Below, piece after piece: positions 1-59,623 of a stretch of 59,623 bases of DNA. The position numbers and the translations under genes are program-made. The notes beneath the pieces are model-generated. The model did no database searches, was not told where the DNA came from, and saw only the letters and a program-made list of their open reading frames with translations. Position 1 is the stretch's first letter; each line of letters begins with the position of its first letter. The DNA lies in contig VYCW01000137.1 in the NCBI GenBank assembly GCA_009843735.1, positions 1 through 59,623 on the forward strand, given 5' to 3'. The DNA comes from Acidimicrobiaceae bacterium. GTDB taxonomy: Bacteria > Actinomycetota > Acidimicrobiia > Acidimicrobiales > Aldehydirespiratoraceae.

Positions 1-108
1 CCCCTCGCTGGTGGGGTCGTGGCCGATCTTGTGCCCCACCAGCGTCGCGGTGGGGAACATGCCGGCCCCGTAGGCCGCGACGAAAGCGACAGCCATCCAC
101 ACCGTCAC
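1..108 (-). CDS. plsY: Glycerol-3-phosphate acyltransferase PlsY, N-terminal part (runs off the window)
   Basis: Only the first 36 codons are present, read right to left from a GTG at 106-108. The translation has a hydrophobic stretch (VWMAVAFVAAYGAGMFPTA) followed by LVGHKIGHDPTSEG. This matches the PlsY pattern in which a first membrane helix ends in GSIPTA-like residues and is followed by a basic loop, D-P and the start of the SGN motif. PlsY moves the acyl group of acyl-phosphate onto glycerol-3-phosphate in the membrane, the first step of phospholipid synthesis. The start could also be GTG at 102 or ATG at 96. The call rests on a short segment. Confidence 0.6.
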   Translation of the reverse strand, partial: MTVWMAVAFVAAYGAGMFPTATLVGHKIGHDPTSEG

Positions 109-201
109 GCCCGAATGGTAGAGGCCCAGCGGGCAGGCGAGCGAACCTGGTCCCCACGGGCGCGGTGTCGCCGTTTCGAGGCCCGGTTATCCTTCGCCGC
201 C

Positions 202-597
202 GTGCCGATGTACGACTACCGCTGCGAACGCTGTTCGGCGCAGTTCGAGGTGAGGCAGTCGTTCAGCGACGATTCGCTCTCCCTATGCCCGCCCGAGGGC
301 GGGCCGATCTCGTGTGAAGCGCCGGGCGAGGGGCCGGTCAAGAAGGTGTTCAGCGGGGTGGCCATCGCCTTCAAGGGCGACGGCTTCTACAAGAACGACC
401 ACGGCGCCAACGCCAAGGGCCGGCGCAAGGAGCGGGAGTCGGACTCCTCCAAGGACTCGTCCGGCTCGTCAACGTCCAAGGAGTCGTCGAGCAAGGACTC
501 GACCTCCAAGGACTCGTCGAGCAAGGACTCGACCTCAAGCTCCAACTCGAACGGGGGGCGGGCGAAGGCCGACGCCAGCACCTCGTCGTCCTCCTAG
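202..597 (+). CDS. FmdB-family zinc-ribbon protein with Ser/Lys/Asp-rich tail
   Basis: The protein has 131 residues. From GTG at 202 it begins MPMYDYRCERC, the typical FmdB/CxxC_CXXC_SSSS zinc-ribbon start; the ATG at 208 would lose the conserved first two residues. A CxxC pair lies near residues 8-11 and a second cysteine pair near 28-36 (LCPPEGGPISC). Residues from about 78 on are low-complexity S, K and D with two tandem 30-bp DNA repeats. FmdB-family proteins are small putative regulatory or metal-binding proteins of unclear role. It stands alone between partial plsY on the other strand and the SAF-like gene. Confidence 0.75.
   Translation: MPMYDYRCERCSAQFEVRQSFSDDSLSLCPPEGGPISCEAPGEGPVKKVFSGVAIAFKGDGFYKNDHGANAKGRRKERESDSSKDSSGSSTSKESSSKDSTSKDSSSKDSTSSSNSNGGRAKADASTSSSS
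475..534 (+). repeat. Two tandem 30-bp repeats inside the FmdB tail
   Basis: The unit at 475-504 is repeated at 505-534 with one mismatch. It encodes the SKESSSKDST / SKDSSSKDST segments. It is a likely slippage-prone tract that lengthens the disordered tail. Confidence 0.85.
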
Positions 598-631
598 CTT
601 CGGAGGACCGCTCGTCGCGAACCGCGACCCT

Positions 632-646
632 CCGCCGCTGCGGCGG
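632..646 (+). terminator. GC hairpin after the FmdB gene
   Basis: CCGCCG at 632-637 pairs with CGGCGG at 641-646 across a 3-base loop. No T-run follows, so this is at best a weak intrinsic terminator or part of a GC-rich spacer. Confidence 0.3.
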
Positions 647-749
647 CGGCTCGTCGCCCCTGGCGACCGTCCCAGCGGCTCGGAGCATCCCGAGCCCCGG
701 GACCTCCCCACTTCCGCCGGGCCGCGCCCGGTCGATCACAGGAGCCTCG

Positions 750-1268
750 ATGTCGCCAGCCACACCAGCCGCACAGGACCGCGAACCGACGCAGCCACGC
801 CTCGGGCCGTTCCGCAGCTCACCGTCGCCAGCCCGCCCGCCGGCGCGCCACCGCGGCGCCGCGGGACGGCTCAGGATCATGCTGTATCGCCATCGGTGGC
901 TGCGCTGGGCCGCGGCTGCAGGGGCGGCGCTGGCTGTCCTCGCCGTTCTCAGCAGCGACTCCTCCGACCCGGCTCAGGCGCCAGTCGAGGCTGCGCCCGC
1001 GGGGCCGTCGACCCGGCTCCCGCCCGGCACCCGCGGCGTGCCGGTGCCCGTCGACAGCACAGTGTTCGCGATGGGCGACGCCGTGGATGTGCATGCAGTG
1101 CTCGACGGCGCCGCGGTAGTGCAGGGGGCGCCGGTCGTCTCCGCCACTACGGACGAGGTGATCCTGGCGGTGCCGTCGGACCTGGTGGACGCCACCGTCG
1201 ACGCGCTAGCCACGGGAGGCGTGATGCTGGTTCTCGTACCCCCGACCTCGAGCCAAGCCGACGAGTGA
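750..1268 (+). CDS. Membrane-anchored SAF/CpaB(RcpC)-like protein
   Basis: The protein has 172 residues. A proline- and arginine-rich N-terminus leads to one membrane segment (about residues 51-68). The C-terminal half (GTRGVPVPVDSTVFAMGDAVDVHAVL in outline, then VVSATTDEVILAVPSDLVDATVDALATGGVMLVLVP) fits the RcpC/CpaB domain that follows a SAF fold in Flp pilus assembly proteins. AGGAG at 740-744 lies 5 bases before the ATG at 750. A shorter form from ATG at 879 would still keep the membrane segment. No other pilus genes are nearby, so a pilus role is not supported by context. It converges on uppP. Confidence 0.5.
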   Translation: MSPATPAAQDREPTQPRLGPFRSSPSPARPPARHRGAAGRLRIMLYRHRWLRWAAAAGAALAVLAVLSSDSSDPAQAPVEAAPAGPSTRLPPGTRGVPVPVDSTVFAMGDAVDVHAVLDGAAVVQGAPVVSATTDEVILAVPSDLVDATVDALATGGVMLVLVPPTSSQADE

Positions 1269-1290
1269 GAGTCGTCAGGATGAGACGGTG

Positions 1291-2103
1291 TCAGCGCCAG
1301 GAGGTGGCCGCCAGGGCGAGGACGGCGGCTCCGGCCAGAATCCGGTAAACGACGAAGGGCTGGAGGCTTACCCGGGACACGATCCGGGTGGTGCCCCAGA
1401 CGGCCACCCATCCGGTGACGCCCGACGACACCGTGCCCCACGCCAGCGCGGGCCCCAGCGACGAGGGGACGCTCAGCTCCAGGAGGCCGTAGACGCCGGC
1501 ACCGGCGATCACCGGGAGGCTCATCAGGAAAGCGAGGCGCACCGCCGCCTCGCGGCTGTAGCCGAGCGCCCGGGCCACGGTCATGGTCGCACCCGAGCGC
1601 GAGACCCCCGGCTGCAGTGCGAGCGCCTGGCCGGCGCCCATGGCCAGGGCATGGCCGATACCGAAGTCCTGCTGGCTGCGCCGCTCCGCGAGCCGGTCGG
1701 AGGCGCCCAGCAGCAGTCCGAAGATGATCAACGCCAGCGCCACCGGCACCACCGCGTCCGAGTCCCGCAGCGCATCGCCCGCGAACACGCCCACCACGCC
1801 CGCCGGCACCGCGGAGGCCGCCAGGCTCCAGGCGACGCGACCGTCGGGTCCGAGCGGGCCGCGGCCCAGCACCGGCGACAGGGCTGCCCCGACGTACGTT
1901 GCGATGTCCCGGCGGAGGTAGGCGGCCGCACCGATCAGGGTGCCGACGTGCACGGCCACGTCGAAAGCGGTCGCAGTGTCACCCGACAACTCGTCCCAGC
2001 CGAACAGCCAGCGGACCAGGATCAGGTGCCCGCTGGAGGAGATCGGCAGGAACTCCGAGAGGCCCTGCACGATGCCCAGGACGATGGCGTGCAGGATCGG
2101 CAC
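1291..2103 (-). CDS. uppP: Undecaprenyl-diphosphatase UppP (BacA)
   Basis: The protein has 270 residues, the usual family length. The N-terminus carries the family signature GLSEFLPISSSGHL (residues 14-27, with Glu17 and His26). A second signature PGVSRSGATMT lies mid-protein. Multiple hydrophobic helices follow, as expected for the membrane enzyme that dephosphorylates undecaprenyl pyrophosphate to recycle the cell-wall lipid carrier. It starts 21 bases after the stop of tldE on the same strand, so it probably belongs to a tldD-tldE-uppP transcript. Confidence 0.93.
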   Translation of the reverse strand: MPILHAIVLGIVQGLSEFLPISSSGHLILVRWLFGWDELSGDTATAFDVAVHVGTLIGAAAYLRRDIATYVGAALSPVLGRGPLGPDGRVAWSLAASAVPAGVVGVFAGDALRDSDAVVPVALALIIFGLLLGASDRLAERRSQQDFGIGHALAMGAGQALALQPGVSRSGATMTVARALGYSREAAVRLAFLMSLPVIAGAGVYGLLELSVPSSLGPALAWGTVSSGVTGWVAVWGTTRIVSRVSLQPFVVYRILAGAAVLALAATSWR

Positions 2104-2124
2104 CGCAGGACCCGCCCGCCGGCC

Positions 2125-3471
2125 TCAGGTGCCGGACATGGTCACGTCGGCGATGGCGAGGGTCACCCCGGCTGCGCTCATCGGGAGCCACTCCAGGTCC
2201 GACCCCACCTCGGTCACGTCCATCAGCAGCCGCTGGATGGTGCTAGCGATGGTCACCTCCCTGATCGGCTCGGCCGTCTCGCCGTCGCGTATTCGCAGGC
2301 CCTCCGCGCCGACGGAGAAGTCGCCCGACACTGCGTTCACGCCGCTGTGCAGGCCGGTAACCCCCTGCACCAGCAGTCCGTCGTCGATGTCGGACACGAT
2401 CTCGGCCTGGGTGCGGGTCCCGGGCGTGAGCCTCAGGGCCTGGGCGCCGACGCCGGGGGTGCCCTTGAACCCGCCCCTCACCGCCGAGCCGGTGGACGAG
2501 ACGCCGGCCCGCCGAGCGGTGTAGGTGTCGTAGAGGAAGGCCTGGAGCACCCCGTCGGAGATCAACGGCACCCGGCGGGTGGCGAGGCCTTCGGCATCGA
2601 TGGCCGAGGCGGTGAAGGCGTCGGGGTCGGTGGCGTCGTCCACGAGGGTGAGAGACGACGCCCCCACCGCCTCCTCCATGCGGTCGGCGAACAACGACCG
2701 GCCCTTGAGCACGGCGTCACCGCTCAACGTCGCGCCCACGATGCCGAGCAGCCGGGCCGTCACGTACGGATCGAGCACCACCGTCAGGCGGCGGGTGGGG
2801 GCCTTGGCCGCGCCCAGCAGGCGGGTGGCCCGGTCGGCCGCGTCGGCGCCGGCCATCTCGGCCGACAGCTCGCCGGGATGGCGCCCGACCGAGAAGCCGA
2901 ACCCGGTCTGGGTCTCGTCGTTGTCCGACGCCAGGCTGTAGGCGACCAGATAGCAGCCGGTCTCGCGGGCCGAGGCGGCCACGCCCCGCGATGTGGCCAC
3001 CGCTGCCTCATAGGTCGTGTCGGCGTAGTCGGCCGACTCCACGCCGGTCACGCGGGGGTCGGCGGCCACCGTCGCCCGTTCCAGCTCAAGCGCCAGCGCG
3101 ACCTTCTCCTCGGTTCCGAAGTCGACCAGTTCGGATCGGTACAGGTCCAGGGAAGCGGGCTCCACCCCGTCGGGCTCGGCCACTCCCGCGAACTCGTCGA
3201 CGCTGCCGAAGCGGGAGTTGTCGAGCGCCTCGTCGAAGGTCTCCCGCAGCGTCTCGTCGTCCAGGGCCGCGGCGTAGGCGAAGCCCTGCCGTCCGTCGCG
3301 CACGATGCGCACGCCGATCCCCATCGACGACGCCACCGTGAGCGACTCGACCTCGCCCCCATAGGCCCTTATCTCGGTCTCGTGGTCGCGGGCCACGAAG
3401 GCCTCCACGTCGACGCCGTCGCCGGCCCAGCCGACGACCCGCTCCGCGATGTCGAGCAGGCTCTTGCTCAC
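2125..3471 (-). CDS. tldE: Metalloprotease-associated protein TldE (PmbA)
   Basis: The protein has 448 residues, normal for TldE/PmbA. It starts at GTG 3471 (MSKSLLDIAERVVGWAG); an open frame continues further upstream only as a shadow of tldD. The GTG overlaps the tldD stop by 4 bases (GTGA), indicating coupled translation. TldE lacks the zinc motif and partners TldD in a heteromeric peptidase that trims peptides. The conserved central blocks (RAYGGEVESLTVASSMGIGVRIV and the GTPGVGAQALRL-type C-terminal region) are visible. Confidence 0.9.
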   Translation of the reverse strand: MSKSLLDIAERVVGWAGDGVDVEAFVARDHETEIRAYGGEVESLTVASSMGIGVRIVRDGRQGFAYAAALDDETLRETFDEALDNSRFGSVDEFAGVAEPDGVEPASLDLYRSELVDFGTEEKVALALELERATVAADPRVTGVESADYADTTYEAAVATSRGVAASARETGCYLVAYSLASDNDETQTGFGFSVGRHPGELSAEMAGADAADRATRLLGAAKAPTRRLTVVLDPYVTARLLGIVGATLSGDAVLKGRSLFADRMEEAVGASSLTLVDDATDPDAFTASAIDAEGLATRRVPLISDGVLQAFLYDTYTARRAGVSSTGSAVRGGFKGTPGVGAQALRLTPGTRTQAEIVSDIDDGLLVQGVTGLHSGVNAVSGDFSVGAEGLRIRDGETAEPIREVTIASTIQRLLMDVTEVGSDLEWLPMSAAGVTLAIADVTMSGT

Positions 3472-4859
3472 GCGGCGGTGCCGCCGACGGTGAGCGCGGT
3501 CACCCTCAGCGTGGGCGTGCCGTCGCCGACGGGCACACCCTGGCCGTCCTTCCCGCAGGTGCCCGGCGATCCCATGGCGAAGTCGTTGCCGAGGGCGTCT
3601 ATGCGGGTGAGCACGTCGGGTCCGTTGCCGATGAGGTTGCCCTCGCGGATCGGGGCGGTGATCCGGCCGTTCTCGATCAGGTAGGCCTCGGTCATGCCGA
3701 ACACGAAGTCGCCGGTGGCGGTGTTGACCTGGCCACCGCCGAGCTGGGCCACGTACACGCCGTGGGAGGTGTCGGCCACGATGTCGTCGGGCTCCGCGTC
3801 GCCGTTGTCGATGTAGGTGTTGGTCATCCGGACCATGGGCAGGTGCTGGTAGCTCTGGCGGCGCCCGTTGCCGGAGCTGGCCCGGCCCTCCTTGCGGGCC
3901 CTCAGCCGGTCCCACATGTAGTCGGTGAGCACCCCGTCGGCGATGAGCACGTTGCGGGCTGCCGGCTTGCCCTCGTCGTCGATGCCGTAGTGGCCCCACT
4001 CCCCTGCCATCGTGCCGTCGTCGATCAGCGTGACCATGGGCGCGGCCACCGTCTCACCGATGCGCCCCGCGAACACCGAGGCCGACTTGGCCACCAGGTC
4101 GGCCTCCAGGCCGTGCCCGCATGCCTCGTGGAACAGCACGCCGCCGCCCCCGGGGCCGACCACGACCGGCATCTCGCCGCTGGGCGCGGGCCGGGCGGTG
4201 AGCTTGGTGAGAGCCCGCTGCGCGGCCCGGCGGGCCATCTCCTCCACGTCGTAGAGGTCGAACAACTCGAAGCCGGCCGTCCGGCCCGCCGACTCGCGGC
4301 CGGTCTGCATGCCGGTGTCGCCGGTGGCCACGCACGACACCGAGAACAGGGTGCGCACCTGGTCGTCGCTGGTGAACAGCCCGTCGCTGTCGGCCACAAG
4401 AATGCGCCGGCGGCCGTCGCCGTAGCGGGCCGACACCTGGGTGATGGCCGAGCCGGTCGACCGGGCGGCGGCGTCGGCCGCGGTCAGCAGCGCCACCTTC
4501 GTGGACTTGGGCACGTCCTCGGGGGGCACCCGGACGGTGAGCGGTCGCGGCACGTCCAGCGACGACACCTCGACGACCCGCCGGGCGCCGCCCGACTGCC
4601 GGGCCGCGGCCGCGGCCGCGCCGGCCGCGGCGGCCAGGCCGGTCTCGGTCAGGTCCGCGGTGTGGGCGAACCCCGTGGTCTCGCCCACCACCACTCTGAT
4701 CCCGGCACCGCGGTCCCGGCCCGAAACGACCTCCTCGACACGGCCGTCATCGAGGATCGCCGACGACGAGCGCCGGTCCTCCGCGAAGATCTCCGCGAAG
4801 TCCGCTCCGGTGCGCATGGCGACGGAGAGCGTCCGATTAACGAGTTCCGCTTCGAGCAT
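3468..4859 (-). CDS. tldD: Zinc metalloprotease TldD
   Basis: The protein has 463 residues. The zinc motif HEACGH is at residues 244-249, preceded by the glycine-rich GPGGGGVLF. The N-terminus (ADFAEIFAEDRRSS) and the C-terminal MGSPGTCGKDGQGVPVGDG block are typical. With TldE it forms a cytoplasmic protease that degrades unfolded or modified peptides. The ATG at 4859 lies 8 bases after a minus-strand TACAGT box that overlaps the -10 box of the divergent PAP2 gene, so its mRNA is probably leaderless or has only a base or two of leader. Confidence 0.93.
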   Translation of the reverse strand: MLEAELVNRTLSVAMRTGADFAEIFAEDRRSSSAILDDGRVEEVVSGRDRGAGIRVVVGETTGFAHTADLTETGLAAAAGAAAAAARQSGGARRVVEVSSLDVPRPLTVRVPPEDVPKSTKVALLTAADAAARSTGSAITQVSARYGDGRRRILVADSDGLFTSDDQVRTLFSVSCVATGDTGMQTGRESAGRTAGFELFDLYDVEEMARRAAQRALTKLTARPAPSGEMPVVVGPGGGGVLFHEACGHGLEADLVAKSASVFAGRIGETVAAPMVTLIDDGTMAGEWGHYGIDDEGKPAARNVLIADGVLTDYMWDRLRARKEGRASSGNGRRQSYQHLPMVRMTNTYIDNGDAEPDDIVADTSHGVYVAQLGGGQVNTATGDFVFGMTEAYLIENGRITAPIREGNLIGNGPDVLTRIDALGNDFAMGSPGTCGKDGQGVPVGDGTPTLRVTALTVGGTAA

Positions 4860-4866
4860 GAGCGAC

Positions 4867-4873
4867 TACTGTA
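4867..4873. promoter_or_regulatory. Shared bidirectional -10 element (TACTGTA) for tldD and the PAP2 gene
   Basis: On the plus strand TACTGT (4867-4872) is followed by 6 bases and ATG 4879. On the minus strand TACAGT (4873-4868) is followed by 8 bases and ATG 4859. The two start codons are 19 bases apart, so one quasi-symmetric heptamer can serve two nearly leaderless genes. Confidence 0.6.
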
Positions 4874-4878
4874 ACGCG

Positions 4879-5763
4879 ATGGCTTCGGGAGCCGCCGACG
4901 TCGACGCACCCGACGACACGGAGTCGCAAGAGGGCTCGCCGACCGCTTCCGAGGGTCCCCTGCGTTCTCTGAGCGGCCGGCTGCACTGGTGGAGCGAGAT
5001 CCTCATAGTCCTCGGCTTCTACGGCGTGTACACGATGATCCGCAACCTGTTCGGCTCGGAGCTGGGCGCCTCTGTCAAGCAGGCCGCCATCGACAACGCC
5101 TACGACATGATCGCCCTGGAGCGGGCCGTGCACCTCTTCGGTGAGAAGGGCATCCAGGACCTGTTCATAGAGTGGGATCTGTTCATCCAGTTCTGGAACA
5201 TCTTCTACGGGTTCTGCCACTTCGCGGTCACCATCGGGGTGATGCTGCTGCTGTACCTCCGCCATCCGCAGCGGTACGGGGTGCAGCGCACCGTGCTGGC
5301 GTTCACCACCGGCCTGGCGCTGATCGGGTTCGCCTTCTACCCGCTGATGCCGCCCCGCCTGCTCAACGACTGCGGCCCCTTCGGCGCCTGCGACCTCAAG
5401 TACAGCTACGTCGACACCCTGGTCGACCCGGGTGGGTTCTGGTCGTTCAACTCCAGCGCCATGATGGACATCTCCAACCAGTACGCGGCGATGCCCAGCC
5501 TGCACATCGCCTGGGCCATCTGGTGCGTGGTGGCCGCCCTGCCGGTGCTACGGCGCCGGTGGATGCGCCTGGCGCTGCTCTCGTACCCGTGGCTTACACT
5601 GTTCGCGGTGATGGTCACCGCCAACCACTACTGGATCGACGCCGTGGGCGGCCTGCTGGCCGTGGTGATCGCCTATCCGCTGGGAGTGCTGCTGGCCCGC
5701 AGGCTCCCTCCCTGGCTCGCTCCCCGGCCCGTGGGCCCCACGGCGAGCCCTGCCCGCCCGTAA
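4879..5763 (+). CDS. PAP2-superfamily membrane phosphatase/transferase (inositol phosphorylceramide synthase-like)
   Basis: From ATG 4879 the protein has 294 residues; ATG 4858 would add seven residues but overlaps both tldD and the -10 box. It has about six membrane segments. The PAP2_3-type motifs are PSLHIAWA (catalytic His of the second motif) and ANHYWIDAVGG (catalytic His and Asp of the third). This combination occurs in inositol phosphorylceramide synthase-like and phosphatidylinositol-type transferases of Actinobacteria. The substrate is not readable. It is followed after 22 bases by dxs. Confidence 0.8.
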   Translation: MASGAADVDAPDDTESQEGSPTASEGPLRSLSGRLHWWSEILIVLGFYGVYTMIRNLFGSELGASVKQAAIDNAYDMIALERAVHLFGEKGIQDLFIEWDLFIQFWNIFYGFCHFAVTIGVMLLLYLRHPQRYGVQRTVLAFTTGLALIGFAFYPLMPPRLLNDCGPFGACDLKYSYVDTLVDPGGFWSFNSSAMMDISNQYAAMPSLHIAWAIWCVVAALPVLRRRWMRLALLSYPWLTLFAVMVTANHYWIDAVGGLLAVVIAYPLGVLLARRLPPWLAPRPVGPTASPARP

Positions 5764-5785
5764 CCGCATCGAGGAGGGGAATCCG

Positions 5786-7627
5786 ATGCAGCTCGAAGCC
5801 ATAGGTGGTCCCGACGACCTGCGGGAGCGATCCCACGCCGAACTCGACGACCTCTGCCAGCAGATCCGCGCCCGCATCATCGAGGCGGTGTCGGCCCGGG
5901 GCGGGCACCTGGGGTCGAACCTCGGCTCGGTCGAGCTCACCGTCGCCCTGCACCGGGTGTTCCGCTCGCCCCACGACGTGATCCTGTGGGACACCGGCCA
6001 CCAGGCCTACGTCCACAAGATGCTCACCGGGCGGTCGGCCGACTTCGACAGCCTGCGCACCGCGGGAGGGCTGGCCGGCTACCCGTCGAGGACCGAGTCG
6101 CCCCACGACTGGATCGAGAACAGCCACGCCTCGACGGCGCTGTCGTACGCCCACGGCCTGGCCACCGCCTTCGAGTCCTCCGACAACCGCCGCCGGGTTG
6201 TGGCCGTTGTGGGCGACGGGGCCATGACCGGCGGGATGGCCTTCGAGGGGCTCAACAACATCGGCCACAGCGGGCGCCGGGTGGTGGTGGTGCTCAACGA
6301 CAACGGCCGCAGCTACGCCCCGACCGTCTCCCGGCTCACCGAGAGCCTGGTGCGGTTCCGCTCCAACCCCAAGATCATGCGCCGCTCCGACCGCCTCGAG
6401 GAGGTGGCCGAGCGCATCCCCTGGGTGGGCGACACCCTCCAGCGGGGCATGCGGATGTCCAAGGCCGCCATCCGGGAACTGTGGGACTCGGCCGGCTTCT
6501 TCGAGAACCTGGGGCTGCGCTACCTGGGGCCCTTCGACGGCCACGACATCGCCGGCCTGGAGGAGGCCCTGTCCAACGCGGCCCAGTTCGATGAGCCCGT
6601 GGTGGTGCACGTGCTCACCCAGAAGGGTCGGGGCTACGGACCGGCCGAACAGGACCAGATCAAGCACATGCACGACGTCGGCAAGGTCAAGCCGGGCACC
6701 TACACCGGCATGTTCTCCGACGTGATGGTCAAGCTCGGCGGGCTGCACCCCGAGGTGGTGGCCATCACCGCGGCCATGCCCGACTCCACCGGGCTGCTGC
6801 CGTTCCGGGAGCACTTCGGCGACCGCTGCATCGACGTCGGCATCGCCGAGCAGCACGCGGTGACCTCGGCCGTGGGCATGGCCATGGGCGGGCTGCGGCC
6901 CTTCTTCGCGGTCTACAGCACGTTCCTGAGCCGAGCCTTCGACCAGGTCAACCTGGACTGCGGGCTGCACCGAGCCCCGGTGGTGTTCTGCATCGACCGG
7001 GCCGGGATCACCGGCGACGACGGACCGTCCCACCACGGGATCCTCGACATGGTGCTGCTCACCAAGGTGCCGGGGATGGTGGTGCTGGCGCCGTCGTCGC
7101 TGGAGGAGCTCGAGCAGATGATGCTCGACGCCATCGACATGACCGGCGGGCCGGTCGCCATCCGCTGGCCCAAGACGGCGGCCCGCAGCGTGAGCCGGGA
7201 CCAGGTCGGATCGGGGCTTCGGGCTCGCAAGGCCCGCTCCGGCGACGGCCGGCTGTGCCTCATCGGCGTGGGCAAGATGCTGGAGGCCTGCGAGCAGGCC
7301 GCCGAGATGCTGGAGAACGAGGGCGTGGACGCCACCGTGTGGGACCCCCGGGCGGTGACCCCGGTGTGCCCGAAGATGGTGGCCGACGCGGTCGAGTGCG
7401 ATCTGGTGGTGACGGTGGAGGACGGGCTGCGCACCGGCGGCGCGGGCACCGGCATCCGCGACGCGCTGATGGAGCGGGCCGAGGCCGCCGGCCAGGCCGC
7501 TCCCAGGGTGCGGGTGCTGGGCGTGCCCCTCGACTACCTGCCCCACGGCAAGCCCGACCAGATCCTGGCCGACCTGGGCCTGGACGCGGCCGGCATCGCG
7601 GCCACCGTCAAGTCGGAGCTGCTGTAG
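5786..7627 (+). CDS. dxs: 1-deoxy-D-xylulose-5-phosphate synthase
   Basis: The protein has 613 residues. DXS makes 1-deoxyxylulose 5-phosphate from pyruvate and glyceraldehyde 3-phosphate in the cytoplasm, the entry step of the MEP isoprenoid pathway. Visible are the N-terminal SRGGHLGSNLG-like segment, GHQAY near residue 71, the ThDP/Mg motif VVGDGAMTGGMAFEGLNN, the catalytic GIAEQHAV, and the C-terminal transketolase domain ending PLDYLPHGKPDQIL. A GAGGAGGGG Shine-Dalgarno precedes the ATG. It shares a transcript with the PAP2 gene; uppP, which acts on a polyprenyl carrier, is also close by. Confidence 0.95.
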   Translation: MQLEAIGGPDDLRERSHAELDDLCQQIRARIIEAVSARGGHLGSNLGSVELTVALHRVFRSPHDVILWDTGHQAYVHKMLTGRSADFDSLRTAGGLAGYPSRTESPHDWIENSHASTALSYAHGLATAFESSDNRRRVVAVVGDGAMTGGMAFEGLNNIGHSGRRVVVVLNDNGRSYAPTVSRLTESLVRFRSNPKIMRRSDRLEEVAERIPWVGDTLQRGMRMSKAAIRELWDSAGFFENLGLRYLGPFDGHDIAGLEEALSNAAQFDEPVVVHVLTQKGRGYGPAEQDQIKHMHDVGKVKPGTYTGMFSDVMVKLGGLHPEVVAITAAMPDSTGLLPFREHFGDRCIDVGIAEQHAVTSAVGMAMGGLRPFFAVYSTFLSRAFDQVNLDCGLHRAPVVFCIDRAGITGDDGPSHHGILDMVLLTKVPGMVVLAPSSLEELEQMMLDAIDMTGGPVAIRWPKTAARSVSRDQVGSGLRARKARSGDGRLCLIGVGKMLEACEQAAEMLENEGVDATVWDPRAVTPVCPKMVADAVECDLVVTVEDGLRTGGAGTGIRDALMERAEAAGQAAPRVRVLGVPLDYLPHGKPDQILADLGLDAAGIAATVKSELL

Positions 7628-7639
7628 GGAGTCTTCCCT

Positions 7640-8314
7640 CTAGCTGAAGTAGGGGTTCTCCCCGGCCTCGTGGTCGGTGACGTCGATCACGTCGGTCACC
7701 TCTGCGATGGCCTCCATGATGGCCCGCTTGATCCCGTCGGACAGAGTGGCCTGGCTCATGGCGCAGCCCTGGCAGCCGCCGCCCATGGTGACCACCACCG
7801 AGTCGTCGTCGTTCACGTCGACGAGGCTGGCGTACCCGCCGTGGGAGGCCAGTGCGGGGTTGATGCTCATGTCGAGCAGTTGCTGCACCTTCTCGGCGAT
7901 GCTGCCGGTGAGGTCCAGGCGTCCCATGTCGCCCAGCGGGTTGGGGCGGTTGGGGTTTCGGATCACCAGCCCGCCCTGACCGGGAATCGACGGCACGTCC
8001 AGGGTTGAGCCCCGGAGCCGGCTGACGCTGGCGTCGGGCACGACCACCGTCAGACCATCCGAATCGTGAATGTGGTCGTCGGGGGCCGCGTCGGCCACCG
8101 GGTCGAGCGTCAGGTCGTAGGTGTAGTCGATCCCGGCGGTGCCGGTCACCTCGACGCGCAGTCCCAACGTGTCGCCGTCCTCCTCGCGGTCACGGATGGA
8201 CAGAACCGCGGTGCGGGCCGCGTCGGTGACGATCAGGATCTCCTCGCCCGATGTGGCTGCGGTCTCGGCGGGTTCGCCGGCGGGCGCTTCCGTCGGAGCG
8301 GCGGTATCGGTCAC
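7640..8314 (-). CDS. nfuA: Iron-sulfur carrier protein NfuA-like (HesB-like plus NifU C-terminal domain)
   Basis: The protein has 224 residues. After an Ala/Thr/Glu-rich tail of about 25 residues comes an IscA/HesB-like degenerate domain (IVTDAARTAVLSIRDRE). The NifU C-terminal domain carries the cluster-binding CQGC at 181-184 in GGGCQGCAMSQ. NfuA delivers 4Fe-4S clusters to client enzymes. It starts with GTG 8314, 7 bases after a minus-strand TAGGCT box (8327-8322), consistent with a leaderless mRNA. It is convergent with dxs and divergent from the crotonase gene. Confidence 0.9.
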   Translation of the reverse strand: MTDTAAPTEAPAGEPAETAATSGEEILIVTDAARTAVLSIRDREEDGDTLGLRVEVTGTAGIDYTYDLTLDPVADAAPDDHIHDSDGLTVVVPDASVSRLRGSTLDVPSIPGQGGLVIRNPNRPNPLGDMGRLDLTGSIAEKVQQLLDMSINPALASHGGYASLVDVNDDDSVVVTMGGGCQGCAMSQATLSDGIKRAIMEAIAEVTDVIDVTDHEAGENPYFS

Positions 8315-8321
8315 GGATCTG

Positions 8322-8327
8322 AGCCTA
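8322..8327 (-). promoter_or_regulatory. Leaderless -10 box TAGGCT for nfuA
   Basis: TAGGCT, 7 bases, then GTG at 8314. It has the same geometry as the other TANNNT-N6-8-start sites in this window. Confidence 0.5.
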
Positions 8328-8372
8328 CCGAGGGCTCACGGACCTTCCTGCGGGCCGTGCCTGCGCTCGCGA

Positions 8373-8378
8373 TACGGT
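8373..8378 (+). promoter_or_regulatory. Leaderless -10 box TACGGT for the crotonase gene
   Basis: TACGGT, 6 bases, then ATG at 8385; no Shine-Dalgarno fits between them. Confidence 0.55.
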
Positions 8379-8384
8379 GCGGGC

Positions 8385-9086
8385 ATGACCGCGAAGACCT
8401 CCTTTGAGATCACCGACGGCGTGGCCGTCCTGCGCCTCGACGACGGCAAGGCCAATGCCGTCGGCTACGACACGCTCGAGTCCATCGACGCTGCCCTCAC
8501 CGAAGCCGAGCAGAGCGCGGGGGCCCTGATGATCGAGGGTCGGGAGGGCCGCTTCAGCGCCGGCTTCGACCTGAGCGTGATCGGCGAGGGCCCCGAGGCC
8601 GCCCAGGCGCTGGTGGCCGCGGGGGCCCGCACCGCGGCGCGGATCTACGGGGCGCAGGTGCCGGTGGTAGCTGCATGCACCGGCCACGCCTTGGCGTTCG
8701 GGGCGATCATGCTGCTGTCCAGCGATGTGCGCATCGGCGCCGACGTCGAGGCCAAGATCGGGCTCACCGAGGTGTCCATCGGCATGCCGCTGCCCATCTT
8801 CGCGGTGGAGCTGGCCCGGGACCGGCTCAGTCCCCGGCACTTCACCGCGGCGACGTCGCTGGCCACCGTGTTCTCGCCCCGCGGCGCGGTCGAGGCCGGA
8901 TACCTCGACGAGGTGGTCGCCGCCGACGACCTCCACGACGCCGCACTCGAACGGGCCGGCGCGCTGGCCGGCTATGTGCGCCGGACCGCGTTCGGCCTGA
9001 CCCGCCGCACCACCCGGAAGGCGACCATCGACAACATCCTCTCGACGCTCGACGAGAACATCAAGAGCTTCGGCGTGCTGGATTGA
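8385..9086 (+). CDS. Enoyl-CoA hydratase/isomerase (crotonase) family protein
   Basis: The protein has 233 residues. The first oxyanion-hole segment is EGREGRFSAGFDLSVI; the second, ACTGHALAFGAIMLLSSDVRIGA, is the conserved G-x-A-x-G-like block. The family works on acyl-CoA thioesters (hydration, isomerisation, hydrolysis or decarboxylation). The usual catalytic glutamates of true enoyl-CoA hydratases are not obvious, so the exact reaction is open. The C-terminus (TTRKATIDNILSTLDENIKSF) is typical of short actinobacterial members annotated crotonase/enoyl-CoA hydratase. It is transcribed alone from a leaderless start. Confidence 0.8.
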   Translation: MTAKTSFEITDGVAVLRLDDGKANAVGYDTLESIDAALTEAEQSAGALMIEGREGRFSAGFDLSVIGEGPEAAQALVAAGARTAARIYGAQVPVVAACTGHALAFGAIMLLSSDVRIGADVEAKIGLTEVSIGMPLPIFAVELARDRLSPRHFTAATSLATVFSPRGAVEAGYLDEVVAADDLHDAALERAGALAGYVRRTAFGLTRRTTRKATIDNILSTLDENIKSFGVLD

Positions 9087-9159
9087 CCTGCCTCCTCCCT
9101 GGGTTCCCGCCTGTGGACGATCTGTGGACAACTCTGGTAGGCCTGTGGATCGAGTGGGG

Positions 9160-10176
9160 ATGACATCACCGGCGTACGACTCCGTGCTGCTGGTGTCGTT
9201 CGGCGGTCCGGAGGGCCCCGCCGACGTCGAGCCGTTCCTCGCCAACGTCACTGCCGGGCGGCGGGTCCCCGCCGATCGGCTGGAGGCGGTGGCCCGGCAG
9301 TACCACCACTTCGGCGGGATCAGCCCCCTCAACGAACAGTGCCGCCGCCTGCGCGACGCTCTGGCCGCAAGGCTCGCAGCCTCGGGCCACGAGCTGCCGG
9401 TGTACTGGGGGAACCGCAACTGGACCCCCTACCTGGCCGACGCCGTGGCCGAGATGGCCGCGGCCGGGCACCGCCGGGCCCTCGCTCTCGTGACCTCCGC
9501 ATACTCGTCGTACTCGGGCTGCCGCCAGTACCTCGACGACATCGCGGCCGCTCGGGCCTCGGCTGGCGGGACCGCACCCGCCATCGACAAGGTCCGCGCC
9601 TACTACGACCATCCGGGCTTCATCGCGCCCTTCGTCGACGCGGTCGCTGAGGCCCGTATGAATCTGCCCGCTGAAGTGCGCTCGGGGGCGCGGCTGGTGT
9701 TCACCGCCCACTCGATCCCCGAGTCGATGGCCGCCAGCTGCGACTACGAGCGCCAACTGGGCGAGACGGCTCGCCTGGTGGCGGCCGGTGCCGGCTTCGA
9801 CGGCTGGACCATGGCCTGGCAGAGCCGCAGCGGACCACCCTCCGTGCCGTGGCTGGAGCCCGATGTGAACGACTGCCTGCGGGAGCTGTCCAGCCGGGGC
9901 GCAGCCGCGGTGGTGCTCGCCCCCATCGGCTTCATCACCGACCATATGGAGGTCATGTGGGACCTGGACGTGGTGGCGGCCGGCACTGCCGCCGACCTCG
10001 GCCTTCGGCAAGCGCGGGCCACCACTCCCGGCACGGGGCCCGACGATCGCTTCGTGGCCATGTGGCAGGAACTGGTCGAGGAGCGCCTCGATCCCGCCAA
10101 GGTCCGTCGCTCGCTCGGTCGTCTCGGAACGGGCCCGGACCGCTGCCCGGACAGCTGCTGCCCGCTGCGAACCTAG
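9160..10176 (+). CDS. hemH: Ferrochelatase (coproporphyrin/protoporphyrin type)
   Basis: The protein has 338 residues and begins MTSPAYDSVLLVSFGGPEGP, the family start. It inserts Fe(II) into the porphyrin ring at the end of haem synthesis. The catalytic His is in FTAHSIPESM; the SAYSSYSGCRQY and APIGFITDHMEVMWDLD blocks are also conserved. The C-terminus RCPDSCCP, together with earlier cysteines, could ligate the 2Fe-2S cluster known in actinobacterial coproporphyrin ferrochelatases. The Glu in MEVMWDLD corresponds to the conserved metal-handling region. Confidence 0.93.
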   Translation: MTSPAYDSVLLVSFGGPEGPADVEPFLANVTAGRRVPADRLEAVARQYHHFGGISPLNEQCRRLRDALAARLAASGHELPVYWGNRNWTPYLADAVAEMAAAGHRRALALVTSAYSSYSGCRQYLDDIAAARASAGGTAPAIDKVRAYYDHPGFIAPFVDAVAEARMNLPAEVRSGARLVFTAHSIPESMAASCDYERQLGETARLVAAGAGFDGWTMAWQSRSGPPSVPWLEPDVNDCLRELSSRGAAAVVLAPIGFITDHMEVMWDLDVVAAGTAADLGLRQARATTPGTGPDDRFVAMWQELVEERLDPAKVRRSLGRLGTGPDRCPDSCCPLRT

Positions 10177-10212
10177 AGGTGCCCGCCGCCGCACGAGGGT
10201 CCACCACCGGAA

Positions 10213-10238
10213 TTGTGGATAATAGTATTTTGTATACA
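10213..10238 (+). promoter_or_regulatory. AT-rich promoter island upstream of the 102-residue unknown gene
   Basis: An abrupt AT-rich stretch carries GATAAT (10218-10223) and TATACA (10233-10238), with TTGTGG at 10213. It lies about 40 bases before the ATG at 10277 and is the only such stretch for several kilobases. Which hexamer pair is used cannot be decided by eye. Confidence 0.4.
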
Positions 10239-10276
10239 CCTCGGTAGGACGATGGCCGCACTCAGAGGCCCTGCCC

Positions 10277-10585
10277 ATGAACCACACTCGCATCGCCGCG
10301 GAGGCCATCAGGTTCCGCATCTCCACGATCCGGCGCCCGCTGGTGACCAGCGAGACCGTCGATATCGATGCGATGGCGGTGGCGGCGGTCACGGCCGCTT
10401 CCCCGGAGGTGGACTCGGCCCTGCGGGTGATCGCCACCACGTGGCAGCGGGCCGGGTTCGATCCCGATGAGCTCATTCAGCCGTGGACGGGCGAGCAGGC
10501 CGAGTACTTCAAGAGCCGGCCCGAACTCATCGACCTGATCGACGCGATCGTGCGGGGCGCGGCCGGGTCCATCGCCGCAGCCTGA
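10277..10585 (+). CDS. Hypothetical protein, 102 residues
   Basis: I do not recognise a family. The frame runs from ATG 10277 and encodes a mainly helical, soluble, acidic-to-neutral protein (IRRPLVTSETVDIDAMAVAAVTAASPEVDS, split by an Ala-rich stretch, then EQAEYFKSRPELIDLIDAIVRG). No membrane segment, signal peptide or cysteine is present. Coding potential is supported by the promoter-like AT-rich stretch upstream and by tight placement 60 bases before fpg. It may be an orphan of a lineage-specific family. Confidence 0.55.
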   Translation: MNHTRIAAEAIRFRISTIRRPLVTSETVDIDAMAVAAVTAASPEVDSALRVIATTWQRAGFDPDELIQPWTGEQAEYFKSRPELIDLIDAIVRGAAGSIAAA

Positions 10586-10632
10586 CCCCCCGGCTCGCCG
10601 CGACCCATCCCCGCCGCCCGGGCCGGCTCCGG

Positions 10633-10638
10633 TACGGT
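10633..10638 (+). promoter_or_regulatory. Leaderless -10 box TACGGT for fpg
   Basis: TACGGT, 7 bases, then GTG 10646. It decides the fpg start: an alternative GTG three codons upstream overlaps the box. Confidence 0.6.
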
Positions 10639-10645
10639 GCGGCCG

Positions 10646-11461
10646 GTGCCCGAGCTTCCCGAAGTGGAGACCATCCGAGCCCAGTTGCAGCCGCGGCTGG
10701 AGGGCCGCTCGATCACCGACGCGGGCTCCCATCCGTCGGCGAAGTTCACCCCTGCGGTGGAGGCGGTCGGCTGCGACGTGACCGCGGTCCGCCGCCGCGG
10801 CAAGTACCTGATCGTGAATCTGGACGACTCCAGCGAGTCCGGATGCGAGCTGGTGATCCACCTGGGCATGACCGGCCGGCTGGCGGTCGGGCCCGCTATC
10901 GACTTGTCCCATCCGCACCTGCGGGCCTGGTGGCGACTCGATGACGACGACGCGCTGACGCTGCACGACGTGCGCCGGTTCGGCCGGGTCCATGTGGTGC
11001 CCGTGGGCCGGCACGAGACCATCGCGACCCTCCACCGCCTCGGCCCCGAGCCGTTCAGCGACCAGTTCACCGGTGAGAGCCTCTGGCGGGCCCTGCGGGC
11101 CAGCCGGCGCTGCATCAAGACCCAGCTCCTGTCGCAGCGGCCGGTTGCAGGGGTGGGCAACATCTACGCCGACGAGGCGCTCTGGCTGGCAGGGGTCAAC
11201 CCGGCCGTCCGTCACCTGTCGAAGCCCCGGGCCGGCCGCTTGGCTGACGCCATCCGGACCGCTCTGGCCTCGGGGCTGCGCCACGGCGGCACCACGCTGC
11301 GCGACTACGCCGCGCTGGACGGCGCACGGGGGAGCAACCAGCACCATCTGCGCTGCTACGGACGGGCCGGCGAGCCGTGCGAGCGCTGCGGGACCGAGCT
11401 GCGCCGCAAGGTGGTCGACGCCCGCGGCACCACTTGGTGCCCCATCTGCCAGCGCCGCTAG
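10646..11461 (+). CDS. mutM: Formamidopyrimidine-DNA glycosylase (Fpg/MutM)
   Basis: The protein has 271 residues. The mature N-terminus PELPEVE carries the catalytic Pro1 and Glu2; reading from GTG 10646 gives exactly MPELPEVE. The enzyme removes 8-oxoguanine and formamidopyrimidines and nicks the abasic site. The helix-two-turn-helix segment (VGNIYADEALWLAGVNP) and the C-terminal zinc finger (CERCGTELRRKVVDARGTTWCPIC in outline) are complete. The downstream VOC gene begins 10 bases after the stop. Confidence 0.95.
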   Translation: MPELPEVETIRAQLQPRLEGRSITDAGSHPSAKFTPAVEAVGCDVTAVRRRGKYLIVNLDDSSESGCELVIHLGMTGRLAVGPAIDLSHPHLRAWWRLDDDDALTLHDVRRFGRVHVVPVGRHETIATLHRLGPEPFSDQFTGESLWRALRASRRCIKTQLLSQRPVAGVGNIYADEALWLAGVNPAVRHLSKPRAGRLADAIRTALASGLRHGGTTLRDYAALDGARGSNQHHLRCYGRAGEPCERCGTELRRKVVDARGTTWCPICQRR

Positions 11462-11464
11462 CGT
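11459..11464 (+). promoter_or_regulatory. Leaderless -10 box TAGCGT overlapping the fpg stop
   Basis: TAGCGT, whose TAG is also the fpg stop codon, lies 7 bases before ATG 11472. An internal promoter for the VOC gene is therefore possible. Confidence 0.45.
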
Positions 11465-11471
11465 GGGCGGA

Positions 11472-11831
11472 ATGGAGTTAGGCCCTGTACACCACGTGTC
11501 GATCAACGTCCCCGACGTGGAGGCGGCGGCGCCGTTCTACACCGACGTGCTGGGCATGGCCGTGCTGCCCCGGCCGGACTTCGGCTTCAACGGTCGCTGG
11601 CTGCAGAGTCCCGGCGGGGGCGAGGTCCACCTCATCGAGGTCGAGGGCTGGGTGCCCCCCACCGGCCAGCACTGGGCATTCAAGGTGGAGGACATCGACG
11701 CCGCGGTGGCCGAGCTGCGGGGCCGGGGCGTGGAAGTGGACGATCCCATACCGCTGCCGGGCATAGCGGCCCGCCAGACCTTCTTCTTCGACCCGGCCGG
11801 CAACATGATCGAGCTGAACCAGCCAGCCTGA
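11472..11831 (+). CDS. VOC (glyoxalase/bleomycin-resistance/dioxygenase) family protein
   Basis: The protein has 119 residues, a single VOC domain pair. It starts MELGPVHHVSINVPDVEAAAPFYTDVLGM, with the first metal-ligand His in the HVSI motif. The second half (HWAFKVEDIDAAVAELRGRGVEV and FFFDPAGNMIELNQ) supplies a second His and the terminal Glu. Metal ligands are therefore present, but glyoxalase, fosfomycin-type and dioxygenase functions cannot be separated from sequence alone. Confidence 0.85.
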   Translation: MELGPVHHVSINVPDVEAAAPFYTDVLGMAVLPRPDFGFNGRWLQSPGGGEVHLIEVEGWVPPTGQHWAFKVEDIDAAVAELRGRGVEVDDPIPLPGIAARQTFFFDPAGNMIELNQPA

Positions 11832-11880
11832 CCGACCAGCCAACAACCCACGAGCAGTGGTGACGAGCCGAGCCGCTAGT

Positions 11881-13161
11881 TCAGGGGCCCAGTGCAGTCA
11901 GGGGAACGACTAGTACTCCGTCATCGCGGCGGTAGCCGTAGCCGGTGGCCGTCACCACGACCAGATTGGCGGGAGCACCCACCTGGCGCTCCTCCACCGT
12001 GTCGCGGAGTTTGAGCAGGGACCGTGCGGCGCGGTCGATAGCGGTGTCGCCGCCCAGCTTGATCTCCAGCGCGATCCAGGCGCCGTCGCCTCGCTCGATG
12101 ATGGCGTCGACTTCGAGGCCGCTGCTGTCGCGGTAGTGAGCGATCCGGCCGCGTGCCGCTTGGGCGTAGACACGCAGGTCGCGCACGACCATCGACTCGA
12201 AGAGCAGGCCGAACGTTGTCAGGTCGCTCCAGAGGCGCTGCGGGCCGCCGTCTAGGGCGGCCACCGCGAGCGAGGGGTCGACAAGATGGCGTTTGGCGGC
12301 GCGGCGAAGGTGGGCGCGCGAGCGCAACTGCACCGACCATGCGGGCACGTCCTCGACCACGAACACCCGCCGCAGCGCGTCGAGATAGGCGCCGACGGTG
12401 CGAGGATCCATCGGATGGTCCCCGCCGGTGTCGCTCGCGAGGGTTCGCTGCGACGCCTCGGTGGCCACGTTGCGGGCCAAGGACCGCAACAGCCGTTGCA
12501 CACCCACCGGATCGCGCGCCGGGCCGCCCAGCAGGGGGATGTCGGCTCGGCAGACCTCTTGCAGATAGGAGGCCGAATAGGCCTGCGCGTCGGTCGTGTC
12601 AAGGTGGACGCAACCAGGCCAGCCGCCCCGACACGCCGCCTCAATAAGATCTCGCAGCCCCGCCGCGGGGCGATCGGCGAACCTGGTGCCCACGTCGAAC
12701 AGGTCCGCCATCGACACCTCGCCCGTTGACAGGCCCGTCTCGAACAGCGCCATCGGACGCATCCGGATCCGCATGATGCGCCCCGCGCCGCTGTGGCGGG
12801 TGATGTCGTCAGCCGGTGCCGCCGAGCCCGTGAGAATGAACCGTCCCGGCCGTCGTCCATCGTCGCAGGCGGCCCGAACCTGGTTCCAGACCTCCGGGGC
12901 GAGCTGCCACTCATCCAGCAGCCGCGGCTCGGGTCCCTCCAGCAGGCCAGCGGGCTCCACCTCAGCCGCGGTGCGGGCGCTGGGGTCCGAGCCGAACATC
13001 ACCTCGCTGCGGGCGTGCTCCCGTCCGGTCGAGGTCTTCCCGCATGCGCGGGGCCCCTCCAGCACCACCGCCGGCATCGACCGCAGCCCTGCGACCATCT
13101 CCGCGTCCACCACACGCGGCAGATACCGGCTGTTCACATGGCTCGTCCGCTCAGTTGTCAC
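11881..13161 (-). CDS. P-loop ATPase with DUF4143 domain
   Basis: The protein has 426 residues. The Walker A motif is GPRACGKT (residues 36-43), and a DEWQ Walker-B-like segment (LLDEWQLAPEVW) follows. The ILTGSAAP and MALFETGLS blocks and the C-terminal nuclease-like DUF4143 region (SGLEVDAIIERGDGAWIALEIKLGG) are standard for this family of AAA proteins of unknown function. The C-terminal E-x-D...E-x-K pattern resembles a PD-(D/E)xK fold. It starts at GTG 13161, 7 bases after a TACACT box, and a perfect inverted repeat lies 52 bases upstream. Confidence 0.85.
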   Translation of the reverse strand: MTTERTSHVNSRYLPRVVDAEMVAGLRSMPAVVLEGPRACGKTSTGREHARSEVMFGSDPSARTAAEVEPAGLLEGPEPRLLDEWQLAPEVWNQVRAACDDGRRPGRFILTGSAAPADDITRHSGAGRIMRIRMRPMALFETGLSTGEVSMADLFDVGTRFADRPAAGLRDLIEAACRGGWPGCVHLDTTDAQAYSASYLQEVCRADIPLLGGPARDPVGVQRLLRSLARNVATEASQRTLASDTGGDHPMDPRTVGAYLDALRRVFVVEDVPAWSVQLRSRAHLRRAAKRHLVDPSLAVAALDGGPQRLWSDLTTFGLLFESMVVRDLRVYAQAARGRIAHYRDSSGLEVDAIIERGDGAWIALEIKLGGDTAIDRAARSLLKLRDTVEERQVGAPANLVVVTATGYGYRRDDGVLVVPLTALGP

Positions 13162-13168
13162 CGCAGCC

Positions 13169-13174
13169 AGTGTA
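13169..13174 (-). promoter_or_regulatory. Extended -10 box TGG-TACACT for the DUF4143 gene
   Basis: On the minus strand TGGTACACT (TG-n-TACACT) is followed by 7 bases and GTG 13161. TTGACA lies 13 bases upstream of the hexamer, too close for a classic -35. Confidence 0.55.
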
Positions 13175-13212
13175 CCATTCGGGGCACTGTCAATGCATCA
13201 TTCGTAGCCGAT

Positions 13213-13247
13213 CTGATACATCAAACGAGGCCCGACCAATGTATCAG
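13213..13247. promoter_or_regulatory. Perfect 9-bp inverted repeat upstream of the DUF4143 gene
   Basis: CTGATACAT (13213-13221) and ATGTATCAG (13239-13247) are separated by 17 bases, giving about 26 bp between arm centres. It may be an operator for the DUF4143 gene. No regulator gene is adjacent. Confidence 0.5.
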
Positions 13248-13290
13248 ACACGGCACAGAATATTCAGAGGCCATTCCTGGTCTGGCAGTG

Positions 13291-13350
13291 GCACCCCCCT
13301 ACGGGATTTGACGCTCCTTTGGGACGTCACGTTCCGCTGTGTGCCATAGT
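13291..13350 (+). other. Left att-like direct repeat bounding the catabolic block
   Basis: GCACCCCCCTACGGGATTTG (and the next base A) at 13291-13311 matches GCACCCCGTACGGGATTTGA at 44363-44382 with two differences, in the same orientation. A second shared block, TGTGTGCCATAGT (13338-13350), matches GGTGTGCCTTAGT (44408-44420) at almost the same distance. Read on the minus strand the core contains TCAAATCCCGTA, which looks like the T-arm of a tRNA, a common integrase target. There is no integrase next to this copy. Confidence 0.5.
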
Positions 13351-13546
13351 GATCCACAACTAAGAGGTCGCCCAGCTCGCCGAATGATGCGCTGACCGTG
13401 TCGCCGGGGGCGAGCGCCTGCATGGGGCCGAGCGCGCCGGTCAGAATGAGTTCGCCGGCCCGCAGGGGTGTCCCCCGCGCGCACATCACGTCCGCGAGCC
13501 ATCGAGTCGTCCACTTCGTCGAGTATCGACAACGCGTGACCCCCAC
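13349..13546 (-). pseudogene. 2-keto-4-pentenoate hydratase family, C-terminal remnant
   Basis: A frame from GTG 13546 contains WLADVMCARGTPLRAGEL, then ILTGALGPMQALAPGDTV and SASFGELGDLLVVD. This matches the end of 2-hydroxypenta-2,4-dienoate hydratases (AWLA...GxxLRAGDxILTGA...PGD). The N-terminal three quarters are missing, because the ligase gene occupies the upstream DNA. The frame runs on through the att-like repeat to a stop at 13244. Hydratases of this family act just after hydrolysis of a meta-cleavage product, so the remnant fits the adjoining ring-cleavage operon. Confidence 0.5.
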
Positions 13547-13572
13547 GATGCAGCCAACGGCCTCCAGCGAGA

Positions 13573-15051
13573 TCAGTCAAGGTGCAACTCGGCTCGAAGG
13601 ACGTGCTTGGTGACCTTGCCGAGGGCCGTCCGCGGAAGGGAGCGGGTCAAGACGACCTCCCGTGGCTGCTTGTACCGGGCCAGCCGATCAGAACACCACG
13701 ACCGAAGCTCCTCGACCGTCGGGGCCTCGGCGCCCGCGGCGGGCACGATCACAGCCACGGGAATCTCGCCCCACGTCGGGTCGCTCCGGCCGATCACGGC
13801 CACTTCTGCGACCGCGGGATGGTTGATGAGCGTGTTCTCGACCTCGGCGGGATACACGTTCTCGCCCCCGCTGATCAACATGTCCCTCTCCCGGTCCTCG
13901 ATGAACACGTAGCCCTCGGCGTCGCGGCGACCGATGTCGCCGGTGTTGTACCAGCCGTCGACGAAGGCGGCCGCTGTCTCGGAAGGGCGGTTCCAGTACT
14001 CGACGAACAGATTCGGCCCTCTCACCAGCAAGACCCCGGCAGCGTCGCCGACGATGTCGTGACCGTCCGCATCGACGACGCGAAGCTCCGTGTGCAACGC
14101 CGGCTTGCCGCACGAGCCTATGTGATCGGCGCAGTCCTCGTAGCGGAGCACGACCGCTGTCGGCCCGGTCTCGGTGGCGCCATACACCTGGCCCACCGGT
14201 ACGCCTCGATCGACCACGGCCCGGATCAGATGCTCCGGAACGACCGACGACCCCGAGTTGAGACCGCGCAGGCAGGAGATGTCGGTCGATGCGAACCCGG
14301 GGTGCTCCAGGAGTGCTTGCAGGGTCGCCGGCACGACCAACGACTGTGTCGGCCGGTGGTCGCGCACGATCGCCAGCGTCTCGTCGGGATCGAAGCGACG
14401 CTGAAGGAGCACTGAGGCACCGACATACAGGGCCGGAAGCGTCTGGATGTTCAGCCCACCGACATGGAAGAGCGGGAGCGAGGTGAGCACGCGGTCATCG
14501 GCGACGAGATCCTGGTGAGCGACACCGTTCAGGACCGTGTGAAGCAGCGAACTCTGCGAGTGCACGGCACCCTTCGGCGACCCCGTCGTGCCCGACGTGT
14601 AGACCAGAAGCACGCGGTCACCGCCCTCGCCGACCGACGGAGCCTGGACCGGTGCGGTCGGCGGCGGATCATCGTCGAGGTCCACGACCGGAAGATCGGG
14701 AGCCGCGCTCGCCAGCTGCGGTCCGAACCCGTCAGTCACCAGGGCCAGAACAGGCGAGCAGTCCTCGATCTGGAACCTGTGCTCGGCAACCGACAGCCGG
14801 TTGTTGAGTGGAACCAGCACAGCACCCAGCCGGGCGCACGCGAACAGGAGGGAGATCTGCTCGACCCGGTTGAGACCGCAGAACGCGACACGATCGCCGG
14901 CGGCCACGGACCGGGCGTGAAGCAGATGGGCCATGTCGTGGATGGCAGACGACAGCTGGAAGTACGTCGTAGCCCCGCCCTCGAACCACACCGCTGGATG
15001 GGTGGGCCGGTGATCGGCCCAGTGGTGTATCCACCGATCGATCGCCGTCAT
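13573..15051 (-). CDS. AMP-forming acyl/aryl-CoA ligase (ANL superfamily)
   Basis: The protein has 492 residues from ATG 15051 (MTAIDRWIHHWADHRPTHPAVW); the longer open frame upstream overlaps the next gene. The AMP-binding P-loop YTSGTTGSPKGA, the GATETGP A5-type motif, GWYNTGDIG and the C-terminal lysine region RSLPRTALGKVTKH are complete. It activates a carboxylic acid to a CoA thioester using ATP. It is the last intact gene of the ring-cleavage operon, starting 2 bases after the preceding stop, so its substrate is probably a pathway acid. The exact acid is unknown. Confidence 0.88.
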   Translation of the reverse strand: MTAIDRWIHHWADHRPTHPAVWFEGGATTYFQLSSAIHDMAHLLHARSVAAGDRVAFCGLNRVEQISLLFACARLGAVLVPLNNRLSVAEHRFQIEDCSPVLALVTDGFGPQLASAAPDLPVVDLDDDPPPTAPVQAPSVGEGGDRVLLVYTSGTTGSPKGAVHSQSSLLHTVLNGVAHQDLVADDRVLTSLPLFHVGGLNIQTLPALYVGASVLLQRRFDPDETLAIVRDHRPTQSLVVPATLQALLEHPGFASTDISCLRGLNSGSSVVPEHLIRAVVDRGVPVGQVYGATETGPTAVVLRYEDCADHIGSCGKPALHTELRVVDADGHDIVGDAAGVLLVRGPNLFVEYWNRPSETAAAFVDGWYNTGDIGRRDAEGYVFIEDRERDMLISGGENVYPAEVENTLINHPAVAEVAVIGRSDPTWGEIPVAVIVPAAGAEAPTVEELRSWCSDRLARYKQPREVVLTRSLPRTALGKVTKHVLRAELHLD

Positions 15052-15053
15052 GA

Positions 15054-15872
15054 TCAAGGCTCTCTTCGGTCCGCTTCGGAGCGGAGGAACGCCAGGACGA
15101 GTCCGGTGACCTCCGGCGCCTTGTCCTCCAGAAGGCCAACGGTGCCGCCCTCGACAACGGCAGTCATGGCTCCATCGATACCGCGCGCCAGAGGTTCCAA
15201 CTCCGGGAACGCATACGGGTCGGCCGACGCTCCGATGCACAGGGTCGGCGAGACGATCCGGCCGACCGCATCCTCCATGCGGTACCGGCTCACCGCCAGG
15301 TGGCCCTCCTCGGCGTCTCGCGCCGCAATCGCATCATGGACGAAGCGTTCGAGCACATCCGGCCGTCTCGGCGGGTAGAAGCCCTGTCTCCGCTGCCAGA
15401 GTTCCACCAGGTGCGATCCATCCGGCCGCATATCGACGTGGTCGATGGGCGGACGGTCCCTGCGACGTTCGCGTGCCGCCTCATCCACCCAGGCGGTCGA
15501 CGACAGGACGAGCCTGTCCACACGTTCGGGATATCGGGCGGCAATGTCAACCGCGATCACGCCGCCCGTGTGGTGACCCATCACCGACGCCCGGTCGATG
15601 TCGAGCGCGTCGAGCGCCGCGACCGCCCCATCGGCGTACACCTCGATCGAAGCCTCCCCCGGGGGCGGGGCCGAACACCCCATCCCGAGCGTGTCGATGG
15701 CGATCACCCGCAGCGAGTCGGCGAGTAGAGGCAGTATCTCGCGGTACTCGTCCCACGAGCGCGGCGTCTGATGCAGGCACAGGAGGGGTGCGGCCGCGGG
15801 GTCGCCGGCCTGCGCGCAGTGGATCTGGCCGAACGGCGTCTCGAGATACGTGAACCGCACGCGGTCAGCCAT
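15054..15872 (-). CDS. Alpha/beta-hydrolase-fold protein with His at the nucleophile position
   Basis: The protein has 272 residues from ATG 15872 (MADRVRFTYLETPFGQIHCAQ). The fold is clear: LLCLHQTPRSWDEY oxyanion strand, nucleophile elbow near 99-103 and PTLCIGASADPYAF before the acid loop. The elbow reads G-H-H-T-G, so the third residue is His where Ser is usual. Known members with such an elbow are poorly characterised. Here it lies between a meta-cleavage-type hydrolase and a CoA ligase. A non-hydrolytic role, for example like the cofactor-free dioxygenases of this fold, is possible but unproven. Confidence 0.8.
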   Translation of the reverse strand: MADRVRFTYLETPFGQIHCAQAGDPAAAPLLCLHQTPRSWDEYREILPLLADSLRVIAIDTLGMGCSAPPPGEASIEVYADGAVAALDALDIDRASVMGHHTGGVIAVDIAARYPERVDRLVLSSTAWVDEAARERRRDRPPIDHVDMRPDGSHLVELWQRRQGFYPPRRPDVLERFVHDAIAARDAEEGHLAVSRYRMEDAVGRIVSPTLCIGASADPYAFPELEPLARGIDGAMTAVVEGGTVGLLEDKAPEVTGLVLAFLRSEADRREP

Positions 15873-15892
15873 CGACGGCCCGCCCCCGTGAC

Positions 15893-16756
15893 TCACCCAT
15901 CGTGCTCGGTGATGAACTCGATGCTCATCGGGTTGTACCGTTCGGACTGCTCGTGCTGTGGCCAGTGACCGCAGCTGCCGATCAGCTCGAGACGCGAACC
16001 GGCGATCATCTCGCTCATGTTCGTCGCCTCGGGTACCTCGCCGAACGGGTTCTCGTTGCCCCACACGACCATCGTCGGGACGGTTATCGAGTTGAGCCGC
16101 TCGTTCGTCATCAGGTTGCGCTGACGGATCTCCATGTTCTGGAGACAGAGCAGGTTGTGCAGGTTCTGCTGGAAGTCGGGGTGGTGATAGATGGCGTAGC
16201 GAGCCTCGACGAGTTCTTCGCTCACATCCCTGGGGCCGTCGAACATGAGCAGGTACAACCGTTGACGAGTGAGGTCGATGTCGTCCTCGAGCACGGCCTT
16301 GGTGGTCGAGTTCTTGATCCGCTCCATGATCTCGGGGTTGGCCTTGGTACCTCCGGCGGCCACCATCTGCAGGCTCTTGACCCGCTCGGGCTGCTCGCTG
16401 GCGAGCCAGCCGGCGACCCAGCCGCCGAGCGACTCGCCCACGAGGTGAGCCGACTCCACGCCGTGGGCGTCCATGTAGCTGACGAGGTGCTCGACGTAGC
16501 GTGGAATCTCGTAGTGGTAGTCGGGCTTGCCGGTGTATCCGTGCCCGAGCATGTCGATGGCATGGCAGCGGAATCCGGCCTGTACATGGGGCACGAAGTT
16601 CCGGCTGAACGCCTCGAGGTGGCCGCTGGTGCCGTGCAGGAAGATGACGTCGGATCCGTCGTCGGGGCCGGCGATCAGCGCCCGAGTGGGCACGCCTCCG
16701 GCGTCGACGAATTCGAGTGAGAAGGCAATGCCGGTTAGGTCGGTCCAGATCGACAC
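15893..16756 (-). CDS. Alpha/beta hydrolase, meta-cleavage-product hydrolase type
   Basis: The protein has 287 residues. It starts at GTG 16756 with AAGGAG 6 bases upstream. The oxyanion segment is FLHGTSGHLEAF, the nucleophile Ser109 lies in GESLGG, and WGNENPFGE and GSCGHWPQHEQ (catalytic His) complete the triad. HCAIDMLGHGYTGKP-type sequence is common in MhpC/DmpD hydrolases, which cut C-C bonds of ring-opened products. It follows the LigB-type dioxygenase by 40 bases, so it probably acts on that enzyme's product. Confidence 0.85.
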   Translation of the reverse strand: MSIWTDLTGIAFSLEFVDAGGVPTRALIAGPDDGSDVIFLHGTSGHLEAFSRNFVPHVQAGFRCHAIDMLGHGYTGKPDYHYEIPRYVEHLVSYMDAHGVESAHLVGESLGGWVAGWLASEQPERVKSLQMVAAGGTKANPEIMERIKNSTTKAVLEDDIDLTRQRLYLLMFDGPRDVSEELVEARYAIYHHPDFQQNLHNLLCLQNMEIRQRNLMTNERLNSITVPTMVVWGNENPFGEVPEATNMSEMIAGSRLELIGSCGHWPQHEQSERYNPMSIEFITEHDG

Positions 16757-16796
16757 GAGGTGCTCCTTGGGTTGTTTGGGTTCGGATCTGCGATGG

Positions 16797-17747
16797 TCAC
16801 GAGTATCGAGTTGGCGGGTTCGGATCGATGTGCGCCACAGCCATCCCGGTGAGCCATTCCGGCATCGGCGAGTACACGATGGGCTGACCCGGCGCATGTC
16901 CGAGTGCTGCCGCCATGACCAGCCAGGCCCTGATTTCGTTGCCGCCGTTGCCGGCCGTGGCGACGAGCTGATCGTCGGACCATCGCTGCGGCGCCGCGTG
17001 CAGCTCACCGGTTGCGAGCAACTCGAGGAACGTCCTATCGAACTCGGTGTTGATCTGCGCCGGAGCTCCCACGATGAGCGGCCGACGTTTCGCTTCGTAC
17101 CGTTCCCAGTTGCCGCGACCCTCGCGGAACGACTCGGCCAGGAACTCCTCGGCTTCGCCCTCGGGCGCGCGCCAGTCGGGAAACGGGATCTGGTGCGACA
17201 GACCACCGGTACCGATGACCGCGATCCGCCGGTCGCCGGGTAGGCCGTGGAGGACGTCCCTGAGGGCTGCGCCGAAGGCGAGGCACCGTGCGAGGCTCGG
17301 TAATGGCGGAGCGAACACATTGATCACGATCGGGATCGACGGGACGCCGTCGGGAACCAAGTATTGGATGGCGTGGGATATCCCGTGATCCACCTGGATC
17401 CGGGTGGAGAATGCGGCATCGAAACCGGCCCCGAGCATCCCTTCGCATACCGCCAGTGCGGCGTCGGGGTCGGCTGGCTGGGGCCCCGACGGTGTGCCGT
17501 GCTCGCCCGCGGCGACCACCTCGTCGACACCGACCGCGAAGGGCGGCATGAGGTCGAGCCAGAATCCCCGGAAGTGGTTCGAGCCCACGATGACGACGAG
17601 GTCCGGTCTCGCGGCCTCGAGCGACGTCTTCGCAGTGGCCAGCCCGTTGCGAAAGTCGTGGGCGCGCTCGAGATGATCAACCTCGTCCCAGCGAGTGTTC
17701 ATGAGCGTCGTGTGCGATGCGCCGACCCCCGCCACTATCCGGGTCAC
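16797..17747 (-). CDS. Class III (LigB-type) extradiol ring-cleavage dioxygenase
   Basis: The protein has 316 residues from GTG 17747, which overlaps the upstream stop as GTGA; ATG 17762 would add five residues. Expected iron-ligand and catalytic histidines are in GASHTTLM and VGSNHFRGFW, with further conserved blocks (DHGISHAIQYLVP, IGTGGLSHQI). The family includes 2,3-dihydroxyphenylpropionate and protocatechuate 4,5-dioxygenases and opens catechol-type rings beside a hydroxyl group using Fe(II) and O2. It sits between the M20 amidohydrolase and the meta-cleavage hydrolase. Confidence 0.9.
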   Translation of the reverse strand: MTRIVAGVGASHTTLMNTRWDEVDHLERAHDFRNGLATAKTSLEAARPDLVVIVGSNHFRGFWLDLMPPFAVGVDEVVAAGEHGTPSGPQPADPDAALAVCEGMLGAGFDAAFSTRIQVDHGISHAIQYLVPDGVPSIPIVINVFAPPLPSLARCLAFGAALRDVLHGLPGDRRIAVIGTGGLSHQIPFPDWRAPEGEAEEFLAESFREGRGNWERYEAKRRPLIVGAPAQINTEFDRTFLELLATGELHAAPQRWSDDQLVATAGNGGNEIRAWLVMAAALGHAPGQPIVYSPMPEWLTGMAVAHIDPNPPTRYS

Positions 17748-19045
17748 GAGGCGACTCCGCACATATCGACCGTGATCCGGATGAGCAGCTTCGTCAGCCG
17801 CTCCATGTCGACCACGTCCACCGCGTTCATCCCGAGCTGGAAATCGATCTCGTCATGACCGTCGAGCCGCTCCGGTGAGACCTTGGGGAGCCCGACACGG
17901 GCGGTTGGCACACCGAGAGTGCGCATGATGTTGGCATCGGTCGCGCCGGAGAGACCGCCGATCGGCGAGTGGTCGACGCCGGTCAACTCCTCCCAACAGC
18001 GGATCGACGACTGGATGATGTCCTCGTCGGGCGACGTGCTGGTGCCCGGCACCGACACGAGCTGGCGCCACGAGACATCGGCGCCGATGCTCCCGGCCAG
18101 CCGATCCAACTCGTCACCGAACTCCTGGGCAGCTTGCTCCGACGACGTTCTCGGATTCAGCCGGAGGTCGACCCAGAATCGACACACCGCCGTGGTGAAC
18201 GCGGGCATGTGCGGCCAGCCGCCATCGATAGCGGCAACCACCGCCTGGGGCGCGATCAACCGATCGCGGTGCCTCTCCGTCCACTGGGGAAACCAGTCCT
18301 CAAGGCCCTCGATGATCTTGCCGGCATCGGCGATGGCGTTGCGATATGGCAAGAGATGCCGGCTGCCGACATACGTGTGGCTGCCGCGGACCTCGACCTC
18401 GAACCAGCTGAGGCCCACCTCCTCCCACGACACCGCCCAACCGGTTTTGGCGATCACTCCATGGTCGGGTCGCAGCAGTTCGACCAGCCGAGCACAGCCG
18501 ACGCCGTGGCCGTCAGCGAGGCCCGGACCTCTGCTGTTGGCCGGCATGCCTCCGGCGCCGAACCCGACGAGCAGGTCCCCCTCGAGCCTGGCACCGCTCG
18601 CGGCCAGCGCCTCTGCCGCGGCCATCACACAGGCAGCATGTCCCTTCGGATTCTGGGCACCGAGCCCGATGACCACATCACCACGAACATCAGCCGCAGG
18701 CCGCATGTCGGGCCTGAGTTCGGGGCCGATCCACGGAACGTCGGCAGACTCGCTGCCCACGCTCAAGGTGTCGATCGGCGAGTAGAGCATGAGCGACGCC
18801 CCATCCCCGGCGCCGGGCAGCCTGCCGTGGGCGCTCGCCATCGTGTCATCGATGGGCTGCACCTGGCCGGCAAGGTCGGCCTTCGACAGCTCCTCCGCTA
18901 TCAGGGCGGCGAGCTCGACTTCCTCGCCCGTCGGTGAGGGCACGTTGACTATGGCGGAGCAGAGTTCGACCAGGCGGTCGCGAGTCACCATGGCCTCGGC
19001 GGCAGCAGTGACCGAGGCCGCGTCGGCTGGGGCGGAGTCAGGCAC
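17744..19045 (-). CDS. M20-family metallo-amidohydrolase, atypical first metal motif
   Basis: The protein has 433 residues from GTG 19045, which overlaps the stop of the 38-residue gene. M20 landmarks are the N-terminal SAIVNVPSPTGEE, GAQNPKGHAACVMAAAEAL, the dimerisation-domain strand WFEVEVRGSHTYVGSRH and the C-terminal SGATDANIMRTLGVPTARVGLP. The usual first metal motif (H-x-D) reads L-Y-S-P-I-D-T, so the His is replaced by Pro. It may cleave an amide bond of a ring-opened intermediate. The reaction is not readable, and the lost ligand raises doubt about standard two-zinc catalysis. Confidence 0.8.
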   Translation of the reverse strand: MPDSAPADAASVTAAAEAMVTRDRLVELCSAIVNVPSPTGEEVELAALIAEELSKADLAGQVQPIDDTMASAHGRLPGAGDGASLMLYSPIDTLSVGSESADVPWIGPELRPDMRPAADVRGDVVIGLGAQNPKGHAACVMAAAEALAASGARLEGDLLVGFGAGGMPANSRGPGLADGHGVGCARLVELLRPDHGVIAKTGWAVSWEEVGLSWFEVEVRGSHTYVGSRHLLPYRNAIADAGKIIEGLEDWFPQWTERHRDRLIAPQAVVAAIDGGWPHMPAFTTAVCRFWVDLRLNPRTSSEQAAQEFGDELDRLAGSIGADVSWRQLVSVPGTSTSPDEDIIQSSIRCWEELTGVDHSPIGGLSGATDANIMRTLGVPTARVGLPKVSPERLDGHDEIDFQLGMNAVDVVDMERLTKLLIRITVDMCGVAS

Positions 19046-19154
19046 TCGGCGTACCGACCCACGTACCCGTGAGCTTCGTGAGCAGATGCACGAGGTGCCT
19101 CCTGCATGCGTAGCAGGCGCCGGCGAGGGCGGCTATGGCTATCAGCTTCCTCAC
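19038..19154 (-). CDS. Small single-span membrane protein, 38 residues, coupled on both sides
   Basis: It reads MRKLIAIAALAGACYACRRHL, split by VHLLT, then KLTGTWVGTPSA. The GTG at 19154 overlaps the stop of the hydrolase as GTGA. Its TGA (19040-19038) lies inside the first codons of the M20 gene (GTG 19045). One hydrophobic helix with positive flanks is predicted. I know no family for it. The exact stop/start chaining of three genes suggests it is really translated and may help tether or couple pathway enzymes; that role is inference. Confidence 0.55.
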   Translation of the reverse strand: MRKLIAIAALAGACYACRRHLVHLLTKLTGTWVGTPSA

Positions 19155-20035
19155 GATGGCCGTCCAGCTTCCCGGTCGGCCTGGTCGAGGAATCCAGTGA
19201 CCATCGAGTAGTAGTGCTGTGGGCGCTCCTCCTGAAGGTGATGCGAAGCCTTGTCCATCACGTAGAGCTGGCCGTGCTCGATCATGCGGGCGAGCATGAG
19301 CGGGTAGTCGGGTGTGAGGAAGTCGTCGTACATTCCCCACGCGAACAGCACCGGGCACTTGATTCGGCCGAGTTCCCCGGTCATGTCCTGCCACTCGCCT
19401 CGCGGACTGTCGGAACGGGCCGCGAGCTCCACCTCCTGGGGGTCGATCGACTGCTTGAACCGCATGGTGACGGTGGCGTCGGGGATCTCGTCGGCGTCGT
19501 ACCACTCGAGGTCGGCCATGAGCTGTCGCATCTTCTCCCAGGTGGGTCCCTCCGGACCGCCGAAGTAGCGGTCGCGGGCCTTGCGCCCCCGCCTCGCTCC
19601 TTCGGGGAGCGGCGCGAGCGGACCGTAGAACACCGGCATGGAACCGGTGACGACCAATGACCGAGCCCGATCGGGGTAGTTGGCTGCCAGATTCAAAGCG
19701 ATGGTTCCGCCCCAGCTGTTGCAGATGAAATCGGCGCGGTGCACGTCGAGCGAGTCCATGAGGTCGCAGATCGTCCTGGCGTGGAAGTCCCACATCGGGC
19801 CACTGATCGTGCACTTCTCCGACTTGCCGTACTGGAGCAGGTCCACGAGAAGGCACCGCCGATCTTCGGCGAAGAGTGGGGCGACCGGGCCGAAGTCGGT
19901 CCACGCGGTACAGCCGGGTCCGCCTCCGTGGAGGAAGAAGGTGGGCCTGCCCTCCCCCATCTCGATCACGTGATAGCCGAGTCCGTTCGCGTCGACGATG
20001 CGGCCGGCCGGCTCGGGTTGAATGTCGACCGGCAT
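19151..20035 (-). CDS. Alpha/beta hydrolase, BphD-like (meta-cleavage-product hydrolase)
   Basis: The protein has 294 residues. The oxyanion motif FLHGGGPGCTAW and the elbow CNSWGG (Ser107) are characteristic of C-C hydrolases such as BphD. The acid and His regions are AWGMYDDFLTP and DKASHHLQEERP. It starts at ATG 20035, one base overlapping the Rieske gene stop (TGATG). With the other two hydrolases of the operon it suggests two or more hydrolytic steps after ring cleavage. Confidence 0.88.
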   Translation of the reverse strand: MPVDIQPEPAGRIVDANGLGYHVIEMGEGRPTFFLHGGGPGCTAWTDFGPVAPLFAEDRRCLLVDLLQYGKSEKCTISGPMWDFHARTICDLMDSLDVHRADFICNSWGGTIALNLAANYPDRARSLVVTGSMPVFYGPLAPLPEGARRGRKARDRYFGGPEGPTWEKMRQLMADLEWYDADEIPDATVTMRFKQSIDPQEVELAARSDSPRGEWQDMTGELGRIKCPVLFAWGMYDDFLTPDYPLMLARMIEHGQLYVMDKASHHLQEERPQHYYSMVTGFLDQADREAGRPS

Positions 20036-21351
20036 CAGGCGCCGTCTCCGTCGGCGCTGCCGGGCGCGTCGCTCGCCTTGGACGAGGTGAGCGCGTCTTC
20101 AGGCATCACGTAGTCGTCGTCGAAGGGGTTGCCCTCCTCGACCAGCCGCCGCCACTCAAGCAGCGAGATGTCGGGTCGGTAGAGGCGCTCGGGCGGGGCG
20201 TCGGTCGCCTCGACCATCCAGCCGTCCTGCGCGGAGAAGTTGCCGTGGAAGAGCCACCGGATCCCGCCCAGGTACTTGGCGTAGAAGACGGCCTTCGCCA
20301 GTCCGGTCTTGAACTGGACCATCACGCCGACGTACTTCGTGCGCCCCTTCTCAATGGGCACGTAAAACTCGTAGTGGATGAACTGCGGGTAGGCGATACG
20401 GAGGACGCCCGGGAGGCTCAGCGACGCGAATCCGGGGAGGTCCTGGCTCAAGATGTAGGGGTCGTTCCTCTTCGCCCCACCGGTGTTGCCCAGCATCTTG
20501 CCCTGATGCTGTCTCGGCTTGATCTTCCAGGGCCGCGCATTGCTCCACGTGCCGAGGCCGGGAAACTCGGCCTCCCAGTGCCGCTCGTCCTCGATGCGAT
20601 ATATCCACCGACCGTGGCGCTCGATGTGCACGATGTTCCACGTCGGCATGGTCTTGAAGATGCGCCAGTAGGACGTGCGGTGCAGGTACTTGGCATGCCC
20701 CTCGTCGAAGCCGTTCTCGGCGAAGAGCCGCCAGTCGCCGTCGCGGTCCTCGACGCGGCCGCCCACCGCGTACGGAGGCGGATTTTGGAGCTCCTCGGGG
20801 AGCTGCTCATGAAGCGGATGGGGCTCGCGATCGCCGATGAACACCCAGACGAGCCCGACCGCCTCATCGACGGGGTAGGTCTCGACCGCGACCTTGCCGC
20901 AAATCGGCGAGTCGGGCCCGTCGGTGATGACCGCGACGAGTTCGCCGGTGCTCAGGTCATAGGTCCACGCGTGGTACGGGCACGTGACCGTGCCGGGAAA
21001 CTCCTCGACCCCCATAGACAGCGGCACGCCGCGGTGCAGGCACCGATCGTGCAGCGCATGGGCGACCCCGTGCTGGTCGCGCTGGAGCATGATCTTCTCT
21101 CCGCACACCGTCACCCCGACGGGCTTCCGGCCCACCTCGGCCGACCAGTAGACGGGATACCAGTAGTTGCGCAGGCCGGAGGCCGCCGCTTCGTATGCGG
21201 GCCACGACGACCAGTCGGCCCGCCCGGTCGCCTTCTTGGCGGCGCCGCCGCGCCGGCGCCGCGCCATGAGGGCTGCGGCGCGATCGGCCGGGCTCGCCTC
21301 GCCTGGCCCCGTTGCTGCGTCTGCACCCTCTAGAGACATGTCATCATCCAC
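20035..21351 (-). CDS. Rieske non-haem iron oxygenase, alpha (catalytic) subunit
   Basis: The protein has 438 residues. The Rieske 2Fe-2S motifs are CLH (C104, H106) in [14 protein letters not shown] and CPYH (C124, H127). The mononuclear iron site is [14 protein letters not shown] (D216, H219, H224). An Ala/Arg-rich N-terminus of about 45 residues precedes the domain. Such enzymes insert O2-derived oxygen into aromatic rings or demethylate. No beta subunit, ferredoxin or reductase gene is in the window, so electrons must come from proteins encoded elsewhere. It is in the same transcript as the Mo hydroxylase. Confidence 0.93.
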
Positions 21352-21360
21352 GGCTGAGAC

Positions 21361-21825
21361 TCATCCACGCGTTGCGGCTATCTCTACCACCGCGTCGATG
21401 ATCTTGTTGTAACCCGTACACCGGCAGAGGTTGCCGCTGAGTCCTTCGCGGATCGCCTTCTCGTCTGCTTCGATGCCGTCGCGGATCAGCTGCTCGGCCG
21501 CGACGAGCATGCCGGGGGTGCAGAAGCCGCATTGCGCCGCACCGTGCCGAACGAACGCATCCTGTAGATCGCTCATCGTTCGGCCCCGTCCTGCGAGGCC
21601 CTCCACGGTGATGATCGTCGAACCGTCGACCTGGGCGGCGAGCTGGAGACACGAGACGACGGTTCGGCCGTCGACGAGAACGGTGCATGAGCCACAGTCA
21701 CCGGTCAGGCAGCCCCACTTCGTGCCGGTGAGCCCGATGTCGTCTCGCAGCACACCGAGGAGCGTCTGCGTCGACTCGACGTTCTCGCGGTAGGGGTCGC
21801 CGTTGATGGTCAAGCTGAGCTTCAT
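21361..21825 (-). CDS. Molybdenum hydroxylase small subunit, two 2Fe-2S clusters
   Basis: The protein has 154 residues from ATG 21825 (MKLSLTINGDPYRENV). The plant-type cluster ligands are in KWGCLTGDCGSCTVLVDGR with a later SC. The C-terminal cluster has QCGFCTPGM and NLCRCTGY. It passes electrons from the Mo site to FAD in xanthine dehydrogenase-family enzymes. It overlaps the FAD subunit gene by 4 bases and is followed by the Rieske gene after 9 bases. Confidence 0.95.
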   Translation of the reverse strand: MKLSLTINGDPYRENVESTQTLLGVLRDDIGLTGTKWGCLTGDCGSCTVLVDGRTVVSCLQLAAQVDGSTIITVEGLAGRGRTMSDLQDAFVRHGAAQCGFCTPGMLVAAEQLIRDGIEADEKAIREGLSGNLCRCTGYNKIIDAVVEIAATRG

Positions 21826-22778
21826 CGGACCGGTCCGTTCTCGCGACCGGGGAGCACTTCGGGGTCGAATCCGTTCGGCGGAGCAAGCCTGTCGATCGGC
21901 CACGTCCCGCGGGCGCGGGCCGCCGCGATCCGGATGGCGCGAGCGGTCAGCACGGCGACGACATGCCGTCGATAGTCGGCGGTGCCCCGGGCGTCGCTGA
22001 TCGGCGAGCACGCATCGCGTGCTCGTGCTGCCGCTTCTGCGAGAACATCGGGATCGAGCACATGACCGACAGCGATGTCGTCGAGCCCCGGCACGAGCAT
22101 CGGGATCGGGCTGACTGCGCCCAGGCCGACTCGCAGCGCAGTGACGGTGTCGCCGTCGGTCTCCACACTGGCGGCAACGCCGGCTCCGGCCAGGTCCATG
22201 GCCCAGCGGATGGTCTGGCGGATGTAGCACGAGCCGATGCCGTCGGGCACGGCCGCGGTCACCGATACGAGCATCTCACCCGGTGCCAGGCTCGTCGTTC
22301 CCGGGCCGGTAGCGAGGTCGGCAAGATCGATCGATCGCTCACCGCTGGGCCCGGCGAGCGCGGCCGAAGATCCGAATACCAGGAGCGGAGGAGGCATCTC
22401 GGCCGAGGGCGTTGCATGGCAGAGGTTCCCGCCGAGCGTGGCCATGTTGCGGATCTGGACGCTGCCCAGCACCCGGGCCGCCTCGACTAGGGCCGGCGCG
22501 GTGTCCGCCAGTTCCCGGCTCGTCTCGATGGAACGAATGGTGGTGGTCGCCCCGATCGTCAAGTCATCGCCGTCCCGGACGATGCCACCGGTGTCGAGGT
22601 GCGATATGTCCACCAGCCACCCGGTCGACAGCCGCCCCAGCCGCCGGTCGATCATCACGTCGGTGCCGCCGGCGATGGGCACCGCGCCCGGATGGTCGGC
22701 GAGGAACCGGACGGCCTCGGCGACGTCCGCGGGCCGGAACACCTCGGCGGCCGGGGCCGCGACCGGCGCGGCGGTCAT
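21822..22778 (-). CDS. Molybdenum hydroxylase FAD subunit (CoxM-like)
   Basis: The protein has 318 residues from ATG 22778. The FAD-binding signatures PIAGGTDVM (AGGTD) and NMATLGGNLCHATPSAEMPP (TxGGN) are typical of CoxM/XDH medium subunits, followed by the CO-dehydrogenase flavoprotein C-terminal domain. It overlaps the large subunit stop as ATGA. Confidence 0.93.
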   Translation of the reverse strand: MTAAPVAAPAAEVFRPADVAEAVRFLADHPGAVPIAGGTDVMIDRRLGRLSTGWLVDISHLDTGGIVRDGDDLTIGATTTIRSIETSRELADTAPALVEAARVLGSVQIRNMATLGGNLCHATPSAEMPPPLLVFGSSAALAGPSGERSIDLADLATGPGTTSLAPGEMLVSVTAAVPDGIGSCYIRQTIRWAMDLAGAGVAASVETDGDTVTALRVGLGAVSPIPMLVPGLDDIAVGHVLDPDVLAEAAARARDACSPISDARGTADYRRHVVAVLTARAIRIAAARARGTWPIDRLAPPNGFDPEVLPGRENGPVR

Positions 22779-25108
22779 GCCGATGCCTCCCCGGTCCGCT
22801 GGTCGACGACGGTCGAGGTCTCGTTCCGCTGGATCCAGTCGACGACCTTCCACGGTCGCATCGGGTACTCGCGGGGCCTGATGCCGATCGCGTCGGCGAC
22901 CGCGTTGGCGATCGCCGCGGGCGGGAGGATGATGCCCCCCTCGCCGATGCCCTTCGCTCCGTAGGGTCCCTCGGGGTCGATCGTCTCGACGAGCGTCACG
23001 TCGATGCGGGGCGGGTCGGCCGCCGTCGGCATGCCGTAGTCGTGGAGGTTCGGAGCGAGGAACCGGCCGTCCTGCACCGGCAGCTCCTCGGTCAGCGCCA
23101 GCCCGATGCCCATGACCGCGCCGCCCTCGATCTGGCCCTCGCAGCTCATCGGGTTGATCGCCCGACCGACGTCGTGCGCGGCCCACAGGCCGACGACCCT
23201 GATCATGCCGGTCTCGGGATCGACCTCGACCTCGGCCACGTGCGCGCCGAATCCGTACGCCGCCGAGATGTTGCCGATGAATCCCTCGTCCTGCTTCTCG
23301 GTCGGCGGGTCGTAGAACGCCGACGACATGATGATCGAGGACTGCTCGCGCAGGAGCCGGCGGCGGATCGCCTTGGCGTACGGCACGGCGGTGTCGCGGT
23401 CCCCGTTGCGCAGGATCATGCCGTCCTCGATGTCGAGCTCGGCCGCGGCGATGCCCAGTGTCTCGGCTGCGGCTTCGAGCAGCTTCGCCTTGGCCCCCCG
23501 GGCTGCGAGCCGGGCCGCGTTGCCGGCGACGAACGTCGTTCGGCTGGCGTGAACGCCAACATCCCACGGCTTCACGTCGGTGTCGCTGTTGGTGACGGTC
23601 ACCACGTCGACAGGCACACCGATCTCTTCGGCGACGATCATGGCCAGCACCGTCTCGGAGCCCTGGCCGAGCTCGGACGACCCCGAGATGAGCGCCACCT
23701 GGCCGGAGTCGTCGATCTTGATCATGGCGCCGCAGCCGTCGGACCCGTAGATGCGTGCGCCTCCGCCGACATGGATGTAGGTGGCCGCCCCGAGGCCCCG
23801 GAACTTCTCGCGCTGTGTCCCTCTCCGCTCGACCCAGCCCGACCTGTCGCGGACGGCTTCGAGACACTCGGTCAGGCCGCACGTCGTGATCTCGAGACCC
23901 TGGGTCGTCGTGGAGTCGGCGGTGTTGGCGTTCTGTAGGCGGAAGGCGATCGGGTCGATGCCCAGGGCGTCGGCCAGCTCCTCGGTCTGCTGCTCGACGG
24001 CGAATGTGGCCTGGGGGTTGCCGAAGCCGCGCACCGAGCCGCCGTAGTTCTTGTTCGTGTACACCACAGCGCTTCTGACCCGGGAAGCCGGGACCTGGTA
24101 GAGCGACGTGACGGTGTTCATCGCAACCAGCATGGCGTGGGAGCCCCAGGCGTTGTAGGCGCCGTTGTCGGAGACGACCTCCGCGTCGCGGAAGGTGATG
24201 TTGCCGTCGGCGTCGGCGCCGGTGCGCAGCTTGAAGTGGATCGGTTGCCTGGTCCGGGCGCCGATGAACTCCTCTTCACGGGTCAGGGCGAGCTTCACGG
24301 GCCTCTGAGCGGCCTTCGCCAGCAGGACGGTGATGAAGTCGTGGGTGTCGATGTCGATCTTGCCGCCGAAGCTTCCGCCGACCGGCGGCTGCTTGATCGT
24401 GATGCGCTGCCAGTCGAGACCGAGGCAGTCGGCCAGTTCCTTGCGGTACATGAACACCATGTGCACCGGCGAGATGACGGTGAGGTGGCCCGTGGGATCG
24501 AAGTCGGCGATGACCACGTGCGTCTCGATCGGGGCCGGGGCCGCCTGCGGGCTCGAGTAGGTGCCCTCGACGATGACCGCGCTGTCTCGCTCGGCCGCCG
24601 CCAGGTCACCGGTCTCGAAGTCCCATCGCATCGAGACGTTGCCCTCGATGTCGAGCTCTTCGTGGATGACGGGGGCGCCGGGCAGCATCGCGGCGTGCGG
24701 GTCGTCCACCTCGGGGAGCAGGTCGTAGTCCACGTCGATCAGGTCGAGCGCCTGCTGTGCGATCTCCGCGTCGACCGCTGCGACCGCGGCGACCTCGTCG
24801 CCGATGCACCGGACCTTCCTGCTCTTGAGCGGCTCGTTGTCGTGGCCGTAGCCGAATGATCTCTGCGTGACATTGCCGGCATGTATCACGGCGTGGACGC
24901 CGGGGAGCGCCTCAGCCTTCGAGACGTCGATCGAGACGATGCGGGCGTGGGCGTGGGGGCTTCGCTTGATGGCGGCGGTCAGCAGACCCGGGATCCGCAT
25001 GTCGTCGGCATACACCGTCGCCCCCGTCACCTTGTCGGGAGCATCAAGCTTCGGAATCCTCTTCCCGACGACGCTGTGGGCGTCGGATGTCGCTTGGGTC
25101 ACGGCCAC
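22775..25108 (-). CDS. Molybdenum hydroxylase large subunit (molybdopterin-binding)
   Basis: The protein has 777 residues from GTG 25108 behind a GAGAGGGG Shine-Dalgarno. The N-terminal a/b hammerhead domain (RIPKLDAPDKVTGATVYADD) precedes the Mo-cofactor domains with PPVGGSFGGK, GSVRGFGNPQ and SSELGQGSET. The catalytic Glu motif is GAKGIGEGG near the C-terminus. The family hydroxylates carbon next to a ring N, aldehydes, CO or CoA-bound aromatics with water as oxygen source. The active-site loop does not carry the Cu-binding Cys of CO dehydrogenase that I could spot. With the Rieske and extradiol enzymes, an (N-hetero)aromatic substrate is most likely. Confidence 0.92.
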   Translation of the reverse strand: MAVTQATSDAHSVVGKRIPKLDAPDKVTGATVYADDMRIPGLLTAAIKRSPHAHARIVSIDVSKAEALPGVHAVIHAGNVTQRSFGYGHDNEPLKSRKVRCIGDEVAAVAAVDAEIAQQALDLIDVDYDLLPEVDDPHAAMLPGAPVIHEELDIEGNVSMRWDFETGDLAAAERDSAVIVEGTYSSPQAAPAPIETHVVIADFDPTGHLTVISPVHMVFMYRKELADCLGLDWQRITIKQPPVGGSFGGKIDIDTHDFITVLLAKAAQRPVKLALTREEEFIGARTRQPIHFKLRTGADADGNITFRDAEVVSDNGAYNAWGSHAMLVAMNTVTSLYQVPASRVRSAVVYTNKNYGGSVRGFGNPQATFAVEQQTEELADALGIDPIAFRLQNANTADSTTTQGLEITTCGLTECLEAVRDRSGWVERRGTQREKFRGLGAATYIHVGGGARIYGSDGCGAMIKIDDSGQVALISGSSELGQGSETVLAMIVAEEIGVPVDVVTVTNSDTDVKPWDVGVHASRTTFVAGNAARLAARGAKAKLLEAAAETLGIAAAELDIEDGMILRNGDRDTAVPYAKAIRRRLLREQSSIIMSSAFYDPPTEKQDEGFIGNISAAYGFGAHVAEVEVDPETGMIRVVGLWAAHDVGRAINPMSCEGQIEGGAVMGIGLALTEELPVQDGRFLAPNLHDYGMPTAADPPRIDVTLVETIDPEGPYGAKGIGEGGIILPPAAIANAVADAIGIRPREYPMRPWKVVDWIQRNETSTVVDQRTGEASA

Positions 25109-25140
25109 GGTCGGCCCCTCTCGTTGCAGGCCTGTCCGGC

Positions 25141-25146
25141 ACTATA
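25141..25146 (-). promoter_or_regulatory. -10 box TATAGT for the Mo-hydroxylase/ring-cleavage operon
   Basis: TATAGT on the minus strand would start RNA near 25134 and give a leader of about 25 bases containing the GAGAGGGG site before GTG 25108. Confidence 0.5.
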
Positions 25147-25149
25147 TAT

Positions 25150-25177
25150 CGATTTTCCTACGAGTGCCAGAAAATCG
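25150..25177. promoter_or_regulatory. Candidate operator between the divergent catabolic operons
   Basis: CGATTTTC (25150-25157) and GAAAATCG (25170-25177) form a perfect 8-bp inverted repeat with a 12-base gap, so the arms are two helical turns apart. It covers the -35 zones of both the minus-strand TATAGT promoter and the plus-strand TACGGT promoter. The PaaX-type regulator encoded in the plus-strand operon is the obvious candidate to bind it. Confidence 0.6.
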
Positions 25178-25182
25178 TATGG

Positions 25183-25188
25183 TACGGT
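25183..25188 (+). promoter_or_regulatory. Leaderless -10 box TACGGT for the acyl-CoA synthetase operon
   Basis: TACGGT, 7 bases, then ATG 25196. Confidence 0.55.
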
Positions 25189-25195
25189 TCAGGCC

Positions 25196-26548
25196 ATGAC
25201 GGCCCAGGCGTCGCTCGATCCACTATTCAAGCCGGCCTCCGTCGCCGTGTACGGCGCGTCGACGAGGGATCGGGCCAAGCTCGGGAACACCCTGCTGCGC
25301 AATGCGCTCCAGAGCGACACAGCCGAAGTGTTCGCCGTCAGCCCTAGCGCGGGAAGAGCCGAGGGCCTCACAACTGTCGTGTCGCTCCGGCATCCGGTGG
25401 ATCTGGCTCTCATATCGGTGCCCGGCCCGGCGGTCGAGGCCGCCATCAACGACGCGGCCGCCGCCGGCGCCAGGTGCGCGGTCGTGCTCACCTCCGGCTT
25501 CGGCGAGACCGGCGACGAGGGCAGGGCCGCCGAGCGACGGATCGTGGATCGGGCCGCCCGATCCGGGATGCGTGTTCAGGGCCCGAACTGCATGGGCGTC
25601 GTGAGTCACCTCGGCGGCGACCGCTGGCTGAACGGCTCCTACTTCTGGAACGTTGCGCTGAGACCCGGGCCCATAAGCCTGCTCAGCCAGTCGGGCGCCT
25701 TCGGCGGGATGTTCTTCTCGGAGCTCGCGGCCCGGGGCCTCGGGCTCAAGCGCTTCGCCAGCCTGGGCAACGCCGCCGACCTCGATGAGACCGCGATGCT
25801 CGAATGGCTGGCCGGCGACGACGAGACCGGCGTCGTCGCGCTGTTCGCCGAGGCGATCTCGGGCGGCCGACGCTTCGTCGACGTCGTTCGCCGAATCACG
25901 TCCGAGCGGCCGGTCGTGGTTCTGAAGTCGGGACGCTCGGTCGCCGGCACCCGAGCGGCCGCCAGCCACACGGGGTCGATCGCGGGCGGCCACGGCGCGG
26001 TCAGCGCCGCATTGCGGAGAGCGGGCGCGATAGAGACGTCGAACTCCGACGAGTTCTTCGACGTGCTCACCGCGGTGTCGTCCCACCAGCCGGCGCTGAC
26101 CGGATCCCGCGTCGCCGTCGTGACCGTCTCCGGCGGGCCGTCGGTTCTCGCCGCCGACGAGGCCGAGCGGCTGGGGCTCAGCCTCCCCGCGATGGCGGAC
26201 GGCACCGTCGAGCGGCTGCGCGCCGTCGTCCCGGCGTTCGCGGCGACCGGTAACCCGGTCGACCTGACCCCGCAGTGCGCAGCCGACGCCTACTCCCCTG
26301 CCGTGTCCGCCGTGTTCGACGACCCCGCGATCGACGGCGTGATCGCCATCAACTGCGGGCTCGATCTCGAACCGTTCGGCAAGGCCGTCGCGGAGGCGAG
26401 TACGCGAACCGCCAAGCCCACGGTCGGCTTCGTCACCGATGCGCCGACCGTCGCCACGATTCTCGCCGACTCAGGAATCCCCCTGTTCTCCTCGCCCGAA
26501 CGAGCTGCTCGCGGGCTCGCCTCACTCACCGCCGGGAGCCGACTGTGA
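25196..26548 (+). CDS. NDP-forming acyl-CoA synthetase, alpha subunit (AcdA-like)
   Basis: The protein has 450 residues. A CoA-binding domain (FKPASVAVYGASTRDRAKLG) is followed by two succinyl-CoA-synthetase-like domains with the phospho-His in ASHTGSIAGG. GPNCMGV and LLSQSGAFGG are conserved. The enzyme makes or breaks acyl-CoA with ADP/ATP and phosphate. In most bacteria the beta ATP-grasp part is fused; here it is the next gene. This gene is first in an operon with the beta subunit and a PaaX regulator, and is divergent from the ring-cleavage operon. Confidence 0.9.
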   Translation: MTAQASLDPLFKPASVAVYGASTRDRAKLGNTLLRNALQSDTAEVFAVSPSAGRAEGLTTVVSLRHPVDLALISVPGPAVEAAINDAAAAGARCAVVLTSGFGETGDEGRAAERRIVDRAARSGMRVQGPNCMGVVSHLGGDRWLNGSYFWNVALRPGPISLLSQSGAFGGMFFSELAARGLGLKRFASLGNAADLDETAMLEWLAGDDETGVVALFAEAISGGRRFVDVVRRITSERPVVVLKSGRSVAGTRAAASHTGSIAGGHGAVSAALRRAGAIETSNSDEFFDVLTAVSSHQPALTGSRVAVVTVSGGPSVLAADEAERLGLSLPAMADGTVERLRAVVPAFAATGNPVDLTPQCAADAYSPAVSAVFDDPAIDGVIAINCGLDLEPFGKAVAEASTRTAKPTVGFVTDAPTVATILADSGIPLFSSPERAARGLASLTAGSRL

Positions 26549-27177
26549 CCGAGCCCCGAGTCATCGAACTCTCCGAATGGGACTCCAAGCAGCGGCTCAG
26601 CGGCCTGCCCACACCCCGCGAGGTGCTCACCACGACCGTGGAGGAGGCGATTGACGCGTGCGAGGACCTCGGCGGGCGGGTCGTCTGCAAGGCCTCGGGG
26701 GTAGCCCACAAGTCCGAGCTCGGCCTGGTCCGGATCGGCCTGGACGCGGCCGGCGTGCGTTCGAGCTGGGAGGAGCTGGCAGCCGCCGGCGACGGCACGG
26801 TCCTATGCGCCGAGCTGGTGTCGGGCGAGTTGGAGCTGATCGTCGGCGGGTTGAGGGACCCGCACTTCGGTCCTGTCGTGTCGATCGGCATCGGCGGGGT
26901 GGCCACCGAGGTCTTCGGAGACGTCGCCGTCGTCCTGGCGCCGCCCGAACCCGGCGAGCTCGACGATGCGCTGGCGACATTGCGGGGCTCCACCCTGCTT
27001 CGCGGCCATCGAGGCTCACCGCCGGTCGATGTCGCCGCACTGGAGCAGGTCGTGATGGCCGTGTCGAACCTGCTCGACACCGACCCGTCGGTGGTCGAGG
27101 TCGACTGCAACCCGGTTCTGATATCCGGCGGGCAGCCCCTCGTCCTCGACGCGCTGGTCGTGCGGGCGGCGCCGTGA
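26545..27177 (+). CDS. NDP-forming acyl-CoA synthetase, beta subunit (ATP-grasp, AcdB-like)
   Basis: The protein has 210 residues from GTG 26545, overlapping the alpha subunit stop as GTGA. The ATP-grasp_5 features are VVCKASGVAHKSELGLVRIGL, the catalytic-loop GPVVSIGIGGVATEVFGD and the metal-binding VVEVDCNPVLI. It supplies the nucleotide site for the alpha subunit. The small size matches the separate beta subunits of archaeal ADP-forming acetyl-CoA synthetases. Confidence 0.88.
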   Translation: MTEPRVIELSEWDSKQRLSGLPTPREVLTTTVEEAIDACEDLGGRVVCKASGVAHKSELGLVRIGLDAAGVRSSWEELAAAGDGTVLCAELVSGELELIVGGLRDPHFGPVVSIGIGGVATEVFGDVAVVLAPPEPGELDDALATLRGSTLLRGHRGSPPVDVAALEQVVMAVSNLLDTDPSVVEVDCNPVLISGGQPLVLDALVVRAAP

Positions 27178-28043
27178 GCGACTCGGCCGTGTCGCCGGCT
27201 CGCTCCGGTGGACGTTCGGCTTCGCTCGTCCTCGACCTGTTCGGGCTCTACGTCCGGCGGTTCGACGGGTGGATCGCCGTGTCGGGGCTCGTGTCGTTGA
27301 TGGCCGACCTCGGAGTCGGCGAGGGTCCCACCAGGTCCACGTTGTCGCGCATGGTGCGAAGGGGCCTTCTCGAACGACGACCCCGAGGGTCGGTGAAGGG
27401 ATACGGCGTCGCGGCCGGCGCGGAGGCCAGAATGCAGCGCGCCGACCGGCGCATCATGGGACCGACCAGCCCCGCGGACCTCGACGACGGGTGGACGGTC
27501 ATCACCGCGACGATCCCCGAGGGACAGCGCAGGAAGCGGGACCGCCTACGCGAGCAACTTCGCTGGCTCGGCTGCGGCAGCCTCGGAAACGCCGTCTGGA
27601 TTGTTCCCCGAAGGTCGACGGACGACATGTGGGCCACCTTGCGGGAGCTCGACCTCGCCGATGTCGTGACCGCCTTCGCGGGTGACCACCTCGGCGCCGG
27701 CGAGCTGTCCGACCTGGTGGCGTCGGCTTGGGACCTCGGCGGCCTCGAGGAGCAGTATCGCAGCTTCCTCGCCGGCTGTGACGGGGTCTTGGCGTCGTGG
27801 CCTGCTGCTCCAGCCGGTGCTGAGGTGCGGGCCTTCACCGACCACACCGATGTCGTCCATGCCTGGCGCAAGTTCCCGTATCTGGATCCGGGCCTTCCGC
27901 TCGAGCTCCTTCCCGATCCGTGGGTCGGTGCTCTCGCCACCGGTCGATTCGCCCAGATCCGACGCCTGCTCGAGGCTCCGGCACTCGCCTATGTCGGATC
28001 GGTCATCGAGGCGTCCTCGGAGGGTCACTCCTCCAGGACGTAG
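27174..28043 (+). CDS. PaaX-family transcriptional regulator
   Basis: The protein has 289 residues from GTG 27174 (GTGA overlap with the beta subunit gene). An N-terminal winged helix (SASLVLDLFGLYVRRFDGWIAV and GPTRSTLSRMVRRGLLERR) precedes the PaaX central and C-terminal domains (DDGWTVITATIPEGQRRKRDRLREQL; WRKFPYLDPGLPLELLP). PaaX repressors sense aryl-CoA thioesters such as phenylacetyl-CoA. Co-transcription with an acyl-CoA synthetase fits sensing of the CoA ester it makes. Its 3' end overlaps the convergent LarA-like gene by 19 bases. Confidence 0.9.
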   Translation: MSDSAVSPARSGGRSASLVLDLFGLYVRRFDGWIAVSGLVSLMADLGVGEGPTRSTLSRMVRRGLLERRPRGSVKGYGVAAGAEARMQRADRRIMGPTSPADLDDGWTVITATIPEGQRRKRDRLREQLRWLGCGSLGNAVWIVPRRSTDDMWATLRELDLADVVTAFAGDHLGAGELSDLVASAWDLGGLEEQYRSFLAGCDGVLASWPAAPAGAEVRAFTDHTDVVHAWRKFPYLDPGLPLELLPDPWVGALATGRFAQIRRLLEAPALAYVGSVIEASSEGHSSRT

Positions 28044-29227
28044 AGCATCTCGCCGGCGTGGTCGACGACCAGCGCGCCCGACGCCCGCCACTCGTCGACG
28101 TCGACCGTCGCCGGATCGAGGTACCCGAGACCGAGTGCCGCGCACTCGTCGGCCGGGATGCCGGTCGCCAGTGTGACGTCGATACGCGGCCGCTCGACAC
28201 CGTCGACGTAGGTTCCGGTGCCGCGAAGGTGGGTGGAGTGCGCCAGCACCCCCCAGGGGATGTGCTCGAACCGTTCCCACTGCGCGGTGAAGTAGTCGCG
28301 GACGTGATAGCCGATCTCACCGATGAGCTCGCCGTGCGTGCGGCTCACTTCATGGAGGTGCGGCGCGGCGATCACGAGCTCGCCCCCATCGGCAACGACC
28401 GCTTCAAGCTTGTACATGCCCTTGGCCCCCACCCAGAGCTCGTCATACATCTCCGGCAGGATGGCCAACGCGCGCTCGACCGGCTCGGCGAGTCGTCGGA
28501 TGTGCACCTCGGCCGAAGCCCGAGCCGCTGCCCCGAAGGCGTCCTCGGGAGTTCCGGCGAATATCTGGATCCGGTGTCCGGGATCGATGACCAGGCAGAT
28601 CGCATGTCGGGCCGCCGGAATGAGCGACGCGGCCCGATCGATGAAGCGTCGAACCGGCGTGTCCGCCCGACCGATGACGGCCGACGATGTGATGAGAGCG
28701 CCGACCCAGTGGGTCACGTCGATGATCTCCTGGGCGGCGACTCCTGGGACGAAGTACTTGTTGCCGCCCGAGAACCCGGCCACCTCATGGGGGAAGACCG
28801 GTCCGCACACCACGAGATGGTCGTACTCGCGGAGCCGCCGGTTCAGCCGCACGGGCACGTCGATCGTCAGCCGGCCCTCGCTGAGGACCTCGACCTCGCG
28901 GGCGGGGATGGTGCCGAAGTCGGCCAGCTCGGCAGGGTCCCACCACTCGTGGTTCACGATGGTCACCGCGTCCACGGTCTGGGGTTGGCCCGGCAGATCG
29001 AACAGCTTGCCGATCTCGGCATCGGAGAGCCCGGGATGGGTGCCGAGAGCGATCATGACGTCGACCTGCTCGACCCGGGGGGCGATCTCGGTGGCGATGG
29101 ACCGGAGCACGGCCGCATGGGGGAACGTGCGGGTGTGGTCCGGGACCAGGACCAGGACCCGGCCGTGGAGGGCGATGCTCGCCATCGCCGAGCGGATCTC
29201 GGCCAGGTCGGGGGCGGCCGGCTGCAC
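28025..29227 (-). CDS. LarA-like nickel-pincer racemase family protein (DUF2088)
   Basis: The protein has 400 residues from GTG 29227. Motifs parallel LarA: DHTRTFP (LarA has D-x-T-R-x-x-P), LGTHPGLSDAEI, FPHEVAGFSGGNKYFVPGVA with the Lys that anchors the pincer cofactor, then VTHWVG with a His. The C-terminal domain starts around GMYKLEAVVADGGELVIAAP. LarA-type enzymes racemise or epimerise 2-hydroxy acids using a nickel-pincer nucleotide made by LarB, LarC and LarE; none of those is in the window. It is the last gene of the transporter operon. Confidence 0.82.
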   Translation of the reverse strand: MQPAAPDLAEIRSAMASIALHGRVLVLVPDHTRTFPHAAVLRSIATEIAPRVEQVDVMIALGTHPGLSDAEIGKLFDLPGQPQTVDAVTIVNHEWWDPAELADFGTIPAREVEVLSEGRLTIDVPVRLNRRLREYDHLVVCGPVFPHEVAGFSGGNKYFVPGVAAQEIIDVTHWVGALITSSAVIGRADTPVRRFIDRAASLIPAARHAICLVIDPGHRIQIFAGTPEDAFGAAARASAEVHIRRLAEPVERALAILPEMYDELWVGAKGMYKLEAVVADGGELVIAAPHLHEVSRTHGELIGEIGYHVRDYFTAQWERFEHIPWGVLAHSTHLRGTGTYVDGVERPRIDVTLATGIPADECAALGLGYLDPATVDVDEWRASGALVVDHAGEMLYVLEE

Positions 29228-29258
29228 GTTCAGGTCACCGCGCCCATGGCCGCTCGGC

Positions 29259-30320
29259 TCACGCCGTCGCGCCCATCGCTCGGAGTGCCTCGATGACCCG
29301 GGTGGTCTCCTCGGCGGTTCCCGTGGTGATGCGGAGCCCTCCCGGAAGCCCGAAGTCGGCCTCGGTGGAGCGGACGAGGATCCCTTGGTCGGCGAGCGCG
29401 CTGACGATGCTCGCAGCGTCGTCGAGTCCGGTCGCGATGACGAAGTTCGTCTGTGACGGGGCCGGGGCCATCCCCAGGTCGGAGAGGGCCCGGGTCAGGC
29501 GGTCGCGCTCACGACGGTTCAACTCGACGACCCGGGCGAGGTGCTCTTGGTCTGCGAACGCGGCCTCCGCGGCGGCCACCGACGCCGAGTTCACCGCGAA
29601 GGGCGGCATGAAGCCGCGGAGCCGCGCCGCCACCGGTTCAGACACGATCGCATAGCCGACACGCATTCCGGCAAGACCATACGCCTTGGAGAACGTGCGG
29701 GTGACGGCCACGTTGTGTCCGGCTCGCACGAACTCGACCCCGTCGGGCATGACCGTCTCGTCGGCGTACTCCCGGTAGGCCTCGTCGATCACGAGCAGGG
29801 TCTCTCCCCCGCGCCCGTCGAGGTCGCCGACGACGCGGTCGAGCTCAGACTGATCGACGACGCTTCCGGTGGGACTGTGCGGGTTGGTGACGATGAGCAC
29901 CCGGGTCCGGTCGTCGACGGCCGCGAGCAGCCCGTCGATGTCCTGCCGCAGGCCCTTGGTGGGCACGAACGCAAGCTCCCCGCCGGGCCGCTCGGTCATG
30001 AGCATGTGCAGGTAGAACGTCGGTCGGGCGACGACCGTGCGGTCGCCCGGCTCGAGGTGGGTGGCGCCGATGGCGAGCAGGGCGTCGCTCGCGCCGTTGG
30101 TGACGAATACCTGGTCCGGCGACACCGCGTTCGTGTTGGCGATCATCGTGCGCAGCCCCAGCGCCGTCGTTCGCGGGTACCGGTTCGCCTCGCGGACCGC
30201 TCGCCCGACCGCCGCCCCGACCGAGGGCGAGGGTCCGAGCGGGTTCTCGTTCGATCCGAGCTGCGCCAGCGGGCCCGCCGCAGCGGCGGCCGATCTCCCG
30301 GTCACGTCTCTCCCGGTCAC
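29259..30320 (-). CDS. Class I/II aminotransferase, histidinol-phosphate aminotransferase-like (HisC)
   Basis: The protein has 353 residues from GTG 30320, overlapping the ABC ATPase stop as GTGA. A second GTG at 30305 sits in a direct repeat of the first 12 bases and is preceded by GGGAGAG, so it may be the true start. LGSNENPLGPSP, NPHSPTG, DEAYREYAD and the PLP lysine in TRTFSKAYGLAGMRVGYA are all present. A HisC paralogue in an uptake/amidase operon probably transaminates an imported or released compound rather than making histidine. Confidence 0.87.
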   Translation of the reverse strand: MTGRDVTGRSAAAAAGPLAQLGSNENPLGPSPSVGAAVGRAVREANRYPRTTALGLRTMIANTNAVSPDQVFVTNGASDALLAIGATHLEPGDRTVVARPTFYLHMLMTERPGGELAFVPTKGLRQDIDGLLAAVDDRTRVLIVTNPHSPTGSVVDQSELDRVVGDLDGRGGETLLVIDEAYREYADETVMPDGVEFVRAGHNVAVTRTFSKAYGLAGMRVGYAIVSEPVAARLRGFMPPFAVNSASVAAAEAAFADQEHLARVVELNRRERDRLTRALSDLGMAPAPSQTNFVIATGLDDAASIVSALADQGILVRSTEADFGLPGGLRITTGTAEETTRVIEALRAMGATA

Positions 30321-31273
30321 GTCGCCTCCCGGGCGCAGAGCAGGCAGGAGCAGGAGTGGTCCTCGCCGACGGGCCTGGGCTCGACCGGACCCCTGGTGCA
30401 GTCGCCGAAGACCACCGGGCACCTCGGCGCGAAGGGACACTGCCGCCTCGGGTCCACCGCGAGCGCAGCCTCGTCGAGAGGCTCGATCCGGTCCGTCCAG
30501 GGGCGGCTCACCGTAGGGGTCGAGTCGACGAGCTGTCTCGTGTACGGGTGGGTGGCGTTGTCGATCACCATCCTCGTCGGACCCGATTCCATCGTCGCGC
30601 CCCGGTACAGGACGAACATCCGGTCGCTCGCCGAGTAGGCGGTTCCCAGGTCGTGGGTGATGTAGACGAACGAGATCCCGGCCGCATCACGCATATCCTG
30701 CATGACCGAGAGGATCTGCGTGCGCAATGAGGCGTCGACCATCGACACCGGCTCGTCGGCCACGATGATCCGCGGGCGGAGCATGTAGGCCCGGGCCATC
30801 ATGATGCGCTGCCGCTGACCCCCCGACAGCTCGTGCGGGAATCGATTGAGGACGGCCGAGCCGTCGAGGCCGACCATCTCCAGTGTCTCGTCGATCAGCG
30901 CCGTCCCGCCTTCGAGACTGAAGTTCCTGATCACCACATCGAGGACGTGTCGAACCCGATAGAACGGGTTGAACGACGCGAACGGATCCTGGAAGACGGG
31001 CTGCACCTCCCGCCGGAAGGCCTTCCTCTGCCTCCTGGTCAGGTCCGCGAGCGGCCGGCCCCGATACTCGAGACGTCCCGACGTCGGCTGGATGATGCCG
31101 AGCATCATCTCGGCGATGGTGGTCTTGCCGCTGCCGGACTCGCCCGCGATCGTCACGATCTCGGCCGCGTCGGGGGTCAGCTCGAGGTTGAACCTGTGCA
31201 CGGCGATGTGCGAACCCCTCCCCTTGCGGAAGACCTTCGACACGTCGTCGAGGAGCAGCAGCGGCTCAGCCAT
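30317..31273 (-). CDS. Peptide/nickel-type ABC transporter ATP-binding protein (OppF/DppF)
   Basis: The protein has 318 residues. Walker A is GESGSGKTT, the signature is LSGGQRQRIMMARA and Walker B is RIIVADEPVSMVDAS. The C-terminal oligopeptide/dipeptide domain has CPFAPRCPVVFGDCTRG, a cysteine pattern like the 4Fe-4S motif seen in Opp/Dpp ATPases. It overlaps its OppD partner by 8 bases. Confidence 0.92.
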   Translation of the reverse strand: MAEPLLLLDDVSKVFRKGRGSHIAVHRFNLELTPDAAEIVTIAGESGSGKTTIAEMMLGIIQPTSGRLEYRGRPLADLTRRQRKAFRREVQPVFQDPFASFNPFYRVRHVLDVVIRNFSLEGGTALIDETLEMVGLDGSAVLNRFPHELSGGQRQRIMMARAYMLRPRIIVADEPVSMVDASLRTQILSVMQDMRDAAGISFVYITHDLGTAYSASDRMFVLYRGATMESGPTRMVIDNATHPYTRQLVDSTPTVSRPWTDRIEPLDEAALAVDPRRQCPFAPRCPVVFGDCTRGPVEPRPVGEDHSCSCLLCAREAT

Positions 31274-32231
31274 GGCGATCGAGGTGGCAGGCGAACTCGC
31301 CCCCGCCGCTTCGTCTCCTCACGGGCGGGGTCTCCGCCGCGCAGACCTCCATCGCTTCGGGGCATCGCTCGCGGAACGCGCAGCCTCCGGTGACGGGCGA
31401 CGCGACCAGTCCCCCGCTCTGAACGGCGGGCGCCTCCTTTCCGACCTCGGGAACGGAGGCGAGCAGCAGCTCGGTGTAGGGGTGCTTGGGGTCGGTGAGG
31501 ACATCGATCACCGGACCCGTCTCGACGATGCGGCCCAGGTACATCACGGCGATCCGATCGACCAGTTGAGCCATCAGGCCGATGTCGTGCCCGATGACGA
31601 TGAAGGAGGTGCCCATCTTGTCGCGGGCGTCGAGGATGGTCTGGGCGACGAGCCGTTGCACGATGACGTCGAGCGCGCTGGTCGCCTCATCAGCGATCAC
31701 CAGGGCGGGACGGTTCATGAGCGCCATGGCGATGCAGACCCTCTGCTTCATCCCGCCGCTCAGCTCGTGCGCGTACCGGCCGGTCGTCTCCTCGGCCAGG
31801 CCGACGAGGTTCAGCAGTTCGGAGATCCGCTCGTTCACCTCCGGCGTCGAGGCGTCGCGGTGGGCGGTGACCCCGTCGGCCAGTTGCTTGCCGACCGGCA
31901 TCACGGGGTTGAGCGAGTTCATCGCTCCCTGCGGAACGATCGCGATGTCGCGCCACCGGACATCCCGGAGCCGCTTCTCGTCGACCGACAGCAGGTCGAG
32001 AGGCCCGGCATGGCCGTCGAGCAGGGCCATGCCCGCCGTGACCCTGCCCGCCCTGGGCAGGAGCCTGAGGAGGGCGTTGATCGTGGTGCTCTTGCCGCAG
32101 CCGGACTCGCCCACGAGGCCGACGAGTTCGCCCCGGCCCACGCTGAACGACACGTCCTGGACGGCGACGAGATCCGCCGACCGCGACCGGTACGTCACCT
32201 CGAGATCGGTCACTTCGAGGATGTTGCTCAC
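31266..32231 (-). CDS. Peptide/nickel-type ABC transporter ATP-binding protein (OppD/DppD)
   Basis: The protein has 321 residues from GTG 32231 (GTGA overlap with the permease gene). Walker A is GESGCGKST, the signature LSGGMKQRVCIAMAL and Walker B ALVIADEATSALD. The cysteine-bearing GGCAFRERCPEAMEVCA lies near the C-terminus. It pairs with the OppF-type ATPase to drive import. Confidence 0.92.
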   Translation of the reverse strand: MSNILEVTDLEVTYRSRSADLVAVQDVSFSVGRGELVGLVGESGCGKSTTINALLRLLPRAGRVTAGMALLDGHAGPLDLLSVDEKRLRDVRWRDIAIVPQGAMNSLNPVMPVGKQLADGVTAHRDASTPEVNERISELLNLVGLAEETTGRYAHELSGGMKQRVCIAMALMNRPALVIADEATSALDVIVQRLVAQTILDARDKMGTSFIVIGHDIGLMAQLVDRIAVMYLGRIVETGPVIDVLTDPKHPYTELLLASVPEVGKEAPAVQSGGLVASPVTGGCAFRERCPEAMEVCAAETPPVRRRSGGGEFACHLDRHG

Positions 32232-33121
32232 AGCGACTCGTCTCGCAGGCGGGGGTTAGCCACCTGGTCGAGGCCGTTGGTGAGGAGCAGGAAGCCGACG
32301 AAGATCACCGCCAGGACGAAGATCGGCGGCAGCCACCACCACCACATGCCCCGGAACACGGCGCTGCCCTCGAGCGCGTTGTTGACGGTCGTGCCCAGGG
32401 TCGGCAGCCGGCGGGAGCCGAGGCCGAGCGTCTCGATGCTGGTGACTGCGAGGATGACGCCCGCGACGGACTCGGTGAAGCTCGCGGCGAGGTAGGGCAA
32501 CAGGTTCGGCATTATCTCCTTGAACATGACGCCCGGCGTCGATGAGCCCGACATTCGGGCCATCACCACGTAGCGACGCTCTCGCATGGTGAGCACCTGG
32601 GAGCGCAGGACGCGGGTCGGCATCGGCCAGGCGAACGCCGCCATGATCAGCCCCATCGACACGACGCCGATCTCGCCGACCACCGAGGCGACGACTACCA
32701 GCACGGCCAGGCCGGGAATGGTCATGGCGGTGTCCGCGAGCGTCGAGATCACCGTGTCGACCCTGCCGCGCATGTACCCGGCCGAGAATCCCAGCAGGAC
32801 GCCGATCAGCGTGCCGAGGCCCGCCCCGATCAGGCCGATCTTGAGCGTGCGCGGCGTGCCCACCGCGAGCACCGCCAGCATGTCGCGCCCGCGGCCGTCG
32901 GTGCCCAACGGGTGGTCCGGGGTCGCCTCCACGAACCCGGCGGCAAGATCAGGCGTGGGGCCGAACGACGGAACCACGCTCGGCGCCCCGCTCCCCGCCG
33001 CGATCTGGTCGGTGTCGACGAAGACGGGGAGGACCCATTCGGACACGATGACGAGAAGCACCAGCGCCAGCCCGGCGATCAGGGTCGGGTTGACCCAGTG
33101 CGCCCACGACCGGGGCCCCAC
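32228..33121 (-). CDS. Peptide/nickel-type ABC transporter permease (OppC/DppC)
   Basis: The protein has 297 residues from GTG 33121. The first membrane segment is TLIAGLALVLLVIVSEWVLP, then the periplasmic GTDGRGRDML motif typical of DppC/OppC, and a binding-protein-dependent transport domain with several helices. The start is uncertain because the frame is open for about 10 codons upstream without a better start codon. Confidence 0.9.
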   Translation of the reverse strand: MGPRSWAHWVNPTLIAGLALVLLVIVSEWVLPVFVDTDQIAAGSGAPSVVPSFGPTPDLAAGFVEATPDHPLGTDGRGRDMLAVLAVGTPRTLKIGLIGAGLGTLIGVLLGFSAGYMRGRVDTVISTLADTAMTIPGLAVLVVVASVVGEIGVVSMGLIMAAFAWPMPTRVLRSQVLTMRERRYVVMARMSGSSTPGVMFKEIMPNLLPYLAASFTESVAGVILAVTSIETLGLGSRRLPTLGTTVNNALEGSAVFRGMWWWWLPPIFVLAVIFVGFLLLTNGLDQVANPRLRDESL

Positions 33122-33152
33122 AAGGGCGCTCGTTGCTTCGGGTGCGGACGTG

Positions 33153-34154
33153 TCAGTCCGAGTCTGAGCGATAGCTGATCCTCGGGTCGATGAGCGGATA
33201 GATCAGGTCGACGACCAGCACCGCGAGCGCCACCCCCAGGACGAGGTACCACGCGACGCCTTGGATGACCGGGTAGTCGTTGCGGGTCACCGCCCGGAAT
33301 AGTCGCATGCCGATTCCCGGGTAGTTGAACACGCGCTCGATGACCACGAACCCGGAGGCGATCAGGCCCAGCGTGATGCCGAGCCGCGTGATCTGCGGGA
33401 GGATCGCGTTCCGGACCTGGTAGTTGAACAGCACGCGGCTCGAGCGCAGGCCCTTGGCCTCCGCCAGTCGCACGTACTCCTCCCCGGCCGTGGTGATCAT
33501 CATTCCCCGCATTCCGAGGGCCCAGCCGCCCATGGTTACCATGACCACGGCCGTGACCGGGAGCACGGCGTGCTCGATCACGCTCAGGGCGAACGCGACC
33601 GACCAGCCCGGATCGACCGACGGGTCGTAGGCGCCGGTCGGCGGGAGCCAGCCGAAGTTGTACGAGAACACGTTGATCAGCAGCAGCCCGACCATGAACG
33701 CCGGCAACGCGGTGAACACGAGCGGCACGGTGAGGACGCGGCCCACCCATCTGGGCGTCCGTTCCCAGCCCAGCAGCGTGCCGGTGAGGTTGCCGACCAG
33801 GAACGAGATGACGATGGCGGCACCCATGAGACCCAGCGTCCACGGCAGGGCCGACAAAACGAGGGAGTCAACGGTGGTGGGGAACTCGACGACCGAGTAG
33901 CCGTTGTCGAACCTGAAGAGGTTCGCCAGGTATCGGCCGTACTGAACCCAGATCGAGTCATCGAGCCCGAATCTCTGCTTGTACGCCTCGATGATCGCGT
34001 CGGCGTTCTCCACGCCAGCGCCGCTCGACAGCAGCTGGCCGATGATCGCGTCGGTCGGGTCCGACCGCGAGAGCCGCGGCACGAAGAAGATCACGGTGGC
34101 CCCGAGCCACACGGTGAACAAGAACCTCACCAATCGGGCCCGGACGTATCTCAT
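33153..34154 (-). CDS. Peptide/nickel-type ABC transporter permease (OppB/DppB)
   Basis: The protein has 333 residues from ATG 34154. The N-terminal RLVRFLFTVWLGATVIFFVPRL and the C-terminal AVTRNDYPVIQGVAWYLVLGVALAVLVVDLIYPLIDPRI are classic for DppB. It is separated from the binding-protein gene by a 75-base spacer that holds a 17-bp hairpin. Confidence 0.92.
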   Translation of the reverse strand: MRYVRARLVRFLFTVWLGATVIFFVPRLSRSDPTDAIIGQLLSSGAGVENADAIIEAYKQRFGLDDSIWVQYGRYLANLFRFDNGYSVVEFPTTVDSLVLSALPWTLGLMGAAIVISFLVGNLTGTLLGWERTPRWVGRVLTVPLVFTALPAFMVGLLLINVFSYNFGWLPPTGAYDPSVDPGWSVAFALSVIEHAVLPVTAVVMVTMGGWALGMRGMMITTAGEEYVRLAEAKGLRSSRVLFNYQVRNAILPQITRLGITLGLIASGFVVIERVFNYPGIGMRLFRAVTRNDYPVIQGVAWYLVLGVALAVLVVDLIYPLIDPRISYRSDSD

Positions 34155-34171
34155 GCGATCTCCGCGGTGCC

Positions 34172-34210
34172 CTCAGGGGCGGGCCAGCGCCGGGCTGGCC
34201 CGCCCCTGAG
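34172..34210 (-). terminator. 17-bp intercistronic hairpin between the binding-protein and permease genes
   Basis: Arm 34172-34188 pairs perfectly with 34194-34210 across the loop GCCGG. There is no T-run. A very stable hairpin just 3' of a solute-binding-protein gene usually limits read-through or protects the upstream mRNA, giving more binding protein than permease. Confidence 0.75.
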
Positions 34211-34228
34211 CATGAACCGGACCGGGGG

Positions 34229-36142
34229 CTAGCCCGCCGGCTCGAGGTTGTGAAGGATCTGATGGAACGCTGGAGTCGCGATCACCAACTGGACGTACGG
34301 GTCGGCCTCGGTCGGGAAGCCGGTCCAGTTCGCCTCCGTGAAGGGGTTGATCTGCGGGTGCTGCACGAGGGCAATCTCGGGGAGGTCCGGCAGCCACAGT
34401 GCGAAGGCATCGACTACGAGTTCGGAGATCCTCGGATCGCCGGGTTGAAGCGTCCCGATCTCATCGACGATCGCCGAGTACTCGTCGTTGCCCCAGCGCT
34501 GGCGGTTCCACCATGGCGGTCCGCCCTGCTCGCCGCCCGGCTCCTCGGGAAGCCACCTCGAGTGGTAGTAGTTCATGGTCGCGTAGGGATCGGTCACCGA
34601 GCCGCAGAGGAAGAAGACGACCGACTGGAACCGGCCGACCCGGATGCCCTCGACGAAGTCGGGGATCGCGGCCACCTCGAAGTCGGCGTCGATCCCGACA
34701 GCCTGGAGCTGCTCGGCGATGACCTCGGCCATGGCGACCTCGCTCGGCTGGTCGACGGCCGTGACCATCAGCGAGAACTCGCCGTCGGCGTAGCCGGCTG
34801 CGGCGAGACGTTCCCTGGCCTTGTCCGGGTTGTACTCGCCGACGGGGTACTCGTCGAACAGTCCGGCCGCCTCGATGTCCGCGACGTAGCCCAGAAGCTG
34901 AGTGTACGCCGGGAAGAACGTCCTCGACTTCTGCGCTGGGCCGCCGGCTCCGCCGTAGGCGACCGCAATGAGCGCGTCGCGGTCTATCGCGTGGTTGATG
35001 GCCCAGTGCACGTCGGCATTCGGAACCCTCTCGTTGTTGAAGTGCAGCGCCCGGGGACAGTGGTCGACCGAACCGAACGGCGGTGCATCAGTCCAGCCGT
35101 GAACGTCTGAGTTGCGTGCGATGAGTGCCTGGAACGTCGGCCCCGCGACGTTGGAGGCCATGTCGAGCTCGCCACGGTCCATCGCGGCGACCTTCTGCTC
35201 CTCGCTCTCGTGGGCGACCCAGTGCAGCTCGCTCGGGTTGGGAAGGTCCTCGAATCCGGTGGCAGCCCCCCACCAGTCGTCGTCTCGGACGTAGACGATG
35301 CGGGAGGCACTGACGTCGTCGACGGTGTACGGGCCGGTGAAGACCGGGTTCTCGTTGGTGAACGTGATCACGTCGTCGACCGACGACCAGATGTGCTCGG
35401 GCACGACCACGAACGTGCTGCCCGCGGCCGGATTGCCGAAGAGGGAGAGCGCCCACCGCGGTGAGGGCTCAGGGTGGGCGAACACGACCGTGCGGCTGTC
35501 GACGGCCTCGGCAGTCGTCGAGCCGAAGTCGACTGATGGAGCGTGCGAGAAGTCCGGATTGGCGGCCAACATCTCGACGGTGAAGACGACGTCTTCACTG
35601 TCGAACGCCTCGCCGTCACTCCAGGTGACGCCGTCGCGAAGGGTGACCGTCCAGGTGAGACCACCGTCATCGCTCACCACGGACTCCGCCAACCAGGGCT
35701 CCAGCTCACCGCTGGCGAGGTTCGGCAGGAACAGCGGCTCCGCCAGCCCACCGACCATGCCTCGGTCCTTCCGGATCATATACGGGTTGAAGTTGCTGAG
35801 GTCCTCCTGGGGTCCGGAGTCGATGTCGATGGTCAGAACGCCACCGGACGGCGGCGCGTCATCGGTGACGGCGTCATCGGTCGTCGCTGCATCGTCGCTG
35901 TCTTCGGCGGCCTCCACTGCATCGTCGCCGTCGTCGGTGACCGCCGCCGCATCGCCGCCGTCATCGGTGGCTGCCGCGTCGTCATCGTCGGAGTCTGACG
36001 GATCAGTCCCGGTGCCGGACGCGTCGACGCTGGGGGCTTCCTCTGCGGTCGAGTCGTCGTCGGACGAGCCGCATGCCGCCGCGAACATCGCGAATGCGAG
36101 GAGCGCTACGAGAATGCGAGTCCAGTGCTTGCATGTGGTCAT
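34229..36142 (-). CDS. Lipoprotein solute-binding protein, family 5 (DppA/OppA type)
   Basis: The protein has 637 residues. The signal peptide ends in a lipobox, FAAAC with Cys24. Residues about 25-95 are an Asp/Ala/Thr-rich linker with very low complexity. The SBP_bac_5 domain then starts (GGVLTIDIDSGPQEDLSNFNP) and runs to the C-terminus. It captures a peptide or similar solute outside the membrane for the OppBCDF-like importer downstream. The AGGAGGGA site for this ATG lies inside the preceding gene, which ends in an ATGA overlap. Confidence 0.92.
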   Translation of the reverse strand: MTTCKHWTRILVALLAFAMFAAACGSSDDDSTAEEAPSVDASGTGTDPSDSDDDDAAATDDGGDAAAVTDDGDDAVEAAEDSDDAATTDDAVTDDAPPSGGVLTIDIDSGPQEDLSNFNPYMIRKDRGMVGGLAEPLFLPNLASGELEPWLAESVVSDDGGLTWTVTLRDGVTWSDGEAFDSEDVVFTVEMLAANPDFSHAPSVDFGSTTAEAVDSRTVVFAHPEPSPRWALSLFGNPAAGSTFVVVPEHIWSSVDDVITFTNENPVFTGPYTVDDVSASRIVYVRDDDWWGAATGFEDLPNPSELHWVAHESEEQKVAAMDRGELDMASNVAGPTFQALIARNSDVHGWTDAPPFGSVDHCPRALHFNNERVPNADVHWAINHAIDRDALIAVAYGGAGGPAQKSRTFFPAYTQLLGYVADIEAAGLFDEYPVGEYNPDKARERLAAAGYADGEFSLMVTAVDQPSEVAMAEVIAEQLQAVGIDADFEVAAIPDFVEGIRVGRFQSVVFFLCGSVTDPYATMNYYHSRWLPEEPGGEQGGPPWWNRQRWGNDEYSAIVDEIGTLQPGDPRISELVVDAFALWLPDLPEIALVQHPQINPFTEANWTGFPTEADPYVQLVIATPAFHQILHNLEPAG

Positions 36143-36426
36143 GGTCTGGGGTTCCCTCCTGTCGGGTACTTACTCGGTCGGTCTTCAACGGTGGACGTCG
36201 CAGACCTCTTCGTGCGCCGCGCCGTGATTGGCGCCTTGGCTACGAACCTGATTACATCGAGGCTGAGGCCCTTCTTGAAGGCAGCGACGACGTCGGATGC
36301 GTCCATGTAGGCGCGCACCCGCATCTTCTCGTCCTGGGAGTTCTCCATCACGAGTTGTCCGTGCTCGTCAACGTAGATCTTGTCGATGAAGAAGTCCGTC
36401 TTCACTAGCTTGGTGACGACGCGCAT
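36139..36426 (-). CDS. Unknown 95-residue protein between the amidase and binding-protein genes
   Basis: I do not recognise the family. Residues 1-60 look folded and strand-rich (KTDFFIDKIYVDEHGQLVME, RVRAYMDASDVVAAFKKGL, SLDVIRFV). The last 35 residues are basic and disordered (ARRTKRSATSTVEDRPSKYP). It starts one base after the amidase stop and ends in an ATGA overlap with the lipoprotein gene, so it is firmly inside the operon. It might be a small subunit or accessory of the amidase or oxidoreductase; this is inference only. Confidence 0.7.
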   Translation of the reverse strand: MRVVTKLVKTDFFIDKIYVDEHGQLVMENSQDEKMRVRAYMDASDVVAAFKKGLSLDVIRFVAKAPITARRTKRSATSTVEDRPSKYPTGGNPRP

Positions 36427-36427
36427 G

Positions 36428-37573
36428 TCAGTCCTTCCTCAGCGTTCCACGGGCCTGGGCATCGGCGACCCGTCGGGCGACAACGCCAGGCATGTCCTCG
36501 ACCTCGTGGCCGTGCGGAGGTGTGAACTGGCCGCGGCCGTAGAGCACCTCGAATGCCGACTGCGTTCCCGCGATCTTCTCGGAGAGGTTCCGCGGGGGCG
36601 AGCCCGGCGGGAAGAGGTTCGGCGGGTAGATCGGCTCGGCGTACATCTCCCGGAACGCCTCCGTGCGCACGTCGATCCAGGTGTTGTGGTTCGTGACCGT
36701 GCGATGCCGGCGCAGCCCCTCGATGTCGATCGTCGCCGCGATGACCTGCTCATCGGGATACGGCGCCTCGCGCACGATCATCCCGGTGTAGTCGATCATC
36801 ATCGAATGGCCGGGGCAGAACGACTTGGGGTACAGGCCGTGGTTGACCCTCCCCCAGTTCGAGCAGAGGAGGTACATCATGTTGTCGTGCGCTCGTGTGC
36901 GGCGCGTGAACCTCCAGAAGTCCCAGGGGTCGCTGACGCCTTCGACCTCCTGGATCGCGCCGGGATGGCAGAGGACCTCGCAACCGTTGAATGCGAGCGC
37001 ACGGGACACCTCCGGTGTGGCCCCGTCGTGGCAGGTCATGGTGCCGAGCTTGCCGATCTCGGTGTCGATCACCGGGAAGAGGTCCCTGATCGAGTTGCCG
37101 TAGACCTTCCCGTAGTCGTCGAAGAGGTCGTGCGGGCTGCTTCCGAGCCCGAGCGACGCATTGACATGCCACTTGTGGTACCGGAGGGCCAGACTGCCGT
37201 CGGGACCGATGATGAAGGCGGTGTTGAACCAGCGGTCCGGGAACTCCTCGGTGACCTCGATGATGCCGCCCCCCGAGATGTACATCCCGTACTCCCTGGC
37301 CTTGTCGCCGAGGCGCCTCATCTCGGGACCGTCGATTCTGATCGCCTTGGCCATGAACTCCTCGATGCCGTCCTCGCCCTTGCCGGGGGTGGTGACACCC
37401 TGGAGGAAGTACTCGGGCAGGACGGCGAGCCGTACGGGAACCTCCCAGAAGTACCCGACCCCGAAGTCGATCAAGCTCTCGACCCGGCTGAGGTTGTTCT
37501 CGATCTCCTCGCGGGTGGAGGCCATCGTGACCTCGGGCTGGATCACGATCGCGGTGTACGGATCGATGCCCAT
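36428..37573 (-). CDS. Nitrilase-superfamily (carbon-nitrogen hydrolase) amidase
   Basis: The protein has 381 residues from ATG 37573 (TGATG overlap). The catalytic triad is Glu54 (LPEYF), Lys134 (YHKWH) and Cys181 (TCHDGATPE). Length and motifs are close to aliphatic amidase/formamidase branches rather than to true nitrilases. It would hydrolyse an amide in the cytoplasm. It lies between a CrtI-like oxidoreductase and a peptide-type importer, so oxidation followed by amide hydrolysis of an imported compound is plausible. Confidence 0.87.
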   Translation of the reverse strand: MGIDPYTAIVIQPEVTMASTREEIENNLSRVESLIDFGVGYFWEVPVRLAVLPEYFLQGVTTPGKGEDGIEEFMAKAIRIDGPEMRRLGDKAREYGMYISGGGIIEVTEEFPDRWFNTAFIIGPDGSLALRYHKWHVNASLGLGSSPHDLFDDYGKVYGNSIRDLFPVIDTEIGKLGTMTCHDGATPEVSRALAFNGCEVLCHPGAIQEVEGVSDPWDFWRFTRRTRAHDNMMYLLCSNWGRVNHGLYPKSFCPGHSMMIDYTGMIVREAPYPDEQVIAATIDIEGLRRHRTVTNHNTWIDVRTEAFREMYAEPIYPPNLFPPGSPPRNLSEKIAGTQSAFEVLYGRGQFTPPHGHEVEDMPGVVARRVADAQARGTLRKD

Positions 37574-39156
37574 CAGAAGTCGCTTCTCTCGAGGCCCAGG
37601 TCCTGGAGGATGACCCGCGCCGTTATCGTGCCGGCGCCCGCGATGGCACCCCCCGGATGGCAGTACGGCCCGGCGAAGTAGAGGTTCTCGATGGGGCCGC
37701 GATACTGGCTGTAGCCGGGAAACGGACGCAGGAAGCCGGACTGGTACTGGCGCATCGCCCCGCCCGTGGTCGTGCCGTCGACCAGGCACGGGTTGTCCCG
37801 TTCGATCACCGGGCCGGTCTGCACGTACTGCGCGATGATGTTGCCGTCGGTCATGTTGTCGGTGTATTCCCGCAGCTTCTCGAGTTCGACGGTGTCGACG
37901 TACTTCTGACCGACGGCCTCCCAGTCCTCGCCGCTCGCGAGCTCCTTGGGGACGAACGTGTCCATGATCATCGTGTGCTTCCCGTCGGGGGCCCGCGTCG
38001 GATCCTTCGTGGTCCACGTCGCCACCCAGAGGAAGGGATTCTCGGGTGCCTTGCCTTCGTACACGTCGGACCACTGCTTGACGATCGAGCCGACCGACTC
38101 GTAGATGCGCTGGTACGGCGTGTTCGTGACCTCGGGCGAGCAGATGTAGTTGGGAGGCTCGTGCAGCGCGTAGTGGACCCGCACGATGGAGAAGTCACCG
38201 ACGTTGAAGTTCTCGACGCGACGGAGGAAGTCAGCGTCGAGAACGCCGTCGTCGAACAGCTGGGGGTAGGAGATCTTGGGGTTGAGGGTGTTCACGACCG
38301 CCTTCGAGGCGTGGAACGTGCGGCCGTCGGCAAGCTCGGCCCCTCGCGCCTCGCGGCGATCGCCGACGAGGATCCGGGTCACCGGTACGCCGGTGTGAAC
38401 CTCGCCCCCGTAGGACTCGATCATCCTCGCCAGGGCCTGCGGGAGCGCGATGCTGCCGCCCTCGGGGATCGACTCCCCGTAGACGTGGATCGCCGGGATC
38501 ATGATGAAGAACAGCTCGCCCCGGCCTTCGGTGTGCGGCCCGACACCCGGCGCCGTCGCCCAGCCGACGAGGAAGGTCTGCACGACCGGGTGCTCGAAGT
38601 TCTCCATGACGAAGTCGTAGGGGCTCATGGCATAGGTCCGGAGGAGGTCGATCCCCTCCTCGGTGCTCTCGAGTGCCTCCTGCATGACGCTGGCAGGATT
38701 GGGCGGCGAGAACATGCCGGTGATGAAGCCGTCCTCGATCTCGCGGAAGTTGTCGTAGACCTCGCGGTACCGGCGAGCATCTCGCTCGGAGTACTGGGCG
38801 ATGCTGGCACAGGTCTTGTCGACGTCCTTGTAGACGACGATGCCGGGCCCCTCGCGCGCCGGGTGCCCGGTGATGCCGTCGTGTGCCCAGAGGTACTTCA
38901 GTCCGTGAGCTTCGAGTTCGGGCAGGATCGCCCTGAAGTCCGGGTTGGCGTGGATCCACACATGAGCCGAGCCGTAGAGGTCGTGCTTGAACCCGGGGAG
39001 GGTCACTTCGTCGGTGGTGACCCCGCCCCCCAGCCTGGTGTTCCCTTCGAGAACCGCCACCTTGAGACCACGCTTCGCCAGCACCGCCCCACAGATGAGC
39101 CCGTTGTGGCCTCCCCCGACGATGACGATCTCGCTCTGCCTCACCGCACCCCTCAC
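37573..39156 (-). CDS. FAD-dependent oxidoreductase, phytoene desaturase (CrtI)-like
   Basis: The protein has 527 residues from GTG 39156; GTG 39144 is an alternative. The dinucleotide motif IVIVGGGHNGLICGAVLAKRG and the following VLEGNTRLGGGVTT are typical. The C-terminal FAD segment is NLYFAGPYCHPGGAIAGAGT. The family oxidises C-C or C-N bonds in diverse substrates, and no carotenoid genes are nearby, so an amine- or amide-oxidising role is more likely here. It is the first gene of the amidase-transporter operon. Confidence 0.87.
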   Translation of the reverse strand: MRGAVRQSEIVIVGGGHNGLICGAVLAKRGLKVAVLEGNTRLGGGVTTDEVTLPGFKHDLYGSAHVWIHANPDFRAILPELEAHGLKYLWAHDGITGHPAREGPGIVVYKDVDKTCASIAQYSERDARRYREVYDNFREIEDGFITGMFSPPNPASVMQEALESTEEGIDLLRTYAMSPYDFVMENFEHPVVQTFLVGWATAPGVGPHTEGRGELFFIMIPAIHVYGESIPEGGSIALPQALARMIESYGGEVHTGVPVTRILVGDRREARGAELADGRTFHASKAVVNTLNPKISYPQLFDDGVLDADFLRRVENFNVGDFSIVRVHYALHEPPNYICSPEVTNTPYQRIYESVGSIVKQWSDVYEGKAPENPFLWVATWTTKDPTRAPDGKHTMIMDTFVPKELASGEDWEAVGQKYVDTVELEKLREYTDNMTDGNIIAQYVQTGPVIERDNPCLVDGTTTGGAMRQYQSGFLRPFPGYSQYRGPIENLYFAGPYCHPGGAIAGAGTITARVILQDLGLERSDF

Positions 39157-39181
39157 GCCTTTTATGGAGATGAAATGTCAC

Positions 39182-39202
39182 CAAACTTCGACTAGAAATT
39201 TG
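39182..39202. promoter_or_regulatory. Imperfect 21-bp palindrome in the divergent promoter region
   Basis: CAAACTTC (39182-39189) and GAAATTTG (39195-39202) pair at 7 of 8 positions around a 5-base centre. The whole 39157-39326 spacer is AT-rich for this genome and must hold promoters for the CrtI-amidase operon (minus) and the ThDP-gluconate operon (plus). A minus-strand TATCAT about 17 bases after TTCACA is a possible -35/-10 pair. Nothing else is recognised in the spacer. Confidence 0.45.
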
Positions 39203-39326
39203 ATGATAGCGGAATCTATGTGAAAGTGTGGCGTCAGTCAACAGCAGCAGGATCCGCCATTGACGCGAGAATGGTCGGCACAGCGCCCGTGAGCCGCACA
39301 GGTGAGCCGTACAGGGGGAACCCGCA

Positions 39327-40934
39327 ATGAATGGAGCCGACATCGTCGCCGAGGCGCTCGTCAGGTCGGGTGTCGACACATTGTTCGGCATCCCGGGCCT
39401 GTACAACATGGCGTTGTTCGATGCCGCCCGCCGGCATCCCGGGCTCGATGTCGTTGCGGTCCGTCACGAGCAGGGCGCGACGTTCATGGCCGACGGCTAC
39501 GGGCGGGCGACGGGCAGGCCCGCGGCGGTGTCGCTGCTCCCCGGATGCGGTGTCACCAACGGGCTCACCGGAATCCTCCAGGCGAGCAGCTGCTCGGTTC
39601 CGATGGTGGTGCTCGCCGCGCAGATCGCCTCCCCGGACATCGACCGCGAGCAGGGCCATCTCCACGAGCTCACGGGTCAGACCGGCACACTCGCCGGCAT
39701 GTGCAAGACGACCCACCGACCCCGCACCGCAGGCGATCTCGCCGCGCAGGTACAGCAGGCGGTCGTCGACGCCCGGACCGGGCGCCCCCGGCCGGTGCAG
39801 GTCGAACTCCCGGTCGATGTGCTCCAATTGTCGGCCGGCGTCGACTTCCCCGCGGCAGCGGAGCCGGCCGCACCCGCGATCGATCCGACCCGGATCACCG
39901 CCATTGCGGCCGGACTCGCGTCGGCCGAGCATCCGCTTCTCTACGCCGGCGGTGGCGTGAACACCGCACGCGCCAACGAAGAGCTCCGTCGACTCGCCGA
40001 GCTGCTCGGCGCTCCGGTGCTCGTCACCGGCAACGGTGCCGGCGCTCTGTCCAGCGACCACGAACTCTTCGCCGGCGTCCCCTGGGTTGCCGCCGGATCG
40101 ATAGAGCCGCTCGTCGGCTCGTGCGACGCGTTCCTGGCTGTCGGGACCCGCCTCGACCCGGCGATGTGCAACATGTGGGACCTGCCGTTGCCCGAGCTGA
40201 CAGTGCGCATCGACATCGACGCCGACGAGTTGGGACGGAACATCGAGATGGCGCACCTCGTGCATGCCGACGCACGCGACGCACTGGGTGCGCTGGCCGA
40301 TGCCGTGGCTGTGACCGGCCACGCGGCGTCGGGTCCGTCGGGTCGCCTTGCCTCCGCCCTGTCGGACTACCGGGCTCACCAGTCGTCGCTCGTCGGCGAG
40401 GCGGCGCCGTGGATGCACGCGCTTCGCGGCGCGCTTCACGACGAGGACATCGTTGTGGCCGACATGTGTCTGATGTGGGCCGACATGCTGCACCGCTTCC
40501 CGGTTCGAGAGCCCGGTACCGTCATGTTCCCGTGGAGCCTCGGCACCCTCGGGTATGGCGTGCCCGCCGCTATCGGCGCGAAGCTCGCCAGCCCCGACAA
40601 GCAGGTCCTGTCAATCGTCGGCGACGGCGCCTTCCTCTTCACCGGAGCCGAGCTCTCCGTTGCAGTCGAGCGACGCCTGCCGATCCCGTTCATCGTCAGC
40701 AACAACAACGCCTACGGCATGATCCGCATGCAACAGATCGAGCAGTTCGGCTCACCCAGCGCGGTAGATCTCGTCAATCCGGACTTCGTCCTGCTGGGGG
40801 AGGCATACGGCGCGTCGGCCTGCCGGCTCGACACGCCCGAGGAGTTGCGGCTTGAGCTCAAGCGAGCGTTCGACCGCGACGTCCCGACGCTGATAGAGAT
40901 TCCGTGGCGATCCGAGTTCACGGTGGCTCGCTGA
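39327..40934 (+). CDS. Thiamine-diphosphate-dependent enzyme (acetolactate synthase/benzoylformate decarboxylase family)
   Basis: The protein has 535 residues. The conserved Glu that activates ThDP is Glu48 in RHEQGATFMADGYGR. The ThDP/Mg motif is VGDGAFLFTGAELSVAV ending in SNNNAYG. An AGGGGGAA Shine-Dalgarno precedes ATG 39327. Family members decarboxylate 2-oxo acids or ligate their aldehyde units. It heads an operon with a sugar-acid kinase and a 6-phosphogluconate dehydrogenase, but its own substrate cannot be read. No regulatory small subunit of acetolactate synthase is present. Confidence 0.88.
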   Translation: MNGADIVAEALVRSGVDTLFGIPGLYNMALFDAARRHPGLDVVAVRHEQGATFMADGYGRATGRPAAVSLLPGCGVTNGLTGILQASSCSVPMVVLAAQIASPDIDREQGHLHELTGQTGTLAGMCKTTHRPRTAGDLAAQVQQAVVDARTGRPRPVQVELPVDVLQLSAGVDFPAAAEPAAPAIDPTRITAIAAGLASAEHPLLYAGGGVNTARANEELRRLAELLGAPVLVTGNGAGALSSDHELFAGVPWVAAGSIEPLVGSCDAFLAVGTRLDPAMCNMWDLPLPELTVRIDIDADELGRNIEMAHLVHADARDALGALADAVAVTGHAASGPSGRLASALSDYRAHQSSLVGEAAPWMHALRGALHDEDIVVADMCLMWADMLHRFPVREPGTVMFPWSLGTLGYGVPAAIGAKLASPDKQVLSIVGDGAFLFTGAELSVAVERRLPIPFIVSNNNAYGMIRMQQIEQFGSPSAVDLVNPDFVLLGEAYGASACRLDTPEELRLELKRAFDRDVPTLIEIPWRSEFTVAR

Positions 40935-40956
40935 ACTCCGGACTCGCATCGACGCC

Positions 40957-42369
40957 ATGGCGGCCGACCACCGAGCGATTCTCACCGTCGACATCGGCTC
41001 TACGTCGCGCCGCGCCCAGCTTGTCGGCGAGGACCTCATTGCGGTCGAGGACCGCACGTGGCGAGTCGAGCGCCCCATCGATGAGCGCCACGATGGCGCC
41101 GCCCTGCTCGACCCCCATGAGCTTCTGGACGATGTCGCGCATCTGATCGATCAATCGACCCAGTACGCCGCGGAGTCGAACATCTCGATAGCCGCGGTTG
41201 CGATGTCTTGCATCTGGCACTCGCTGGTGGGCCTGGACGAGCACTACGGACCGACGACGCCGGTGCTCACATGGGCCGACACACGCGCCGCCCCGCACGC
41301 CGCAGGGATTCGTCGCCTCCTCGACGAGGCACCAGTCCACGCCCGCACCGGTTGCCCGATCGAGGGTCTCTACTTCCCTGCCAAGGTCCAGTGGCTGCGC
41401 ACTGAGGACAAGCCGGCCTGGGCCAGGACTCGCAGCCTGGTCTCGCCGGCCGACTTCGTCGTGCAGCATTTCACCGGGGCTCTCTCGAGCTCGTCCTCGA
41501 TGGCGAGCGGCACCGGCTTGTTCGATCAGGCCGAGGGCGCCTGGGATGGGATCCTGCTCGAGTCGCTCGGCATCGCGGCGTCGATGATGCCTCCGGTCGA
41601 CGACGGCATCCTCGGCACGGTGACGCCCCCGCACGCATCGCGGTGGCCGCAGCTCGCTGAGGCTCCGTGGTTCGCGGCAATCGGCGACGGAGCCGCCTCC
41701 ACGCTCGGCGGCGACGCCGAGGAGCCCGGCTCGCTCACGGTCACGATCGGCACGACTGCTGCGGCCCGCCTCGCACACGAGCCGACTCCCGCCACCCCGC
41801 CCGGGCGGGCCTGGCGATACCTGCTCGACCGCCATCGCGCCATCACCGGAGGTGCGCTGTCCGACGGCGGGAACATCATCGAGTGGCTTCACCGCGTTCT
41901 GAGGCTCCCCGAACCCGAGGTGCTCGAGGAGCGCCTGGCGCACGCGACACGATCGTCTGTCCAGATGACGACCACACTGCGAGGCGAGCGAGGGCCGCAG
42001 TGGATCGGAGGCGGCCGAGGCGCGATTCGTGGATTGGCCTTCGATTCGACCGCGACCGACATCGCTCACGCCGCACTGTCCGGCGTCGCCGACCGGCTCG
42101 TCGACATCGCCGAGGAACTCGCGTCCGTCCGACCCATCGAGACCATCACCATCACCGGGGGCGCTCTGGCCGCCTCGCCGGCCTGGCGCCAGATCGTCGC
42201 CGACGCCTTCAACCGTCCGGTGCTCGACGCCACAGCCCTCGAGTCGTCGATCCGCGGTGCGGCCAAGGCAGCCTGGCACGCCCTCGACACCAGCAGTCCG
42301 GCGCCGGCGCTCCCGACCCGGCTCGATCTCGCCGCCATCGCACCGAGTGCACGCCCCGAGCGAGCCTAG
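40957..42369 (+). CDS. FGGY-family carbohydrate kinase (gluconokinase-like)
   Basis: The protein has 470 residues. The N-terminal phosphate motif is LTVDIGSTSRRAQLV and an early IWHSLVGLD follows. AIGDGAASTLGGDAEEPGSLTVTIGTTAA carries the catalytic Asp, and ITITGGALAASPAWRQIVAD is the C-terminal adenosine motif. The family phosphorylates sugars or sugar acids. The neighbouring 6-phosphogluconate dehydrogenase makes gluconate the best guess. It starts 22 bases after the ThDP enzyme. Confidence 0.87.
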   Translation: MAADHRAILTVDIGSTSRRAQLVGEDLIAVEDRTWRVERPIDERHDGAALLDPHELLDDVAHLIDQSTQYAAESNISIAAVAMSCIWHSLVGLDEHYGPTTPVLTWADTRAAPHAAGIRRLLDEAPVHARTGCPIEGLYFPAKVQWLRTEDKPAWARTRSLVSPADFVVQHFTGALSSSSSMASGTGLFDQAEGAWDGILLESLGIAASMMPPVDDGILGTVTPPHASRWPQLAEAPWFAAIGDGAASTLGGDAEEPGSLTVTIGTTAAARLAHEPTPATPPGRAWRYLLDRHRAITGGALSDGGNIIEWLHRVLRLPEPEVLEERLAHATRSSVQMTTTLRGERGPQWIGGGRGAIRGLAFDSTATDIAHAALSGVADRLVDIAEELASVRPIETITITGGALAASPAWRQIVADAFNRPVLDATALESSIRGAAKAAWHALDTSSPAPALPTRLDLAAIAPSARPERA

Positions 42370-42372
42370 GAT
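42367..42372 (+). promoter_or_regulatory. Internal -10 box TAGGAT before a putative leader ORF
   Basis: TAGGAT, 7 bases, then ATG 42380. The box overlaps the kinase stop codon TAG (42367-42369). Confidence 0.4.
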
Positions 42373-42379
42373 GGCTCGG

Positions 42380-42406
42380 ATGGCCCCGACGGAGAGCCGA
42401 CCATGA
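42380..42406 (+). CDS. Putative 8-residue leader peptide before the XRE-cupin regulator
   Basis: It reads MAPTESRP then TGA. The stop TGA (42404-42406) overlaps the regulator ATG (42403) as ATGA. A GGAGAG site for the regulator lies inside it. It may be a leaderless mini-ORF coupling translation to the regulator, or chance. Confidence 0.3.
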   Translation: MAPTESRP

Positions 42407-43002
42407 GCCACGCGTATGAGTCGTCGGACGCGCCCACGCTCGGCGAGCAGATGCGCAAGGAGCGCAAGTCACAGGGCAAGACGCTCCAGACTGTGGCCGA
42501 CGCGTGCGAGATATCGGTCTCGTTCCTGTCACAGATCGAGCGCGACCAGGCGCAGCCATCCGTCGCCACGTTGCATCGGCTGGCGGAGTACCTCGGCCAT
42601 CCGCTGTCGGGCTTCTTCGACGGCGCGTCGATCACCGACCGCCACCAGGCGACCGAGGACCACGCTGTGATCGTGCGCAGCGATCGGCGGCTCACGGTCA
42701 CGTTCCCGGGCTCGGGCATCCGAAACGAGCTCCTCACCCCTGATCTCAAGCGCGCCATCCAGTTCATCTGGGTGGTCATCCCCCCCGGTGAAGGGACCGG
42801 CGACGAGCCGCTCGTTCACGAGGGCGAGGAGTGCGGCGTCGTGATCCAGGGTCAGGTCGAGATCTGGATCGGCGAGGACCAGCGCGAGATTCTCGGCCCG
42901 GGCGACTCGATCTATCAGAAGAGCACGATCCCCCACCGCAGTCGCAACATCGGCGACGAGGACGCAATCATCGTCACGGCCATCACGCCGCCGTCGCTGT
43001 GA
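42403..43002 (+). CDS. XRE-family HTH regulator with cupin sensor domain
   Basis: The protein has 199 residues. Residues about 12-66 form an HTH_3 domain (LGEQMRKERKSQGKTLQTVA; SVSFLSQIERDQAQPSVATL). Residues about 120-195 are a cupin_2 domain (GTGDEPLVHEGEECGVVIQG; GDSIYQKSTIPHRSRNI). Such regulators usually bind a small ligand in the cupin and control adjacent catabolic genes. It lies between gluconokinase-like and 6-phosphogluconate dehydrogenase genes, so it probably controls this operon, perhaps through the palindrome at 39182. Confidence 0.9.
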   Translation: MSHAYESSDAPTLGEQMRKERKSQGKTLQTVADACEISVSFLSQIERDQAQPSVATLHRLAEYLGHPLSGFFDGASITDRHQATEDHAVIVRSDRRLTVTFPGSGIRNELLTPDLKRAIQFIWVVIPPGEGTGDEPLVHEGEECGVVIQGQVEIWIGEDQREILGPGDSIYQKSTIPHRSRNIGDEDAIIVTAITPPSL

Positions 43003-43066
43003 GGACGGTAGACGCCGAAGCTGACGCCCGCTGGGTGAGTCTCAAGCAACCTGGACGGAGAGTGCG

Positions 43067-44092
43067 ATGCAACTGGCGATGATCGGCGCCGGACGGATGG
43101 GGGCAGACATGTCTCGGCGCCTTCGCCGTGGGGGCCATGAGGTCCTCGTGCACGACCTGTCAGCCGAAGCGCTCGAGCCGCTGGGGCGCGAAGGACTCGA
43201 CACCTACACCGATCTCGAGTCGCTGGTCGCGGCGATGGACCCGCCGCGGATCGCATGGGTCATGATTCCGGCGGGGCATGTCGGCGATGCCGTTGATGCG
43301 CTTGCGTCTCATTTGGACACCGATGACATCGTCGTCGACGGAGGCAACTCCTGGTACCGGGACGCGATCGACCGCGCCGCCGCGATGGCGCAGCGCGGAA
43401 TCCACTACGTGGACTGTGGGGTTTCAGGGGGAGTATTCGGGCTTCAACGCGGCTACTGCTTGATGCTCGGCGGTTCTGAGGCAGCCGTGTCGCGGCTGGG
43501 CCCGATCCTCGAGACGCTCGCCCCCGGCGTTGATGCCGCTCCTCGCACCCGTGGCCGCGATGGACCCCCGTCGCCGGCAGAGCGTGGCTACCTGCACTGC
43601 GGCCAGGCTGGCGCCGGCCACTTCGTGAAGATGGTCCACAACGGTGTCGAGTACGCCTTGATGGCCGCCTACGCCGAGGGATTCAACATCCTGCGCCACG
43701 CCGACCTGGGCCTCGAAGAGCAGCCCGGCGACGCCGAATCCACTCCGGTGCGCGATCGCACTGCCTATCTGTACGACTTCGAGGCGGCCGAAGTCGCTGA
43801 GCTCTGGCGGCGGGGCAGCGTGGTCGGTTCGTGGCTGCTCGACCTCACGGCCGACGCACTCCACGCCGACCCGGAGCTCGATGGGCTCGAAGGGCGGGTC
43901 TCGGACTCCGGAGAGGGCCGATGGACCGTCCAGGCCGCCGTCGATCTGGCGGTCCCCACGCCCGTGATCTCTGCGGCCTTGTACTCAAGGTTCGCGTCGC
44001 GGGGCGAAGCCGACTTCGCCGGCCGGGTCCTGAGCGCGATGCGAAAGGAGTTCGGCGGCCACGCCGAGTCCGACCGAACGGGCGCGGCATGA
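43067..44092 (+). CDS. 6-phosphogluconate dehydrogenase, decarboxylating (short, NAD-type)
   Basis: The protein has 341 residues, the length of the short GntZ/YqeC-like class. The Rossmann motif is MIGAGRMGADMSRRL. VDGGNSWYRD, VDCGVSGGVFGLQRGYCLML and GHFVKMVHNGVEYALM (catalytic Lys) are conserved. It converts 6-phosphogluconate to ribulose 5-phosphate and CO2. Together with the kinase it completes gluconate entry to the pentose pathway. It overlaps the next gene as ATGA. Confidence 0.9.
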   Translation: MQLAMIGAGRMGADMSRRLRRGGHEVLVHDLSAEALEPLGREGLDTYTDLESLVAAMDPPRIAWVMIPAGHVGDAVDALASHLDTDDIVVDGGNSWYRDAIDRAAAMAQRGIHYVDCGVSGGVFGLQRGYCLMLGGSEAAVSRLGPILETLAPGVDAAPRTRGRDGPPSPAERGYLHCGQAGAGHFVKMVHNGVEYALMAAYAEGFNILRHADLGLEEQPGDAESTPVRDRTAYLYDFEAAEVAELWRRGSVVGSWLLDLTADALHADPELDGLEGRVSDSGEGRWTVQAAVDLAVPTPVISAALYSRFASRGEADFAGRVLSAMRKEFGGHAESDRTGAA

Positions 44093-44382
44093 GACGCGAG
44101 CCGATCGACGTGCCGGCCTACTTCGCTCAGCGGCACGCGCAGATGGTGGAGTGGCGGCATCACCTGCACCGGATCCCCGAGTTGGCGTTCGATGAGCACA
44201 AGACGGCTGGCTTCGTCGCCGACCGCCTCGCTTCGTGGGGGGTGGAGGTGCACACTGGCCTCGCCGGCACCGGGGTCGTGGGGATGGTCGGGTCCGGCGA
44301 CGGACCGAGCATCGGGTTGCGGGCCGACATGGACGCGCTGGCGATCGAGCCCACTGAACAGAGCACCCCGTACGGGATTTGA
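44089..44382 (+). pseudogene. M20-family amidohydrolase, truncated at the right att-like repeat
   Basis: Only 97 codons remain: the typical start (WRHHLHRIPELAFDEHKTAG) and the first metal motif GLRADMDALAIEPTEQSTPY. The reading then enters the direct repeat (TACGGGATTTGA) and stops. Full-length M20 proteins have about 400 residues and continue to HACGHD. The missing part is not found downstream in the window, so the gene was cut by integration or recombination here. Confidence 0.85.
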
Positions 44383-44420
44383 ACCCGCTTGTGCCGCCAT
44401 GTGCCACGGTGTGCCTTAGT
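44363..44420 (+). other. Right att-like direct repeat next to the integrase
   Basis: GCACCCCGTACGGGATTTGA (44363-44382) repeats 13291-13311. GGTGTGCCTTAGT (44408-44420) repeats the flanking block. On the minus strand GCGGGTTCAAATCCCGT would fold as a tRNA T-arm with a 7-base loop, but no CCA end or other tRNA arms exist. A 10-bp palindrome AGTCATGACT follows. The site lies 90-160 bases before the integrase, a usual place for attL or attP arms. Confidence 0.6.
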
Positions 44421-44474
44421 CAGTCATGACTAGTAGGTCAAAGACGATATTTCGCGGTCCGACTGGTCGGAGAC

Positions 44475-45686
44475 TTGTGTCGCCAGGTGTCGCTCAGTAT
44501 CCTGCAATGCCTCTCAAAATATAATAATGTAAAGGATACCAATGGACCGGCCCAGACGCTCACCGCCGCCTTCTTGCGTACTGTCAACAAGCCCGGAAGG
44601 TACGGAGACGGAAGGGGCGGCTACGGGCTCAGCTTGCTCGTGCGCGCCACTCGCAACGGCCGGCTGTCCAAGACCTGGAGCCAACGCCTATACAACAATG
44701 GCAAACCAGCGATGGTCGGCTTGGGCAGCTACCCGATCGTCACGCTTGCGGAGGCACGGGCCAAGTGCATGGAGAACCGCCGCGCCATCGAACATGGCCG
44801 CGACCTGCGGTCACCGGCGATGCCGACCGTCGCCGAGGCACTGGAGCGTGTGATCGAGACCCGTGAGCAGCACTGGCGCAACCCGCGCACGGCCAAGGCC
44901 TGGCGGTCCTCGGTGCACAACCATGCCGCCGCCATCATCGATCGCCGCGTCGACCAAGTAAGCACCGCCGATGTCTTGGCTGTGCTCAACCCGGTGTGGA
45001 CCGCGAAGCCCGAACTTGGCCGCAAGCTGCGCCAGCGACTGTCGATGGCATTCAGGTGGGCAGTCGCCGCGAACCACATCGCCACCAACCCCGCAGGCGA
45101 CGCCTTAGCGGGTGTGTTGCCCCGCAACGCCGGCAACGGCGGCCACTTCGACTCGCTACCCGCGAGCGAAGTCCCGGCCGCTTTGGGCACCATCGACGCC
45201 AGCGCCGCGTTCTGGTCGACCAAGGCCGCCATCAGGATGCTGGCTTTGACCGCCACCCGCTCAGGCGAAGTACGCGGCATGCGTTGGGACGAGATCAACG
45301 GCAGCGTGTGGACCATCCCCGCGGACAGAACCAAGACCGCCAAACCTCAGCGGGTGCCGCTGTCATCCGCGGCGCTGGCGGTGCTGGGGCAGGCCCGCAC
45401 CCTCAGCGACGACAGCGGATATGTGTTCCCGAACCGGCGCGGCCGCCAGACCACCGTAGAGGCGCTGTCGAAGTTGTGCCGCGATCAGGGCTTGGCCATG
45501 ACACCGCACGGCCTGCGATCCTCGTTCCGCAGTTGGTGCGCCGAACAAGGCATCTCCCGCGGAGTGGCCGAAATGAGTCTCGGCCACGTCGTGCGAGGTG
45601 TAGAAGGCGCCTACCAGCGCTCAGACCTCCTCGACGCCCGGGCCGAGGTCATGGAGCAATGGGGCCAATACCTCTCCGGCATCTGA
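44475..45686 (+). CDS. Tyrosine recombinase/integrase (DUF4102 + catalytic domain), 5' end uncertain
   Basis: The frame has 403 residues. It contains the N-terminal DUF4102 domain (YGLSLLVRATRNG; PAMVGLGSYPIVTLAEARAK) and a catalytic domain with Arg in TRSGEVRG, H-x-x-R in HGLRSSFR, His in LGHVVRG and the Tyr in GAYQRSD. In-frame starts (TTG 44475, GTG 44487) lie upstream of a perfect TATAAT. The best start signal, AAAGGA five bases before ATG 44542, is in another frame. A one-base loss just after that ATG would explain this, so the gene may be frameshifted at its start. Confidence 0.85.
   Translation: MCRQVSLSILQCLSKYNNVKDTNGPAQTLTAAFLRTVNKPGRYGDGRGGYGLSLLVRATRNGRLSKTWSQRLYNNGKPAMVGLGSYPIVTLAEARAKCMENRRAIEHGRDLRSPAMPTVAEALERVIETREQHWRNPRTAKAWRSSVHNHAAAIIDRRVDQVSTADVLAVLNPVWTAKPELGRKLRQRLSMAFRWAVAANHIATNPAGDALAGVLPRNAGNGGHFDSLPASEVPAALGTIDASAAFWSTKAAIRMLALTATRSGEVRGMRWDEINGSVWTIPADRTKTAKPQRVPLSSAALAVLGQARTLSDDSGYVFPNRRGRQTTVEALSKLCRDQGLAMTPHGLRSSFRSWCAEQGISRGVAEMSLGHVVRGVEGAYQRSDLLDARAEVMEQWGQYLSGI
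44520..44536 (+). promoter_or_regulatory. TATAAT -10 box and AAAGGA ribosome site before ATG 44542
   Basis: TATAAT at 44520-44525 and AAAGGA at 44531-44536, then 5 bases and ATG 44542. This is the strongest promoter/RBS match in the window, yet ATG 44542 opens a frame different from the integrase. Confidence 0.6.
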
Positions 45687-45769
45687 CAACGAAGCTGTGT
45701 CAACCGCATCCGCGCGGCCACGGTTCTGCCTCCCGATAATGACGCTGGATGGCTGATGCTGTTTGCACA

Positions 45770-45803
45770 CCGGCGGGTTGCGGGTATGCGGCCAGCCCGC
45801 CGG
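45770..45803 (+). terminator. Hairpin after the integrase gene; rest of spacer empty
   Basis: CCGGCGGG (45770-45777) pairs with CCCGCCGG (45796-45803) over an 18-base loop, with no T-run. Nothing else is recognised in the spacer 45687-45937. Confidence 0.4.
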
Positions 45804-45937
45804 ACGGGGTCAATGGGTCGAAGCCGGCGCCGGGCTAGCTCACCACGCCGACACCGGGGTGACGCCACGGCGGCGGGCTGCCCCGGATTGGGAGATGCCC
45901 CTGTAGGGCGCTAGAAACAGGCGTTGCCATTAGCGCG

Positions 45938-46918
45938 TTACTTGGCCTCACGTTTGGCTTCAGGGTGTGGTTGGCGGGCGAGTTCCCAGATGCACCAGTC
46001 CAGGGCTCCTGGCTTGACCTGGCCGTGGCGCGCGTATTGCAGGAACGCCTCCTCAAAGCGGTCGTAGTCGTGCTCGACTTGCCATTCAGACCGGAATATG
46101 CCCGAGGGGGTCAGTGCCCGTCTGAGCCAGATGTCGTTGATGTGAACCGGTGCGTTCCCGCCCGTGACAGCGGTCACGATCAGCGACGCCGTCTTGGGTC
46201 CGACGCCGCGCAGATCCAACAGGTAGCGTCTGAGCTGCGCGGGATTATCGGGCGGCGGTATCCGCTCAAGCGCATCGACCGCGGCCGCAATGTACGCGCA
46301 CTTGTTGGGGAATCTGTATCTTCCGACACCGGCGACCGGCGTTCTCAACACGGACTCGATGGCGTCGGCGTCGGCGTCGGGCTGTTGTTGCAGCAGGGCC
46401 ATCACCGGCTCCAAGAACGCGTCGCCGCTCTCGGCTTTGATCCCGCCGCCGTGCAACAGACCCCACACAACAGCCTCCACAACATCCATCGGCGCGTACG
46501 CGTCGGTGTAACCACCGGTGCGGGTCTGGTCGATCCACCACGCCGGAGTCCCAAAATCGTCGTAGCGGCCCCACCGCACATCCCAGGCATCGCCGCGCAC
46601 GTCAAGCCTGAACACCGCCTCGCCGCGTGGCGGCCATCTTGGCGGCTCGCTCGCGTGGCCGTCGACGTGTGGGATCGACTCCAGCATCGCGAAGCTGCCA
46701 GGCTCAATCCCCTCGCGCACGATCACCACGGCGTCACCAAGGTCAAGGCAGTCCACAACGTCACCGTCCTGCAAGCCCCACCGGCGACGCACGCGCTCGG
46801 GTAGACGCAAATGGCCCTTTCGGGTGACCCTCACGCCCTCAAAGGCTGCCACGGCCCAGCACCCTAGCCAGCCGGCTGAATGCTCGCGGCTCGGTGAGCG
46901 ATACAGCGGTGCCTGCAT
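45938..46918 (-). CDS. HhH-GPD DNA glycosylase with N-terminal AbrB/SpoVT-like domain
   Basis: The protein has 326 residues from ATG 46918; GTG 46852 would give a shorter form starting VAAFEGVRVTRKG. Residues about 26-72 match a swapped-hairpin AbrB DNA-binding domain (RVTRKGHLRLPERVRRRWGL then DGDVV). The C-terminal half has the helix-hairpin-helix LDLRGVGPKTASLIV with the OGG1-type catalytic Lys242 and Asp262 in HINDIWLRRAL. It should excise a damaged or modified base and cut the abasic site. The fusion is unusual. It is divergent from an MNT/HEPN pair, which hints at a defence or addiction role rather than routine repair. Confidence 0.72.
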   Translation of the reverse strand: MQAPLYRSPSREHSAGWLGCWAVAAFEGVRVTRKGHLRLPERVRRRWGLQDGDVVDCLDLGDAVVIVREGIEPGSFAMLESIPHVDGHASEPPRWPPRGEAVFRLDVRGDAWDVRWGRYDDFGTPAWWIDQTRTGGYTDAYAPMDVVEAVVWGLLHGGGIKAESGDAFLEPVMALLQQQPDADADAIESVLRTPVAGVGRYRFPNKCAYIAAAVDALERIPPPDNPAQLRRYLLDLRGVGPKTASLIVTAVTGGNAPVHINDIWLRRALTPSGIFRSEWQVEHDYDRFEEAFLQYARHGQVKPGALDWCIWELARQPHPEAKREAK

Positions 46919-46958
46919 CAAAGCCCGCGAAGGCGAGGAAACAACTTCCTTTAGACGT

Positions 46959-46972
46959 ATAGTTGTATACGG
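46959..46972. promoter_or_regulatory. Divergent promoter with GTATA-N4-TATAC inverted repeat
   Basis: GTATAGTTGTATAC lies between the glycosylase and MNT genes, ending about 4 bases before the MNT ATG (46976). It contains TATAGT and TATAC hexamers, so it is both -10 material and a possible operator for the MNT protein's own winged helix or the AbrB domain. Confidence 0.45.
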
Positions 46973-46975
46973 TTT

Positions 46976-47614
46976 ATGAAAGTTTCGGCACCGTCGCTCG
47001 CGCCGATCCTGCGCTCGGATGCGCAGGGCCGCATCCTGGCGCGGGTGCTCGTCGATCCGGAGAAGAGGCACAGCTTGTCGGACTTGGTCACCTGGTCGAA
47101 GACCTCGATGCCCACGGTCACACGCGAGGTCCGGCGAGCCGAGGAGGCTGGCATAGTGGTCACCGAGAAGGTCGGCCCTATCCGGTTTGTGCGCGCCGGG
47201 GTTGACCATCCTCTGTACGACTCCGTGCGTCGGATCATCCTTGCCACCTACGGCCCGCCGGTCGTGGTGGCTGAGGAGTTCGCAGATGTGGAGGGCGCTG
47301 ATGCCGTCCTGCTGTTCGGCTCATGGGCCGCACGGTATGCGGGCGAGCCCGGCAGAGCGCCCAACGACGTTGACGTGCTCGTGGTCGGCAGCGCCGACCG
47401 CGATGTCGTGGACGAGGCCGCGGAGCGAGTCGAGCGACGGATCGGCATGCCGGTGCAGGCCACCGTGCGGACTCGCTCGCAGTGGGAATCCGGCCGAGAG
47501 AGTTTCATCCTCGAGATCAAGTCCCGAACAATGGTGCCCGTCCTCGCGGACATCGAACAGCCATCCGCACCCGTACCTGGTGCGCTCGAGTCTCGAGGAG
47601 GCAAAGCCCCGTGA
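46976..47614 (+). CDS. MNT-type nucleotidyltransferase antitoxin with N-terminal winged helix
   Basis: The protein has 212 residues. Residues about 10-75 form a winged helix (LARVLVDPEKRHSLSDLVTW; TVTREVRRAEEAGIV). Residues about 100-190 form a minimal nucleotidyltransferase with GS (115-116) and Asp131/Asp133 in APNDVDVLVVG. Such proteins can inactivate HEPN toxins by nucleotide transfer, and the winged helix can autoregulate. It overlaps the HEPN gene as GTGA. Confidence 0.85.
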   Translation: MKVSAPSLAPILRSDAQGRILARVLVDPEKRHSLSDLVTWSKTSMPTVTREVRRAEEAGIVVTEKVGPIRFVRAGVDHPLYDSVRRIILATYGPPVVVAEEFADVEGADAVLLFGSWAARYAGEPGRAPNDVDVLVVGSADRDVVDEAAERVERRIGMPVQATVRTRSQWESGRESFILEIKSRTMVPVLADIEQPSAPVPGALESRGGKAP

Positions 47615-48087
47615 GCTGGGCGCGCGGACGCGCAGATGTGGAGCAGTTGATCACCGACGGCGAGCTCGAGCGGGTGAGGCCCTCTGTCGAGGTGGCGGCC
47701 CGCCTGCTTGCTGATGCCGGCGCGCACATCAGCCTCGCTTCCAAAGGCATTGAAGAGGATCCCGCCGGTGCACTTCAGCTTTGCTACGACGCCGCCCGCA
47801 AGGCGGCAACCGCTCTCCTCGCGGTGCAGGGGCTGCGAGCCACGTCCCGAGGGGGCCACATCGCTGTGATTGATGCCGTCCGCGTCCAATTCAACGATGA
47901 GGGCGGGATGGCGATATTTGGGCGATTGCACGCTCTGCGTCGACGTCGCAACCGTTCCGAGTATCCCGACGATGAGTCGCCGGGTGTCAACGAGGATGAC
48001 GCCCGCAGGGCGCTCGACACCGCCCGGGCTGTACTCCAGGCCGCCGAGCAACTCCTAGGCAGCGGGCGTCTCGGCATCTTCGGCTAA
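47611..48087 (+). CDS. HEPN-domain toxin partner of the MNT protein
   Basis: The protein has 158 residues from GTG 47611. It is all-helical with AALQLCYDAARKAATALLAV-like helices (residues 53-72). The motif is LRRRRNRSEYPDD near 109-121; the RN...Y pattern stands where many HEPN ribonucleases have Rx4-6H. Coupling to an MNT gene is the classic type VII arrangement. Loss of the canonical His could mean altered or weak RNase activity. Confidence 0.75.
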   Translation: MSWARGRADVEQLITDGELERVRPSVEVAARLLADAGAHISLASKGIEEDPAGALQLCYDAARKAATALLAVQGLRATSRGGHIAVIDAVRVQFNDEGGMAIFGRLHALRRRRNRSEYPDDESPGVNEDDARRALDTARAVLQAAEQLLGSGRLGIFG

Positions 48088-48441
48088 GACTCGAGATCAT
48101 CAAGGGTCAGCCGGTCCCATGGCCGTCGCCCGCTCCACCAATCGGCCTCGTCAACCGGACGCGCCCCACACGCCTCAACGCCGCCGAAACGCGCCTCCCC
48201 GCCGCCGCCAACGGCACGCCGTCCCCGCCACTCAACGGCCACACCCCCGTTGAACCTCCCGGCGACAGCCAGCCGAAGCGGCCCTGTGTTGCCGCCCGGA
48301 GACACTGATGCGTCGACAACCGGTTGAGTTGCTGGCGATTCAGAGGATGCGTTCCTGGCTGCCGCGTGCCGGGTTTCGTGATCCGGTGTCGGGGCTGTGA
48401 CCGGAGGCGTCGACAGTGGTCGGCTCGACTGTTGGCGGGTG

Positions 48442-48456
48442 CGTTCGCGAGCGTTC
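48442..48456 (+). repeat. Two CGTTC motifs 10 bp apart (GCGTTCGCGA x2)
   Basis: CGTTC at 48442 and 48452, within tandem 10-mers 48441-48460. It is part of a family of phased arrays also at 48586, 49645 and 50214. Confidence 0.7.
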
Positions 48457-48505
48457 GCGATGGGCGTTGGTGGGGTGGTTTGGCCACCACACGTTTGCAC
48501 TAAAG
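48451..48505 (+). repeat. Inverted repeat flanking the K+ channel, left copy
   Basis: About 49 of 55 positions match the reverse complement of 49761-49815, with one 1-base gap. The conserved centre is GGGGTGGTTTGGCC followed by CCACACG. Confidence 0.8.
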
Positions 48506-48585
48506 AGCCCGCCCAGGCCAGGGGGGGGGACCCGACGCGAATGACGGGCCGCGGCGCCTCAGTCTGGTGCCGTCGGGGGGCCGAA

Positions 48586-48610
48586 GAACGCACTGGAACG
48601 CAGAGGAACG
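48586..48610 (-). repeat. Three GAACG motifs at 10-bp intervals
   Basis: GAACG at 48586, 48596 and 48606; this is the CGTTC array read on the minus strand, just downstream of the channel gene. Confidence 0.75.
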
Positions 48611-48641
48611 CTGTGGTGGCAACGGTGTATTTCGATATGTG

Positions 48642-49418
48642 TCAGATTGGGGTTTGCTCCGTCCCAGCGGTCAACTGTCTCAGTTCGTCAATGGCAGCTT
48701 GTAGCTGTTCAAGTCGGTCACTGATGTCCTGCTCCGGCTGTCGTTGCTTTGTTATCGCGGCTGCGACATTCGCGGTCACGACCCCGAACGCGGCTATCCC
48801 GGTGACCATGAGCACCGCGGCGATGAGGCGGCCCTCCGTTGTCGCCGGGGCGATGTCGCCGTAGCCGACGGTGGTGACGGTAGTGATGGCCCACCATGCG
48901 GCGTCTCCGTAGTGGTCGATGGCACCGTTGCTGTCTTCCTCGACCAGCCACACTCCGGCTGAACCGGCTGCGAGGATGACCGGTATCACCACTATCACGG
49001 CGCGCCCGGCGAGGCCTCCCCACAGGCGAAGAGCCGTTTGCCAGATGCTGGTGGCGTAGACGGTCACGCGGGCTGCCCGCAGGACGCGTAGCGCTCTCGC
49101 GGAGCGCAGAATCCGTAGAGGCCGGAAGTAGGGCAGCACCGACAGAACGACGATGCCGACGTCGTACCAGTGCGAAGCTAGGTACTGCCGTCGGCTGCCG
49201 CGGGCGAACCAGACCCGGACGGCTAGGTCAACGGCGAACAGTCCCCATATTGCCCAGTTGGCAACTATCGCCGCCAGCGCCACTGCCCCCTGTGTGGTGT
49301 CTTCCAGCACGACAAGTGGAACGCTGGCCAGCGCGAGAACCAGCAGGGGAACATCGGCGGCCTGCTCCCAACGGGCCATCGCACTAGGCGCGCTTCGATT
49401 GGGGTTATCCGCGGTCAT
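48642..49418 (-). CDS. Voltage-gated-type potassium channel
   Basis: The protein has 258 residues. Six membrane segments are predicted, including an S4-like helix with regularly spaced arginines (RPLRILRSARALRVLRAARV, residues 99-118). The pore has WWAITTVTTVGYGD with the K+ selectivity filter TVGYGD at 183-188. A short C-terminal coiled coil (ISDRLEQLQAAIDELRQL) could hold the tetramer together. It stands alone inside the defence island, flanked by inverted repeats. Confidence 0.92.
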   Translation of the reverse strand: MTADNPNRSAPSAMARWEQAADVPLLVLALASVPLVVLEDTTQGAVALAAIVANWAIWGLFAVDLAVRVWFARGSRRQYLASHWYDVGIVVLSVLPYFRPLRILRSARALRVLRAARVTVYATSIWQTALRLWGGLAGRAVIVVIPVILAAGSAGVWLVEEDSNGAIDHYGDAAWWAITTVTTVGYGDIAPATTEGRLIAAVLMVTGIAAFGVVTANVAAAITKQRQPEQDISDRLEQLQAAIDELRQLTAGTEQTPI

Positions 49419-49644
49419 AGGCTCGTCTCCTTCGGTGGACTTGCTCTCATCTAGCAGAGACGGTCAGCGTGGGTGCCAAGTCCGCCCCGAAACGGGGGAA
49501 GCAGCAGGTCCCTGCTCCCTGCTGGAGCGTTCGGCGGACGAACCGGGGGCAGCCCAAGGGGGGTCACGCTGAACGGGCTGGCCGAATTACGCAATTCGTC
49601 AATCCAAGAATCGAAAGTACCGATATGTAACGTCATCGCAACGG

Positions 49645-49680
49645 CGTTCACGCGTGCGTTCCTCAGCGTTCCGTACGTTC
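49645..49680 (+). repeat. Four CGTTC motifs at 9-12-bp intervals
   Basis: CGTTC at 49645, 49657, 49667 and 49676, upstream of the K+ channel gene. Confidence 0.7.
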
Positions 49681-49760
49681 CTCGGGCCGAAGACGACGCC
49701 GTTCGATGCTCGGACAGGGACTGTTCGACTATCGAACGACCTTGATGTTCGAGGGCGGCA

Positions 49761-49815
49761 CTTCTAGTGCAAGCGTGTGGCGGCCAAACCACCCCGAAAC
49801 GCCCAACGCGAACGC
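49761..49815 (-). repeat. Inverted repeat flanking the K+ channel, right copy
   Basis: Reverse complement of 48451-48505 at about 90% identity; the pair encloses 1.36 kb containing only the channel gene and CGTTC arrays. Confidence 0.8.
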
Positions 49816-50213
49816 ACCCCCCACCACAACCCATCGCACCGACCATTCGACCACCTCGACCCGGACTCCATGGGTCACTTCCGCATCCGTCACCGTCCAA
49901 CCGGCCGAACGCAGCCATTCAAGGACACCAACGGGCACTTGCAGCACACCGCAGTCAGTCGCCGCCGCAGCCCTCGCTCATGGGGCGCAGCACCGGGCGC
50001 TGGTCGAGGAGTTCGTCGCCTGTAGCGGCCGATACATCGTCGAGACCTGCGTGAAGCTGTTGGACCACCTCGGCTGTTGTTGTGGCCCGCCGGGTGTGTG
50101 TGCATGGTCCTGTGGCTGTGGGCTGTCGCTGGGTGTCACGGTGACCAGCCTGGCCACTCTGGCCGTGAATGGCACTGTCGAAGGCGTCGGAAGACCCGCC
50201 CTTGGCCCGATCG

Positions 50214-50248
50214 CGTTCGCGAGCGTTCCTGAGCGTTCCTTTGCGTTC
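50214..50248 (+). repeat. Four CGTTC motifs at exactly 10-bp intervals
   Basis: CGTTC at 50214, 50224, 50234 and 50244; two units are the perfect tandem GAGCGTTCCT. It lies 270 bases before the AlpA-like gene. Confidence 0.8.
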
Positions 50249-50273
50249 GTGGGGCTTCGTAGCTTGGGGGCCC

Positions 50274-50363
50274 ATGACCACCCGATCAAACTGCCCGGTC
50301 CCCACCGCAAGGACCTGCGCCATCTGTGGCGGCGCAGGCACACCACCGTCGCTGTGCCGCTGA
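50274..50363 (+). CDS. Possible 29-residue Cys-rich peptide
   Basis: It reads MTTRSNCPVPTARTCAICGG then AGTPPSLCR. Four cysteines (C-x7-C-x2-C-x9-C) could form a zinc knuckle. GGGGG lies just upstream of the ATG. It follows the fourth CGTTC array. Coding status is uncertain. Confidence 0.25.
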   Translation: MTTRSNCPVPTARTCAICGGAGTPPSLCR

Positions 50364-50515
50364 CCGCGCCGACCCACAGCCGCCTCAGCGGCCACCGCGT
50401 CTTGGTCGACTCGACTCCCGAGCCCTCGACGTGATGGGCCAGCCGCCCAACAACCCGCCGCGCCGGGTCGCCGCGCATCGAAGCCACAGCGGTGCCGACC
50501 GTGAAGGGAGCTGAC

Positions 50516-50725
50516 ATGTCACCGAGAGTGTCCACCGAAGCCATGTTGCGCGTTCCCGACGTGCTTGACCGCGTCGGCGTCAGCCGACGCACGCTGTGTC
50601 GATGGCGCGCCGACGGCACATTCCCCCAAGCCCTCAGGCTGGGGACGAACTCCATCGGCTGGCCCCGCCATGTCGTCGACGAGTGGCTCGCCAACCGGCC
50701 CCCCGCGGGCGCTCAACATCCCTAG
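50516..50725 (+). CDS. AlpA/excisionase-like helix-turn-helix protein
   Basis: The protein has 69 residues from ATG 50516 with GGGAG 6 bases upstream. MLRVPDVLDRVGVSRRTLCR and WRADGTFPQALRLGTNSIGW, then HVVDEWLANRP, match the MerR-like HTH of AlpA regulators and excisionases. Such proteins control integrase expression or excision of integrated elements, in keeping with the integrase 5 kb away. Confidence 0.88.
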   Translation: MSPRVSTEAMLRVPDVLDRVGVSRRTLCRWRADGTFPQALRLGTNSIGWPRHVVDEWLANRPPAGAQHP

Positions 50726-50961
50726 GTGGCCTGCCTGCGGGCACAGTCGCTCGTCTTGGCAGCCGTCTGCGGGATTCGCACCAGGGCACTGGTACGGGCG
50801 GTTTGTCGCCGTTGTGGCAGGTTTGCACACGCAGGTCTGAGCCCATGCTCCCAGCCAGAGTGGACACCGGTGTCCCGCTCTAACCTGAGCGATCAACTCA
50901 GCCAGCCTGGGCCCAGCCGTCAGAGACATGAGCCCGGCACCGGAGCAGGAGGTCCGTCGCT
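50726..50961. other. Spacer between the AlpA-like and GmrSD genes
   Basis: No gene seen. A small CTGAG-N7-CTCAG hairpin lies near 50887-50903, and an excellent GGAGGT ribosome site for the next gene is at 50948-50953. Confidence 0.4.
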
Positions 50962-52758
50962 TTGACGCCACAAGACCAAGATCTGGCTCAGCTCTTCGAC
51001 GGGAAGCTCGTCTACATCGTCCCGAACTACCAGAGGCTCTACGTCTGGAATCGCGACAACCAGTGGGAACCCCTGTGGTTTGACGTCCAAGACATCGCTG
51101 AGAGAATCATCGAGAACGCCGCTGGGACTGAACTCGCTGATGACGACCATGACGTAGTAGAGCCCCATTTCATGGGTGCGGCCGTGTTCAAGATAAGTGG
51201 GGCCACCCCCGACCTAGCAAAGAGATATCGCGTCATCGACGGGCAGCAGCGCCTGACGACGCTTCAGATTCTGATGGCCGCGGCGGCGTCCGCCCTCGAC
51301 GTGGCCGGCCTTACCGAGCCCGCCGACAACCTCCGCAGCTACACCATCAATGATTCAGCGACTCAGCCCCTGAAGATTCAATACCAGAGGCACAGGAGCG
51401 GCCATGACTATGAACGCTTCCCCGATGTCATGGACGCGGCGCGTGACGGCGATAGCAATCCCAGTATCGATGGTCCCATGGCCGACTGCTATCGATACTT
51501 CAAGAACGAGATCCACAAGTGGCTCCGCCTCCATGGCGACCGGATCAACGTGGCGGGCACCGCGCTCGTGCGGACGCTCGCTCTGAAGCTCCTTGTAGTC
51601 GCCATCTATCTGGATCCCCACGAGAAGGAGCATGCGATCTTCGAGAGCCTGAATGCTCGCGGAGAGCCGCTGACTGAATGGGACAAGATTAAGAACTATC
51701 TGCTGTACAAGGCGGACGAGGACCGCCACCTGAGCCAAGAGACGTTCTTCGAGCAGTATCTGGATGCCTTCGATGATCCCTGGTGGCGTCAACTGATCGG
51801 GCACGGCGTCCAGAGACCTCGGGTCGATGTTTTCGTCGACTACTGGCTCGAGGCTCAGACCGGCACGTCTGTTGCGGTGCGGCGAGTGTTCCGCGAGTTC
51901 CAGCATTACGTGGATCCGAGAGACGATCGCCTCAAAGAGATCATGGAACAGCTGCTGGACGACGCACGCTACTTCAGGGAGTCAGAGACGGTGGAGTCTG
52001 GGGCAAGCGGCCGCGAAGCGCTGTTCCACGAACGCCGCCTAGCGATGGGAGCTCGTGCGGTATGGCCGCTACTGCTGAAGCTGCGACACCTGGATGTCGA
52101 CACAGATGACCGCGAGGCGTGCTTCGAAGCCCTCGAGAGTTACCTCGTGCGCAGGCTGATAGCCGGGTACCAGGCGCGCAGCTACGACCAGGTCGCCCTG
52201 GAGCTGATCGAAGCCCTATCCGAACAGGCTCTGACCCCCGAGGGGCCGAGCAAGGCAATACGCACGCACCTCTTGGCCTACTCGGAGAACGCGAATCTGT
52301 GGCCGAACGACGCGGCCACAATCCAGGCTGTCTCGCAGCGGCATCTCGCGTTGTACGCACGACGCCTAGTGCTGACCGCCTTGGAGAGGCACCTGATCAC
52401 ATCGCAGGCGGGCAACCAGAGTGTTCCCGCCGGCCTCCACGTGGAACACCTCTTGCCCCAAGGATGGGGGCCGCAAGAGTGGCCGCTGCCGAGCGGGATC
52501 GACCCGGCACAGGCACAGGAGGAACGAACTCAGGCGCTCGCCACGCTAGGGAACCTGACTCTGCTAAACGCGCCACTGAACTCGTCCGTCAGCAACAGGG
52601 CGTGGACCGTAAAGCGCGAGAAGATACAGGAGTCCGACAACCTGTTCTTGAACCGGCGGCTCCTTAAGGAATACGGCGACCGGTGGACCGAGGACGACAT
52701 TGAGCAGCGCGGACGCTGGATGGGCGACATGATCGTCAAGATCTGGCCGCGTGAGTGA
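50962..52758 (+). CDS. GmrSD-type DUF262/DUF1524 restriction protein
   Basis: The protein has 598 residues. It starts with TTG 50962, supported by GGAGGT 8 bases upstream. The DUF262 domain carries PNYQRLYVWN (21-30) and the ParB-like nucleotide site DGQQRLTT (93-100). The DUF1524 His-Me-type nuclease domain carries LHVEHLLPQGWG (His493, His496) and LGNLTLLNAPLNSSVSNRAW. Family members use NTP-dependent recognition to cut modified phage DNA (type IV restriction). Single-chain GmrSD fusions of this size are common. The other defence-type genes around it support that role. Confidence 0.9.
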   Translation: MTPQDQDLAQLFDGKLVYIVPNYQRLYVWNRDNQWEPLWFDVQDIAERIIENAAGTELADDDHDVVEPHFMGAAVFKISGATPDLAKRYRVIDGQQRLTTLQILMAAAASALDVAGLTEPADNLRSYTINDSATQPLKIQYQRHRSGHDYERFPDVMDAARDGDSNPSIDGPMADCYRYFKNEIHKWLRLHGDRINVAGTALVRTLALKLLVVAIYLDPHEKEHAIFESLNARGEPLTEWDKIKNYLLYKADEDRHLSQETFFEQYLDAFDDPWWRQLIGHGVQRPRVDVFVDYWLEAQTGTSVAVRRVFREFQHYVDPRDDRLKEIMEQLLDDARYFRESETVESGASGREALFHERRLAMGARAVWPLLLKLRHLDVDTDDREACFEALESYLVRRLIAGYQARSYDQVALELIEALSEQALTPEGPSKAIRTHLLAYSENANLWPNDAATIQAVSQRHLALYARRLVLTALERHLITSQAGNQSVPAGLHVEHLLPQGWGPQEWPLPSGIDPAQAQEERTQALATLGNLTLLNAPLNSSVSNRAWTVKREKIQESDNLFLNRRLLKEYGDRWTEDDIEQRGRWMGDMIVKIWPRE

Positions 52759-52833
52759 GGCTGACGACGGGGGTACGAGTTCTCCGGAGCGAGCGCTAGC
52801 ATCCGGTCGTCGCCGTAGACCGAGCGTGTGTCC

Positions 52834-52870
52834 GGTAGCTACTAACGTGTGTAGCCAAACCGCAGGTCAC
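52834..52870 (+). repeat. Left terminal inverted repeat of the IS1595-like element
   Basis: 37 bp; the inner 26 bp (52845-52870) are a perfect inverse of 53568-53593. Confidence 0.9.
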
Positions 52871-53097
52871 CGCGCGCTGGAACTCTGCCAGAAACAGTCA
52901 GAGCACACCTCCTCACCATCCCGGTGAACGCGCCGCGGGTTCGAACCGATGGGCCCACCGCAGTCGGGGCAGCGCCGACCGGGGTCGGTAGCGCTCCGAA
53001 AGCAGTCGGAGCACAACCCATCGTCGTCGTAGGGGGCGTGGGACTCGTTGCCGGTGAGCGGACAGCCACAGTCAGGGCAGACAGCACCAACGGCCAT
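52867..53097 (-). CDS. Double zinc-ribbon protein, 76 residues
   Basis: From ATG 53097 it reads MAVGAVCPDCGCPLTG, continues to LCSDCFRS, then repeats as RRCPDCGGPIGS with VCSDCFWQ. These are two CxxC...CxxC ribbons of about 35 residues each. The ATG overlaps the chimera's stop by one base (TGATG), so the two are co-translated. Its 3' end touches the left terminal repeat. Function unknown; it was probably mobilised together with the HNH piece. Confidence 0.65.
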   Translation of the reverse strand: MAVGAVCPDCGCPLTGNESHAPYDDDGLCSDCFRSATDPGRRCPDCGGPIGSNPRRVHRDGEEVCSDCFWQSSSAR

Positions 53098-53528
53098 CAG
53101 GCGGCGAGTTGGAGCTTGGCCCGCAGATAGGGCATCCCGCGGTCGCCCTTGACCCTGTTGCAGTGACCGCACAACAGTTGCAGATTCTCCATGTGATCGG
53201 TGCCGCCCTTGCTGGTGGCGATGCGGCCCTTTGGATTGGAGACGACGATGAACAGTCCCAGCAGCCAGGTTTGTGCGCTGAGCTTGCTGTCGTGCATGGG
53301 GGTGTCGGTCTTGAAGCTGAAATGACGACGACAATCCTTGCAGCGGGACGGCTGCGGACGACGCGACTTCACAACCGACACCCTAGTGCTCGCACAGTGG
53401 GGGTATTCCGGCCCGGTTGGCCAGCGCCACTTCTCGAACTGCGCTTCAGCAGCCAGGTCGTCGGAGTAGCGGCGGAAGAACCCCGGCAGGCTCATCCCGT
53501 TCTGCACGATGTCATGCGGTTTGTTCAC
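53097..53528 (-). pseudogene. Chimera of IS1595 transposase N-terminus and HNH nuclease C-terminus
   Basis: From GTG 53528 (or ATG 53495) about 90 residues match IS1595 transposase starts: FFRRYSDDLAAEAQFEKWRW, CKDCRRHFSFKT and SAQTWLLGLFIVV. The expected first zinc ligand of CPHC is Tyr (YPHC). At GRIATSKGGTDHMENLQLLC the protein switches to an HNH/DNA-methyltransferase-type ending with CGHCNRVKGDRGMPYLRAKL. The D-H-I catalytic start of the HNH motif is replaced by G-R-I. One open frame spans the junction, but both halves lack key residues. Confidence 0.7.
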
Positions 53529-53567
53529 ACCCGTCACAGTAGTGAGGAGGTGTGATATTTGCCGGCT

Positions 53568-53604
53568 GTGACCTGCGGTTTGGCTACACACGTCAGTATC
53601 TACC
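53568..53604 (-). repeat. Right terminal inverted repeat of the IS1595-like element
   Basis: Mate of 52834-52870. Confidence 0.9.
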
Positions 53605-53926
53605 TTCCTTCATCCACACCTCGTCCATCGACACCTCGTCGCCGTCAGCCGGGACGTCGTTCCACCGGTCCACCATCGCATGGTTCATGGCGCCCACGTC
53701 GGTGGACGGGCGGGCGCGATACCCGATAACGACGGCTCGCATCTCGCCGACAGGTAGCGCCAACGGCTCTCTAGTCATGGACCGCTGGCAACAGGAGCCA
53801 CCGCTCGATCTGACGCTGCCTAAGCTAGGAGTTCTGACGGCCACAGAGGGTTCTTGCCAACAGGCCTGCTCAGGGCGTCTGGCAGGCACATCCGCGTAGG
53901 CCCCGTAGCAATCCGAAGAGTTCCTA
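53605..53926. other. 322-base spacer without a clear gene
   Basis: A minus-strand open frame (53967-53593) ends in the transposon repeat (VSMDEVWMKEGRY then stop) and could be the stump of a gene cut by the insertion, but no domain is recognisable. It otherwise serves as upstream region of the ATPase gene. Confidence 0.4.
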
Positions 53927-55507
53927 ATGGCCCAAAGCATCAACCTCGCGGTACTGGAAGAGTCCAAAGCCGAGATCGCCCGCCGGTACCCCGCGTTCGC
54001 ATCTGAACTCTTCTCGTTTCTGGAGCGCGATGAATCGACGATCTGTTTCGCGCAGAAGTGGCAGCATCACTTGAGCGCCATGCGAATCGGTCCCTCCAAG
54101 GCGATCGCCGATCAGTTCGACATCGCTCTTGAGATTCCGCTGCTCATCGCAACCTTCGCTGGCAAGGCTGGGTTGGAGCCTCGTGTCCTGCGCCAGTTGG
54201 AGACTTCCACGGCGCTTCGCAACAGCACCTCAGCTGACAAGGACTTCGCGATTCTTGTTGCCGCAGATAGGAGTGCGGACCGGTTCGTCAAGGACCGGAA
54301 GCGCTTCTCGTATCCGATCCTCACGATCTACACCGATGATCTAGAAGCAGGAAAGTACCGCCAGACCTCGCTTCGGGCCGAGATTGCCAAGCTGATGCGG
54401 TCCATGAACCACTTCGACTACAGCAACGAGATCCGGGCAGCCGCCGACTTTTTCGGCCGGGTCGATGATATTGAGGCCCTCACCGCCCTCGCTGCGAGCG
54501 GGCAGAGCGTTGGCGTTTTTGGTCTGCGCCGCGCCGGCAAGACCTCCCTGCTGTATCGAGTGGCCGAAAAGCTACGTGATAGAGGCATCGAGTCGACCCA
54601 CGTCCAGCTCAACGCACTAGCCGACGCGGATCACCTTCGCGAGGCTTTGGTGGAGACAACCGCCCGAGTCCTTCAACGAGTCGGTGGCCAGGTACCGACG
54701 AACTCCGAGATGCTCAACAAGAACTTCACCATCCGGAGCTCTCAACGAGTCGAGAGGCGCTGGGTGTACGAAATGGATGCTCTGCTCGATCAGATCGACA
54801 CTGACGTGGTGGTCCTCCTCGATGAGACTGACCTCGCAAACGAGGAGTCCCTCGACCTTGACGCGGTCGACCGAGACGAGCGCCAGGCCATGAACCGAGT
54901 GCTCCAGCAACTCCGAGGCGTCATACAGATCAGGAATGAACGAGCCAAGAGAAGACTCTCGTTCCTGGCTGCTGGCGTTGCAGCATCGATATTCACGAGT
55001 TCTGTTCGCTTCGGACGCGACAACCAACTATTCGGGTTCGCCTCAGCGCGTCCCCTGGGTCCGATGAATCGTGATGAGATGCGACAGATGGTGAGGGTTC
55101 TCGGCAAGCGGAGCGGTCTCCGCTTCGATGACCACCGGCTGTTCGACAGTCTGTTCGCAGAGTACGGCGGGCATCCCCACCTCACCCGCCAAGCCTGCGC
55201 ACGCGTCGCGGAGGAAGTACACAACCGGCAGATCGACACGGTGCCGTACCACGTGACGCTCCAGGACTTGTCGCGCGTGTACGCGTCCGCGGCCGACGGC
55301 TCGCCTGCTCGCTCAGCTTGGGAGACCTTCCTGAGCTTCGAACGCTGGTACCCAGAAGAAAGTGAGATCGTGTCTCAACTCATCCGCGACGGGAAGGCAC
55401 CCGAGACTGAGTTGATCCCGCATGCCGTTGACTTCGGCATATGTGATGGTCAAGGCGGGCTCAGACTCGGCGCGCTCAACAGAGAAGCCCGTCGTGGACT
55501 GGGCTGA
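53927..55507 (+). CDS. AAA/STAND-like P-loop ATPase, first gene of a putative defence pair
   Basis: The protein has 526 residues. An N-terminal region of about 165 residues (FAILVAADRSADRFVKDRKR; FSYPILTIYTDDL; LRAEIAKLMRSMNHFDYSNE) has no family I can name. The ATPase core has Walker A GLRRAGKTS (199-207) and Walker B DVVVLLDETD (293-302), then an arginine-finger-like region and a winged-helix-like C-terminus. Its 3' end overlaps the next P-loop gene. Placement among GmrSD, DUF5677 and Abi_C genes suggests phage defence. Confidence 0.75.
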   Translation: MAQSINLAVLEESKAEIARRYPAFASELFSFLERDESTICFAQKWQHHLSAMRIGPSKAIADQFDIALEIPLLIATFAGKAGLEPRVLRQLETSTALRNSTSADKDFAILVAADRSADRFVKDRKRFSYPILTIYTDDLEAGKYRQTSLRAEIAKLMRSMNHFDYSNEIRAAADFFGRVDDIEALTALAASGQSVGVFGLRRAGKTSLLYRVAEKLRDRGIESTHVQLNALADADHLREALVETTARVLQRVGGQVPTNSEMLNKNFTIRSSQRVERRWVYEMDALLDQIDTDVVVLLDETDLANEESLDLDAVDRDERQAMNRVLQQLRGVIQIRNERAKRRLSFLAAGVAASIFTSSVRFGRDNQLFGFASARPLGPMNRDEMRQMVRVLGKRSGLRFDDHRLFDSLFAEYGGHPHLTRQACARVAEEVHNRQIDTVPYHVTLQDLSRVYASAADGSPARSAWETFLSFERWYPEESEIVSQLIRDGKAPETELIPHAVDFGICDGQGGLRLGALNREARRGLG

Positions 55508-56798
55508 CGACTGTGTCGATCATCTGATCGGCGGCGGAGCACTCAATCTTGTAGGCCTCGATGGATCAGGCCGCTCCCACAGTCTTCGCATGATCGCCGA
55601 CGCCTTGGACCCGTCGGATTGGACGCATCTCGTCTGGAGTCCCAGCGATCTCGCCACGATGCAACGTCGAGAGATCAGCGCAGCGATCGACGTTCTCAAC
55701 CACGACGACAGATATCCCGCGATTCTCATCGATGACTTCGGCGAACTCCTAATGACATCCATCGGCCCCTGGCTCGAACGGACGCTCTTCAGCCACGTGT
55801 TCGAGGCACACAGCCACGATCGCCCCTCCCTTCGATGTGTCGTCGTCACCCACCCACGAGATCACGAGATCGTGGGCCCGGGCTCTGGTCTCCGCGAGCG
55901 CGCCCGCTACGTCCACCCTCCGCCAAGAGATCCCCCGGCACAAGAGCTAGCCGACTTCGGCTGCACGAGCGCCGAGGAACTGCTCCTCCTAACCGGCCAC
56001 AACAACCACCTACTCGGCGTCAGAGGCGAAACCCCAAGTGCTCGGCGGGGCCTAGCCAAGTCGAAAGCCCAAGAATGGCTACCCCGCTGGATCGGCCAAC
56101 TCGACACCGGTCACCAGAGCCGGCTCGGAGCAATACTCGATCGCAGACATCCACCACAGTGGCGACACGACGATGCCGACCCCTCACTCACGCCGATCGT
56201 CGTCGCCAAACGCTCCGACGACCCACCCCGATGCGCTATCACCAACTCCATCGCGATTGAGGACCTCAGGCGACTCCTAGTAGGCCAGCCCTGGCCAGAG
56301 CGCGACCTCAAAGCCTCCGCCAACCGCTTCAGTGCTCGATGCGGCAATGATCCCACTCCGCTATGGGTGGACAACTACCTGTCAGACACAAGTCTGCTGG
56401 ACTTCACGAAGCTGGTGAAGTTTCTCGAAATGATCCTGTCCAACCTCCCAAGGGTTGCCTACATCCGCGTCCTGTCGCGCAACTGGGTGGACGGTCGCCG
56501 CGTGTACGCCTCCGACATCCTGACCGCCCTCCAACAGGCGGGGATCTCGCAAGAGCACAAGAATCGTCTCCACTGGCGGCTGTACGACCAGCGGAACAAT
56601 GTGAGTCTGCACCGCCGCGAACTCATTCTCAGCACGCGTCGCGCGGCGTTCAGTCTCCCGCCAGCTCGGATCGTGATCGGACAGGACCTCGCTAGCAACG
56701 AGACGGACGCCGCAGTGGCCCTTGCTAGCAGCGCCCCAGCGTCCACGGCATGGAATAGTGGCGTCAAGGTACTTAGCGCTGGCCCCTCACAGAACTGA
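55446..56798 (+). CDS. Second P-loop protein of the pair, Walker A Lys replaced by Arg
   Basis: The protein has 450 residues from ATG 55446 (an in-frame ATG at 55422 adds eight). It overlaps the upstream gene by 62 bases. The nucleotide motif is VGLDGSGRSHS (36-46), with Arg where Lys is canonical, and Walker B is PAILIDDFGE (91-100). The C-terminal 140 residues (DFTKLVKFLEMILSNLPRVA; NWVDGRRVYASDILTALQQA; LHRRELILSTRRAAFSLPPA) resemble PLD-like or MIT-C-type effector ends, but I cannot assign them. It is probably the effector partner of the preceding ATPase. Confidence 0.65.
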   Translation: MVKAGSDSARSTEKPVVDWADDCVDHLIGGGALNLVGLDGSGRSHSLRMIADALDPSDWTHLVWSPSDLATMQRREISAAIDVLNHDDRYPAILIDDFGELLMTSIGPWLERTLFSHVFEAHSHDRPSLRCVVVTHPRDHEIVGPGSGLRERARYVHPPPRDPPAQELADFGCTSAEELLLLTGHNNHLLGVRGETPSARRGLAKSKAQEWLPRWIGQLDTGHQSRLGAILDRRHPPQWRHDDADPSLTPIVVAKRSDDPPRCAITNSIAIEDLRRLLVGQPWPERDLKASANRFSARCGNDPTPLWVDNYLSDTSLLDFTKLVKFLEMILSNLPRVAYIRVLSRNWVDGRRVYASDILTALQQAGISQEHKNRLHWRLYDQRNNVSLHRRELILSTRRAAFSLPPARIVIGQDLASNETDAAVALASSAPASTAWNSGVKVLSAGPSQN

Positions 56799-57027
56799 GC
56801 CATGACAGCGCGACGGAGCCCAAGCGGGAAGGCACCGTTGTGAGCGGGCGACCGGCGACGAGTGAGAGTCCCACGGGCGGCTGACCATGCTGGGCTACGT
56901 CCACGCCACCGGAGGGCCACCGAGGGGACATGGTGCTGCCCAGTCCTTATGGCCAAGTCGGCCCTAAGTCCGCGGATGCCGATGTTGCTGCATCACAGCC
57001 AAAGTGTCAGCGGCATCGTCGACGTGA
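56799..57027. other. 229-base spacer, possible ribozyme/intron-like remnant
   Basis: No gene. GTGAGCGGGCGACC, GAGTGAGAGTCCCACG and CACCGGAGGGCCACCG recall conserved stretches of bacterial group II introns, but no reverse transcriptase or domain V is visible. It may simply be a convergent spacer. Confidence 0.2.
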
Positions 57028-58365
57028 CTAGCTCCGCCTCAAGAGCGGCCTCCGCAGGCCTGCCAGAAGCGACCGCACGGCGTTGGCTATGGCAGGTGCC
57101 GGCGAACTCGCTGGCTCCATTTGGCTCAGGCGGTAATGCGACTCTTGGCACAGCTCGCCACGTGCAACCGCCGCATCAAGGGCGACTTGGAGGTCCTCAG
57201 CGGCGATGTCGAGTTCGGCGGCTAGGTCCGGAATGGTGCTGGCTATGCCGTCTTGCAGAATCGCGGTGGCGCGGCTGATGAGATCGGCGAGGGCTTCCTC
57301 TTCGGCCACCTGCTGATTGTGCGCCTCGCCGAAGGTCTCAATCGCGTGGTCCCTCAGCATCTCGATCTTTCGCCGTTGCACGAAGGCGAAGCCATAGCTG
57401 TAGAGAATCTCAGGATCCACTGGATCTGGCAGTTCACAGACCGCGTAGGCCAACAATCCCGCCGTGATGTCCGTGAGCGCGATGAGCGAGCACTGTGCCG
57501 GATCGACAAGGCCCGCGTTCGATGGTCCCGCCCAAGCCATGTTGGTGTCCCCAAGGTCTTGGATGTTCCAGGTGACTCCCATCGGGTTCGCATGGGTCCC
57601 ATGCGAGGCCATCCGGTAGTAGCCGCGCCAATCATCTAGCCCGACGTGCCTTTGCAGATCCTTGAACCGTGGCGCTCGGTTGATCACCTCAGCAGCCCAC
57701 CCGTAGTCGCTCAAGAATTCGGAGCCGAACTCGGCCGCCAGCTGTGCTTTGGTGTCTTCGCGTTCAGCGACCGTCCAGGCAGGTGGTTCAAGTCCAAGAG
57801 TCCCCCAGGTGCCCTCGTACTCCCTCTGCCCCCTGAGACGCTCTGCGTTGTCGTGGGCGAGATAGCGCCTGCTCAGTTGCTCGCCCTCGGCAGCCAGCAG
57901 CAGAAACACGACCCGGACCTCGTGCAGAGTCCGCCAACGCGCCAGCGCCGCGGTGGAGTACCCGCTTCGAAGCAACACCAGCACCTCGCGAGTGGTCATC
58001 ACTGCTCGGGCGTGGAGCCGCACGAGCACCTCGAACTTCTCGGTTGAGCCAGTCGCAGCTGCGGGCCTCAACGAGTCGTTCACCCACTTGCCAGACTCGT
58101 AGGCCTCGTGGACCATCAGATCAGCCAGATCAAGCGCGCGACCCCACCTGGCCTCAAGGCGAGCTTCGAAGGCCGCTCGCAGTCCTGTTTCAGTGATGAG
58201 CACACGACGGGGATCAACGACCAGGGCTGTCGCCAGTTCCTCCGCGGCGCGGCGTGCGATCTCCTCGAGTTCCGCCGGTCGGCGGTGTTCGTCAGAGTCG
58301 TCGCCGAAGAGGGTGATCAGATCGGCGAAGAAGCCGTTCGGCCAGTACCTGTCGTTGCGCGTCAC
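57028..58365 (-). CDS. DUF5677-family protein (HEPN-like, abortive-infection type)
   Basis: The chosen start GTG 58365 gives 445 residues (MTRNDRYWPNGFFADLITLF). The frame is open to 58575, but that extension runs through the promoter of the divergent gene. The DUF5677 core is LHARAVMTTREVLVLLRSGY and STAALARWRTLHEVRVVFLL, with AHDNAERLRGQREYE later and YYRMASHGTHANP as a possible His-bearing site. The family is helical and found in defence islands; its biochemistry is unclear. It is divergent from the Abi_C gene. Confidence 0.72.
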   Translation of the reverse strand: MTRNDRYWPNGFFADLITLFGDDSDEHRRPAELEEIARRAAEELATALVVDPRRVLITETGLRAAFEARLEARWGRALDLADLMVHEAYESGKWVNDSLRPAAATGSTEKFEVLVRLHARAVMTTREVLVLLRSGYSTAALARWRTLHEVRVVFLLLAAEGEQLSRRYLAHDNAERLRGQREYEGTWGTLGLEPPAWTVAEREDTKAQLAAEFGSEFLSDYGWAAEVINRAPRFKDLQRHVGLDDWRGYYRMASHGTHANPMGVTWNIQDLGDTNMAWAGPSNAGLVDPAQCSLIALTDITAGLLAYAVCELPDPVDPEILYSYGFAFVQRRKIEMLRDHAIETFGEAHNQQVAEEEALADLISRATAILQDGIASTIPDLAAELDIAAEDLQVALDAAVARGELCQESHYRLSQMEPASSPAPAIANAVRSLLAGLRRPLLRRS

Positions 58366-58566
58366 CAGTCCAGCTTGCCGCGCGACAACCAGCACTACCC
58401 GCGACCGTAAATGCCAGGGACTCGGCATCGGGCTCCACCCGAGTCGCCATCGACAGACTACGGCTGCGGCTTCCCCGGTTCCGCCGAAGCCGCATGCGTC
58501 TGCCCGGCAGTGATCGACGGGCTCCTGGTTTGACACTCCGAGAAGTCGACGGATCATGTAGCGGTA

Positions 58567-58572
58567 GAATGT
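58567..58572 (+). promoter_or_regulatory. -10 box TAGAAT for the Abi_C gene
   Basis: TAGAAT about 30 bases before GTG 58602 gives a short leader holding the CGGAG ribosome site 5 bases before the start. Confidence 0.45.
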
Positions 58573-58601
58573 CAACCTTGTGATTCAACACCGGAGTAGA
58601 C

Positions 58602-59447
58602 GTGAGCAAGCATCCAGCGAGCGATGAGGTCGCGGCTGCGCTCGGTGCGTTCGTCGGAGGCGGCGATGGGCCCACGCACACAGCGCTGACCCGTGCCTTC
58701 TCAAGGGCCGGCTACGGATCTGTTCGACCCTATGACGCTTCAAGCCATGACTTCCGCGCCAAGCCGAACAAGGAGAACAGGATCAGAGACACGGTTGAGG
58801 CAGCCGTACGCGACCCACACCGCGCCCGCGAACTGATCGAGTCCTTGCTCGTCGAGTTCCGATCCTTCGGGTTCTTCGCCCCGGCGAAAGACCCAAGAGC
58901 CGAGACCGAGCGCCGCGCCAAGGTGCGAACCCTTCAGCGGGCGTTCGCCCGCATCGATTGGGAACTCAACGATGAAGGCGATCTTCGACCCGCAGGTGTG
59001 GGCACAGTTGGCTCCCTTGAGGGTCGACCCGCAATCGAGGATCAACTCGAAAGGCTTCGTCGAGCCTCAGATGACCCGGCCCTGTTGCTCGGTACAGCAA
59101 AGGAGATGCTGGAGTCAACAGCGAAGTACGTGCTGGAGGTCTTCAGCGTTCCCTACGGCACGCGAACGTCATTCGACGAGCTATGGCATCACGCCCGGGA
59201 CCGACTAGCGCTTCTCCCCGAGCAGGTTGACACCTCGAAGCCCGGAGGATCGCAGGTTCGGGCCATGCTGGGAGCCGCGTGGACTATCGCCAAGACGACC
59301 AATGAGATCCGCAATGACGAGGGGACCGGTCACGGGCGAACATTGCCCACCGGCGTCACGCCCGAGATGGCCCTGCTAGTTGTGCGTGAGGCGTGCTCGG
59401 TCGCCGAGCTGTCCTTAGCCACCCTCGACCGAATGATGGGCCGATAG
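58602..59447 (+). CDS. Abortive-infection C-terminal (Abi_C) protein with HEPN RNase motif
   Basis: The protein has 281 residues from GTG 58602. The N-terminal 130 residues are unassigned. The Abi_C domain covers about 140-281 (LLLGTAKEMLESTAKYVLEV; LLPEQVDTSKPGGSQVRAML). RNDEGTGHGR (Arg237, Asn238, His244) is a canonical HEPN Rx4-6H ribonuclease motif. Such proteins typically cut RNA to stop growth of phage-infected cells. Confidence 0.85.
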   Translation: MSKHPASDEVAAALGAFVGGGDGPTHTALTRAFSRAGYGSVRPYDASSHDFRAKPNKENRIRDTVEAAVRDPHRARELIESLLVEFRSFGFFAPAKDPRAETERRAKVRTLQRAFARIDWELNDEGDLRPAGVGTVGSLEGRPAIEDQLERLRRASDDPALLLGTAKEMLESTAKYVLEVFSVPYGTRTSFDELWHHARDRLALLPEQVDTSKPGGSQVRAMLGAAWTIAKTTNEIRNDEGTGHGRTLPTGVTPEMALLVVREACSVAELSLATLDRMMGR

Positions 59448-59623
59448 CTGCTCGGTGACCGCCGCAACTCCTCCAGTGTGGTGGCGCAACCTTCCACGGC
59501 CGGGCGACGAGATGACTGCAAGGGTCACAGCATCCTGCGGTTGACACCCTTCCTCACTGCTCCATCCGCAATGTCAAGTACCGGTACCCGTGTTACGGGT
59601 TGGCTCCGGTAGCTGTGTTACAC
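59448..59623. repeat. Window-end spacer with short palindromes, possible IS end
   Basis: TACCGGTA palindrome (59580-59587), CCCGT-GTT-ACGGG hairpin, and GTGTTAC repeated with about 20 bases between. TCCGGTAGCT near the end also occurs at 52831-52840, next to the IS1595-like left end. This could be the edge of another insertion element; the window ends before it can be judged. Confidence 0.3.

Follow-up and report, generated by a model that had tools for sequence, protein, structure and literature searches.

What is the function of the pentamer CGTTC, which recurs at a spacing of about one helical turn in several short arrays of this contig? The arrays occupy 1.8 kb of the window, by which we mean the whole stretch of 59,623 nucleotides that was analyzed, and the original prediction took them for iterons or cooperative protein-binding sites, such as a replication or transfer origin, a partition site, or a regulator array of an integrated element.

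Phased CGTTC arrays in the window

CGTTC was present at every position for which it had been claimed, starting at 48442 and 48452; at 49645, 49657, 49667, and 49676; and at 50214, 50224, 50234, and 50244, with its complement GAACG starting at 48586, 48596, and 48606. Three of the arrays keep a spacing of precisely 10 bp. In the array at 49645-49680 it is 12/10/9 bp, and the phasing is therefore helical rather than exactly 10 bp throughout. The pair CGTTC-N5-CGTTC was observed seven times in the window against an expectation of 0.20, and none of 100 shuffles reached seven. To allow for the choice of CGTTC after the sequence had been seen, we also searched for runs of at least four copies of any pentamer at any period from 8 to 14 bp; the GCGTT/CGTTC run at 50213 was the only one in the window, and 40 simulated first-order Markov sequences contained none. 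Across the 3.43-Mb genome, the triple phased motif occurs three times, each time in the arrays of this region (reversed-pattern control, 0), so that phased CGTTC is not equally dense in the rest of the genome. The longer pair GCGTTC-N4-GCGTTC occurs 10 times genome-wide: seven at the window arrays, one in a third copy of the repeat unit described below (contig C63), and two in apparently ordinary genes. The arrays are thus real and non-random. A coding repeat was rejected as their source, since a period of 10 is no multiple of a codon.

The features of the element and its arrays are as follows.

44475-45686, + strand: tyrosine integrase (Arm-DNA-bind_3, Phage_int_M, and Phage_integrase domains), with homologues near such units in other genomes
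46976-48087, + strand: candidate defence system PDC-M05 A and B, encoded as cargo by two ORFs that overlap
48441-48457, + strand: left-hand part of array A, a pair of CGTTC at 10-bp spacing (GCGTTCGCGAGCGTTCG)
48472-48514, + strand: core of unit A (GGGGTGGTTTGGCCACCACACGTTTGCACTAAAG...), inverted copy of 49753-49795
48581-48612, - strand: right-hand part of array A, GAACG three times at 10-bp spacing when read on the + strand, CGTTC when read on the - strand
48642-49418, - strand: K+ channel-like gene (Ion_trans / Ion_trans_2), between inverted units A and B
49645-49681, + strand: array B, CGTTC four times with spacings of 12/10/9 bp; read along the unit (- strand), this is the GAACG array that follows the core
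49753-49826, - strand: core of unit B with upstream CGTTCGCG; CCACACGCTTGCACTAGA at 49763-49780, GAACG at 49810 on the + strand
50213-50248, + strand: array C, GCGTTC four times at a constant 10-bp period
50516-50725, + strand: AlpA-like wHTH protein (Phage_AlpA), ATG at 50516 with an in-frame GTG upstream at 50492; proposed array-binding regulator or excisionase
50962-52758, + strand: defence cargo matching the PADLOC Orf5, HEC-06, and type IV restriction models

Arrays A (48.4-48.6 kb, + strand) and B (49.6-49.8 kb, - strand) belong to two inverted copies of one unit, a relationship that the original prediction had overlooked. The inverted arms, 43 nt each (48472-48514 and 49753-49795), are 84% identical, and the unit runs from a forward CGTTC array through a conserved core, CCACACGYTTGCACTA (written GGGTGGTTTGGCCRCCACACGYTTGCACTA as the motif in units A and B), and a spacer to a reverse GAACG array. 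The arrays do surround the K+ channel gene and precede the AlpA-like gene: A and B flank the channel, and C lies 25 bp before an ATG at 50274 and ~270 bp before the AlpA ATG, a layout similar to that of locus L121 in another genome (G466). Because A faces the 3′ side of the channel gene and B lies ~230 bp from its start, these two are unlike simple promoter operators. A scan of the region for sigma-70 promoters found none of the usual consensus, and no match to an Rfam structured RNA reached the gathering score. An SOS/LexA box was rejected on inspection, as the CGAAC-N4-GTTCG spacing was not seen.

No relaxase or type IV secretion system (T4SS) was recognized between 44475 and 59623, where the contig ends. 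With an integrase, AlpA, defence cargo, and no recognized transfer genes in the part seen, the window element may be a mobilisable or decayed member of its element family. The sequence at 44371-44390 resembles the 3′ end of an antisense tRNA. Its neighbors are the integrase and a truncated ORF for an M20-type hydrolase, and it is a possible attL; ARAGORN found no tRNA in the window. A BLAST comparison of the region with phages and plasmids returned a short ion-channel match only, and a search for the core in viral contigs returned none.

The unit in other Acidimicrobiia

Relatives were found by a class-wide DNA search and by using the core as a pattern in 345 genomes of the class. The core pattern was present in eight of these genomes, its conservation being partly a matter of ascertainment because the core was itself the search pattern, and the array pattern was present in five, all among the eight that carry the core (reversed-pattern control, 0). 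The unit and its arrays thus recur in related elements, where the original prediction had proposed to look for them; the unit-bearing genomes with a group name are Acidimicrobiaceae, Acidimicrobiales, or Acidimicrobiia MAGs. In one genus, the core sits within a discrete repeat of ~280 bp that comprises the core, the palindrome TGCCCAC-N-GTGGGCA, and CGAACG repeats mostly 11 bp apart. Despite this sequence drift, the repeat spacing stays near one turn, with a mode of 10 bp in window-type units and 11 bp in the other type.

The surroundings of the unit are also shared. An AlpA-like gene directly follows the ~280-bp repeat in several loci, and in L109-L111 the array is directly upstream of AlpA. 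Locus L121 repeats the order found in the window, with a unit, a forward CGTTC array ~500 bp upstream of AlpA, and an AlpA 49% identical to that of the window. In other genomes, many of the AlpA genes next to units are truncated copies. Integrases homologous to that of the window often lie within a few kb of the units (~43-51% identity over most of their length), and the cargo nearby includes a DNA methyltransferase, AbiEii, SIR2-type proteins, and, on C63, type I-U/G Cas proteins.

Contig C63 (locus L020) comes from the window's own genome (G000) and carries type I-U/G Cas3, Cas5-6, and Cas7 genes at 1705-9567, with the third unit copy at the contig end together with an IS110-like transposase fragment. 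The fragment suggested that the unit might be the end of an IS110 element, an idea that was dropped because the unit recurs beside AlpA without IS110. Elsewhere, the core occurs without arrays as CCACACGTTTGCAC, ~50-60 bp before a small ORF (L054/L123 and L058), and AbiEii-like genes lie near in L122 and L123.

A related ICE, on contig C47 of genome G344, carries a window-type integrase, a TrwC relaxase, ArdC, a VirB4-like AAA_10 protein, a coupling protein, a class II ribonucleotide reductase (RNR), and AlpA, so that both the relaxase and the T4SS that were not recognized in the window are present. Its phased CGAACG arrays end ~5-59 bp before candidate start codons of four genes: the MobF relaxase, AlpA, the class II RNR (for which there are two such starts), and an ORF that precedes the genes for the VirB4-like and coupling proteins. 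The core is present only at the AlpA array, and the other arrays lack it.

Candidate roles of the arrays

We consider it probable, though well short of certain, that the arrays are operators of an integrase-AlpA ICE/IME regulon in Acidimicrobiia, cooperatively bound by a protein of the element, probably its AlpA. The main reason for this reading is the placement of arrays before transfer genes in the G344 ICE, the one element from which this evidence comes. Of the options in the original prediction, a regulator array of the integrated element is the one that the evidence favors: these arrays are a feature of a family of integrase-AlpA elements and, in a related ICE, stand before several genes for transfer. 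In the mechanism we propose, one protomer would bind each GCGTTC/GAACG repeat, and the one-turn spacing would place all protomers on one face of the DNA, allowing cooperative head-to-tail binding and probably DNA bending. The AlpA-like winged-helix protein would control its own promoter and, in complete ICEs, also those of the relaxase, ribonucleotide reductase, and T4SS/coupling-protein genes, which it may activate or repress. The family would then consist of ICEs and their cargo-carrying relatives.

As to the binding protein, among the small DNA-binding proteins encoded near units AlpA is present in the window, L121, and the G344 ICE. In several loci AlpA is followed by an RHH-like protein, which has a weak NikA-like match and is absent from these same three; RHH-like and XRE-like proteins were both rejected as the binder, being absent from the window element. 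The window AlpA is predicted to have a winged-helix fold: the solved folds nearest to its structure model (mean pLDDT 78) in a Foldseek search were GIsul2 Xis, RdfS in second place, Pukovnik Xis, and BldC bound to DNA, with modest E-values (best, 2.5e-3). Synteny, shared presence, and fold thus speak circumstantially for the AlpA link that had been suggested.

An oriT or relaxosome-accessory site, with the arrays bound by an accessory protein near nic, would accord with the array that the G344 ICE has 33 bp ahead of its MobF relaxase start and with the NikA-like RHH protein that follows AlpA in several loci. The same ICE, however, also has arrays before the RNR, AlpA, and T4SS region, and the RHH gene is missing from the window, L121, and this ICE; we regard this role as very improbable.

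The arrays could also be iterons, to which an initiator would bind while the element is excised and replicating. This reading is kept alive by the 10-bp GCGTTC-N4 array being common in phage contigs (>100) near a start motif resembling that of replisome organisers; in the phage examples read, the array falls within an ORF whose beginning resembles that of a replisome organiser, and a related record carries this annotation. That start motif, however, is absent from the window, the G344 ICE, and the unit-bearing loci, and an initiator adjoining a single array cluster, as expected of an iteron origin, is not the arrangement here: there are several arrays per element, those of the ICE stand at about four separate promoters, and those of the window are not beside a recognized replication or relaxase gene. 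The earlier suggestion of a replication or transfer origin as such is therefore not upheld, and we judge origin iterons to be distinctly unlikely. The phage-contig arrays (L176-L255; for example, L178 at 6450-6684, L204, and L253) come from contigs of very different G+C contents and are often paired 200-250 bp apart, with the replisome-organiser-like start motif near in 41 of 80 loci. They are candidate origin iterons inside an initiator gene.

What the operator reading leaves unexplained is the arrangement of units in convergent pairs around cargo. All eight adjacent pairs (L096, L097, L098, L102, L103, L104, L110, and 48487/49780 in the window) are convergent, 1.3-4.4 kb apart, and enclose cargo, some of which is shared between pairs, so that the pairs concerned are not independent; the L110 pair encloses little beyond AlpA and the RHH-like protein. 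Such pairs would fit a role of the unit as a recombination site, its core and phased arrays resembling attP with a core and arm-type sites, through which the segment enclosed by two units would be moved or inverted by integrase and AlpA. The structure of the unit, a conserved core between opposed arrays, fits this reading. So does a comparison of L098 (3802-8211) with L102 (508-3680), from two genomes: the units are 99-100% identical, the outer flanks are unrelated, and the inside is partly different, with a 1240-bp insert in L098 that begins exactly at the inner end of the array. This pattern could reflect recombination at the units or selection on them, and homologous recombination between repeats or strong selection would leave similar boundaries. 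Against a recombination site, arrays of this type without a core stand upstream of the transfer genes of the G344 ICE, no empty site or inverted state was found at a core, and the sole junction seen lies ~80 bp from the core, in a remnant. Empty-site comparisons gave no clean junction for L101 and no comparable genome for L111. We therefore hold a recombination site to be unlikely. The same doubtful standing applies to a broader form of the idea, in which unit pairs are boundaries of site-specific recombination or of cassettes: integrase and AlpA would act at the core to swap individual defence or accessory modules (e.g., the K+ channel) from element to element or to invert them, and the arrays would serve both as accessory sites and as operators. 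Both origin iterons and recombination sites are thus less likely than operators.

Relation to known operators and significance

Direct repeats spaced by about one helical turn are the reported binding sites of recombination directionality factors (RDFs; PMC7498355). The arrays share with RDF/AlpA-type operators one-turn direct repeats, an element-encoded wHTH protein (AlpA/Xis), and repeats upstream of the regulator gene; repeats at att beside the integrase, also typical of such operators, are lacking in the window element and the G344 ICE. No CGTTC/GAACG cluster was found near 44370-44475, the integrase end of the window element, or near the integrase of the ICE, so that an excisionase role at att is unsupported. 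This lowers the reading of the arrays as excisionase sites, but not the reading that they work like RDF-type operators.

A search of the literature on ICEs of Acidimicrobiia yielded almost nothing. Because several proteins of this fold have little preference for particular sequences, the operators of small winged-helix excisionases and activators can escape detection. The phased motif described here can be searched for and appears to label an entire regulon of mobile elements in Acidimicrobiia, relaxase and T4SS genes included; it offers a pattern for finding such elements and makes the control of conjugation and defence-cargo mobility by AlpA directly testable.

Among individual systems, ICEclc has an alpA promoter at the early alpA-bisDC node of its transfer-competence regulon; unlike the proposed regulon, its late promoters depend on BisDC, and the parts of the source consulted do not describe phased CGTTC arrays (PMC9286271). 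RdfS is, like the proposed regulator, a wHTH excisionase, and its ICE, ICEMlSym(R7A), has a tyrosine integrase; conjugation requires RdfS, which binds promoters of the element, including that of its own gene. It differs in binding at attP and in having no consensus motif, and the portion of the report consulted describes no phased CGTTC arrays (PMC11963761). BldC of Streptomyces is a small wHTH protein whose cooperative multimers line up head to tail on direct repeats, although its repeats are 9 bp and AT-rich and it is a chromosomal developmental regulator (PMC5859096). A strict CGTTC motif is therefore unusual for the AlpA fold, RdfS being without a sequence motif (PMC11963761) and BldC preferring AT-rich repeats (PMC5859096). 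The arrays also resemble the operators of phage 186 Apl and other RDFs, where promoters and att each hold several direct repeats at intervals of 10-11 bp, bound cooperatively (PMC7498355). The present arrays differ in their well-conserved CGTTC, in lying on both sides of a conserved core and at conjugation genes, and in their absence from the integrase end. Most likely, they are a variant of the known one-turn-spaced excisionase/AlpA operators.
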